Assembly (NCBI GenBank): GCA_034190875.2
Contig: CM067358.1
Coordinates: 51,425,811 to 51,489,810, forward strand
Direction: 5' to 3'
Origin: Urechis unicinctus
Taxonomy: Eukaryota > Annelida > Polychaeta > Xenopneusta > Urechidae
Length of the DNA: 64,000 nucleotides
Numbering within the stretch: position 1 is the stretch's first letter; the number at the start of each line of letters is the position of its first letter. The notes beneath the pieces are model-generated. The model saw nothing but the letters and a program-made list of their open reading frames with translations, was not told the origin of the DNA and made no database searches. Below are positions 1-64,000 of the stretch, piece by piece. A program made the translations under genes and the position numbers.

Positions 1-1032
1 GGATAAGGTGTCGTTGTCCGGTGCGAGAGGATCCAGATGCAAACCAAATGGGCCGTATTTAGGATAGTTATAGATGTTTTGTTGTTGAATGCAGTTCAAT
101 CAGGCAATCTTGTTCCGGCAGGTTCAGCTGGTGCTAGCTGTTGGTCTCGTGTTGGGCTTCTGAAAGGATTAAGAGCAAATGTATCGATTCAGGTGTTAGG
201 GAAAAGTGTGTCGTGATTGACGTCAATGTCATAGGTTCAAGCGTACATCTGACATATTGAATATGTGCAGCACTCTCTATAAATGAGACACTTGTGTGTA
301 CATTGCGGTTGTCCGTAAACGCGCAAATGAAACGATTGTAATGCATTAGTTTAGAGAATGATTATATATATATAAATATATATATATATATAAATATATA
401 TATATAATTATATTTATACGTATATATATAATTATATATATACACATATATATATATATTCAAAATATATATATGTGTATTTTATATAGATATATATTTA
501 TATGTTTATATGTATATATAATATTTATATATAGTATATATCTATTTGTTTATATATATACATATGTTTATACATATATACATATATGTATATGTATGTA
601 TGTATATATATATATATGTGGTTATAAATATATATATATCTATATATATATATATATATATATATAAATATACATATGTGTGTGTATATACATATCTATA
701 TATATATAGGCATGCAGATATTTTATATATATATATATATATGTATATTTATGTATATAAATATATTGATGCATATATATATATATAAATATATATATAG
801 TTATACATATATATATAGAGAGGGGAATATATATATACATAGAGATACGTTTTAAATACAGATATATATAGAGGGATATATATATATGTATAGAGACATG
901 CAGAGATAGATAGAGGGATACAGATAGAGACAAAAAGAGGGATATATTTAGGCATAGAGATAGAGGAGATTTAATTAGAGAGAGACAGAGAGAGAGACAG
1001 AGAGAGACAGGGAGAGAGAGAAAGACAGAGAA

Positions 1033-1067
<35 letters not shown>

Positions 1068-1260
1068 TCTAGAGAGAGAGAGAGAGAGATATAGAGAGAG
1101 AGAGAGGTAGAGTAGAGAGAGAGATCTAGATATATAGAGATATAGATATATAGAGAGAGATTATATAGATATATATAGAATCTATATATAAATATATATA
1201 TCTATCTATCTCTATCTATATCTATATATCTATATCTATATCTCTCTATATATATCTATA

Positions 1261-1314
<54 letters not shown>

Positions 1315-1886
1315 AGCCAAAATCCGTCACATCTAGGTATTTTGAGAATGTTTGATTGGATTACTTGCACATTGGATGTGTCGCATGATATTCATGAAGT
1401 AATCAATTGGCTTTTATTCACCCGGTATATACCTTTAGAATTATATTCACGGTTAATATGTAAGCTAATCACACATTATTTCGCTTGAGCTGAGGTCTTG
1501 TGTTGAGCAGTGCGGCGCTTTCAGCAGGATAAGGTGTCGTTGTCCGGTGCGAGAGTATCCAGATGCAAACCAAATGGGCCGTATTTAGGATAGTTATAGA
1601 TGTTTTGTTGTTGAATGCAGTTCATTCAGGCAATCTTGTTCCGGCAGGTTCAGCTGGTGCTAGCTGTTGGTCTCGTGTTGGGCTTCTGAAAGGATTAAGA
1701 GCAAATGTATCGATTCAGGTGTTAGGGAAAAGTGTGTCGTGATTGACGTCAATGTCATATGTTCAAGCGTACATCTGACATATTGAATATGTGCAGCACT
1801 CTGGCGTAAATGAGACACTTGTGTGTACATTGCGGTTGTCCGTAAAACGCAAATGAAACGATTGTAATGCATTAGGTTAGAGAATG
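1..1886. repeat. Direct repeat of a ~360-bp unit separated by microsatellite DNA
   Basis: Bases 1-357 recur almost unchanged at 1527-1884, in the same orientation, giving a unit of about 1,526 bp. Between the copies lie a TA-rich/GA-rich microsatellite and a ~215-bp unique stretch (about 1313-1526). That stretch recurs in part at 53.9 kb and 55.65 kb. The open frames in the repeat are short, differ between copies and show no recognisable protein. I read this as non-coding tandem duplication. Confidence 0.85.
361..1312. repeat. TA-rich microsatellite grading into GA-rich tract
   Basis: Bases 361-870 are almost pure alternating TA with interspersed A/G/C. About 960-1150 is a purine (GA)n tract, followed by TA/CT mixtures and a clean (TA)n run to 1312. 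All open frames here translate to Tyr-Ile repeats and are artefacts of the simple sequence. Confidence 0.95.
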
Positions 1887-3689
1887 ATAAATGATGACTA
1901 GATCTCTGGGACTGACTAGCGCAATGCGCGGAGCAAGGGGACCAAATGCATTGTTCAGCCTTGTTATCTCAACAAGGCAAAGTTTTCAGTTTGCTCCATA
2001 TAGGCGACAAGTAGCTGGAACCAAAGGTTGTTTTTGTTTGCCAAGTTATATTTGCTTTGTGGGTGCTCAAATGTTTTGGCCAATTCAAACATTTGTTAAT
2101 GGGGACCCGAGTATAATCCAAACGACAGAACGGAATGATAGAGCAAATGAATAAGAATAAGAATTGAATTTAGTGTTATTGGAAAGCGCGGCTCTGTGTA
2201 CTACATTGATCAAACCACACTGACAATATCGCTCCAATTTAGTCATAGTTCCACATTACACCTGCGGCATACATGCCATTTATGGTCATATATCAACAAA
2301 CGCTTAAACGGCGACAAAAAAGATGACTGTCTGAGGAATACATGCATGCCATGTAGATTGGTCAATGGAAATGACGATGTGGAAGTTGCCTCACATATGG
2401 AATCACGCAATACAGGGCCGTTAATGTCAGCCTACATTACAACCAAACGTGGTACCACATTATTCTTATGCTCGTCATTTACTGGGATTGTACGGCTATC
2501 GGAGGGATATTCGTTGAACCTCCCAAAATCCACAGCCATTGCCCCAACCATTGCTGCTATCACTCACTTCCTCAGACTTAAACGGTAGTCATCACCATCA
2601 TCATCAAAGTATTAAGTGTATTTATATATTGGGAAGGTCAGATGCTTTTGCGCATTGCTTGGCTGTAGAACAACTTTGTGAAGGATACTATTTTAATGCA
2701 CCAAAAACGTCTCGGCTCCCTTAATGATGCTACAACATTTGACTATCCCACTATGTATAGCGCTTGATTTATGCTCCAACTAGTTTACTACATGAGGGTA
2801 GATTACAGTTAAAATGTAACTGATAGTTTTTTTGCACCGGAGACTTGAACATCATAATGATGGCACGCATCAAACAAATGGTGTTGTTGTACATGCAATG
2901 CCATCATTACTCTAATCTGAGACCCGATTCATTCATTTCAGTTGAATAAGCTGGATCATAGAACACAGAAGCCAGTTTTTCATAAAATACTTTTCTATGC
3001 CATTATCAACGAGAACAAATTGCTTGCGCTATGCTGGCACATCAACTAATAAATTATCTATTGCGTAAATCCCGCAATCAACCAGCACAGCCGTATTATG
3101 TAAGGAGTATACCAGAACCCAGCTACAGCCTCGCTGGTTCTTGTTATATCAGTTTGTATTTTGTAAAACAATTTATTGTCACCAATATTTGTGTCGACGA
3201 GTAAAATATGTCTCCCGGAAGCGATCTAAGCATATGTATGCAGTATAACCGGGCATAACTGTGATGTGGTAGGGTAGGATAATGGTGGAAACTATCCCGT
3301 TAATAATCGTAGTACTCACGTACATTTATTGATAAAAGTGCGCCATATTTTCATCACTATATGTTAGCTCAAGAAATGATATTGTGCCAAGCAAACGCAT
3401 CATATTGTATTCCACCTTCAGGCGGTCTAACTAATTATGTTGCCTTTTAGTCGAGTGTGCTTAAATCACAATGCATTATCGAGATGGTAAATCTCTGTGC
3501 CGTTCTTATATTATACTGGGTAACCAATTCCCAATCTCTATAAAGGCAAGTAGCTATTAGCAGCTTATTGGTTTTCATGTGGTGTATTCAATGGCTCAAT
3601 ATGGTGGATCTTAGAACAGGTGTGCGTGATTACCTTGCTTATGTTAATCACGTTTTGTCGATAGTGGTTCAATCTATTTTTCAAAAAAT
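1887..3689. other. Gene-free stretch
   Basis: Only short open frames occur (the longest about 130 codons near 2196-2588), without recognisable domains or consistent splice structure. I see no repeat, RNA gene or promoter that I can support. Confidence 0.5.
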
Positions 3690-5254
3690 TATTTCCACAT
3701 AAAAACATTGTGGCTCGCAATGTAGCATACCATGTCGTTCCAATATCAGTGGCAATGCAATTTGCTTCAACCAACCACTGAATATGGTTTGTGTCAGCCA
3801 TGCCCTGATTAAAGCATTCTATCAAAGCATTACAGCAGGTGCATTATAGAAATGTACAAACTATATTCGCGTTAATGCAGCCTGCCTTAATGATGATGTT
3901 GATGAACACACAAATAACTTGCATAGGTTGTGCGCCATTTCCACGAATGTTTGATTATTTGCAAATTGTGTCACGAAAAGGTGATTCCAGAAGAAATGTA
4001 TTTCGCCATTTCTTTTACTGGGATGGTCTGTTTGCATGGGATGCAGCGCATTGATAAATTGCAGGTTTGTTTCTTGTTCTATGTAGTTGTCAATTAATAC
4101 ATCTTCAGAGATTCCTTTATCCAATGCCAGTTCCCAGTACCCCTCCGTAAACTTAAATGGCGTTTCACATTTCCAACCAAAGCCGCCAAAACTGTTACCA
4201 TCAAATAATAAAACATCAGCAGTCGTTCCATGTACTTAAAATAGTATGATCAATTGGAATAAATATATCTATCTATCTATCTAATCCATTTTTATAAAAC
4301 TTGTACTCAGAATAGTATGATCAATTAAAATAAATATATTTATCTATCTAATCTATCTTTTTAAACATGCAATATGGATCTTGATGTTAACCATCCTTCT
4401 GCAGGAAAGCCATGTAAAGCAAACAATGAATGGACAATGGTTAATCGATTCTGAATAAAACCATACTATTGACTGTTTGTCTATTCCTCTGTGTTATATA
4501 GTAGCTTAACATATATATTAAAAGGCATTTTGATATATAGTTCACTTATTCTTCTATGAATATTCTCATTCAGTAAACCAATGACACAATGGGCACTTTC
4601 CTATTTTGGCATTTGTGCATACTGTGTGCCTCTGTATGTAAACTAGCAGAAATAAGTACCATTTTCATCCGATTCAAGAACATTGTGATATCCGCATTGA
4701 GTTGTGTAATAAAATACTCACTCTCAAGAGCCTTTACCGAGTACAATGAATGCAACAGCATGATAATTGGTTCAACATCATCCTGTCACATCGAAAATTT
4801 CGCTGAACAACCGACTATTTAATGTAGCTTAGCGGATAGTCCAACGGTGCCGCGTCCTCCAATCATCCATCCGTCCGTTGCTTACATGTGGCTTCGTTGC
4901 TGATAAGAAATGCCCAGATGCATAAAACACGACAGGTTTCTTGTGATTACAAATTAGTATCCATGAATAGTGTGTGTACTTAGTGAACAGATTGAAAGGA
5001 ATGTTTTGCTCTCGAGAAGTTTGGGAACATAGGATATTTATTGCTACGGCTGACAATATCATGGAATGACTTTGTCAGTATGAATGCGGTTAACACAAAG
5101 TATTTCAGATTGTAACGTTATCATTTTTACTCCGATAAGCTGATAAAGTAAGCAATAGGATGATTTATCTGACACGCTGTAATCATACGAGTCGGTGACA
5201 TTATGATAAGTGCATGGTTTTAATAACTTCTGTCCAGCGGATTGAAGCCCCGAC
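3690..5254. repeat. Segmental duplication, copy 1 left part
   Basis: This stretch matches 55852-58105 base for base over long runs with scattered substitutions, in the same orientation. It lacks about 770 bp that copy 2 has at roughly 56395-57165. It carries a local tandem duplication at about 4230-4360: the phrase acttaaaatagtatgatcaa recurs in near-identical form about 75 bp later, followed by TCTA repeats. No gene is recognised. Confidence 0.85.
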
Positions 5255-5258
5255 TTAA

Positions 5259-5269
5259 AGTGCAAGTAA
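5259..5269 (+). repeat. Left terminal inverted repeat of the transposon
   Basis: The sequence agtgcaagtaa directly follows the TTAA at 5255-5258. It is the exact reverse complement of 11437-11447. This short repeat adjoining TTAA is the expected terminus for this superfamily. Confidence 0.85.
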
Positions 5270-5429
5270 TGGGTAAAATATGAATTTTCGGGATCTTATA
5301 GAACGCGATTTTCTGATCAATAATTTGCAGTTCTTTTTTCGATCCGACGCGTAGTAAACAAGAAATAAGCAAAAACAAACAACACATTCCGGAACTTCCC
5401 GACCACACGCCGAAGATGAACGAAGGCGC

Positions 5430-5448
5430 TGTGACGTCATATGTCACC
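5430..5448 (+). promoter_or_regulatory. Subterminal 19-bp module with CRE palindrome, transposase side
   Basis: The sequence tgtgacgtcatatgtcacc is repeated in inverted orientation at 11240-11258. It contains TGACGTCA, the consensus cAMP-response element bound by CREB/ATF factors, and is itself nearly palindromic (gtgac...gtcac). It lies 171 bp inside the left end and about 110 bp before a good splice donor at 5561 that would end a 5'-untranslated exon. It could be a promoter element, a transposase (THAP) binding site, or both. Confidence 0.6.
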
Positions 5449-5904
5449 AGAAGATGTTGCCACGGACGCCGTTTCTATTCGCGAACTAGCTGTCGTACTG
5501 ATTTATCGCTTTTTATAGACACTCATCAGCGTTTTTGTGTCCATCGTTTCTTGAGAATCTGTAAGTATACTCATCCTTACATTTCCCATATGATAGTCGA
5601 ATTAGAATTCATTAATTATGTTTCTGTACTGATTTTTTGAAAACAGAATTTGCACTTGCCCGATGACAAAATTGGCATGGCCGGTAGTGATCAGCGTTGG
5701 GCGGCTCAAGTTTTATAAGGCTGTTCCACAGATAACATATAGATTTGTCTCGTCAGGCTCCCATATGTAGATGTATGATTGCTTGCACTTGTCTTAGACA
5801 ATCCTCGGGCGATACCCAGGGCCAGTGCTCAGTGAGTCAGTCCTTGCCTACTGTCAAATTTGCTTCATATAACTTTACCCTTATGTCTTCCAGTCTGTAT
5901 CATC
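5449..5904 (+). other. Probable 5'-UTR exon and first intron of the transposase gene
   Basis: A strong donor (gtaagt) starts at 5561 and a pyrimidine-rich acceptor (tcttccag) ends at 5893, 11 bases before the ATG at 5905. The transposase mRNA therefore probably starts downstream of the CRE module, with a non-coding exon ending at 5560. The start site itself is not visible (no clear TATA box). Confidence 0.5.
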
Positions 5905-8900
5905 ATGGTGCGAATATGTGAGGCCCAGTTCTGCAATAATTCGCATCTAACAGGACATAGTGAGCATGTTTTTCCTAAGGAAAATGCTCGAAAACAATTG
6001 TGGGTGCGCTTTGTTCGTACCAAGAGGGCAAACTTTGATGTGCCAAGTGCAACCTCTAGGAGGTTTCTGTGCAGTGCACATTTCACTCCAGAGTCATACC
6101 AGGACCAGCTAAAGTTTGAAATGGGCATGTCACGATTTTCAAGGCGAATTCTCGAGCCGACAGCTGTCCCAACCATCCACGCAACAGCCCCGGATGCTAA
6201 CCCACTGAAGCGGCCCTTGTCGGATAACCAAGATGACAACAAAGGCCGCAAGAGTAGAGCATTGGCAAAACGGGAAATTTCTAGGGTAAGAAGATCAAAC
6301 AAAATTTCAATTACATGGAAAAAAATTCTATACAAAAATGTTTTTCTCTCTTGGGGAATGGGCTGCGTTATATAGAACCATTATTGTGAGTGGATAACCC
6401 CTTCTGCATGAACCCCTTATTTTTATCACTGTGTGTCATTCCATAGGTATTGGCAGCTAGCAGCAATAATAAAGAATCAAGTGAGCAAGAGGTATGTATT
6501 TAGTCAGTCATGTCTTACAGATTCCTAACAGTTCCACTGCGATAAAAGATTATTTTTATAAGATTTAATGAATCAGCATTAATTGGTTAATATTTGGCAA
6601 CAGGCAGTGTTGCAAGATTGGAAAATATTATTATTTATTGTATATAATAAATGGCCAGCCGTGTGAAAGGTATGCATTTATGAAATTTGTTATGTTCAGG
6701 TATCCACTGACATTAAGCCACCCATTACAGGTGAATTATTCTACAAGTCGGCCTGCGTTCAAACACAGCTGCCACACTTCAGGAGTAAAAGTAAGAAAAT
6801 AATGGTAATCAGCAATATATGACATATTCTCACACATTTGAATACATTAGCAAAATTGCACTTTTGCATCAGGTGTTGGCACCAAGCATGTTGTGATGGT
6901 GGATGCATCAACTCAATACGGACCACCTATCTCCTCTCCATCAAAGGGTGCACCCCCTCTGCCATTCTTAGAGGAAAGCCCAATCAAAGAGGACAGAGAC
7001 TCTGATTACAAACCATCAGACCAGTCCCTGCAGGAGATAGATATTGAAGTCACTGACAGGTAAGAGGTTCTTTCAGCTGGTAAGCCTTCTATATTCATTT
7101 TGAATCCATATTGGTTGACATGCATCCATGCTGACAAGAGTGCTAATTTTACCATAGAAGCAGTCACATTCTCATATGTTTCAGATCATTGAAAGAGACA
7201 GGACCAGCTGACATGCAGTATGAAAGGAAGTTTTTAGTCTTTGAAAGCCAACTGCTGGAATTATTCACATCATGTCCCATCTGTACTGGACCATGTGTGG
7301 CAAATGTGATTAATTTAATTGGTACTCTGGTACAAGTGCAACAGGTATGCCAGAATTGCCACTTTATGCGTACATGGGCCAGTCAACCTTTCATAGGTAA
7401 AATGCCTGCTGGAAATTTGCTGCTGTCAGCTGCCATCTTGTTCTCCGGGTCACTCCCTACGCAAATGCTAAGGCTCTTCAATTTTCTCAAGGTCCCTGTT
7501 ATGAGCCGAAACACATATTTCCGCCACCAGAGAGATTACCTCATCCCCATAGCCATCAACAGTTGGAGAAGAGAACAAGCTGATGTCATTGCTACCCTAA
7601 AATCAATGCCAGGTGGTCTACATCTTGCTGGTGACGGTCGCTGTGATAGCCCGGGGCATTCAGCGAAATATGGCGGCTATAATGTCATCGAGCAGCGCAT
7701 CAACAAAATAGCTGACATCAAGTTGATTCAGGTGAGTTGTTGCTCAAACAAGTTCCATATCTGGCTAAATCATTATGTTATATATCTTACAAATTTGAAT
7801 ATTAACCCTGTATGTAGAGCAGTGAAGTGGCAAACAGCAATGCTTGTGAGCTGGAGGGCCTCAAACGAAGCATGTCATTTCTTTTGGATGACCAAGGACT
7901 CCAGTTGGACTGCATCATCATCACCGACAGGCACAAGAGTATCAATAAGTACATCCGTGATGACCTCACCAACAACCACCCAAATGCCGCTGGTGTCCAA
8001 CACTACTTTGACATTTGGCATGTAGCCAAAGGTGACAATGCCCATCAAAATTAGGAAGAGTTTTTTAAGTTAATTTAACTCAAACTAAATGTTAATAAAG
8101 GAAAATACAAATACTGAGTGAGATATAAAACACTGCTAATAATTATTTGATTCTATATAATTTCTGCAGGTCTTGGAAAAAAGATTGATGCACTGGGGAA
8201 GAAAAAGGATTGTGAAGACATTGTATTATGGAAGAAATCCATCATAAATCATGTGTACTATGTGGCTGGTCATTCAGTACCTGATGGAGTAGCTAGGGCT
8301 GATATGGTTGAGGCCATGTGGACATCACTGCTAAACCACATTCGTAACCTCCATGTTCATGTCAGTCCAATATACCCTCAGTGTGAACATCCACCACTTG
8401 TTGGAGCCGAGAGGCAAAAACAATGGTTGGAACTAGGTAAATGTTGGCATTTTAGAAAAACAAAAAAATAGGTCAAGCAAATTTAAGAATGAAGTCTGAA
8501 AATGGTATTCATGAATGGTATTTTGTGAGTCGGTATATAATAGAACTTGTTTGGTACAGACAGCAAAGCCAGTGATTTACTAGAAGATGTCATCCTTTCC
8601 AAGGCCTTAATCAAAGACCTCGTCAAGATGTCACCATTATATCAAACATCTACTCTGGAGGCTTTCCATAGCTTGATAATCAAATTTGCACCAAAACATA
8701 CTGGTTTCATGTGGCTCTGTCAGTATGCAAGGTGTGTTGGTTTGATATGTAATTATGTTTACAAAATTGTTTGTGTACCCTGGCCTGCCTTAATATATTT
8801 TACATTTCACCTTTTCACTTGGTTCTTTGTTTGTGGTATTTGAGCATTGATGTATCTAAATATGGACACATGAAACATTTCAACCTCAAAATTTATCCAT

Positions 8901-9367
8901 CAAATTGTGAATTGCTCTACCGGCTATGTTTTCAAGGTATTGTCTTGCTGCTCTTCACTTCAACCACAACAGTGGTAGACTACAGGCTGTGACCAGAAAT
9001 GGAAGACCGCGGTTTTCTCTCAGATTTCCCAAATTCAAGAAGGGGGAGTACACAATACGCAAAGACAAAACTCCATCTACATATGGTTTGCTTATTTAAA
9101 ACTCCATCATTTTATGAAAAATAGGTCTTCTCCCACTGTAAATTCCTGTGTATTAATCAAGATAAAAGCAATTATGTGTATGTTTATGCAGGGTATGTAG
9201 AGGGAATGATGCAGAGCCTTCTTGAACAATACTCGGCTAGTCCTACCCTGCTCAAGAATTCCATTGCAGAACTCCGGGCCAATGAACCAGGAACACTTGC
9301 TGAAATGTATGACTACCCTGACAAGGACAAGGCTGAGAGGCAGCATATGGAGAGGTTTCTTCTTTAG
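5905..9367 (+). CDS. Kolobok-type transposase with N-terminal THAP zinc finger (10 exons, 742 aa)
   Basis: Exons: 5905-6285, 6447-6491, 6700-6790, 6873-7059, 7185-7731, 7818-8031, 8170-8436, 8560-8731, 8937-9085, 9192-9367. All junctions are GT-AG and keep one frame to the TAG at 9365. Residues 1-90 form a THAP DNA-binding zinc finger (MVRICEAQFC at the start, then a conserved Trp and FLCSAHF). A Ser/Asp/Pro-rich linker follows. C265xxC268 and C290xxC293 look like a zinc knuckle. The RNase-H-like core shows AGDGRCDSPGH (D385), IITDRHKSI (D454) with FDIWHVAKG just after, and TSTLEAFHSLI (E611), the plausible DDE triad. These motifs match a multicopy animal transposase family that I assign to Kolobok/T2. 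The absence of stops or frameshifts suggests recent function. The product would act in the nucleus on the element's ends. The Kolobok name rests on TTAA, THAP and remembered motifs, not on a database search. Confidence 0.88.
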
Positions 9368-9982
9368 AAGAGGTAGGGGAGGGGAGGTGGTAGAAGCATT
9401 ATTTAGGTGGTTGGTCGATTGATGTTTTCTCAATATCAAAGGTCTTAAACATCATTGGTGAGGTAACTACCACAATATGACCTCTGATGTTGAAAGTGAT
9501 GTTAAACAACAATATTAACCATTTTTATTTTCTAATCATCCAGCTTGTGTATGGCTTAAAGTCTTGATTTGAATGTTAAATGGGTCTTAGGTAAGCTAAG
9601 CTCTGGTGAAACTCAAAAACTGCTATATGCTTCCGCTTTGTGGCTTGCTGAGAACTAATCTTGTAAATATATATGTTGGACTGGTGTATATATTTTGCCA
9701 TTTCTATTATCACAGACAAGTGAATAAGAACCAGACATTGTTGGTATTTGTGAGCAGAATTGTATAAGCATTGCTTGTATAATGTACCCGCAAAATTTAA
9801 TCATGATGATTGATACAGGATAGATAAAATATCCTGCAAAAAATATTGATTTACTGTTAACATACTGTTATTTGAGTGACACAACATCTTTTGTATGAGA
9901 TATAGGATACAGGAACAAGATGCCCTGCAGGTATGTCATGATTTTGGAATTGATGCTTCCTATCATGTTATGCATATGTTAT

Positions 9983-9988
9983 AATAAA
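9983..9988 (+). terminator. Candidate poly(A) signal for the transposase gene
   Basis: An AATAAA hexamer lies about 615 bases after the transposase stop codon and 126 bases before the opposing gene's own signal. It is the best-placed signal I saw in the 3' flank. Use is inferred. Confidence 0.35.
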
Positions 9989-10113
9989 TAAGGTGGACCG
10001 CCCTCGACTGAATTTTGAAGCTGGTTGTCATCTGTGTGTAGTATCATCTATAGGTTCTTATATTTTTGAGCAAAGTAAATAACAGAATAAGACACATAAT
10101 GCTTTTTTGTCCC

Positions 10114-10119
10114 TTTATT
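10114..10119 (-). terminator. Poly(A) signal of the ballast-domain gene
   Basis: On the minus strand the stop codon TAA (10120-10118) overlaps an AATAAA hexamer (10119-10114). This compact 3' end supports the exon reading and marks where the two convergent genes finish. Confidence 0.55.
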
Positions 10120-10951
10120 ATTCCAATGCTGGCAGTTTAAAACCAACATATACTGATTCACCCTTAGGAAAAACATCTCTAATTTTTTTTACAGCACAAG
10201 CTGGCAGTGGCACTCTATGATGTCTGCCTAAATATCCCCAGCACCACTGTACCAACTGCCTATATGCAGTGAATCGGAATAACCTGCAATATAAAGGGAT
10301 ATTTACAACTTTTCATTCAGTACATGAATATTATTCATCAGTTATCATCTGAACCAGACCATTTTTAAGTATACTCACTCATGCCGAGCAGCATGTTTCT
10401 TCTTGTACCTCTGGATGTAAGCACTATAAGCTATTTCTAGCGTCCAGGGACACAGGCACCCTGAGACAAATCCTGGGTGTGCTGTTATACAGGACACACC
10501 CATAGATTTGCGGAATTTCCTGGCAGCATTTACTCTCTGCTACTGTAAGCATTGGCCCACATGAGCCACACGAGCACCTAGTACAGGGCATAATTACAAT
10601 GAATAACTAGTATTTCAGCACACACACAAAACAAATGACATAAAACATGAATGAAAAGATGATTTGAACCAAGACTTAAGGACAACTGTAAAATAAAGAG
10701 AAAAATATCTGCAAACGGTTGGAGATTGTTTGGACTGAAATGTGCCATTACCAAGTGCTGTTGCCCAGTCGGCTCAAGTCCTCTTCTATTTGAGGAGAAT
10801 TTGCAGGCCTTGTCTTGGCTGGAGGCTCAAATCTGTATGGCTGTATTCCCCCACAGGCTCCTAGTTCCTCTTCTTGGTGAGAAGAACACTCACTGCTGTA
10901 ATCCAGCTCATCGCTTCCGGAGTTGTCTGTATATGAGGAAGACGAGGACAT
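10118..10951 (-). CDS. P2X7-receptor ballast-domain (P2RX7_C-like) protein inside the transposon, one frameshift
   Basis: Minus-strand exons: coding 10951-10752 (exon starting at 10979), 10577-10379 and 10283-10118, with GT-AG junctions. The product is about 187 aa. The N-terminus is acidic/Ser-rich and leads into GGIQPYRFEP at residues 34-42. Then comes the cysteine cluster RLGNSTWCSCGSCGPM...ESKCCQEIP, then CITAHPGF...CLCPWTLEIAY, then RFTAYRQLVQWCWGYLG and LPACAVKKIRDVFP. This order is that of the zinc- and guanine-nucleotide-binding cytoplasmic ballast domain of P2X7. No channel domain is present. A +1 frameshift separates the CCQEIP part from the CITAHPGF part, probably an extra A in the triple-T of the plus strand at 10507-10509. 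It could be a mutation or a consensus error. The gene runs tail to tail with the transposase. Its role in the element is unknown. Confidence 0.83.
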
Positions 10952-10979
10952 CTAGCTCCTTGATAACTATTAAACGGGC

Positions 10980-11239
10980 CTGAAATCGAGGTGCACACGT
11001 GTTCCAGCACTGTCTGTATTATCGCTCGGTCCCCGTTGATTGACGTTTTCACCCAACATAATATAAGTTTATCACAATTTAATGTATTCTAGGCGAACAA
11101 GTACTCAAAGCTACATGAAATGATGTGATTCGTTGCAGTATATGATGTACAAGATGACTGTATAAAATACGATTATGCTCACACCTACCACAGTTCCCAT
11201 GTAAACAAACGAGAAAATGACTGCGCTATCCGGCTGGAC
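10980..11239 (-). other. Probable 5'-UTR exon and first intron of the ballast-domain gene
   Basis: On the minus strand a donor (GTAGGT) begins at 11188 and an acceptor (TTTCAG) ends at 10980, just upstream of the ATG at 10951. A non-coding exon ending at 11189 would begin close to the CRE module at 11258-11240. The same CRE, non-coding exon, intron, ATG order is seen at the transposase end. Confidence 0.45.
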
Positions 11240-11258
11240 GGTGACATATGACGTCACA
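11240..11258 (-). promoter_or_regulatory. Subterminal 19-bp module with CRE palindrome, ballast-gene side
   Basis: The plus strand reads ggtgacatatgacgtcaca, the exact reverse complement of 5430-5448. It lies 189 bp inside the right end and about 290 bp upstream of the ballast gene's ATG. Confidence 0.6.
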
Positions 11259-11436
11259 AACTCAGGAGCCAATGGCTGTCGTTTTTTGCGCATATGCCAA
11301 AACGGTCCGAAAATCGAGGGAAATATTGAAAAAAAACCCACAAAATGACGTCTATGGACGAAAATATTGTCGGAAACGTCTTTCACAGGCTGAAATACAC
11401 CTAATAACACATTGATTAGGGATTCGAAAATATACG

Positions 11437-11447
11437 TTACTTGCACT
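11437..11447 (-). repeat. Right terminal inverted repeat of the transposon
   Basis: The sequence ttacttgcact is followed by the TTAA target duplication at 11448-11451. It is the reverse complement of 5259-5269. Confidence 0.85.
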
Positions 11448-11451
11448 TTAA

Positions 11452-13224
11452 GAAGATATGGAAATATAGCAGCATGCTTAACAAACAGAGACTATTTATC
11501 AGTAAAATAGTTGTCGGTATGAGGGGTTGACTATTAGAGCACTATTCATTTAATGCACTCTGAGAATTACGATGTGTTTACATACACAGACATCTAGCAC
11601 ACCGCCAAGGCTCGATGTTACATCATTATTATGTATAACCCCATTATAAAAATAATGAACGTCCATTGATATGACAAAAATAAATTAATAGATATAATAA
11701 TGATTTTACCTTACATTGGCTTGTCTAGGCTTTCGTCATGCTGATGTGTGAGTAACCAACCAAAACACACAGCATATTGCTTGTTGGGACGTATATGTTC
11801 GCTATTTGTTGATTCCCAGGCCTTTCTGATATCACCTAAGATTCATTCCCAAAGCGGCTTTGCAATTAATCCTTTAATATTTAATGCTTTGTCGACGTGA
11901 AGCAAAAAGAAAAGCAGTAATGATCAATGGGCTCATATTCGTGAGCGATAATGGTGTTTGGTATGACCGTCAAGGATATTCGCCACCAACATAACGCGTT
12001 TGTCGAATACATTGCGACGCCTCTTCCGTTATGTCCACGGTTTGATTGATTATTCTTTTACTATAAGCCATGACCTTTTCATTGTCATATACCAATACTC
12101 TATGTGCTGTAATGTGTAAAAATAATGATTGAGCATATGGTAAAGTTCACGAAATTATGTTTCCTTCTTCGTCATCCCGAAGCATCGTCGACTAGCAATT
12201 ACTTTTCAAAAAGTGAAATACTACTACTATCAGGCTAAAATAATCTTTTGCATATTAAGTGATTAATTTCAATATTAAGTGATTAATTTCAATAAACAAT
12301 GCGCAACCTCTGGATCAATCATGAAAAGAGGCACCTAATACGTGAACAGCTTTTGTGTTTTGGGACCCGTTTGGCAAACTCATTGACAAATGTAAGCATT
12401 ACACGCATATACAAACCCGTTCGAACTCATGATTCTTGGACATTATTTTAACAAGACTTAAAGTGTTAAAGCAAGCACTTCTAGCCAGCCAAGGAATATG
12501 CAGCAGGTGTGAGATAATGAACAAAAATGAGATAAGGTAGTGCCCAGATATCATCGATCAAAAGGATCGACATTAGCCAGGATCATGAGATAATGGGTAA
12601 ACTATGTTTAACCATCAAACCAGTTTTCAGATTTGAAAGCTTAGCTAGCTGTTGTAGGTTCTAGAGGCATAGATTACTGAGGTTTAATTGCATACAAAGT
12701 TGACAATATTTTGGCGCTTATGCACACATTACAATCCATCTCGTGGTCACAGGACACCACTGGTTAGCATTGGGACAAATTCAGAGTTACCTATTTCCTC
12801 ATGATATCTTCATGTGGTAATTTCCATAATCTTTGTGGTCTGTGCATGAAGCCCCAGCCATTGTGGCTGGCATATGTGGAGGATAATATGGCGACTAGAA
12901 TAAGTAACTACTAGAATAATCAAGGAAATACGCGCTGGCCATTAAAAAGTGATTCCTTATGCATGACTGTGAAATAAAATTTCCACCGGAAGTTACAAAT
13001 AAAGCTCGCAACAAAATATCAGGTAGTATTGTCAGCGCGTTTCAGATGAATTTAGGAGTACGTCCAGCATTCATAAGTTCTTTCGGTGAGGCAATTTGCG
13101 GATGATAAAGGGGATGGTCGCACAACCACCTTTCACTCACTGCTATATATGCTTCAGTAGAATCCCCGATTTATTCCGTTGTGCGACTGACAGTGATTGA
13201 CACCTTCATAGAGCATTCATGGTC
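11452..13224. repeat. Segmental duplication, copy 1 right part
   Basis: The stretch matches 58106-59874 at high identity in the same orientation, with a few small indels. It contains no recognisable gene. The match continues right up to the N gap, so the gap truncates copy 1. Confidence 0.85.
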
Positions 13225-13324
13225 NNNNNNNNNNNNNNNNNNNNNNNNNNNNNNNNNNNNNNNNNNNNNNNNNNNNNNNNNNNNNNNNNNNNNNNNNNNN
13301 NNNNNNNNNNNNNNNNNNNNNNNN
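13225..13324. other. Assembly gap of exactly 100 N
   Basis: One hundred consecutive N, the conventional length for a scaffold join of unknown size. The base before the gap matches base 59874 of copy 2. The base after it does not continue that match, so the true distance and order here are not established. Confidence 0.99.
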
Positions 13325-15039
13325 TGTTCATATTGTATCAACTTGTGTAGGGCACAATCATAAAGTTTTTTTTATATCTTTCATATAAGGAGATACATTG
13401 CTTTTGCCTTTGGTCGCGTAAAACTGTTTGCCAGTGATTTGCTTTCAATCAACACCTAAAATCAACGTTTAACATTTTAAATTAAAGGTTCGAGTAGACA
13501 TATGATTCTGAATTATATGTGAGTTTAGATTACAATAAAACAAAGCATACCCGTCAATGTATTTTGGAGATTGGCACCTGATTATAACAAAACTAAGTTA
13601 ATTGTCCTTGTTATTGTGAAAAGTCACATTTACTTTAGGACGTGACATTCACAATGACACTTGAACTCTGTACATCATGACTGGACCATGTGTACTTCAG
13701 AAGCGGAAACATAAATAGCCTTGGCTTCGACGGCATGGTAAATCTGGTGTGTGCAATATATTTTATAACACTAACTTTTAACCAGTCAGGTCGTGTTTTG
13801 TGCTGCCTTAATATTTGCCGGTGTTTCGGCGTTTGCGTTATTGTTTAAAGATTTATCGTAAATGGCAATGAATGCTATTCATATAGAAACAATAATAAAA
13901 AATTGTTTGTTGAACCACCAATCATAAATAGATCACAGAAACACTAATCATATATAGACCACAGAAACACAAGTTTATGAAGTCATAGTATTGTGTTTTA
14001 TTTCGGTATCAAAATCCAAATAATCGCTGTTATTTAATGTGCCAAAATTAGAGGCAGCAATGTAACCAGAAATACATCGCTTCGGGGGACTTCCCTTGGT
14101 GATGGATGATATAGGGAAACACACTCGGACGATCTGCGTCTTCTTGTTTTCCCCATATCACCCATGCGACTATGCGATAACTAACACTGGCCTATCAGTG
14201 CTTTGGACCTTTACTATACTGACATGATTCTACAAATACAATAACGATTATGAATTGCCACATATCAGTAAGGTACCAATCACCGAAATGCTCATAGCAG
14301 TAATAGTGTTAGTAATAATTGTAGCAAAATTGTTGATAATGATAGTTGTAGAAGCCTTAGTATGAGGATATGTTCGCTACTAATAGACAGCAATTACCCC
14401 CAAAATCTAATACTGTCTTGATTTAGCTATATCTGCGATTTCTCCAAATAGATTGGCAATTAGCTTAACATGCACATTCAAAGCAGTACAAAGGGAAGTT
14501 AATCGATCGATAAGCCGGTCCGATCATATGATATCCATAAAAGCGGTGAGTAGATTGATGCCTGAATAACACCTAGCGCATCCACTCACATGATTGTTTG
14601 CATAAAGCTAAGACACTGGCTGATCCTCGACATAGTGAGTTCTATCAGTGATTGCTTATCATAATCATATGCCGCGAGGTACTGTTCAACGCTTATCCTA
14701 TCCTGATACATGAGTAGAACAGCACTAAAGTGTAATACGATATGAATATTTGGGCGTTGCAAAAACAGCTTTTCTACGCTATCGCTAGTGCCACGGGATG
14801 CTCTATGCAATCTTGCGTATTACGCGAATTACATTCACCAGATTTGTTTAAGATGTTGTGTTAAGTGTTATCAATGTCGCATAAAAATGTCTTAATAATT
14901 ATCATGATTTAGCCACAGGTTAAAGTATAGGTGTAATGGATGGAAGTTATATGCAACTGACGCTGCAAAATATTGTTCGAGAACTGTTAACTTTTGAGCT
15001 GATATCGCTGAATAACTTGAGGTGCGCGCTCTTTTTTAC
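13325..15039. other. Gene-free stretch
   Basis: Only short open frames (up to 74 codons) without family resemblance. No repeat or RNA gene is recognised. Confidence 0.5.
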
Positions 15040-18000
15040 GACAAGAATGCTAACCATAAAGACAATACTATAAACAATTACGACAAAAATATGAACGTTT
15101 ACGACTTGAATGCTTACAATAATGACAATAATATAAACAATAACGACAAGAAAGCTAACAAAACGACCGGAATATGAACAGAAGCGACAAGAATATCAAC
15201 AATAGCGACAAGAATGTGAACAGTAGCGACAACAATATCAACAATAACGACAGGAATATGAACAGAAGCAACAAGAATATCAACAATAACGACAGGAAAT
15301 TAAACAATAGCGACAAGAATCCCAACAATAACGACAAGCATATGAACAGTAGCGACAAGAATACCAACAATAACGACAAGTAATTGAACAGTAGCGACAA
15401 GAATACCAACAATAACGACAGGAATAGGAACAGTAGCGACAAGAATATCAACAATAACGACAGCAATAGGAACAGTAGCGACAAGAATATCAACAATAAC
15501 GACAGGAATATGAACAGTAGCGACAAGAATACCAACAATAACGACAGGAATATGAACAGTAGCGACAAGAATACCAACAATAACGACAGGAATATGAACA
15601 GTAGCGACAAGAATACCAACAATAACGACAAGATTATGAACAGTAGCGACAAGAATACCAACAATGACATCAGAAATATGAACAGTAGCGACAAGAATAC
15701 CAACAATAACGACAGGAATATGAACAGTAGCGACAAGAATACCAACAATGACATCAGAAATATGAACAGTAGAGACAAGAATACCAACAATAACGACAGT
15801 AATATGAACAGTAGCGACAAGAATACCAACAATAACGACAGGAATATGAACAGTAGCGACAAGAATACCAACAATAACGACAAGAATTTGAACAGTAGCG
15901 ACAAGAATACCAACAATAACGACAAAATATGAACAGTAGCGACAAGAATACCAACAATAACGACAAGGAATATGAACAGTAGCGACAAGAATACCAACAA
16001 TATCGACAAGAATATGAACAGTAGCGACAAGAATACCAACAATAACGACAGAAATATGAACAGTAGAATACAAGAATATACAACAATAGTAGCGACAAAA
16101 ATATGAACAATAGCGACAAGAAACAGTAGCAAAGAATAACGACACAGATATGAACAGTAGCAACAATAGCGACAAGAATACCAACAATAACGACAAGATA
16201 TGAACAGTAGCGACAAGAATATACAACAATAACGACAGAGATATGAACAGTAGCGACAAGAATATAACAATAGACAACAATATGAACAAGTAGCACAAGA
16301 ATACCAACAATAACGACAGAATATTGAACAGTAGCGACAAGAAAGAATACCAACAATAACGACAGAAATATGAACAGTAGCGACAAGAATAATACCAACA
16401 ATAACGACAAGAATATGAACAGTAGCGACAAGAATACCAACAATAACGACAGGAATAGAACAGTAGCGACAAGAATACCAACAATAACGACAGGAATATG
16501 AACAGTAGCGACAAGAATACCAACAATAACGACAGGAATATGAACAGTAGCGACAAGAATACCAATAACAATAACAGTAGCGACAAGAATATGAACAGTA
16601 GCGACAAGAATACCAACAATAACGACAGAATATGAACAGTAGCGACAAGAATACGACAGAAATACAGTAGCGACAAGAATACCAACAAACGACAACATTT
16701 TGAACAGTAGCAACAATAGCGACAAGAAGATAACAACAAATAACGACAAGCATATGAAACAGTAGCGACAAGAATACCAACAATAACGACAAGAATATGA
16801 ACAGTAGCGACAAGAAATACCAACAATAACGACAGGAATGGAACAGTAGCGAAGAATACCAACAATAACGACAGAAATATGAACAGTAGCGACAAGAATA
16901 CCAACAATAACGACAGGAATATGAACAGTACGACAAGAATACAACAATAACGACATATGAACAGTAGCGACAAGAATACAACAAAATAACGACACAAGAA
17001 TATACAATAACGACAACAGTAGCGACAAGAATCCCAACAATAACGACAGCAATATGAACAGTAGCGACAAGAATATCAACAATAACGACAGAAATATGAA
17101 CAGTAGCGACAAGAATACCAACAATAACGAACGAAATATGAACAGTAGCGACAAGAAGAATACCAACAATAACGACAGGAATATGAACAGTAGCGACAAG
17201 AATACCAACAATAACGACAAGAATATGAACAGTAGCGACAAGAATACCAACAATAACGACAGGAAATTAAACAATAGCGACAAGAATATCAACAATAACG
17301 ACAAATATGAACAGTAGCGACAAGAAAAATAACAATAACGACAATTGAACAGTAGCGACAAGAATACCAACAATAACGACAAGCATATGAACAGTAGCGA
17401 CAAGAATACCAACAATAACGACAGGAATATGAACAGTAGCGACAAGAATACCAACAATAACGACAGGAATAGAACAGTAGCGACAAGAATACCAACAATA
17501 ACGACAGGAATGAACAGTAGCGACAAGAATACCAACAATAACGACAGGAATATGAACAGTAGCGACAAGAATACCAACAATAACGACAGGAATATGAACA
17601 GTAGCGACAAGAATACCAACAATAACGACAGGAATATGAACAGTAGCGACAAGAATACCAACAATAACGACAGAAATATGAACAGTAGCGACAAGAATAT
17701 CAACAATAACGACTGGAATATGAACAGTAGCGACAAGAATACCATACAATAACAATAACGACAGAGCGACATGAATACAACAAGCGACAAGAATACCAAC
17801 AATAATATCACAATAACGACAGGAATATGAACAGTAGCGACAAGAATACCAACAATAACGACAGAAATATGAACAGTAGCGACAAGAATACCAACAATAA
17901 CGACAAGAAATATGAACAGTAGCGACAAGAATACCAACAATAACGACAGGAATATGAACAGTAGCGACAAGAATACAACACAATAACGACAGAAATATGA

Positions 18001-18592
18001 ACAGTAGCGACAAGAATACCAACAATAACGACAGAAATATGAACAGTAGCGACAAGAATACCACAATAACGACAGAAATATGAACAGTAGCGACAAGAAT
18101 ACCAACAATAACGACAGAAATATGAACAGTAGCGACAAGAATACCAACAATAACGACAGAAATATGAACAGTAGCGACAAGAATACCAACAACATAACGA
18201 CAGAAAATATGAACAGTAGCGACAAGAATATCAAACAATAACGACAGAATATGAACAGTAGCGACAAGAATACCAACAATAACGACAGGATAGGAACAGT
18301 AGCGACAAGAATACCAACAATAACGACAACAATAGGAACAGTAGCGACAAGAATACCAACAATAACGACAGAAATATGAACAGTCACGACAAGAATACCA
18401 ACAATAACGACAGAAATATGAACAGTAGCGACAAGAATATCAACAATATCGACAAGAATATGAACAGTAGCGACAAGAATACCAACAATAACGACAGGAA
18501 TAGGAACAGTAGCGACAAGAATACCAACAATAACGACAGAAATATGAACAGTAGCGACAAGAATACCAACAATAACGACAGGAAACGTCTGC
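15040..18592. repeat. 42-bp satellite array, about 80 copies
   Basis: The repeat unit is 42 bp and is built from two related 21-bp halves: aatatgaacagtagcgacaa(g) and aataccaacaataacgacag(g). The outer units at 15.04-15.2 kb are diverged, as expected at array edges. The core units are nearly identical. Because 42 is divisible by three, the array opens long frames on both strands: a 14-residue NMNSSDKNTNNNDR repeat on plus and ILVATVHIPVVIV-type repeats on minus. These are by-products of the repeat, since frames break at each indel and there is no gene context. Confidence 0.95.
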
Positions 18593-20405
18593 TATGACTG
18601 GTGCCATCAGAAATAAGTCAGCTTATTAATGATTTGTTCACGTTGTGTCAGAATATTGATGTATTCACCATGATCTTTCCATGTGAGGTGGGTTTATGGC
18701 CAGACGCAGTATGCCCCAACGATGGTTTTCGAACAAATGCCTTTCTTTGCGCACACAGTAGCATGTGCTGCATCCCAATTAACAGGGATAACACCCTCGG
18801 ATGTATACATGCTAGATTCGCCCAACTGCATCATCTCTATAGAGACAGCTTCAACTGTAAGACCAATGAGCCGTATACAAATCAAGCATGAACACATTAA
18901 GCGGTTTTCAGAAAATGAACAACTTCAGCATAGGAGCACACTTATTCTGTCCGTTAAATGTGCAGCCATCCGGTTCATCAACTGATGGGGCAATGAATTG
19001 GAAACCGAATCACCTCGCATTCGCCAGCGTGTGAATAGTACAGTGAATAACAAGGCATCTCGACCGACGCTGGTTACACAGTGATCGATATAAGACTTAC
19101 TTGATGTCCAGACTATTACACATAACGCCTCTCGTATTTTTGAAAAATATTATTCAATTATTCAAGTAAATACAATTGAAGGGATGTAAATGTATTTTGT
19201 AGAGCTACGACGCATTTGCTGCATAAATAAACTTACATAAGACTCTTCCATTGGTAAATCGCCTTATGATTTAAATGTTGGGTCCGTATTTGGCGTGCTT
19301 TGTCTCCGTATACCAATCTTGAGCATCGCCAACCCCTAATTTTTGTTATTAATTCCGCATAATTAGCTAAATAATGTGCAGAATTTTTCGGATTTGGCGG
19401 AGTGGTTTGCAGCTGGTGGGTTGTGATTTTCAAGTAAGGTTACCACATTTTTGTAATTGAAGAGTTAATCTTTATAATCGGTATTGCCTCAAAGACCGTG
19501 GCATACGAAGCCAGGAATACCCTTGTCAATAACTATTGGAGATATCACTGATATAGTCCTCGCATTACGAAGACAGCTTGCGTTTATTACTTCGCTTAAA
19601 TTTGACCATTTGCCTCATCGATCTATCAGTCAACACAGGTAGTCGCGTCTTCTCGCTTGTTGAGAATAACTCTATCAAGCCGACATCGATAACCTCATAA
19701 CTTCCACGTATTAAGCCGCTAGAACGTGGAATCCTTGTCGGATGACCTTGTCGGATGACCTGATATAAGAAGAGAAGAAGACGAGAGGACAGAGGTGTGT
19801 TTGTGAGGTTGATTTTGGCGAGAGTTGTAAGACCTCTCATTTGGTTCATGTTTGGTTATTGAATGATTGGATAGGATAAGTTACAGTCGGTAAGATATAT
19901 GCAAGGTAAAGCATGGTAGAAAGATAGGAATAGCAATTGATTAAAACAACGGTCCTCGCACCAAACATTTGTTGTTGTTTATTTTTAAGGTGTAAACATA
20001 AATCTCTTATTAAACCGGACATTTTTCGTTAATAGCTACATTCTCAGACGATGTGTGGGTCAATCATCTCATGGACATTGCCCCATTTCACTCATTGTTG
20101 CGCCTTAAGGTTCAGGTCCATTCCTTGGATCAACGCTGGCCACCGGGCTTAAGTGATGTCATCTGGTATAGATGTAACGGAAGTAGTATGTATTGATATT
20201 GGCTCAGAAATCATTATACTCCAAATATTCCTTGCATTCCAATATTTTCTGACACAATACTTGCTACGCAAGATTACATGGTATCTAAATGACACTGATA
20301 GAGTGTAACGAATGATCGCATCACTTTTCACGTAATGTATGTACATTGATTGGCTTTGCTTATTCATAAAAACATCTGCAAGAATGCTTTAGGGGGTTTA
20401 TTGCT
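18593..20405. other. Gene-free stretch
   Basis: No open frame above about 100 codons, no domain and no splice-linked exons recognised. Plain AT-rich intergenic DNA as far as I can see. Confidence 0.5.
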
Positions 20406-20409
20406 TTTA

Positions 20410-20555
20410 TCTATCGTGGCATATAGGACGAATGTGCCACAGAAGGTGCTAGATGTCTTCAGAGACACCAGCAGTTGCTAACCTTTGACCGGGACCTACC
20501 AACCGTTCTCTGCTAGTGGCGGTCAGAATGAAATAAAAACATAGCGAGTCTCCCG
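20410..20555 (+). repeat. Dispersed repeat, copy A
   Basis: About 140 bp running from tatcgtggcatataggacga through ttcagagacacc, gctaacctttg and gggacctaccaac to ggcggtcagaa. The same order of blocks is found in reverse complement at 33585-33740, at roughly 80% identity by eye. It looks like a short interspersed element or conserved tail of one. I could not find a tRNA-like promoter box. Confidence 0.6.
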
Positions 20556-21011
20556 TGCAAAACCATGAAGGTTAAACTATGTTCTGTGCAGTAGAAAATC
20601 CGTATTTACTTATGCTTTGGCATTGCTGAAAGACTTAAAACAAAACCAACCTCGGTTGTAGGTCATCTACAGATGGTGAATACATACAGTGACACTCACA
20701 CGCACAGCTGTGACCTCATGGTTGTGGTGAAATAGGGATGCATCTCTATAATTCAATATATAGGCGTACTATATAATATAACGTCAGCAAACTGATTAAC
20801 GCTGAAGTGTTAAGGCTAACTGGCTAGTCTATCAGAAGGTCTGTGCTACTGGTAAAACTAAATGGAAACTTTGAGTTCGGAGACGCGTAAAATACGGTCA
20901 TTTAAAGCAATGTCATCAGTTTTGCTAAATAATTGCAAGTTGCCACGTTCTTATAGAGGACACTTACTCGACGTTACATATTATAAACGCCCCAATGCCC
21001 AAACCTCTTGA

Positions 21012-22635
<1,624 letters not shown>

Positions 22636-23435
22636 CAATCTCTTTTTTCGTGTGATGGGTGAAGTATCATACGTAGAAGTAGCAGTCGTAGCAGCAATAA
22701 CACTAACATCAGTAGAGATATAGACAGTAGTGGCAGAAGTAGTAGAAGTAGTAGTTGTAGTTGTTGCTGTAGCAGTAGTAAAAGTGACAGCAGAAGCAGT
22801 AGCAATGGTTTTCACATCAATGGTTATATTCGTAATATTAAAAGTAGTGTCGCACAGCGGTAAAAGCTTCAGAAGTAAATGTGATAGCATTAGGATTTAT
22901 TTATAGTTACATCAGTAGCAATACGTTTAGTAGCTTTATAAGTAGTTAAAGTAGTAGTAGTAGTTGTAGAAGTAGTAGTAGAAGTAGGGGTAGTAAAAGA
23001 ATAAGTAGAAGTACTGGCAGTGGTAGTTGTCACTGTTGTGGCAGGCATGGTATTATGATGGTAATATATCCAATAACAACTTTCATGTTTCGAGGCCATA
23101 CAATAAATACTAGAATGCAATATCAGTATGAACCTGCTCTCCAAATAATATATGCAGTGTTTATTAACGCCTGCAGGTTCAGCACGACATATATTCAACG
23201 ATGTCAGTCCCATATGACTAGGATGCGATCAGACACTTAGTAATCGAATGATAATTGTATATGAAACTTTACATGTATACCTAAAGACATAACGGTATCA
23301 TACGGGTAGTAGTAACAGCAGCAGTAGCATACGGGTAGTAGCAACAGCGGCAGTTGAAGTAATAATAGACGAAGTAGTAGTGTAGCACCAGTGGAAACAG
23401 AAGCAGCGGTAGTAGAAGTAGTTGCAGTAGTAGTA

Positions 23436-23469
<34 letters not shown>

Positions 23470-23660
23470 CAGTAGAAGTAACAGGAAGAGTAGAAGTGGT
23501 AAAAGTGATAGTAGCAGTATTTGATCTAGTAGTAAAGTATTATTAGTGCTTAATGTAATTCCAGTAATTGAGGTAGTAGCATACGGTGGTTCAGCACGAC
23601 ACATATTCAACGACGTCAGTCCCATATGACTAGGTTGTAATCAGACACTTAGTAATCAAC
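22636..23660. repeat. Trinucleotide-repeat region with a ~412-bp tandem duplication
   Basis: Runs of imperfect GTA/GCA/GAA triplets at 22670-22810, 22935-23040 and 23300-23520 alternate with a unique sequence. The sequence beginning gttcagcacgacatatattc at about 23177 recurs near 23589 (about 65 bp nearly identical), so the block is a tandem duplication of triplet tract plus unique part. Leu/Ser/Thr-rich open frames on the minus strand come from the triplets and are not convincing genes. Confidence 0.8.
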
Positions 23661-25895
23661 TGATAATTACATGGTTCCTTAGAGTTTATATGTCAACAGA
23701 GGAGTACAGCATGGAAAAGGCAGGACCAAGACGTAATATAATAGAGAAAAATAGATTTGAGGTCAAGGATTAATAATGCGGCCGAGACAACCATTGGCTA
23801 CTTGAATTAAGGAACGGCATATGCATACGCACATAAATGCAGGGTAAGGGTGGAGAAGTCGATTGCAGTAATATAACTAAGATTCATAATATCGTGTAGT
23901 ACTGCCTTCGTGAATATTATTGGGTTCGTTAACCACTGAAATGAAACACACTTAACTGGTTAATGGCTCAGTCCAAACTAAAAATTGCATTCAAATAATC
24001 ATATTTACCTTAACTGTCACTTTATATATTCGTGTGGGGTAAACAGTGCCCGCATATATAGTATGATCTTCGCATATAATGAGCAATCTTGTTATTTCAA
24101 ATATTGATAACTTCTGACGAAATAGGCTGAACGACGCCATAGTCTACTACAGTAAACCAACTCTAGTTCCCATATCAGGCTTGCAGACCGTGAAGTAGTT
24201 AAATGAGAAACACAAATATTATCTGGTCGTAATAAGTCAAGTTAAAAGCGAAATGACTGTTATCACCAACTCCCATTAGGAGTTTGCTTGTCTTTTATGT
24301 TCACGAAATCTGCCAAGTAGCAATACGCAATATGCTTTCCAAATGACAAATTAAACCTTGAAACTGAGGTAAATGTGGTTTGTTTGATTGCGATACAAAC
24401 AACAATGCTGTGTGGGGTATAATCTCGGGTCTGGTCCGCAAAGCAGCGATTCATAACAAGACGCCACTCTTTCAAGTTAAATTGAATAAAGGTACATCAG
24501 TCATACGATGAAATGAGCACTATGATAAAAATCTCAGAAATATTCCGTGACGTCATGACACTTAAATCAGCGCTGTCTGCTTCGTTCATAATTTTAAAGG
24601 AAGACATGTATAATCTATCAAAAGAAGCTTGCGCCTTTCGTATATAAACATATATAATTATAAATACATTTAAACTAAATTTGCTCACTTTCGATGCTGC
24701 AAATGAATTTGTGCTGTATAAACTCTGGGACACTTTCAGCATGAGCGTCGGCAGAAAATTGCACGACATAACGCAATAGTATGTAATGTAGTCTTCATCA
24801 TGCAAGAGCAATATATGGCCGAAGATGCTTACCGATGTGTTGTTTAATGTGCTACTAAAGAATGGCATGTTAATTTTCCACTTGATTCTCCAGTCTGCTT
24901 GGTCCACATAGCCCTGATATCTAGCATCCCAAACCCCTTCTCCCAACTCTTATCGCACGACTCTCTCCGTTTTACTCTTAATTAATGTATAGCATGAAGA
25001 CGAACCATTGCTCTTGACTCTGGTCTTATGACTCTTCTTGTTGTGCTCTAAATAAATGGATATTGTCCGAACAAATGTACTTAGGTACCACAAAAATGCA
25101 TGTCATGATAAGCTGGATTGATAATATTGAGTGTATGGCGTAAGTCCTCGGGCGATTATATTTATGAGTTCAACTGATGTCGATAGCCTGTCTACATTGT
25201 ATTGTACACAACTATCAATGTAGGTCCAGTTTTTCTTCATTTCATTTTCACCTGCCGCGAGTATTTCGAACTTATGTAAATTGGAGAACAATTGCGTTCG
25301 CCTGAGGCATTCTGTGCATTACCAAACAATGGCAACCAATATTTGTTCATTTACTGATATCACATTTAATCGGACGCCGGAATGGATGTTATTGGTTTGA
25401 CATTTTACGGCGAACGTTTGTTGAATAAGCAGAAAATTAGAGCACTGCTCAGACATGTACGAAGTAATTCTATGTAAAAATATCAATAGTAAATGTGGCA
25501 CTGCATCAGCAAGATATCGCAGTTTGCGTAATATCAATAGTGATGTAATTCAGCGCGAATGTTTGCGAGTGCGCAGCTGTGTCTAACCTTGTATTTAAAC
25601 TACGCATTCCTAAACATGCAATAATTTCACTAGGCTATGCAGGATTTTGTATATTTGTTTACTGGTACAAGTACAACGGCCATGACTAAGGTATTCGTAT
25701 GAGGATATGCTTGAGACCAAGCCACAATGGGAACTTTTACCAGTCTAAAATACTCTTCGGTATCGCCCTGCATGTCGACAGCACTGTCTGGCTGTTGGCG
25801 CAATATGATCTGACATTAAGTTAAATGTCACGCGTGTATGGGTATGTAACTTTATATATATGTCTGAAGGCATTATGAGGCTGTAGAAACCTGAT
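23661..25895. other. Gene-free stretch
   Basis: The longest open frame (minus strand, 24497-24946) has no ATG at its start and no family resemblance. Nothing else supportable. Confidence 0.45.
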
Positions 25896-26590
<695 letters not shown>

Positions 26591-29500
26591 AATGTGTCAA
26601 ATAGTGTTAAACAGGACAGAATCAAGCTGCTGGTAGTGGGACTTTGCATTTAAGGGAAACAAATTAAGTGAACCATGCGGGTGTGGTTTCTAGCAATTAA
26701 CATTCATTGCAACATGCGAAACCAGCAGTTAAGCAAGTTCATAACAAATTATAATGAAGTTGCTGTCATTTATACCATCGTGTATTTTCGGTTCTCTGTT
26801 CAGCGTATGGATTATTGTTTTTTTAAGACATACACACAAACATTGATTTGGTGCGACGTTGGATGGCATGGCAAATATAATCGTTGCTTATGAATAATTA
26901 CTTTGATTGAAGTGCGCTCCAGTTAAATGTTTTCCCATTATTTCACGTTATAAACATAGTAAGGGTCCAGATTAAATATCACTGAGCATTTATTTTGGAT
27001 TGATTGGGTAGTAAAAAGCACGATTTATGTCTTTCGTTTGGATATGTGTACAATAAGTTTAAACATTGGATATTTATCTTCCCCTTACTTATCAATAGAA
27101 GTGCATACATTATAGCCAAATCTTTTCGCTCTTTCTTTTCAGCTCTTGCTTTTCAGCTCTTGCTTTTCAGCTCTTGCTTTTCAGCTCTACTTGCTTTTTA
27201 GCTCTACCTGGTCGTGGCCTTTCGACTAAAGTCATTTTAGAGCAGTTATTTAATGCAATGTGCCCATATACACTAACTTGTGTAGTCTAGTTATTGACAT
27301 TTATTATCCCTGTTCACTGTCACGAGTTGCACCCACTGACAACCTTTTTCTCTTGAAGCACATGCACAATGGACCAACGCCACAACAACAAAAGGGTGGC
27401 GTGCTTTTTGCGATAAAAGCGTGTTTGTGGGTTCTGTATATCATAATAAATCTATTATTGTACGATTGATTGAGGTGTTTTTAGGCTTGCATGTTTACCA
27501 CTTACACAGCGCAATAACTGTCGGCCCAACAAATCTGTGGGCCTCTATTTTCAAACTAATACACAGCGTGAAGCTGTCAGGTAAGTCTATATCCATTGGA
27601 CTTTTGTTGATAACCATCAAACCAACATTATTGTAGGTGCTACAATGTTTGTGTTACAGTACTGAATCCAATGCCAGAGATTGTGAAGCCTCAAAACTAG
27701 CCACTCGTTATGAGAAGCTTTATTATAAAGCAATTCCCAGAGGCGTAGGCGTAGCGACCGAATAACGTTGAATGTCATTCATCACTCATTGGTTAGTGCT
27801 GACGTTGATGTGCTTTTCAATTACATAGAAACATGACGTGAACCTATGTTTTTGGCTATACACGCCATGAATGATGTCCGCTGTAGGATTCGGTGTAAAG
27901 GGTCAAGAGGAGCAACATCAAGGAAATAATAACTTAGGCTGTTTAAACTTTGTTGTTTCAGTATGCTTTAATTAATAGACCCTCAGAAATCCACTGTATC
28001 ATTGCTGTCTATGCACCAAATATACGCGAGTCGCAAACCTTGATATTCGTATTGTAAATAAACAAAAGCAGCCCCATTTTCATGTAAAACACGACTGGAG
28101 GACTGTAATTATGATCGGCAACACACAAGGATTGGTACACAATTACATACAATGTAAAATAACCGTTAATGGCAATATAGCATGCTTACGGTTTGGTCAT
28201 ATGTAATCAGTCGTCTCTTGTGAAGTAGCAGAAGTTTGTGGAGCCTTTACTTGTTTCGCCCAGTGTGTCCTGCCAAATACAAAGAAGTAATGCATGTAAA
28301 ATAGTCACATATGTCTTTGTTTCGTTTATTATAATGAGAGAAAACATACCATGCTGACTAGATTCGTGAGACATTGAGAGTGGGTTGATTCAATTGCATA
28401 TAATATGCGGCGTTAGTATATATTTACCACTGATTGAACACCTTCTTACTAGGCGCCACTTTCTATTTTGATTTTCGGAAGAATATTCAGGTTCACTAAA
28501 AATAACCGTTGTGATTACCTTGTGCATCCATGGAAGCTTGCTTACCGGCTAATGTGATACAGAGAACAGTAGTGTCCAAGTACAATTGATGTATTGGTTA
28601 TTTAACTGATAGCGAACACAGGAAAAATGCTAATGTCATTAGCGAGTGTGCGCTGTGCGGCCGGTCGTCTATATGCATGTTTTGCACTTTGCACGACAAG
28701 ATAAAACATCCAGAAACCTGCATAATGACTGTTATAAATAAACTGGTGAAGCTGCTGCATTTGTACAGACGTATACACACTATTTACATCCCAAAAATGT
28801 TAATATATGCCCAATGTACATTGTGATATCAATAAGTGCGTTCATTGTTTGTTAAGGCACGGTATACTTAAAATTATAGTCTATTCTACAGTCTACATAG
28901 TTCACCACCACGTTTTTGCCTACATGGCAAACTCCACCAACTTGGTTCAAGCACTTTTTATTTCATATTCACAGTTGCAATGGTTGTGCCTCCATTCTTG
29001 TCGGTAATAGTTAATTACATCAAGTAAAGATATCAATTAATGTAATTGAGTTTTGAAAGCAAGTCACTCATTTCCAGCTTATGTCCATTCGCTGTGCTGC
29101 TGCTGCAGAAACACTATTTATCAATCTTTACAACCCCGTCTGGCAAATGGTTGATATGCACAAACATGTATTTACTGACCTGGCTAGATACTTCACGCGG
29201 ATGGTGCTGTGTATGTGTCGTTTGTTATAGCACTGTATTGTGGTAAGAAACTTAACGTCTCATGAAAAAAGTTTGAATTATGTAATATTATAAATATAAG
29301 TTGATTCCACGATGTGCATAATGTCATGGGCTGCGATCATATTGCAGATATATTACGTTAGAAGATGATCATTATCAATATCCCTGCTAATTCATATATT
29401 ACATATTACCCTAGACCGATTCATATAGACCTACTGAAGACGCGGTCGTGATGAATAAATGTGAGATCTCACAATGGCATAGGTCAGACATTGAGAAAAT

Positions 29501-30009
29501 ACTGAATCAACATGTAGCTATATGTGTATATGAATCTTGGTAAAAACGATTAGCGTTTGGAAGTAATGCAACAATACGGCCAATTGAATATGAGTTGCAG
29601 CAAATATATACTATTACCTTGTCCAGCTATCACAAGATGCACCTTCGATTAACAGTAGAATATTTCTTCACGGATAAGTAGAACTTCATCCACATGTGTT
29701 TGTTTGCGTACAGGACCAACATATTGAAACCCAAACGACTCGCAAGTAAGATATATCTCCTTTGCCATGTTAGGAACCACATGCAGCCCAGCACATCTAG
29801 GCGTCGATTTACTCTACTGTACAGATTGTATCATTAGCATACCGAACAACGATTATCACCTTAGGGTTGATGAAGATATGATGTAAATACGTACGGACGT
29901 GTTTTACTTTTTACACAATGCAAAGAGCGCATAGGTTAGCAAATATATTCCATCTAGCATGCTCCAAGTCTCTTTGTGGAGCCGCAATCAACAGCAGGAT
30001 CATTCATAG
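26591..30009. other. Gene-free stretch with a short 14-bp tandem repeat
   Basis: A 14-bp unit (cttttcagctcttg) is repeated about four times near 27127-27190. Elsewhere I see only short open frames with no recognisable domain. If the second Kolobok-like element (30010-30508) extended leftwards, its later exons should lie here on the minus strand, but I did not find them. Confidence 0.5.
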
Positions 30010-30504
30010 TTGATAATACAACAAAATTACTTACACTGTTACTTGTTCGGCAAAAACTTCGTAGCATCTTCGTTGGTCAAACTCCTCCTCCCTGAACGCT
30101 TCCCATCTGGCAAACTGGGCCCCTTAAAAGACCCTTGTGTTAGACCACAGCTGGTCTCGCTCACGCTTCATTCTTTTGGTTGTTGCATCTGTCTGTAGCT
30201 GCTTTCTTCCTCCACCTCTTCTTCGTTTCTTGCACTGGTCGTCCATTATCGCGATGAAAATAGTGTAAACTAAACATCCACCGTCAGCGAACGGCACAGA
30301 GAGATGACGTTTCTGCGCTTCCAGTATTAATTACGTTATCTTCGACGGGACGTGAAGAATAAGAAATTTTATTTAAGAACAACAAGAAATATATACGGCC
30401 ATTCCAACTTGGAAATCCGGATATGAGCACCATTTAGGATACTCTTGCAGTTAGCAAATTTTTTTTCGTTTAAAAATCGAGTGATTTTTCTATGAAATGC
30501 ACCT
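30010..30504 (-). pseudogene. Decayed 5' part of a second Kolobok-like element (non-THAP N-terminus)
   Basis: On the minus strand an ATG at 30246 opens MDDQCKKRRRGGGRKQ..., which reads to an in-frame TAA at 30126-30124. It then continues in the same frame as GAQFARWEAFREEEFDQRR to a splice donor (GTAAGT) starting at 30034. Animal Kolobok-like transposases without THAP often start with a basic tract followed by an 'IG..F.RW..L+' helix. This exon resembles that head, from memory. About 258 bp upstream (30504 inward) the sequence AGGTGCATTTC abuts TTAA (30505-30508), fitting a TTAA-element terminus. No downstream exons or left end were found, so it is a truncated, broken copy. Confidence 0.4.
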
Positions 30505-30508
30505 TTAA
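30505..30508 (-). repeat. TTAA with candidate right terminus of a second element
   Basis: TTAA is followed on the minus strand by AGGTGCATTTC. This resembles the TTAA-AGG start described for T2/Kolobok-related elements. The opposite end was not found, so the call is tentative. Confidence 0.3.
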
Positions 30509-33500
30509 GTCAACCCGATCAAACGCTTTCCAAGTGTCCCATCACGTGATATAACTTTGTGAATATTGACTCCTATAATGCTCTGTAATTTTCGTTGATG
30601 CAAACGTGCACCAACTTGCTTACAGTGCATAACATTTGATATTCATTAATCACATTATCAATTAATCTTGTTTCCCTATAACTCTCTGAAGAGTTATTTA
30701 TCGATACGTATCACTATTGTTCAAAGAATTCCCGCCGTTCTAAGGAATGGGCGCAGACATACATGTTAGCATGCCACGAGGCAAGTATACATGGTTAAAC
30801 ATCTTACCGCAAAGTGTTGTTAAATTCATCACAGCCGATCAGAATGTGTTAAGAAGAAATATCACAAACCGTCCGTTTTATCTCATTTCAGCTTGCAAGC
30901 TGCCACTTAAACGTGTAATATGTCGCTAGCATAAACAAAACCCACATGTACCGCCGGCACACTACAAGATTACATTGCAATCCAAGGAATCATTTAGTGC
31001 CTCCATTGCATGGTGACTATAAGACATAGAAAGCTAGTCTGTTTTGATTTCTGATCACGTACCGTGATGCCCTCATGTAATCCCGCATTGCTTTAATCTT
31101 GATATCTCTAAAAGCGCCTGTAGAAGGTCACCCAATCCCCTACCAGAGTCGGCACCAACATATTAATTTTCCTTTTGGCTGATTGACCAGCTACACCGGT
31201 GCTTACGCCTTTTATTGACAGGAATACACTGGTGTGCTGCTGCGATACGGGCATTGCTATCAATCTGGGTACATGCGAATGCATTTCGCTCCAATAACAA
31301 TCTACGCTTATAACGATCAATATCGCTGACATCACTTTCCATCCGTTTTCGTCTATTAATGGTTGGTCGCTCAACTTTAACAATCAGCGGGACGCGGGTA
31401 TTTCTGATGACCATACAATTGTAAATGGTCGAATGAATTATCACTTTCATAAAGACACTCGTACTTTGACATTGGCGAAATAAGACTTTTGGATACTAAA
31501 CATAATCGAATGTTGATCTTACGTGTGACATATTACCAACAAGTCGCATGTAACTGAACACTGCAGCCCACAAAATGTCTCCAGTGCAACAGTGTAAAGA
31601 GTAATGGCTCGATTGAAGTCATTGTTGGAGTCACCGCAAATAATTACTTAATCACCATTATTACTGAACTGAGGTAGGCTAGTACTCGTTGGTAAGGGAT
31701 GACCTTTGATCAACATCACATGGTATATACACCTTGATGATACCACCTTTGCTGTTGCCATGAATCAAGACAACTTTGATGAGATATTGAGTAGAGACAC
31801 CACAAAATCGTGCGCTCCTTTTCCTAGATTAGTCATAGGAAAATAACAAATTTGTATGACCAATAAGCTGGTGATATGTTCTTACCAATTGAGGTACTGG
31901 AAATCAATTACTCTCTTAAATGTATAAAAAAAATTGAATGATTTATGCATGAAGAGTCCTTAACTGTCATTGCCGGAATTCATGTTTAACAATATTTATA
32001 TTGCATCTTACCTAGAGGTTTGAGTTGGGTCCTGCTCTATGTCTTACGTAATAGGGCACTGATTAACTTCGACCGTTATAATATACATAATAAATTGTTT
32101 GGTGTGCCAGCATAGCGCAAGCAATATGTCTTCTCAATTCCAGGCATAGCAAAATATCTTAGGAAAAAACTGGTTGGTGTGTTCTTTGATCCGTCATATA
32201 AAGTGAGATAAATGAAGCTGGGTCGGGGTTACACATTAGAGCAACAACAAAATGTATGGTGCAATTTCAGAAAGAAACTACATGTAACTAACTGTGTCTC
32301 ACAGTGACAGACTACATCAGCATGGCCTCTCCTGCAGGCAAATGTATTCAAATAAAAAATAACTGCTCAGTTACCGTATTTCTACAATTCCCATCACACA
32401 CATGGCATGTATGTATGATTACGATAAATCGATTTGTCACCATGCAAGCTTTTGTTGCAATACGTTCTGAAAAAATCTCATCGTAAATGGCATTTGCGAC
32501 AGGTGTAAGTTGGAACCAATGTTAGGAGGTATTACAGTCCTAACCAACATCAAAGCATGCCCATTTCAGCCACCAGTTTCATGTCGTAACCCTCTACATC
32601 TGAGCTAAACGATAAACTTTAGCTTTCCAATTCCACGAATTACCCACGAGTCAATGATGTCATATCGTGAGATAGGGTGTAGCGAAGCACGATACGTACT
32701 CGAGATTGATGACAAAAAGACGCGAGCAGAACGGTTTATTACTTTACTTCACTTTTAATTTTGAGATAGAGCTTTGCCTAAAGATTGCAGAGAGATGTAT
32801 TAAGCTCAGAGACAAGGAGAGCACTGATTCTAAAACGTAGAAGTAATTCTCACAACGCTATCCCAATCCTCAAGCAACATCCAGCAGCCTGATGAGGATG
32901 ATAGTGATATCTCAAAACTAACACTGTAATTACCAAGTGCATAATCAATACGATGTCGCTATTTGATATCTATGTGAATCGCTGGTAAGGGGGAACAATC
33001 CAGTCTGTCAGCTTGAAACCACCAACGCACGGTAACCTTGTGTATATGTCGATGACTAACTATGGGGATAAATATGAGCATGTTGGAGTTCCCAATGTAA
33101 ATGACGGATTATAGTTGCCCATGGAATAACATGCTAACACTTTGCTGATGTAAGTTCTCAGTATGAGTATATCAACCTGCAGTGATTTGACAGAAATAAT
33201 AATACTGAGCGTAAAATTGCGATTTTATATGTTTTTCTATACTATAAGGTTTGGATTTGGTTTCAGCAGTAGCGCAGATCGTGTGATAGCAGTCAGTCTG
33301 AACGCTTGCTTGGAGATACATAACATCGTATTCCTGCGTAATTTACAATAGCATTGTTTGAATACGCTTTGTCACCACAAGCAGCGCGTTGCGCGCGTCA
33401 CTTCATGTATATATCACCGTTACTGGGGACTATGCCGGTAAATCAGCTCACCCTTTTTGGTGACCATTGCAATTGACCTGACAAAAATAAGTCCTTCAGC

Positions 33501-33580
33501 AATCAACAAGCATGGTAAGGTAATCCTGTGTAACTGAATATAGCAAATTTGACAGCAAGTTAAACCTCAGTAGTTTTATG
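30509..33580. other. Gene-free stretch
   Basis: Open frames reach about 95 codons (minus strand, 31163-31450) with no recognisable domain and no linked exons. Confidence 0.45.
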
Positions 33581-33584
33581 AGGG

Positions 33585-33740
33585 AGTCTATTGCGAGAGA
33601 GATTCACTCATTGTTCATTCCGTTCTGACCGCCGCTAGCAAATAGCTGTTGGTAGGTCCCGTGCCAAAGGTTAGCTCCCGATGGTGTCTCTGAAGACAGC
33701 TGACGCCTTTTGTAGCACATTCGTCCTATATATCACGATA
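33585..33740 (-). repeat. Dispersed repeat, copy B (inverted)
   Basis: Reverse-complement relative of 20410-20555, sharing the blocks ggcggtcagaa, gggacctaccaac, gctaacctttg, ttcagagacacc and aggacgaatgtg in the same order. Confidence 0.6.
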
Positions 33741-33954
33741 ATTAAAACAATGACGCCCTCACAGCATTCTTGCTTATGTTGGTATTGATTAACGACGGCA
33801 GTTAATGTGCGTAAATGTGCGTGCTCATCACAATTTCCGTACCTTGTATCTAGGACAAAACCTCGTTTCGGTTCCCCTGGAGAGCACTTCTTTGCTGTGC
33901 TCGGGTATCAATGAACGGAATATATACTGAAGATTGCTTTTCGCAACAGGGCTA

Positions 33955-34248
33955 ACATTCTTTATATTCTGATAAAGATAACCGGCCGCGTTATTGGTTT
34001 ACTGGCAGCAGCAAATGATTTCGTAAAGATAAGCTGCTGCATTTATTATTCACTGGTAGCATCAGGTAATTAGATACAGATAACTTGCCATATTGATTAT
34101 TTACTGGTAGCATCAGGTAATTAGATACAGATAACTTGTCCTATTGATTATTTACTGATAGCATCATGTAATTTGATACAGTTAACTGGCCACACAGAAT
34201 AGTTACTGGTAGCATCAGATAAATTGATACTGATCACTGGCCACATTG
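33955..34248. repeat. Tandem repeat of ~52-60 bp, about five copies
   Basis: Each unit contains tactggtagcatca, then gtaattagatacagataa and a gattattt-like end. The two central copies are almost identical and the outer ones diverged. It directly abuts the TA array that starts at 34250. Confidence 0.85.
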
Positions 34249-34250
34249 AC

Positions 34251-34339
<89 letters not shown>

Positions 34340-34797
34340 TATATATATATATATATATATGTGTATATATATATATTTATGTATATATATACATATATGT
34401 TTATATTTCTATATATATATTTATACATATATATATACGTATATATAATATATATATATATATAATATATACATATATATATATGTGTAGATATATATAT
34501 TTATGTATATATCTACATATATGTTTATATTCTATATATATTTTATACATATATATATACGTATATATATAAAATATTTATATAATATATAAATTTATAT
34601 ATTTATATAAGTATATATATAAAATATATATATGCATACATATATGTATATAAATATATATATATATAAATATATCTTATTAATATATAATTATATCTCT
34701 ATATATATATATAAATCTCCCTCTATATATATTTATACATATAAATATATATATATAAATATATATATAATAATATATATACATATATATATATACT
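34249..34797. repeat. TA-rich microsatellite block
   Basis: A clean (TA)n run to about 34336, then imperfect TA with TTTA/TGTA interruptions to 34797. Confidence 0.95.
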
Positions 34798-35110
34798 TAC
34801 AATTGCAACCATTTTGGACAATATCTACAAAACCGACCATTTTGGGTCATTCGATTATTTCGCTTTTTGGAGCTCAAGTTATGTGATATCACGGATGCAA
34901 AACATTATACATCTGCCTTGTACAGCTTTCAGTTAATATCTTCATTCAAAACTTATTTTAGAAGATTATAAAAATCCTAGGCCAAAATGGTTGTACCAAA
35001 ATAATCGTGATAGTTTTGTCATGCAAAAAACCAACCATTTTGGAACTTTTTTATAAAACCAACCATTTTGGCCTTTTTATATAACCAACCATTTTGACCA
35101 TTTTACATAT
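34798..35110. repeat. Cluster of ACCATTTTGG motifs next to the TA array
   Basis: The motif accattttgg or a one-mismatch form occurs at least six times in about 300 bp. It is often preceded by accaacc, and once appears inverted as ccaaaatggt. The same motif in the opposite orientation is clustered at 50840-51100, just before the large TA array there. Confidence 0.65.
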
Positions 35111-37425
35111 CTACTCATATTGGCGATTAGAATAAACAAATGAGCCGACCAGCCCTTTTTGCCTTCCGATATTACCAACATTTATTATCCCAACCAACCT
35201 ACTACTGACAGGCCATCGTTTATACAAGCTTGGGTTACAAAGCTTAGAAGGTCAATGAAACCATAAACGACTTAAATTTAATTCCTACAAACAAGCTTAC
35301 ACAAAGTATTGCGCGTTTTTAGGTCTTTCGGGAACCCAAAGAAACTTTTTTCGATTTCTCATTGTTTAAACATAATTCGAACTGTACATTCACAATATTC
35401 AACGAGCCATGAAGAAAAAAGTGAAGTTAAATTATCGGCGCGATTCCACGCTCCGAAAAGTTCCGAACCTTGCCGAGCGGCAGGTGTACCGTTCGAACGG
35501 AGAAAATATGCATTAAAGTCACCTATTTTAAGGAAGGGAGTTCTTCAACGTACCCGTTATTAATTTGGATACACATTTATACTTAGGTACTGCGAGTTTT
35601 AACAAGAATTAGTGATCCCTAACATTCTGAAGAAAGTCGTCTCTAATATTGGAGCACGGACGATTCCAAGTCAAAAATGCACTTAGGTTATATATTTTAA
35701 CGTATTTATATTCTGATTCATGGATAATTAAACTGCCATCATTGAAGTAATTGCTGTAACTATTATGCATATCGATTGCTCTGGGCAGATTAATGTTATT
35801 TAACCACTCTGAACACTGTAATCTGTCTGTCAACGATGTCGGACAACATCCCTCGTCCCTTGAATCGGGAGAGGCCAAACAGCTGTCACTATTTATCTCC
35901 GTGCGACATGGCGACAGTTTTGCCGCACATTGCCAAAGTTGCAAAATCCGCTTAAATTTGGTGCAACAAAACAACAAGGTGATAATCTTAAATCAGTTCC
36001 AATTAAATGAAAGAAGAAGTGTTTATATATAGTAAATGAAAGGCGAATAAGATATGGTAATTTGAGAGAAAATAACTTTCGACTGAAGCTATTTGGGTGT
36101 TTCCCCAATCGGTCGCGTTGACAGGCTTCTGTGAAGTTCTGATCAGCTAGCTAGCTATACACTGAATGACACGGAGCAGTGGAGGCAGCATCACATAGCG
36201 TTATGAACCCATTCCTCGTTCTTATATTATATGGTTCAATAATTTATTTTCGTATTGTTAAATATTAACTGCAATAATGCAAACCAGCCGAGAAGTTTAG
36301 GCAACAGGACACAAAGTATGTGCATGTCTAGCCCGGTTAACAGACCTAACTACTACCTGTTAGGTCTGGCGTTTGGCCTATTCAAAATGCGGTTGACAAC
36401 CAAAGATTGATCTCACTGACTTTCATAGTTTAACAAATACAAACATGAACCATATCTGGTTATTCTTAAACATCTTACGGTGCTCACTGAAAAATCCAGA
36501 TCGTGATCAATCTTCGTTATATGCAAAAATCCACCAAAAAAACACATCGCCAACATTTACGCTGCTTCTTGTCTCGCCATTTTGGTTTCGGATGATAAAG
36601 GGCGCTATGACAAAATTGCTTCCTGTACCAGGTTACAGACGTTATGACTATGCGTGAGGGTTGCAATGTACCAACGCTCCTTATTATATATCAATCTATA
36701 TTACTTTAAACATATTTATTAATCAACACTGGCACCAAGCAGCAAGCCGTATACAAAATTGACCAATTATTATAAGATGTCTAGTGTTCTTTCAAGTGTA
36801 CCCACATAATTTGTTCAAGTGGCGTACTCTTAAGCAACCATTTATAATGCATTTTAATAATATGGATATCACTGTATAAAATATGTATTTTTAATTTATG
36901 TTTGATTGTCTGGTTGCCCATTGTATTTGGTTAACTGTGTTGATAACTTGCTCCAGTAAATTTGATAATTTTTTGTTTCAGTTGCCAGTAATTCAACGTT
37001 ATTTACCTCGGGAAAATCCGTGTTTCGTGGCAAAACTAAACTACTAAGAAGATATATATTATTTTTTTGCACAGTTACCTCATATATCATTTGGACACCC
37101 AGTATAGTAAAATTCTTGAAGTATGCACAATATTTTTGGACAATAAAATTTTAGCACATCATATGTGTTATTCTATATAGCAGTCATTGTACTGGCAAAG
37201 CAGTGGTGTTGCACCTATGGACGCAATGGTGGTTTTTGTCCCTTGAGTGACTGTCTTGCGTGGGCAGTACATATTAATTGCTATATGCATATATTTGTGC
37301 AATATAACATACTGCTCGTGAGAATGTTCACCCCCAAACAAACGCATACATGCACTCATGCACTTGCGAACACATACACACACCGCCTCTGCACCTTTAT
37401 CCACCCCACTGCCACACCCCAAAAG
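35111..37425. other. Gene-free stretch
   Basis: The longest open frame (minus strand, 35609-35977, 122 codons) has protein-like composition, but no domain is recognised and no flanking exons could be linked. Not called as a gene. Confidence 0.4.
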
Positions 37426-37937
37426 TGTAAGTTAGATATACAACCTTTCGGCCACTCGGGACATGAACACAAAACCAATTTAAACAAATGAATTTCACCT
37501 CTTTTCACTCCTACTAGATTAATTGTTGCTTAATTTACATAAAACTTTCGAATCCCGTTAAGTTCCGAACGGGTCATTTTCTAAATTATACAGTCCTTTA
37601 CCAAATCCAATCCTTTGATGAAAACATTCGAGTCCCGTCAACTCCCTTAACAATTAACTTATACCCGTTTGATCTCCCATTCTAAGCTCCGAATGTCCCC
37701 AAGTCCCCGATTAACCAATCACAGCTCACCACACCAAGCCACCCCCATCTTTCACTATAAATACGACAGCATCAGACACACAAACATTATTATTATTAAA
37801 TTCTACATATCCATCCTACAACAACAACCAGATTCAGAACCCGTACGTGCAAATCAGCAGAGACGAATAAAGAAAATAGAAATTCATATAAAGTCTCGGG
37901 TATTATTTAGCAGGACATCAACCCTCAGCTACCTACA
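37426..37937 (+). mobile_element. Candidate solo or orphan LTR
   Basis: A CCAAT box (37715-37719) and a TATAAATA box (37756-37763) are followed only about 103 bp later by a poly(A) signal AATAAA (37866-37871). Promoter and poly(A) signal this close together are typical of an LTR (U3-R-U5), not of a gene. The proposed limits run from tgtaagttag at 37426 to ca at 37936-37937. The following tcggcgacttacg looks a little like a tRNA primer-binding site. Internal direct repeats (ttcgaatcccgttaagttcc versus ttcgagtcccgtcaactccc) are present. No second LTR, gag or pol was seen, so limits and identity are uncertain. Confidence 0.38.
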
Positions 37938-38801
37938 ATAACGTCGGCGACTTACGAATGATCTTCTCTCATCGCTCATTAACATCCCTACTCTAACACT
38001 ATTTTCAAAATACAATGTGTATTATTAATAATGTCTTTGCATATTTGTACAATAAACATACTGTAGGGCTGTACTGTTGTTTGTTTTAGATGCAAAACAA
38101 AACAAAAATACACTTTGCACACATGTCAGTAAACAATAAACCCTCATGTAATTTTAGTTGACCTATTGTAAACCATGATTTTTCATCCATCTTATAACTC
38201 TATATAAACCCAGACTAGGGAAGATAAAAGTTATGTGGTGACAAATCATTAGTTTATTTATTACCATTATTTTATGATTATGATTCAAATCCATGAACAA
38301 CACCAATGAGATAAATGAAAATGCGTCCTATTTAACATGTATTTTTAATTCGCAACCGCATTCCCCTTAAAATACCACTGATGACTTAGCAGCAATTATT
38401 CAGACACTTCCACATAACTGACCACTTTGATATCTCCCATTTCCGGTCAAGTAACCCAAGGTAAGAGAACTGGTCAATTTGTTGGGGTGAAACATCTACT
38501 TCAATCCCATCATACTTACTAGTATCGTAAGGATTATTCATTTACATTTGTGTCATTACGTACAATATATTATATGTTATTATTCAGTTATTCCATTTAA
38601 CCATTGATTAATGAGAAAACTCAAATCTCTAACCAGAGAAGAGGCGTGGGTGATGACAGATAATAAAATATTGAATCCTGTCCAGTACATTAAATATGGG
38701 ATAACGTCATCCAGAACAACCGGGTGGGCTGGGAAATGGGTTTCCTAACTCACGTTTGTAACTGTTAATTTATTGTTTATGCAACAGTTACCGAAATAGT
38801 T
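37938..38801. other. 5' flank of the DUF6589 gene
   Basis: No open frame or clear promoter box immediately before the ATG at 38802. The nearest good TATA box is the LTR-like one 1 kb upstream. Whether it drives the gene cannot be told from sequence. Confidence 0.4.
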
Positions 38802-41800
38802 ATGGCGGACAGAAGATGCTCTAGCTGCTCACAAGCTTTCAAAAAACACGCAGGAGGTCTGCATCGTCGCACAGTTGCAAGCGTCGCTTCTCCAAGGACC
38901 ATACGGAAAGTTTTTGGAGAAGAAGTAGAAGGATATTTATGTTCCGATTGTGTGAAGCTGGTTAGCGCCCAAACCGTCCGTGTCAAACGCGGGAAGGTAT
39001 ACAGGAGGAGAATCACCAAACAAAGGTACGAAGAGAGCGTCAGACAATGAGTCCATAGGAAGCGTTTCTCGTGCGAAAGACCTATGGGAAACTGCTATTA
39101 TAGTCGAGGAAGGTGCAACGTCGGCACCCCCATCACCAGTTAATGATATACCAAGCGGTGATATGATGTAGATAGCTTTCGCGATAGGGCTGCGGAACTG
39201 ATAAGAGGAAGTAACTACGCAAAAGCATTCAGGATCCTTGCATCTCACTCCCCGTGAGCCCGTGATGCCATGGTGGAAGCTGTCAACCAGCAGGTCAAAA
39301 GGGAGATTGGACGCGTGACGGCGAGGAAGGCTCGGCGCTGTCACAAGATAGAGGCCCTAAGTGGTGATTTGACGATAGACCGCCTTCGCTGCTTTAACTG
39401 GGCTGAGGCGCTTGAGGAAGCATCACAGAAGCTGCCAGCAACTCACAAGGTCCTCGTTAACCTGTTCCCACCAGCAAAGAAATTCGCTTCTTCCAGGGCA
39501 AAAGGAACTCGCAAAGCCGAGCGGTAGGTCGCCTTTATGTTAAACACCTCGTGGGTGTGCATGTGTGTTAGCATGCTTGCTTGTGGGTGTGCATGTGGAG
39601 GTGGGTGTGATTCATTGTATGTCATTTAAATTGATCTATATAAGTATGATTTCAGGAACCAGATGATTAAAGAAGGCGACGCCATAAGACGCTGTCGTAT
39701 TGGCGTGGTTCTTAATTTGATTTTGTCCTCCAGCGCACCGACCCTCTATCGGTTTGTACATAAGTAGACAAATTAAACAATTATGCAAATATAATCCAAG
39801 TTTATGCAGCAACAAATGTGATTGTGAGCTCTCGACGCATAAGCAAAAAAAGCAGATGCAGTCCAATAACTGTTATAATTAATGTGTTAAGGCAATATTT
39901 GGTGTTTATTATGCATGCAGTTTTTGCCAAGCGTCGATGGGGGTCGGGGTGTGGCGGCAGGGATCAAGTCAGAAAGTATTCCGCCTACTCAACTACATTG
40001 GACTATCCCAAGGCGTCGGTGCAGCTCGGGCCCACGTTGACACGTTGGCGGAAGGGCACGATAGGTCTATCAAAGAATGGAAGAAAGCAATAGAAGTAAG
40101 TTTTTGAAGGATTGAGAATAGTGTAATCATAAACCGTAAAATTCAATCATATGTTATTTGACTTACATATAATTAAATATATGTCGTTGTGTTTCAGATT
40201 GGGAAGCACAAAGCAAGTGTGGCGACACGGTCAACATTAAAGAGTAATGACCGCTGCAGTTATAGCATCGGGTGGGACAACCTGTACATGGCAGTCCACA
40301 AAAAACATCAAGGGTTTCACCAAAAAAACAAGCTTTTGTCGATGGCTCTCTCTTTTGGAGTGAAACATCGTATCCCATCGCTTCACCTTACTGACACGAC
40401 CACTGTGAAAGCGTTGCAGATAAACCCATCTTGTTTTTTGCCGACCAAAGAGGACAACTTGGTGTTCCTGCAGCCGCGCTTGGTGACACTGGTTGAGCGT
40501 ATCCTCGTGACGCACGTTCCTGCTCTTCACTATCTCAGGAAGTATGTCACGTGGAATATTCCCCACGCCCATTCTCAAGCCATGACCCGCAAGTCGGAGG
40601 TAAGAGAGTTTCACATGGAACAAATTAGCACGCCATTATAAAAGCCTTTAACTATGAGACAAATCAAATAATTAGTGTTTATTTGTATCAGGTGTTGAAT
40701 CTTGGAGTCGTTGAAGCTGATCCGGCGTCAACAGGTGGTGTCATTGACATTATGTCACATCTCCACCAATACGTGCCCTCCATGGATAACGGACAGCAAG
40801 TGCATGCAATCCCTTGCAACGGGGATCAACTTAGTGTTGAACGAATGACACATGCGAAACACGCTCGTATTCCAGGCCCGGATCCAGCATCCCGACTTCA
40901 GGGCCTAGTTGAAACTCCACAGGAGTTCCACAAAGAAGGTGTACTTCTACAGGTAAAATGCCGTAATTAATAAGCAGTGTTCTGATTGAATGGTATATTT
41001 AATCATAGCACTTAATATAATGTTTCCCTGTTTTGTACTCAGGATTGGATGAACAAGTTCTTTAATGCAAAAAGCATAGAGAGTCGCGGGACCCTTTCTC
41101 AGTTAAAGGACTACTTCAATCACCGTAGCCTAAAGACCGAAGTCATGAGCAATTTCCAACATGTTTGGGATTTTCTCGAGGTAAACATTTAGCAAATATC
41201 CCTACAAATAAGCATGTGGATGTGTAGATAAAGTTTCAATTGATCGCAAAATATCAATCCCTATTAATAATATTTTTAATTCCAGTTCGTCACCGAGGGC
41301 TTTACTTTACTAAGCTTCATGATGCATTCCGGCATGACATCCTTGGAGAGTGCGCCTGGAGGATTGCCTGCACACGATGAGGAACAGAAAGCATGGTTAC
41401 ATCGGCTAGCAACACGCACAGTGGAACGCTGCTGGTTCCCCTACGCCGATGGTGACATCAATCTTGCTGTGGAACAAGCAAAGCAAGGACACAACCAAGA
41501 GGGAAGAGAAGGAGACGTGTATGCGTTCTGCTTTTGCCATGAAGGTATTCTTAAACGTTGATATTAAAAAATACATAAGATATAATAATTTTTTCACATC
41601 TAGATAAATGAATGATGATGAATATGTTCATGCAGATAAGGGAGGGGCCATGTTGGAATGTAGTAATTCCTTGTGCAAAGAATCGTGGTTCCACCTGGAA
41701 TGTATCCAACGCCCCCTCGACCAGATGCCCGATGGGGATTGGTACTGCAGCAAGGAGTGCCAACAATCAACAGGGTTCATCCATTGCGTATGTCGGAGGA

Positions 41801-42979
41801 AAAGAGGAAGTCCTGAAGATGAGCGCTTGCTGCGGTGCAAACTGAAATCGGATTGCCGCCGGATGCAGTTCTACCATCATCAGTGCGTTGATCCAGGCCC
41901 AGTTAATCCAAGTACGCTTACCATTTTTGTAATGCTAGAGTAATTATACTTCAAAAATTAATGTATGTCAGTTGACTCTAACGTTCTAAAAGTACATGTT
42001 TATTGATGTATAGACAACTGGTACTGTTCCGATGAATGTGCCTTCAAAGAAGAGGAAGATGATGGGGTACTCACCTACAGCAGGGCGCTCTTGTGGCAAG
42101 GACTGAACATGTTGGCGAACCGGGATGCGGTACGTGAGGGGGACGGGCCAGCTCTACTTACATTTTGGCGGCTCAACATGCCTCACTTCTGGCAGAATCA
42201 TCACCCAAAATACTTTATTCTAGGCCACCATCTCCTTGCAAGTAAGACCATCTAAGTGTCAAATGAGCCTGTAATTAACAAATGAGGAAGCTAATAAGAG
42301 TCTCAAGAAGTTACCCCAGGAGTAAATACATTGTTGCCCTGTCATTTAGATACTAGTGGATTCCTACCAGAACGGCTCTCACAGGAGCTGACTTGTGAGC
42401 GGGTCGCCAACCCAAGCGGTTGCAAGAGCAACAACATTGCCCTGGACCTCCTAAATGAATTCCTCAACAATGAGTTTAAGGGTAATATATTAAGAGCATT
42501 GATTTTAATTATAGCGATATTTAGGACTCGCATAGGACTTTTTTAAATGATGTATACACACCGATTAACTTTCTGTGTCTTTATGTCTGTTTATAGAGAT
42601 GCTGCTGAAATCCCGTGGTAATTACACTTCGCAGCAGATCTTGCGGTGTAGTCACCTTGGAGGTGATTTTGGGAAATCCATCGACAGCCTATTTCGGCAG
42701 GCATTAGGTGTTCCGGGTGAGGGTACTTGGCGGCGCAAGAAACCTGCTCAGTTTAATGAAGATTTAGTTAGATTCGTTAATGATTTCCGGCAGGACGCCC
42801 TATTTGATTATCTACCCCCAAGGTGCCACGTCGCCTTTGAAAATTTTAACATGCCATGTGTTATAAACAATCCAAAAAAACTTGGCGACAAGCTACGGGA
42901 GAGAAGTGCAAACATGGACTTTTGGCAACTACAGGCAGAGGCAAGAAATCACCGTCGAGCAAGAGCCGCACACAAATAG
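38802..42979 (+). CDS. DUF6589-domain protein with two PHD fingers (11 exons, one in-frame stop)
   Basis: Exons: 38802-39025, 39176-39523, 39921-40095, 40198-40599, 40692-40952, 41043-41180, 41286-41544, 41636-41911, 42014-42241, 42350-42481, 42597-42979. All are GT-AG and phase-consistent, giving about 941 codons. The N-terminus has a zinc-binding pattern (C6, C9, C47, C50). The DUF6589 core shows IGWDNLYMAV (D276) and CNGDQLSVERM (D428). Around residues 597-645 is a PHD finger (CFCHE...CSNSLC...HLEC...WYCSKEC). A second C/H-rich PHD-like finger follows (HCVCRRK...FYHHQC...NNWYCSDEC), then an all-helical C-terminus. A TGA at 39256-39258 interrupts the second exon within an otherwise collinear reading (SP-stop-ARDAM), probably from CGA by CpG decay. 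Intron 1 is my reconstruction, because a protein-like +1 frame also runs through it. Function is unknown. PHD fingers usually read histone H3 tails. Confidence 0.82.
41541..42060 (+). other. Double PHD zinc-finger module within the DUF6589 protein
   Basis: Exons 7-9 of the gene hold two successive C4HC3-type patterns split by introns. The first has eight ligands: C, C, C, C, H, C, C, C, ending in WYCSKEC. The second begins HCVC and ends in WYCSDEC. In the known family such modules bind methylated or unmodified histone H3 lysine 4, which suggests that this protein is targeted to chromatin. Confidence 0.75.
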
Positions 42980-44265
42980 TAGTTTGCATTTCAATGCATG
43001 TGTTTTTGTTATATGATTATGTTGTCATAATATATTTAGTTTGGAAATTCGTTATTATGCTATTTATGCTATTGTGATTATCATTTAATGAGATCTCCAT
43101 TAATTTGACGCTATGTTAATCTATTGCTGTGGTGGACTTTTGTGGAAAAGTTTTTTTTCAAAGAAATGAAAAACCCCATATAATATACACTAGCGTTTTT
43201 GGTCGCGCATTATGTTCAGCTACTAAGTGTCAATTTGATTAAGAACAGGTATTTTCGGAGCAAAACGTATTATGTTAAGGTGGTTTGAAACGTATAGCTT
43301 CTGTTGCTATATTAGGGGCACACTATGTAATGAATATGTTACTTTTGTACACTGCAATATCCTAATGTACTGTTCTTGTATACAATTGGTTCGACAAACG
43401 TACAAGAGCCAATGGTTTGAAGGGAAATAAAAAGTCGTTTTCCCTTCATTTATTATCACAAATACTACAGCAGCTGCTGCCCCCACAACATGCTTCAGCA
43501 GCGGAAAAATCTTAAGTCCTCAAATAAACTCCAATAATAAATTATGGTCTAAGTATTTCTGTAACACCTATTTTATAGCTTTTCCATATTCTAATCGGAT
43601 AAATATGTCCCACTGTGTATTTTCATCACCTTTATATTGTACAGATCGTCCAATGTGCAAGTAATCATCACCAAGATGTTTAACCCTTTTTGATAATAAT
43701 TTGTGTTAAAAACCATGCTGTATTGGTAGTGATTATCAACATATGCATACGAAGAACACCCTATGCGTAAGCAAAGTTACATATTGTAGTATATTTTTTA
43801 AAGTGTCAATCCAAAAAGAGTGAACACAATTGGTTACATATATTTATTTAACTTAATTCATGCAAATAAATGAAGTCCAGGCTCCAACTGTTATATCAAT
43901 ACCTACATCAATAGTTACATTTACCACACTTATCATCCCTACTCATTGGCATTTTACGTCGCGGCTCTGGGTCCATTTGTTCTCGCTGTACACACCAAGA
44001 CAAGGAAGCAATTTTAAAAATACATCCAGCCTCGATTTCACATAGACTAGAGCAGACAAGCAGACGCATTTGTGGACGATATTCGGCTGCGCATTTATTT
44101 TACCCGAATATTTACAACTGCTTTGTATTACAGCTTTCCGACAACTTCAGCGAACAAGGTAATCAACAATTGAATCGAAATGACATCCGTAGTGCTATTT
44201 CAAATGGATAAAGAGTATGACGAATAAATATTTCGTGATTGACCAGTCCACCACATTTGGCTTGG
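42980..44265. other. 3' flank of the DUF6589 gene
   Basis: An AATAAA hexamer at 43426-43431 is the best poly(A) candidate, about 450 bases after the stop. The rest of the stretch carries no recognisable feature. Confidence 0.4.
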
Positions 44266-44271
44266 CATGAG

Positions 44272-44302
44272 GTAGGCCTCTACTGCAGACATAGAGGCCT
44301 AC
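44272..44302. repeat. Hairpin, 11-bp arms
   Basis: The left arm gtaggcctcta (44272-44282) and right arm tagaggcctac (44292-44302) are perfect complements around a 9-base loop. Confidence 0.7.
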
Positions 44303-45813
44303 TGTAGGTCTAGTGCATGTCATATAATGATGTGTCCAATTGCATATGTTCATGCATCTATTCACAATTTGCTTCATAGTGTCAAACTGACCTCCAATTG
44401 ATTAATTGTGCATTCTTTATTACATGTTTTATCTGTTCATGAAAGAGCATCATTGTCTTGCCTTACATTATATTTATTTTGAGAATTAAACTGAATCCCA
44501 TCTTTTAGTGTGAACGATATAAATCCCCTCAGGACACCATGATTAAAACATGGATTAAACAATCTTTAAGCTTTAAATATATCACCTTTATTCAGTTTGC
44601 CACATAATAATATGTAGTTACAAAATGAAAAAAACCAGCAGCATCTGCAGGCAATGTGCTGAAAGATTTCTTAAGGTCAGGAGTAGGCAGAGGATGAATT
44701 TAATTTGTTGATGATTAAACTTTGATTGCTGTTCACTTGCCTATCTAGGGTCACTTAAATTCTACAAAAATGTATCCACAACAAAGGCATTCAGAGTTGA
44801 TTCAGCTGAATAAATTGAGTTAATGGACTAAATGTATTGACCTCATAAGGGTTAACAATATAAGGAAATCAATTATCAGGATATCATTATCAAGCAAAGC
44901 ATATCTACAGATATATTTGAACATGATCAGCAGGAACTTTGACAACAGCGTCTTATGTTGCACTATCAGTAATAAACTTTCAATAGGGCCAGTCTTGGTG
45001 GGTTTCCATTAGGACACAATTAGTGAATCCATACAACAGCTTGTCCATACGATTCAGCTAAAGATGATTCTCCTGCTGTGCCCCAGCTATAGTTGCACAT
45101 TCTGTTACACTGTCAAACTGCCAATCAGTCTTATATCATAAGAACTAAAGGAAGTCTATGTAAAACATTACACAACATTAATTCTTACCAACCTGATAAG
45201 GTTGAATATCAATACAACATGTCACATGAATCAATCTCTTGTAATTAAGTAAAGGAAGTAAAAACTAATCCCTCTCGTGTGGCAGAAACTGAATCTACAT
45301 TTGAATATAAACTAATAGAATATTGGTAAAACACATTGTAAGCCTGATATTATCAATATGCACTGCAATTATATAACAAATAACAAACCGCCCACCCATC
45401 AATAATTAATGTTACCTTCATTCATTGACCACTGATGGCAACTTTAACATTCTCTTTCTGGGTATCAAGATAACAGGCATTGACTAGTGACCACCAGGAA
45501 GGTTGCTATGGAGCTTAGCATTGATAAATATACTAGAATTCAATGCTTGACTGCTCCCCTGGGTTGGCTATGGTGCACTTCCTTCTGTCACTCAATAAAA
45601 TGGTGTCTCATCCACATTAGCCAGCTCTCTTCACCCTTAACCCGAGGTCACATTTACAATTGTACACATCTGAAAATCAGTATATAGTGAATATGAGGAC
45701 ATACATATCTGATGTTCATCCAGAGTTGATTATGTGACAAAGCCAGATGTTCAGAATAAGTCTACAGCCCAGAGAGCTTAGTTCAGTCATCAGTAACAGG
45801 GCTGGAAGTTAAC
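44303..45813. other. Gene-free stretch
   Basis: No recognisable gene. AT-rich sequence with short frames only. Confidence 0.45.
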
Positions 45814-45862
45814 TAAAATGGCCACCCATCCTGACCTGTCCTGGTGATGGGTGGCCATTTTA
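45814..45862. repeat. Hairpin, 17-bp arms
   Basis: The left arm taaaatggccacccatc (45814-45830) is perfectly complementary to gatgggtggccatttta (45846-45862) around a 15-base loop. The complementarity extends outward through agttaac after a small bulge. Confidence 0.85.
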
Positions 45863-45879
45863 GATGTTAACTGGCCTCA

Positions 45880-46070
45880 AGAAATACTACCCCTCCAAAC
45901 AAAAAAGATGCCATGTTAGGAGAACCCCAGGTTGGTGACATACTGGGCTGGTGACAAGAACCCCAGGTCAGTGTAACAACTGGCTGGTAATAAAAAGAAC
46001 CCCAGGTCTATGTCATGCTGGGCTGGCGATGAGGAGGTGATATGAATTCCAGATAAATACAGAGCAGATT
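45880..46070. repeat. Short degenerate tandem repeat (agaaccccaggt...)
   Basis: The phrase gaaccccaggt followed by a gctggtgac- or ggctggta-type ending recurs three times at roughly 45-60 bp spacing. Non-coding. Confidence 0.55.
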
Positions 46071-46369
46071 AAGTGTACAACATTGAGACACTATACACAG
46101 ATGCATACATCATAACTGCAAGACCATCAATCAGGACCAGGTGGAGTTTAACAGTCATACTGGGTAAACAGAACTTCTGATAAAAAACTTCTACATTAAC
46201 AGATTGTTGAAGCCATACTCACACACAACAAATACAGATAATACTCATTGTTTCGGTCATTTTGGTCATTCTGATGGTTTTAACAAAAATTACATTTAGA
46301 CATAACATGTCTTTTTAAGCCCCAGTGATTGATATATCTCAACGGAATATAATAAACAAGAGAAGCCAA

Positions 46370-47835
46370 AACATTGATGAAGCCACAACATTGATGAAGC
46401 CACAACATTGACGAAGTCACGAAATTGGTGAAGCCACAGTATTGGTGAAGCCACAATATTGGTGAAGCCACAGTATTGGTGAAGCCACAATATTGGTGAA
46501 GCCACAGTATTGTTGAAGCCACAATATTGGTGAAGCCACAATATTGATGAAGTTTTAATATTGCTGAAGCTACAATATTGGTGAAGTCACAACACAGCTA
46601 AAGCCACAACATTGGTGAAGCCAAAATATTGGTGAAGCCACTGATAAAGCCAAAATATTGGTAAAGCCTTAACACTGGTGATGCGACAACATTGGTGAAG
46701 CCAAAATTTGGATGAAGGGATAATATTGATGAAGCTACAACATTGGTGAAGCCAAAATATTGATGAAGCCACAACACTGGTGAAGCCACAACATTGGTGA
46801 AGTCACAATATTGATGAAATCACAATATTGGTGAAACCACAACACTGGTGAAGCCACAACATTGGTGAAGCCAAAATATTGATGAAGCCACATTATTGGA
46901 AAAGGAACAGTATTGATGAAGCCACAATACTGATGAAGTCAAAATATTGATGAAGCCAAAGAATTGGTGAATCCACAATATTGATGAAGTCAAAATATTG
47001 ATGCAGTCACAACATTGGTAACGCCTCAACACTTGTGAAGCCAAATATAGATGAAGCCACGGTATTGGAGAAGCCACAGTATAGGTAAAGGCCACAATAT
47101 TGATGAAGCCACGGTATTAGTGAAGCCACAACATTGGTGAAGCCACAATATTGATGTCACAATATTGATGAAGCCACAATATCATTGAATCCATAACACT
47201 GGTGAGGCCACAACAATGTTGAAGCTAAAATATTGTTGAAGCCACAACATTGGTTAAAACAAAACACTGGTAGAGCCACAACTTTGGTTATGCCACATTA
47301 TTTGTGAAGCCACAATATTGGTAAAGCCACAATATTGGTAAAGCCACAACACTTGTGAAGCCACAACATTGGTGAAAACACAACACTAGTGAAGCCACAA
47401 CATTGGTGATGCCACAGTATTTGTGAAGCCTCAATATTGGTAAAGCCACAACACTGGTTAAGTCACAACATTGGTGAAGCCAAAATATTGGTGTAGCAAC
47501 AGTATTTGTGAAGCCTCAATATTGGTTAAGCAACAACACTGGTGAAGCAAACATTTTGATGAAGCCATAACATTGATGAAGCCACAACACTGGTGAGGTC
47601 ACAATATTTATGAAACCACAATATTTATGAAGCCACAATATTAGTGAAGCCACAGTATTATTGAAGCCACAGTATTGGTAAAGCCACAGTATTGGTGAGG
47701 CCACAATATTGGTAAAACTACAATATTGATGAAGCCACAATATTATTGAAGACACAGTATTGGTGAAGCCACAATATTGGTGAAGCCACAATATTGTAAA
47801 GCCACAAAACTGGTGAAACCACAATATTGATGAAG
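46370..47835. repeat. 17-bp minisatellite array (gaagccacaatattggt)
   Basis: Degenerate units of about 17 bp, with consensus gaagccacaatattggt, fill almost 1.5 kb (roughly 80 units). Since 17 is not divisible by three, minus-strand frames cycle with a 17-residue period (WLHQYCGFTNIVASPIL type). That pattern is a by-product, not a protein. Confidence 0.92.
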
Positions 47836-47919
47836 TTGTGAATTTACAATTAACATAAAATTTGTTTTTATGGTGGTTAAGCACATGGACCTTAATATTG
47901 CACATGTAACTCATTATGT

Positions 47920-48000
47920 AGAATAGTGAGGAGGTCATGTGGCTTCATCTACATTACTGTCAGTAATGTAGATGAAGCCACATGACCTCCTCACTATTCT
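47920..48000. repeat. Perfect 81-bp palindrome with 40-bp arms
   Basis: Bases 47920-47959 are exactly the reverse complement of 47961-48000, with a single T (47960) at the centre. The arm contains gtggcttcatc, the reverse complement of the neighbouring minisatellite motif gaagccac, so it probably arose at the array edge by template switching or inverted duplication. An assembly artefact is also possible. Confidence 0.95.
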
Positions 48001-48100
48001 TATCTTTAACTATTCATTTATATCAAATCACCAAATGTCATGAAATGAAAAGACTAAAGAATATTTCTTTTCACTTAGCAAGAGCCTAGTGGCCCTAAAG

Positions 48101-48139
48101 CAAGACACTGCTCCATTTGATATGAGGAGGTGTCTTGCA
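48101..48139. repeat. Hairpin near 48.1 kb
   Basis: The arms gcaagacac...ctcc and ggag...gtgtcttgc pair with one small bulge across a loop of about 10 bases. Confidence 0.5.
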
Positions 48140-49657
48140 TAGATAGATGAGCATAATTGAGATGTTTGGAAAGCTGATACTGTTGCCCATCTTGAAAAAA
48201 TAAATTTCCTAAATTGGGCAGATTAACCAACACAGAGGATATTAATCTCCAATATCATTCAATTGAGATACTGGGTCCATAATATTAAACCCAGAACAGG
48301 AGGTAAAGCAGTTAATCACTACCAGATTGTGAGTGCTGCTGAGCAAAATGTCATCACAAACACCTAGTCAATCTCACTGCCTAACAATAAAGACAGAAGA
48401 CCTATGGCTATTGAACTCTGCTGCTTTTGACAGCATTTAATCATAGCTTTTATAGTATATCTTTGTATTCAATGACACACCAGGGCTGAATAATAACTCC
48501 CAAACCCACTTGTCTAGCAACAATAGTCCATCACCAAGTATGCAAAAAGTTTTAGCATTTAAGCCTAATTATTTAAGTTATTAAGAAATGATTCACCCTA
48601 ACACCCATGAGCTAATAATAAATTAGCTACATTTTTCCTGGAACAAGCAATTATTATTTGCATTTATTTAGCAAGTCAGAGGTCAAGAGCCATAAAGCTA
48701 CGAGTTAAAGTTTGCAAGATTTGGTCAATGTGAAGTTGCAAGCTTGCATTATAAGAAAACGTGCCATCAAGAATTATTCCCCATTGAGTAAATCACTCAG
48801 GAACAAAAGGTCATGCAGCGCTGATATTTACTTTGTAAGTGATCATCAATATAAAAGTGGTTCATGTTTAATTTGAGACAGGTATTCCCTATTTGGTTAA
48901 CATAGCTAAGAAATATTTTTTCAATAATGTCACAATCAATATATGAGTGACTTGCATTATTAAGAAAATGTGACACCAAACGTTTACAAGCAGACAGATT
49001 GACAGGGCAAAACTGTACTGTGTCATGTGTGATTTGGGATTTCAGATATGCTTAATACCCCTATCAACACTAGATCAGATGCACAGCTTTTAAGACTAAC
49101 TGACAGATGACCATGGCATTTATAGCTTATACATGACATATTCAAATGATGTGATTGTACTATTAAACATTGAACATTTGACAACAATTTTACTACCAAT
49201 ATTGATGTGGCAAATACCCTGACAAAAGAGGCTCTGGACTTCAAAAACCCACCTAGGTTCCAATTATTTGGCAAGCCACTGTTGAACTTGGCTGGCAGCT
49301 AAAAACAGCACAGTTTGTTTTGGATAGCTATTATTGAAACACAGATAGGATCATTCTCCTGACTTATTGATAACAAAAGTTGTGACTATCATATAACGCA
49401 TAATCAAACTCATAGGAATGTAATACAGAATTCATGTTTTAGTGTATTACAATGATATATAATATTAGCAGATCATGCTATTTCAATGTCCAATAAAAGT
49501 ACTTTAAAAGGTAGGTTAAAGGTCACATTACTGATGCAAGTATATTATTCAAGAATGTTGAAAGCAAATTATCAATCTTCAACCCTTGAAAAAAAATCAC
49601 ATTTGAAAGAGTAACCCCACCCCACTAACGCACTACCACCAGAGTAGTTATAACTTA
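48140..49657. other. Gene-free stretch
   Basis: Only short frames. No domain, splice-linked exons or repeats recognised. Confidence 0.45.
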
Positions 49658-49710
49658 TATGGTGTACTATGACACTAGGCTAGGGGTGGCTAGTGTCATA
49701 GTCCACCATA
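49658..49710. repeat. Hairpin, 21-bp arms
   Basis: The left arm tatggtgtactatgacactag (one base over 49658-49678 mismatched) pairs with 49690-49710, giving 20 of 21 pairs around an 11-base loop. Confidence 0.88.
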
Positions 49711-50839
49711 CAACATTGTTAGTTACAGGGCATAAAGTCTGAAGTCTGTTTGGCTTATTGTGATACCGGAGCAGATTAGGCAATGTTTACATCTGACAGA
49801 TGACAGGAAAAGCCGTAGGCAATAGTCGATACGGTTTAATGAACGTTAGGAAATACATTTTAAAAAAATCATTGGTAATCGATAGATCTATCCAACCAAA
49901 CTGCAGGCATCTAGTCACATTAACGTGGTATCTGGGTATTGTTGGCCTTTGGAATGGTGTTCGTGATCGGAAAGTGTGAGTGTGAACCCGTAGAGCCCAC
50001 GTGCGGAACAGCCCGGTGAAGCTCGCTAACCACTGTAAACTACGGGTATTTCGTAATTTGTCGTAAATGAAATTTCTTTCCGCAACAATAACGTTCATTG
50101 TTACATGAATGATATTCAATCTATAAACGTTAGAATCATACTGACCGAGCGAGAAGCACATGGAAACAGTGCGTGTAAAATTGTCATGGCTGACCGATCG
50201 TCTTGTTTATGTTCGCTCGTGTACCGGAAATTCCACGAGGTGTGGCAGGCTGGAATAGTTACAATCCCAAAATATACCTTCAGCTTGAGCCCGCGGGTGC
50301 GTTAGTGGGAACATTTGGATTTTACGACACGAGCAAACTGATAACACAGAACAATCTTTTTAATTAATCACTTGATCAAAACAGTCCGTTGATACGATAT
50401 ACTTGAAACTTTGCACATCATAGATCGAAAAAACCGGTATTTCATTTCAGTGAGATTCTCAAAACATTTTAAATGCTGATCTGCTTCTAGAATTTCCAGC
50501 TTAAGTACTACATTTGTTCTTATTTATCTAAATAAAACATTATTAGACGGATATATACTGAGAAAAAAACACCAAAAATGAGTTGACAAAGACTTACAAC
50601 CACGGATTTCCCAGTAAAATCGCCATTTTTGTTATATCCGTCTGTAAAGATATTTGAGCGTGTGGCGCCCGTTATTCTATAATCTGCTGATTTATATATT
50701 GATTCAAAATTTGTATGTTTTTCATTTCAAGCGATAATTTAAAACAAAGAATTGTTCATTGAAGTTAAAAGTCACACAAATCATGAATATAAGTTTGAAG
50801 CAAATATACATCGAACAAAGCCATATAAAGACCGATTAT
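49711..50839. other. Gene-free stretch
   Basis: Slightly higher G+C at 49.9-50.3 kb, but no recognisable protein or RNA gene. Confidence 0.4.
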
Positions 50840-51105
50840 TCAACATGGCCAAAATGGTCGTTTTGGCCAAAATGTAAATTCAGGCAAATGCATTTAACGC
50901 CAAGAAAAAGAGGATAGTTATCCCGAATAATAAGATTCCAACCTTAGGAGGAGTAGAAGCAAATAAAGTTACGATTTTGTGGGGGGCGCAGCTGTGTAAG
51001 CCTATAGGATGACGCTGACTATTTTGGACCAATGATCATCGGCCAAAATGTAAGTATGGGCCAAGATGGTTGGTGAATTGTACCAAAATGGTAGGACTTG
51101 TATAA
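50840..51105. repeat. Cluster of CCAAAATGG motifs before the TA array
   Basis: ccaaaatgg or ggccaaaatg occurs about six times in 260 bp (for example near 50848, 50868, 51041 and 51090). This is the reverse-complement counterpart of the cluster at 34.8-35.1 kb. In both places the motif cluster abuts a TA array. Confidence 0.6.
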
Positions 51106-51114
51106 ATATATATT

Positions 51115-51182
<68 letters not shown>

Positions 51183-52650
51183 TATTCATATATATATATT
51201 TGTATATAGATATATATTTATATATATATATATATACATATAATATTTATATAATATATATATATATATTGCGTATATATATACATATGTTTATACATAT
51301 ATATATATGTATATATATATTTGTATATAAATACATTGATACATACATATATATATATAAATATATATATAGTTATACATATACATATATATATTTGAAT
51401 ATATATTTACATATATATACATATATATACATATATAGATATGTATATATATATATAGGGATATAGATATTGATACATATATATATAAATAGAGAGATTT
51501 ATACGGAGAGAGATACAGATATATAGATAGAAAAAGGGAGATATATAATATAAATATTTATTAAGGAAGAGTATATAGGACAGATATATAAAATATATAT
51601 AAATATATTCATATAGATATATTGTATATAGATATATATTTATATGTAAATATATATATATAATATTTATATATAATATATATATATAAATTTTTGTGTA
51701 CATATACATATGTTTATACAATATAAAATATATATATGTATATATATATATGTGTATAAATATATATATATTTAAATATATAATATACATATGTGTTTAT
51801 ATATATATGTTTAATTATATATATGAACGCAGATCGCGTATGTACATATTATATATATATTCTATATTCTCCTGTAGATATATATATATATATAAATCTT
51901 ATGGATATCATATATAGATAAGAGATATGCTCTCTATATAAATATATATCTCTCTCTCATCCCTATATATTATATCTTCGATATATATATTACGATATAT
52001 TCTAGAGATATATGTAGAGATATATGAATTATTTCTCTCTCTCTATATAGTATATATAGAGGGATATTATAGATGTTTATATTAGATTTCCTCATAGATA
52101 AAAAGTATCTCTCTCCTCTCTCTCCCCTTTCTATCATCTCTGATATATATCTATAGAGCTATAGAGAGAGAGAGGAGAGCAAGGAGAGAAAATATCATAG
52201 AAGATATAGAAATATAATATATATATTTAAATATATCTATATATATATATAGAGATATATATAATATATATTACCATATATAGACACCTATAAAATATAT
52301 ATAGATAAATGTATATATATAATTATATAGATATGAGAGATATCTATATATATATATATATATATAAACATATATGTGTGTATATATATGTTTAATATAT
52401 ATATGCATGCAGATATATGTATATATATATAGGTGGGATATGTATATAAAAATATTGATATATATATATATATAGGATATATTATAGAGACGATATAAAT
52501 TTGAATATTTATATATCATATATTTACATATATATACATATATATATACATAGTTTATATATATATCTCCTAATATATAGATAAATATAATATAATATAT
52601 ATAGATAATATATATATATATACATATATATATATATTTAAAATTGACGT

Positions 52651-52697
<47 letters not shown>

Positions 52698-52767
52698 TTT
52701 ATATTCTAATATATATAAATATACTAAATATATATATATATAGAGATATATATATATATACAATATC

Positions 52768-52801
<34 letters not shown>

Positions 52802-53417
52802 AATGTTACATATTTCCTATATATGTTTGTCTCTTATATATATCTATATATATATCTCTATATATATATGTTTATATCTTTAGGTATCTCTAGATATATA
52901 TTATTTATAAATCTCCTATATGTACATCTCTGTATCCCTATACATATGTTTATACATCCCTCTATATATATATTGTATATATAAATATATATAGATATAA
53001 ATATAAATACATAGATATGTGTGTATATATACATATTTACATATATATATATGCATGCAGATATAAATATATATAAAATATATATATATGTTTAATTATA
53101 TATTTATGTATATCTATACATATATGTATATATTTTTATATTTATATTTATACATATAGATATATATATACTCTATATATATAAAATTTATATGTATATA
53201 TAAATATATATATTTATCATATGTACCTATATAAATATATATATATATATATGGTTCTAAATATATATAAATATAAATATACATATGTGTGTATACATAT
53301 TTTTTTTATATATATATGCATGCAGATATATGTATATATATATATATGTATATATATATATGCATATAAATATATTGATGCATATATATATATAAATATA
53401 TATATATAGTTATACAT

Positions 53418-53456
<39 letters not shown>

Positions 53457-53888
53457 AATATATATATACATATATATACATATAATACATATATATATAC
53501 ATATATATATATATATGTATGTATATATATTTATACATATTATATATATATATATATATAATACATGTATATATATATATTTAAATTTATATATACATAT
53601 ATATACATATATATACCTATATATATATATATAAATAATTCTCCTCATATTATATATATATATATCTATATTTATTTATATATGTATATATATATGTCTC
53701 TATATATACTATATATATATTTTTATCTGTATATATATCTTTGTTTATATCTCTCTATCTATATATCTATATATCTGTATATCTCTATATATTTATCTAT
53801 ATATCTTCTCTATATCATATATAATTATTTCTCCCCTCCGCTCTCTTCTATATAATATATATATATATATGTGTGTATGTGTGTGTGT
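51106..53888. repeat. Very long TA-rich microsatellite array
   Basis: Almost 2.8 kb of TA-dominated sequence with interspersed TG, GA and CT steps. Sub-blocks such as gcatgcagatat recur, showing higher-order duplication within the array. It ends in a (TG)n tract at 53871-53898. Confidence 0.95.
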
Positions 53889-53898
53889 GTGTGTGTGT

Positions 53899-54042
53899 AG
53901 GCTAAAATCCGTCAGATCTAGGTATTTTTGAGAATGATTGATTGGATTACTTGCACATTGGATGTGTCGCCATTATATTCATGAAGTAACCAATTTTTTT
54001 TCATCACCCGGTATATACCTTTAGAATTTTATTCTCGGTAAT
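53899..54042. repeat. ~150-bp flank unit, first copy
   Basis: The stretch from ggctaaaatccgtcagatct to attctcggtaatatg recurs at 55654-55801, and in a slightly diverged form at 1314-1462. Each copy directly follows a TA array. Confidence 0.88.
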
Positions 54043-54413
54043 ATGTATATATATGTATATATATATGTGTGTATAATATATATATATGTAAATATTAATA
54101 AACATATGTGTGTGTATATACATATGTTTAATTATATATATGCATGCAGATATATGTATATATATATATGTGTATATGTATATAAAAAAAATATTGATAT
54201 ATATATATATATAATATATATATAGAGTTATACGTATATATGTTTGAATATTTATATATACATATATTTACATATATATACATATATATGTACAAGTTTA
54301 TATATATATAAGTAATATATATATTGATAAATATAAATATAAATATATAGATAAATATATATATATTTTTATACATAATATATATATTTAAAAATGGACG
54401 TATATATATAGAT

Positions 54414-54448
<35 letters not shown>

Positions 54449-55174
54449 ATTTATATTCTAATATATATAAATATACTAATATATATATATAGATATATTA
54501 ATTATATATATATATATAAAATATATATATATACATATATATAATAAATTATAAATATATGTATATATAAATGTACATATTTAATTATATATGTTTGTAT
54601 ATATATATATATATATATATATAAAAAGATATATGTTTATATATTTAGGTATATATAGATATATATATTTATAAATATAATATATGTACATATATGTATA
54701 AATCTACATATGTTTATACATATATACCTATATATATCTATGTATATATAAATATATCTAGATATAAATATAAATACATAGATCTGTGTGTATATATACA
54801 TATTTACATATATATATATGCATGCAGATATAATATATATAAAAATATATATATATGTTTATTTATATATTTATGTATATATATATACATATATGTATAT
54901 ATTTTTATATTTATGTTTATACATATCGATCTATATATACATATATATATAAAATTTTATATGTAATATATAAATATATATATTTCTATATGTACATCTA
55001 TAACTATATATATATCTATGGTTTATAAATATATATAAATATAAATATACATATGTGTGTATATACATTTTTTTCTATATATATGCATGCAGATATATGT
55101 ATATATATATATATGTATATATATATGCATATAAATATATTGATGCAGATATATCTATAATATATATATAGTTA

Positions 55175-55209
<35 letters not shown>

Positions 55210-55650
55210 AATATCTCTATATACATATATATACATAGAAAGACATATATACATATACATATAGATAGATATACATGGTATGTAGATCTATATGGAGACT
55301 ATACATAGATATATATCACTCCTATTTAGAGGTTTATACAGGAGATAGAGATATCTATATATTTACCTTTCTATAGAGAGAGACTATCTCCCTACTATAG
55401 ATATATATATAAATACTTATACCTCTCTCTATATATCTATCTGTATATTTATTTATATCTGTATATATATATGTGTCTATCTCCCTATATTCTCTCTTTC
55501 TCTATGTATGTATATCTCTTAATGTTGTTTTTCTATCTCTATATCTATCTATATATCTGTCTATATATATATTTATCTCTCTATATCTCTATCTATATCT
55601 ATATATATTTATATATATATATAATATATGTGTGTATGTGTGTGTGTGTG
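54043..55650. repeat. TA-rich microsatellite array
   Basis: A further 1.6 kb of TA-dominated repeat ending in (TG)n, duplicated in large part from the array before it (shared gcatgcagatat-type blocks). Confidence 0.95.
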
Positions 55651-58600
55651 TGTAGGCTAAAATCCGTCAGATCTAGGTATTTTGAGAATGATTGATTGGA
55701 TTACTTGCACATTGGATGTGTCGCATTATATTCATGAAGTAACCAATTTTCTTTCATTCACCCGGTATATACCTTTAGAATTTTATTCTCGGTTAATATG
55801 TAAGCTAATCACACATTATTTCGCTTAAGCTGAGGTCTTTTTCAAAATGATACCACATAAAAACATTGTGGCTCGCAATGTAGCATACCATGTCGTTCCA
55901 ATATCAGTGGTAATGCAATTTGCTTCAACTAACCGCTTATATGGTTTGTGTCAGCCATGCCCTGATTAAAGCATTCTATCAAAGCATTACAGCAGGTGCA
56001 TTATAGAAATGTTCAAACTATATTCGCGTTAATGCAGCCTGCCTTAATGGTGATGTTGATGAACACACAAACATCTTGCAGAGGTTGTGCGCCATTACCA
56101 CGAATGTTTGATTATTTGCAAATTGTGTCACGAAAAGGTGATTCCAGAAGAAATGTATTTCGCCAATTCGTTTACTGGTATGATCATCCGATAATTAACT
56201 GTTTGCATGGGATGCAGCGCATTGATAAATTGCAGGTTTGTTTCTTGTTCTATGTAGCTGTCAAATAATACACCTTCAGAGATTCCTTCATCCAAAGCCA
56301 GTTCCCAGTACCCTCCGTAAACTTAAATGGCGTTTCACATTTCCAACCAAAGCCGCCAAAACTGTTACCATCAATTGATAAAACATCAGCAGTCTTTGTC
56401 GGTATGGTGTTCATGGCATGATTTGACATGTTACCCATACACACCAATTCCATTTGACCACAATCTTTGACGTCCCGATTTAGATGATGGTGGGCGCCCT
56501 AGTGTGAGACATCTAACCAAGATCGGCCGTGAATCTCATTCAACATCACTGTCCCCCGGAACCAGCTGCCACTCAGTTGATCTTATGGCTTCTCTTTCAT
56601 GCCTGTTATAGTGGTGATGATTAGTAATCGCCCGCATTAACATTTTCATGGTGATCGGGTTGATATATACCAAGCCATTTGCACCAACGACGACTGCTTA
56701 CATCGACCTGAGATGGACACTCTTCTACGACTGGCTGATTACTGATATAGATATATCACCTATTATACTGAAGCTGGATTGCTCTGTCGCACTGTAGTAA
56801 ACAGTAGTTCGACCAATCGAAATTTTCATTTTAACACGAACACAGTGGTTGTGTTGAGTGCCAGAATTTAATTTATAGATTAAGTTTACCATATGCGTTC
56901 AAAACTACATTTGAGCGATACCAAAGGCTTGTTCAGAGGAAAACAAGAAAACTTGTGTTGTGCTAATATATGTAGGAGCACATGTTGTAGTACATTTAAT
57001 TTACCATATTCTTTATATATATATTCAAATCAAACATTAGACAAGAACCTGTAATATGGATGATTTCAATTAGTTGTTTACTGTTACGCTTTGCATTGCA
57101 GTGTTATCGAATTGTACTGCAAAATGACTTAGCAATTATACACCGTATAATGTCTTCCTTCATCGCTCATTGTACTTAAAATAGTATGATCAATTGAAAT
57201 AAATATATTTATCTATCTAATCTATCTTTTTAAACATGCAATATGGATCTTGATGTTAACCAGCCGTTTACATGAAAGCCATGTGAAGCAATCAATGAAT
57301 GGACAATGGTTAATCGGTTCCGATTAACACTATACTATTGACTGTTTATCTATCCCTCTGTGTTATATAATAGCTTAAAAGATGTATCAAAAGGCATTTT
57401 GATATATAGTTCACTTATTTTTCTGGGAATATTCTCATTCAGTAAACCAATGACACATTGGGCACTTTCCTATTTTGGCATTTGTGCATACTATGTGCCT
57501 CTGTATGTAAACTAGTAGAAATAAGTACCATTCGCATCCGATTCAACAACATTGTTATATCCGCATTGAGTTGTGCAACAAAATACGCACTCTCAAGAGC
57601 CTTTGCCGAGTAAAATGAAGGCAACAGCATGATAATTGGTTCAACATCATCCTGTCACATCGAAAATTTTGCTGAACAACCGACCGTTTTATGTAATTTA
57701 GCACATAGTCCAACGGTGCCGCGTCCTCCAATCATCCATCCGTTGCTTACATGTGGCTTCGTTGCTGATAAGAAATGTCCAGATGCATAAAACACGACAG
57801 GTTTCTTGTGATTACAAATTAGAATCCATGAATAGTGTGTGTACTTAGTGAACAGATTGAAAGGAATGTTTTGCTCTCGAGAAGTTTGGGAACATTTGAT
57901 ATTCATTGCTACGACTGACAATATCATGGAATGACTTTGTCAGTATGAATGCGGTTAACACATAGTATTTCAGATTGTAACGTTATCATTTTTACTCCGA
58001 TAAGCTGATAAGGTAAGCAATAGGATGATTTATCTGACACACTGTAATCAACGAGTCGGTGACATTATGATAAGTGCATGGTGTTAATAACTTCTGTCCA
58101 GCGGATGGAAATATAGCAGCATGCTTAACAAACAGAGGCTATTCATCAGTAAAATAGTTGTCAGTATGAGGGGTTGACTATTACAGCACTATTCATTTAA
58201 TGCACTCTGAGAATTACGATGTGTTTACATAAACAAACATCTAGCACCCCGCCAAGGCTCGATGTTATATCATTATTATGTATAACCCCATTATAAAAAT
58301 AATGAACGTCCATTGATATGACAAAAATGAATTAATAGATATAATAACGATTTTACCTTACATTGGCTTGTCCAGGCTTTCGTCATGCTGATGTGTGAGT
58401 AACCAACCAAAGCACACAGCATATTGCTTGTTGGGACGTATATGTTCGCAATTTGTTGATACCCAGGAATTTCTGATATCATCTAAGATTCATACCCAAA
58501 GCGGCTTTGCAATTAATCCTTTAATACCTAATGCTTTGTCGACGTGAAGCAAAAAGAAAAGCAGTAATGATCAATGGGCTCATATTCGTGAGCGATAATG

Positions 58601-59874
58601 GTGTTTGGTATGACCGTCAAGGATAGTCGCCACCAACATATCACATATGTCAAATGCATTGCGACGCCTCTTCCGTTATGTCCACGGTTTGATTGATTAT
58701 TCTTTTACTATAAGCCATGTCTGTTTCATTGTCAAATACCAATACTCTATGTGCTGTAATATGTAAAAATAATGATTGAGCATCTGGTAAAGTTCACGAA
58801 ATTATGCTTCCTTCTTCGGCATCCTAAGGCATCATCGACTTGCAATTACTTTTCAAAAAGTGAAATGCTACTACTATCAGGCTAAAATAATCTGATGTTT
58901 TGCATATTAAGTGATTAATTTCATAAGCAACGCGCAACCTCTGGATCAATGATGAAAAGGGGCGCTTAATACGTGAACAGCTTTTGTGTGTTGGGACCCG
59001 TTTGGCAAACTCATTGACAAATGTAAGCTTTACACGCATATACAAACCCGTTCGAACTCATGATTCTTGGACATTATTTTAACAAGACTTAAAGTGTTAA
59101 AGCAAGCACTACTGGCCAGCCAAGGAATATGCAGCAGGTGTGAGATAAGGACGTGCCCAGATATCATCGCTCAAAAGGATCAACAGTAGCCAGGATCATG
59201 AGATAATGGGTAAACTATGTTAAACCATCAAACCAGTTTTCAGATTTGAAAGCTTAGCTAGTTGTTGTAGGTTCTAGAGGCATAGATTACTAGTCAATTT
59301 AAATATAATGCTCGATACAAAGGTTTAATTGCACAAAGTTGACAATATTTGGCGCTAATACACACATTACAATCCATCTCGTGGTCACAGGACACCACTG
59401 GTTAGAATTGGGACAAATTCAGAGTTACCTATTTCCTCATGATATCTTCATGTGGTAATTTCCATAATCTTTGTGGTCTGTGCATGAAGCCCCAGCCATT
59501 GTGGCTGGCATATGTGAAGGATAATATGGCGACTAGAATAAGTTACTACTAGAAACAGACATTGGTAATCAAGGAAATACGCGCTGGCCATTAAAAAGTG
59601 ATTCCTTATGCATGACTGTGAAATAAAATTTCCACCGGAAGTTACAAATAAAGCTCGCAACAAAATATCAGGTAGTATTGTCAGCGCGTTTCAGATGAAT
59701 TTAGGAGTATGTCCAGCATTCATAAGTTCTTTTGGTGAGGCAATTTGCGGATGATAGAGGGGATGGTCGCACAACCACCTTTTACTCACTGCTATATATG
59801 CTTCAGCAGAATCCCCGATTTATTCCGTTGTGCGACTGACAGTGATTGACACCTTCATAGAGCATTCATGGTCA
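55651..59874. repeat. Segmental duplication, copy 2 (without the transposon)
   Basis: It begins with the flank unit seen at 1314-1495. After the phrase gctgaggtctt it jumps to the equivalent of about 3690, then follows copy 1 to the edge of the N gap. It contains about 770 bp missing from copy 1 (56395-57165). At 58101-58110 (gcggatggaa) it reads straight across the point where copy 1 holds the 6.2-kb transposon. No gene is recognised. Confidence 0.87.
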
Positions 59875-62666
59875 ACACGATTGCGTGGGCATGTACGTTT
59901 GTGGCTCAAGCGTCAGATGAATGACAATACTAATGAAACCTATGACAGTTTATAATTACTAGTGCGGTGGTTGATACTGAAGTAAATGTATTACACATGG
60001 AACATTCAAAATAATCATGTTATAGACTCCAACCTAAAGATTGTTAAAAAGCTACACAGCTAACTACCTACGATAGCAACATGTTGATTCAGTTTGCAAG
60101 ATAATAGGACAAACATTGCTGAAGAAGAATCAATGGCATATATATGCAGCGCAATTTAAGCAATCGGTTCGAACCCTAGGCCTTAGGCTTGACTAAAGGG
60201 TAATGTAAATTTATAATGTTGCTATTCACATCGTTCGGTAATGTAAACAGGATATTTGTGTTCAAATTTAAACTCCACTTATATACAGTTTTGTTTCCCT
60301 GCCTTATACAATGACAGGTAATTATTACTAGTACTTGCAGACCGATACAGCAATTCATCAAGGAGATAACTGGTCATAAAAGGTGTAGTTTCGGCTTAAA
60401 CGGCGTTTCCTGTCTTTATGAATTTCTGCCTAGCTTTTTAATGCAACGAGAGTTTACTGCAGCTATTATTGAATCATACAATTTGGCTATATTTATGTCA
60501 TATCCAGGTTGAAAGCAAAGCGGAAATTCATTATTATATCTTCTAAAAACCCTAGCATCCTAAGCAGCGGGATATATTTGATGGATAATAATCGGGATTC
60601 ATTCTAGCCGGTACAAACCGTGATAAATAAAAGAGAAATAATAGCATGATAGTGTTCAGATAATTTACGTTCCGTATTTGTGAACTGTAATGGGGCAACA
60701 ATGAGCCATATCAACAGTCTGTACCTACAATGCTTTTACAACACCGGAATGCAAATTCACAATCATCTAAAACGTGATAACGTATGAAACAAGATCAAGT
60801 AAATGATGGGTTTGAGAAAATTTAGCTGTTTCGCATGCTAGCTTGAATATTTGCTAACTAATAGGTCGTTAACAATCTGTAAAAATTATTATGCAATCAA
60901 CACATCGTTGCATTATGTTTAAAACAAAATAATGTGATAATCATTAATCGGAAAACTAATGAAATAATCTGCACAGTCGAGAAACTATATAGATATATGT
61001 CTCGATGCTCTGTGCTACATTGTTTCTTATATGGTGGGCATTATATATCCTGCTTGCGATCTGTTTGGTTTTCAATGTGTCAAGTTTTTCTTTTCTATAA
61101 AGAGTAAAGAGTAATTGCTTGACAGGTAAGAGTGTGTATTTTGGATTGCTACCAAAAGCTTTTTATCTAGCTTTATGTCCACACAGAGTCATACATCAAT
61201 TGGGTATCTTTGATGTCTAGTACTAAACACTAAACAAAAACGCCATTTCAAGAGTATCACAACTCATATGCACAACTGTACATGGACAGCCAAGCATCGT
61301 CTGTGGATGTACAAAATGATAGCAATGAATATGTTTGCTGAAAGGGCATAATCTCCCAAAAATCCAATACCTCCTTACTCTAGTCAACATAATAAATTTA
61401 CCTCTATCATCAAGAAGAACGAGACTTACATAAATTTGTAACATATGTTACAAAACGGGTAGATACAGCAATGTCTCCAGAAATAATGAAACAAACTCTT
61501 CTTACTTCAGCACAGACTACTAGCTACAAATGAATACACCCTGTACTTTCTGTATTGCCATTGCCTGGAATTTTACTTTGTACGTTATGGCGTTGGACAA
61601 GTCTTTGTGTATGCTAATATAACGATGGACCTCCATCAGTCATGTTTGACAGAAAAATTGTGCTTTTGTTGTTTGTTTACAAATCGGATATGAAGGTTTT
61701 CGACGCGCATTGATTTGGTGCATAGTCGGCATTGATGCAGTAGATCTCTAAGGGTCGATCAGTCAGGGTGGAATGAAAACAATGAGCTTAATTGGGCTTA
61801 GCTTATTGTTGCCTAAATAGTACTTGTGTTCATGGCTCTGAATTTCATGGAGGAAATCCTTCATATAATGAAACACCTAAGATCACGTTAAGGTTTTATT
61901 CATTACGACAGCTTATCCAGGTGAATGACATTCAGAAAACTCACTATCATCATGTTAATTGAATATTCCAACCATTCTCCAACTCTCAATAATATGAATT
62001 TTTAGATATGTATTATGATAATTAACGAAAGCCTATCAGATATAAGATATTCAAAATTACTTCATTACACGACAGCAATTACCAACTCATGACTATTACT
62101 GTGGCTTTTAGCGTACTTCGGACTTGTTCACTAATGTAGCAACTATGAATTGTATGTTACAGCGAGCAAATTAATTAATTGTATGCTATATTAGTACTGA
62201 TTGACAGTATAAAATCCATTCACGTTAGTTCCGTAACACAAACATTTGCCGACAACGAAAGCGGCACCATTTCGCACTTCATTGATAGCGTGTACAGTTG
62301 CTAGATCTAGGTATGTATATAATTTCATTATCAAGCTGTGTAGCCTGAAGCTTTAAAGCAATAATGACTAAAATAAAGAAGGCTGCCAGGCGTAAATTGG
62401 TGCAATTTGTTACACTGAAACAGGAAAGGAATTATGTGAAAAGTCCATCACTAAACAGAAGCAGGATATGTGTACGTGGGCAAAGTTTACGAATCATTCA
62501 CGAATGACTAAGTTCACGGACAATAAAAGGTACAGTTGATATTTGTAAGTAGAAAAATTTCACTAGCGAATCGTTCACGAATGACATCAGTTGGTCGTAC
62601 ACGACCAGGTAGAGCTGCCGACAAAAGTGAATAGATCAGGATAATTTATGTAATCAGTGATATTAT
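59875..62666. other. Gene-free stretch
   Basis: It continues past copy 2's match with no counterpart after the gap. Only short frames and no recognisable features. Confidence 0.45.
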
Positions 62667-62669
62667 TAA

Positions 62670-63197
62670 GTGAAGGGAAGACAATTATTAATCGCATTCG
62701 TACCGAGGATTGTGACGGTGGTGGTGATTACATGGCTGGAAAGACCGCTCGCGAATGAGAGTGATAAACGAGCAACTCTTTACAAAACATGGAATATTAT
62801 CGATGGCATCCTTGTGTCAGTCAGTGTGGGCATGAATGTGATGGGTGGGATGCTGCTGTCCACCATTGTCATGGCGCCCATTGAACTCAGACTCGAGATA
62901 GGAGCTGTGGCTTGCTACGGCCTCTCAGTGGCTGGACAATTTATCACCCACAGGCTGATTATCAAAGCCAAGAAGCACAATGAAGTCCGACTCCTGGCCA
63001 ACAGCAAGCTGGACACGATTACAAATCATATATCTACCACAATTACCGATGGGTAGGTCTCTGACGAAGAATTCAAGCTTATTCCTGACGAGGTATCTGA
63101 GTACCAGCAGAAAAAAGAGCTTGATCAGTCACTAGCCAAGCCTCATGAAACAGTTCTGTCACGTTCTCGGCCTCATGAGGCAGCTCATCTCATCTGA
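62670..63197 (+). pseudogene. Broken open frame for a small membrane protein
   Basis: The frame opens after a TAA at 62667 without an ATG in its first 50 codons, so the true start is missing or lies in another exon. It encodes an amphipathic start, then WNIIDGILVSVSVGMNVMGG and LEIGAVACYGLSVAGQF, two probable membrane-spanning or hydrophobic helices. These are followed by a basic stretch (HRLIIKAKKHNEVRLLANS) and DTITNHISTTITDG. A TAG at 63054-63056 interrupts it, but the same frame continues VSDEEFKLIPDEVSEYQQKK to a TGA at 63195. The continuation reads like the same protein (helix-turn-helix, acidic), so the TAG is a nonsense change. Similar tails occur, as I recall, in multicopy genes of aquatic invertebrates. 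I cannot name the family. Confidence 0.55.
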
Positions 63198-63200
63198 GTA

Positions 63201-64000
63201 CAAATCATATTGCGTTCGCTACCATATTATATTACAGTGAACAGCAAAGCATCGAAGTGATCAAAACAGTAATTGGTGTCTTGATTACAATGCATAATCC
63301 CGTTCATATTGTGCAATATAGCGATGCCTAAATGTATGTACAGCTGAAGGTACGTTATGGTATTTACATGTGTACAACTACGACTGCAATATGAACAGTT
63401 TGTGCAGTATAAACCCTATCAGGTACATCACAACATCAAGTCTAAAACGTTGATCTGTGTTTGATTACACCCTACAGACTTTTGAAGACTGGTATACGCA
63501 CTGCAATGTTCAAAATCATCTAGGGAAGTTTCCAGGAAGAGACATATGTGTGACAAACAAAAGTGACAGCATGTTTGATGCTTGATATTTTCTTGCTCTG
63601 CTAGACATGTGGATGGTTTTTTCAAGCAGAATTCACGAACGCTTAGGTGTGGCAGCCTTCAGACTCCAATCCACAGACTTTTGTCGAAACGATTAATTCA
63701 ATCTATGGATGTGAACAATCTGATTAAACAAGAATGTACTGTTGAGACGACAGAGCGTGTGAATCTCAAAATTTGGCTTCTTACCACTCTTCATAAACCA
63801 TTCCTTTCTATGTTGTAATTGATCCACGACATTTGCAATAGCATCTTTATAAATATTCATCCTTGGTATTGTGTGCTGGCTTATTCATCCGCACGCCTAT
63901 GGAGTACAACGTAGAGATGGAGGGGGGGGGGGGGGTTGATAATAATTGCGGCCCCTCTCCCTGTATACGTACTGCCCGCATTTCTTTAAAACTGGTGCCA
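63201..64000. other. Gene-free end of window with a 14-G homopolymer
   Basis: A run of 14 G lies at 63922-63935. No recognisable gene. A short open frame at 63582-63818 lacks family resemblance. Confidence 0.5.

Follow-up and report, generated by a model that had tools for sequence, protein, structure and literature searches.

Positions 5255-11451 of the window (the whole stretch of Urechis unicinctus DNA that was analysed, 64,000 nucleotides) make up an element that has TTAA on either side and 11-bp terminal inverted repeats (TIRs); it contains a transposase gene and, convergent to it on the minus strand, a ballast gene of three exons, here called KolX (Table 1). The ends lie in a perfect inverted pair, CTTAAAGTGCAAGTAA / TTACTTGCACTTTAAG (5254-5269 / 11437-11452), composed of the 11-bp TIR, the TTAA and one matching flank base, and a second perfect inverted pair of 19 bp is internal to the element ends. 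The termini are 5'-AG...CT-3', which is the Kolobok type (RR...YY); 5'-RR...YY-3' termini are the criterion for Kolobok, and piggyBac differs in this respect (Kojima & Bao 2022, PMC9587614). The window copy has TTAA on either side, and so do three other copies that are covered to both ends. At other insertions in the host genome the same ends were found in TTAA with other flanks (8/8 left-end loci); 23 of 30 KolX loci have an exact match to the right end together with TTAA. The recurrence of these ends in TTAA with different flanks elsewhere in the genome indicates that the window element is more than a chance arrangement. A tRNA search of the window found none, and an Rfam search of it gave no match at the gathering threshold.

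Table 1. Features of the element in window positions
Feature	Position	Strand	Evidence
Left TTAA target site	5255..5258	.	sequence; TTAA at 8/8 left-end loci
Left 11-bp TIR AGTGCAAGTAA, 5'-RR type end	5259..5269	+	inverted-pair listing
Left arm of perfect 19-bp sub-terminal inverted pair, contains TGACGTCA	5430..5448	+	inverted-pair listing
Kolobok transposase gene, 10 exons, 742 aa, open	5905..9367	+	splicing; motif inspection; Pfam
Transposase exons	5905-6285, 6447-6491, 6700-6790, 6873-7059, 7185-7731, 7818-8031, 8170-8436, 8560-8731, 8937-9085, 9192-9367	+	
THAP zinc-finger DNA-binding domain, residues 5-92	5917..6180	+	PF05485, E = 1.5e-11, 45.3 bits
KolX exon 3, RFTAYRQLVQWCWG and PAC...IRDVFPK	10118..10283	-	splicing; PF20478
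KolX exon 2, CxCxxC and CC zinc cysteines (predicted), CITAHPGF; frame-shifting 17-bp deletion	10379..10577	-	splicing; comparison with intact copies
KolX exon 1, acidic/serine-rich N-terminus	10752..10951	-	splicing; comparison with copies
Right arm of 19-bp sub-terminal inverted pair	11240..11258	-	inverted-pair listing
Right 11-bp TIR, YY-3' type end	11437..11447	-	inverted-pair listing; right-end loci
Right TTAA target site	11448..11451	.	sequence; right-end loci

All nine introns of the transposase gene are GT..AG. The THAP features of the protein are CEAQFC at residue 5, W33, CSAHF at 56 and AVPTIH at 87; the criteria for this domain are C2CH, P/W/F and an AVPTIF-like box. Motif inspection of the spliced protein assigns D385, D454 and E611 as putative catalytic residues, together with a DIWH motif at 482 which is placed between the second D and the E and fits the Kolobok C/DxxH criterion. 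CEH at 560-562 is also placed between the second D and the E, where the Kolobok criterion is an H2CH zinc finger, to which it may belong. Pfam returned a weak match to a Mutator-like transposase (PF20700, E = 2.8e-4) that is below its cut-off.

Intron 1 of KolX interrupts the W codon of WCSCGSCGPM, and CITAHPGF and RFTAYRQLVQWCWG are both found in the window gene. Nevertheless exon 2 has only 199 nt, where intact relatives have 216 nt, and as a result of this 17-bp deletion the ballast signatures fall in two frames and the window KolX is broken. The preliminary description of this DNA had placed a THAP transposase between TTAA and matching terminal repeats, which the inverted pair, the open 742-aa frame and the THAP match (E = 1.5e-11) bear out. 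It had also described a spliced gene with P2X7 signatures; the signatures and the three exons were confirmed, although the broken frame had been overlooked.

Copies, families and derivatives in the host genome

The host genome (1.19 Gb) was searched for further copies. Ballast DNA was found in 9/9 of those followed from the left end, namely the best-scoring 8 left ends (4 from ballast matches already listed there, 4 from reading the DNA) and one copy from the 96% class. The KolX frame and splice sites were intact in 3 of the 30 copies analysed. Two further Kolobok families (B and C) are also present, and of their 30 best ballast genes 26 lie within 1.5 kb of a Kolobok transposase gene that is convergent to them; near the remaining 4 no convergent B or C transposase was found. 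The ballast gene is therefore a regular component of these elements, a possibility that the earlier description had raised, and the two checks named there, whether other copies have the gene and whether it lies with such elements, both came out in favour of it. A Pfam search of the cysteine cluster upstream of family B KolX found no family.

The nucleotide distances of KolX and of the transposase are correlated in family B (r 0.91, permutation p 0.003, 9 loci) and in family C (r 0.46, p 0.0015, 17 loci), which, coming from DNA distances and not from protein trees, says only that neighbouring DNA shares a history. With codon rows, which are misaligned by frameshifts, the correlations were -0.23 (p 0.82) and 0.04 (p 0.36) in B and 0.44 (p 0.0015, 11 loci) in C.

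The host genome also houses a derivative family in which the transposase is deleted and KolX is dead. At least 18 of 20 derivatives are transposase-deleted, and a stop at KolX codon 33 is common to all 20. The exact right end was located in 15 derivatives and the flanks differ in 14, so that the derivatives are separate insertions.

Constraint on KolX and its relation to P2X7

KolX is constrained between lineages, with pN/pS of 0.25-0.38. The pooled ratios of stop-free copies were 0.38 in family B and 0.25 in family C; these lowest values come only from the copies that have no stop and reach 90 codons or more (6/9 in B, 6/21 in C), and over all 21 copies of family C the ratio was 0.37. An intact A copy, compared with the derivatives, gave 0.30, whereas among the 20 derivatives the ratio was 0.87, which is near neutral. 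That KolX has been kept intact in the transposase-less derivatives is ruled out by this near-neutral evolution and by the shared codon-33 stop. Constraint between lineages along with near-neutrality in the derivatives with dead KolX points to a selected gene that is not needed in cis, and KolX is thus probably an accessory gene under selection and dispensable on the copy that is moved. The ten A copies in which transposase DNA is present (L009-L018) had a ratio of 0.70; decay after insertion, if it accounts for much of the change, would give such a value.

The C-terminal pieces of the transposase showed weaker constraint than KolX, at 0.64 in B (7/9 stop-free) and 0.67 in C (8/11 stop-free), in rows that contain misaligned frames.

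The P2RX7_C family (PF20478, curated cut-off 23.5 bits) matched the 3' piece of the window gene (the 3' part of exon 2 with exon 3) with E = 1.1e-10 and 42.3 bits, the 5' piece with E = 0.0017 and 18.7 bits, which is under the cut-off, and an intact KolX copy with E = 1.3e-15 and 58.3 bits. In the PDB, a profile of the three KolX families matched P2X7 chains and nothing else at E <= 0.01, with 7.2e-24 as the best value; a phmmer search there with the 5' KolX piece found nothing but an unrelated match (E = 0.39). Seven cysteines (C68, C70, C73, C84, C85, C102 and C168) are invariant across the three families, and they correspond to the seven zinc cysteines of the P2X7 ballast. In the receptor this domain lies in the cytoplasm and includes a site for a guanosine nucleotide (GDP), with residues R546, H547, R574, R578 and K583 (Rump et al. 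2020, PMC7016195). In our own reading of the KolX alignments against these residues, equivalents of R546 and R578 are present in 3/3 families, whereas K583 is found only in the window type, H547 only in family C and R574 in none.

Unlike P2X7, KolX is without the channel part: the window proteins and the intact KolX copy gave no P2X match. The 15 P2X receptor matches in the host genome are all on one contig (C15), on which the nearest scored ballast place is about 254 kb away. As only part of the search candidates was scored (150 of 2592 in the family search and 40 of 705 in the DNA search), a P2X-ballast fusion could have been missed, which is unlikely.

The NANOR/ZCD proteins of metazoans resemble KolX in being short and in ending with this cysteine domain; they are described as host genes, fewer than 10 per species, and transposons are not mentioned for them (Rump et al. 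2020, PMC7016195). In contrast, the present host has at least 150 matches over the family cut-off, and 26 of the best 30 are beside a convergent Kolobok transposase.

A Kolobok transposon with a probable accessory protein

Kol0 Kolobok elements are known to encode a second protein, KolX, which is the cytoplasmic ballast fold, and P2X7 has been traced to the fusion of a P2X4-like gene with KolX (Kojima & Bao 2022, PMC9587614). The element described here shares with them (Kolobok-1_XT type) the TTAA sites, the RR/YY ends, a DDE transposase with DxxH, and a second protein with homology to the P2X7 ballast and its cysteines. It differs in that the KolX of the window copy is frameshifted and that the host has two diverged KolX-bearing families as well as derivatives with deleted transposase and dead KolX; by these likenesses it is a putative member of Kol0.

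We consider it likely that this is a Kol0-type Kolobok transposon whose KolX is an accessory protein, predicted to bind zinc, supplied in trans, and the identity of the element is held with still more confidence. The THAP/DDE transposase would excise the element at the inverted ends next to TTAA and insert it at new TTAA sites. The convergent gene would encode a small protein that has the P2X7 ballast fold and binds zinc. Acting in trans, this protein may aid the element, most likely by partnering the transposase or the element ends, and it could have a part in cleavage, pairing or regulation. A physical partner in particular, for which a zinc-binding partner of the transposase is favoured, is proposed tentatively, at somewhat below even chances.

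The same observations can be read in other ways. KolX could be a repressor or copy-number control of the transposase and not a helper in the reaction, which we hold to be possible, with a smaller share of the probability: a regulator acting in trans would likewise be selected yet dispensable in cis, Rump et al. (PMC7016195) relay a hypothesis of NANOR, a relative, in transcription regulation, and nothing speaks directly against it, as constraint by itself cannot separate helper from repressor. It seems rather unlikely that maintenance of the element is favoured by a cellular role of KolX outside transposition, such as the sensing of nucleotides or zinc, a role in stress, or a benefit to the host. 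The cytoplasmic P2X7 ballast with its guanosine nucleotide site (Rump et al., PMC7016195) and relatives reported as host genes, such as nanor, would fit such a role, but 26 of 30 loci adjoin a transposase and the ratio in the derivatives is near neutral, which points to the autonomous element as the target of selection.

That a single copy had picked up a host ballast gene as mere cargo might be suspected from the broken KolX of the window and from the multiplication of derivatives without a working one. Such a one-off capture is very improbable and is refuted in this genome by recurrence, given the ballast DNA in every copy followed from the left end, the same convergent layout in two diverged Kolobok families, the purifying selection on KolX and the published account of KolX as a regular second gene in Kol0 Kolobok elements (PMC9587614). 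An even smaller chance is left to an element of piggyBac, the other TTAA superfamily, with an acquired ballast-like gene. PiggyBac shares the TTAA target sites, and a few of its families have a KolX-like C-terminal part, although these versions are said to lack most of the seven cysteines (Kojima & Bao, PMC9587614). All seven cysteines are present here; these, the THAP domain, the D/D/E residues with the DIWH motif and the Kolobok-type ends rule out this membership.

Within the preferred reading, of a Kolobok element with a KolX acting in trans, a more specific and quite improbable proposal is that a THAP-type transposase has in KolX its guanine-nucleotide cofactor subunit. The Drosophila P element also has an N-terminal THAP domain and DDE catalysis (the latter assigned here from sequence), and its transposase has its own GTP-binding insertion domain and needs bound GTP to position the transposon ends. 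Here, in contrast, only 157 residues separate D454 from E611, and KolX has a gene of its own; Kolobok would supply a separate GDP/GTP- and zinc-binding protein in trans. If this were true, the puzzling guanine nucleotide site of P2X7 would be what remains of a cofactor for transposition.

The preliminary description was right in the substance of its interpretation, but the central claim is not new: that the P2X7 ballast domain came from a transposon had been published by Kojima & Bao 2022 (PMC9587614). What the host genome adds are signs that KolX is kept by selection and yet unneeded on the copy that is moved. The multiplied derivatives with dead KolX are a natural experiment, which indicates a selected gene working in trans, and the presence in one species of diverged KolX families under selection makes the function of KolX testable. 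If the nucleotide site belongs to the transposition machinery, the presence of a guanine nucleotide pocket in an ion channel that is gated by ATP would be explained.

Structure of the window element

Coordinates of features in the window
Feature	Position	Strand	Remarks
Kolobok element	TTAA at 5255 to TTAA at 11451		TTAA-bounded, 11-bp perfect terminal inverted repeats
Match to 18-bp direct repeat	10957-10974		repeat flanks the extra segment of many copies (L018-L038)
42-bp minisatellite	15038-18584		tandem array
PHD-finger stretch	41608-41940		PF00628, E=1.1e-7; may belong to a gene
Open frame near PHD-finger stretch	42569-42979		no Pfam match
17-bp array	46362-47835		tandem array
TA-rich repeat, ~4 kb	51101-55273		tandem array

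An inner 19-bp perfect inverted pair contains TGACGTCA; the distance at which it starts is 175 bp on the left side of the element and 193 bp on the right. The transposase gene, on the forward strand, has 10 exons and 9 introns, all GT..AG, and encodes an open product of 742 residues with a THAP domain (PF05485, E=1.5e-11). Residues D385, D454 and E611, together with a DIWH motif, all assigned by inspection, fit a Kolobok-type DDE transposase. Convergent to this gene, on the reverse strand, lies the three-exon ballast gene KolX, in which intron 1 splits the codon for the W of WCSCGSCGPM and the phases match at both introns. The window copy of this gene is broken, exon 2 measuring 199 nt versus 216 nt in intact relatives and a 17-bp deletion placing WCSCGSCGPM and CITAHPGF in different frames.

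The homology of KolX to the P2X7 ballast is solid. The KolX protein of an intact copy matches P2RX7_C with E=1.3e-15, and a profile from three KolX families of the host genome matched, at E<=0.01, four of the 177,635 distinct PDB sequences searched, all of them P2X7 chains (best 7.2e-24). Moreover, seven cysteines are invariant in all three families.

KolX as a passenger of Kolobok elements

The left end of the element has at least 40 matches in the host genome of 1.19 Gb (the best 40 of 693 candidates scored), and the eight best-scoring were picked blind to the ballast gene. Four of them have a listed ballast match at the expected distance; the other four all hold ballast exons (all three exons in three, exon 3 deleted in one) and are missing from the list of 40 scored matches of the ballast DNA search, which is thus incomplete. 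Ballast DNA is also present in one copy chosen from the class of left ends with 96% identity. These traced copies are a subset: four further left ends with a listed ballast match within 8 kb were found via that match and so are not independent, and the remaining 27 of the 40 lie outside the count.

The Pfam ballast profile has at least 150 matches in the genome, and all those scored (the best 150 of 2592 candidates) are above the family cut-off. Two more repeat families account for the best 30 loci, nine of which belong to B and 21 to C; within C, the relatedness of the most diverged loci is confined to part of their length. The window transposase as query matched in only three of them (L043, L045 and L047), and queries from B and C themselves were required because their transposases have diverged from that of the window. 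The proposal of the preliminary description that the ballast gene is a regular passenger of TTAA Kolobok elements was borne out, since ballast DNA is present in 9/9 copies traced from the left end and a convergent transposase piece lies 3' of KolX, within the 1.5-kb flank, in 26 of the 30 B and C loci, which are top-scoring and not a random sample. No convergent B- or C-type piece was found in that flank in L045, L047, L058 and L059.

The ballast frames of L047 (C15:59502478) and L045 are stop-free, with a 211-aa open frame in L047, and are adjoined by a diverged window-type Kolobok fragment; they are candidates for a stranded or adopted gene. In seven of the nine family B loci a cysteine cluster lies upstream of KolX on the same strand (L040, L041, L042, L044 with a stop, L046, L048 partially, and L060; L070:3203-3328, L070 overlapping L040), and it is unmatched in L052 and L053. 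A Pfam search of this cluster matched no family; it resembles half a CXC/tesmin-type domain and could be an exon of KolX that supplies a DNA-binding N-terminus. Among the 150 scored profile matches, many rows cover profile positions 143-191 with a 59-aa open frame and near-identical scores of ~37-38 bits, which suggests either another recently multiplied KolX-bearing repeat or further window-type copies.

Selection on KolX and its inactive copies

The ballast DNA search (best 40 of 705 candidates scored) yielded 30 window-type loci (L009-L038), accounting for 30 of the 40 scored matches. The 193-aa KolX frame and its splice sites are intact in three of these, and one more keeps the frame with an altered second donor site. 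Ratios of pN/pS were obtained from Nei-Gojobori counts, as proportions and not fitted models, over non-independent pairs. The pooled value for KolX is 0.38 in family B (6 stop-free of 9 loci, three having stops) and 0.25 in family C (6 of 21 loci, excluding 14 with stops and L062, shorter than 90 codons), or 0.37 for all 21 rows of C with stop codons skipped. An intact window-type KolX compared with the 20 derivatives (L019-L038) gives a mean of 0.30; within these derivatives the ratio is 0.87, and for the ten window-type copies that have transposase DNA it is 0.70. Transposase pieces gave 0.64 (B) and 0.67 (C), figures that carry little weight as the frames are misaligned.

All 20 derivatives retain the ballast gene as a pseudogene, in which codon 33 is a stop. 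L018, where transposase DNA still adjoins, has the same stop, and codon 33 is a stop in L016 too. Sixteen derivatives have a common transposase deletion (~5949 joined to 7855), in L030 and L031 the transposase is cut by a variant deletion or by a second junction (7965 to 9279), and the flanks examined of L026 and L037 gave no match to transposase DNA. The exact right end was located in 15 derivatives and showed 14 differing flanks, one being common to L022 and L023; the derivatives are therefore separate insertions. In the left-end search, 23 of the best 40 rows have one identical score (96% identity), and one of these copies, inspected over a stretch ending short of exon 1 and codon 33, has the same deletions. 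Many of L018-L038 also have, in the stretch that separates KolX exon 1 from the right end, an extra segment of ~350-500 bp, flanked by an 18-bp direct repeat and missing in the window copy. These copies thus multiplied although their own KolX was dead, and the KolX protein, if needed, would therefore work in trans.

Origin and possible role of KolX

The link between ballast gene and Kolobok elements was already reported by Kojima & Bao 2022 (PMC9587614), who describe Kol0 Kolobok elements encoding KolX, a ballast fold for KolX, the origin of P2X7 by fusion with KolX, and Nanor as a likely domesticated KolX. The window element thus belongs to a kind described before. In animals at large, Rump et al. 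2020 (PMC7016195) had identified host genes with the ballast domain, numbering below 10 in each species, and they proposed its capture by a P2X4-like gene; 'transpos' is absent from the main text of that paper. Its Figure 6 legend gives an ancestral synteny of ballast genes and two markers, spanning sponges, molluscs and echinoderms. As far as its main text and this legend go, the synteny was inferred without considering transposon-borne ballast genes and deserves re-checking.

The searches of the open literature (subscription papers, preprints and supplements being outside the scope) brought up no test of KolX selection, of whether KolX is dispensable in cis or of a parallel with the GTP of the P element, only the last having been specifically targeted. 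The P element transposase requires GTP, and bound GTP positions the transposon ends (PMC7776569); in addition, a guanosine nucleotide (GDP) site, for which five residues are listed, is present in the P2X7 ballast of the rat (PMC7016195). A bolder reading combines these two reports: KolX might provide Kolobok with a nucleotide site. By reading of the alignments, all three KolX families keep the counterparts of R546 and R578; that of K583 is kept in the window type, that of H547 in family C and that of R574 in none; the two of five residues kept throughout weakly favour this reading and could equally be structural. The best supported view is that KolX is an accessory protein of the element, provided in trans and under selection while the transposase lives, which may act on the transposase or on the element ends.
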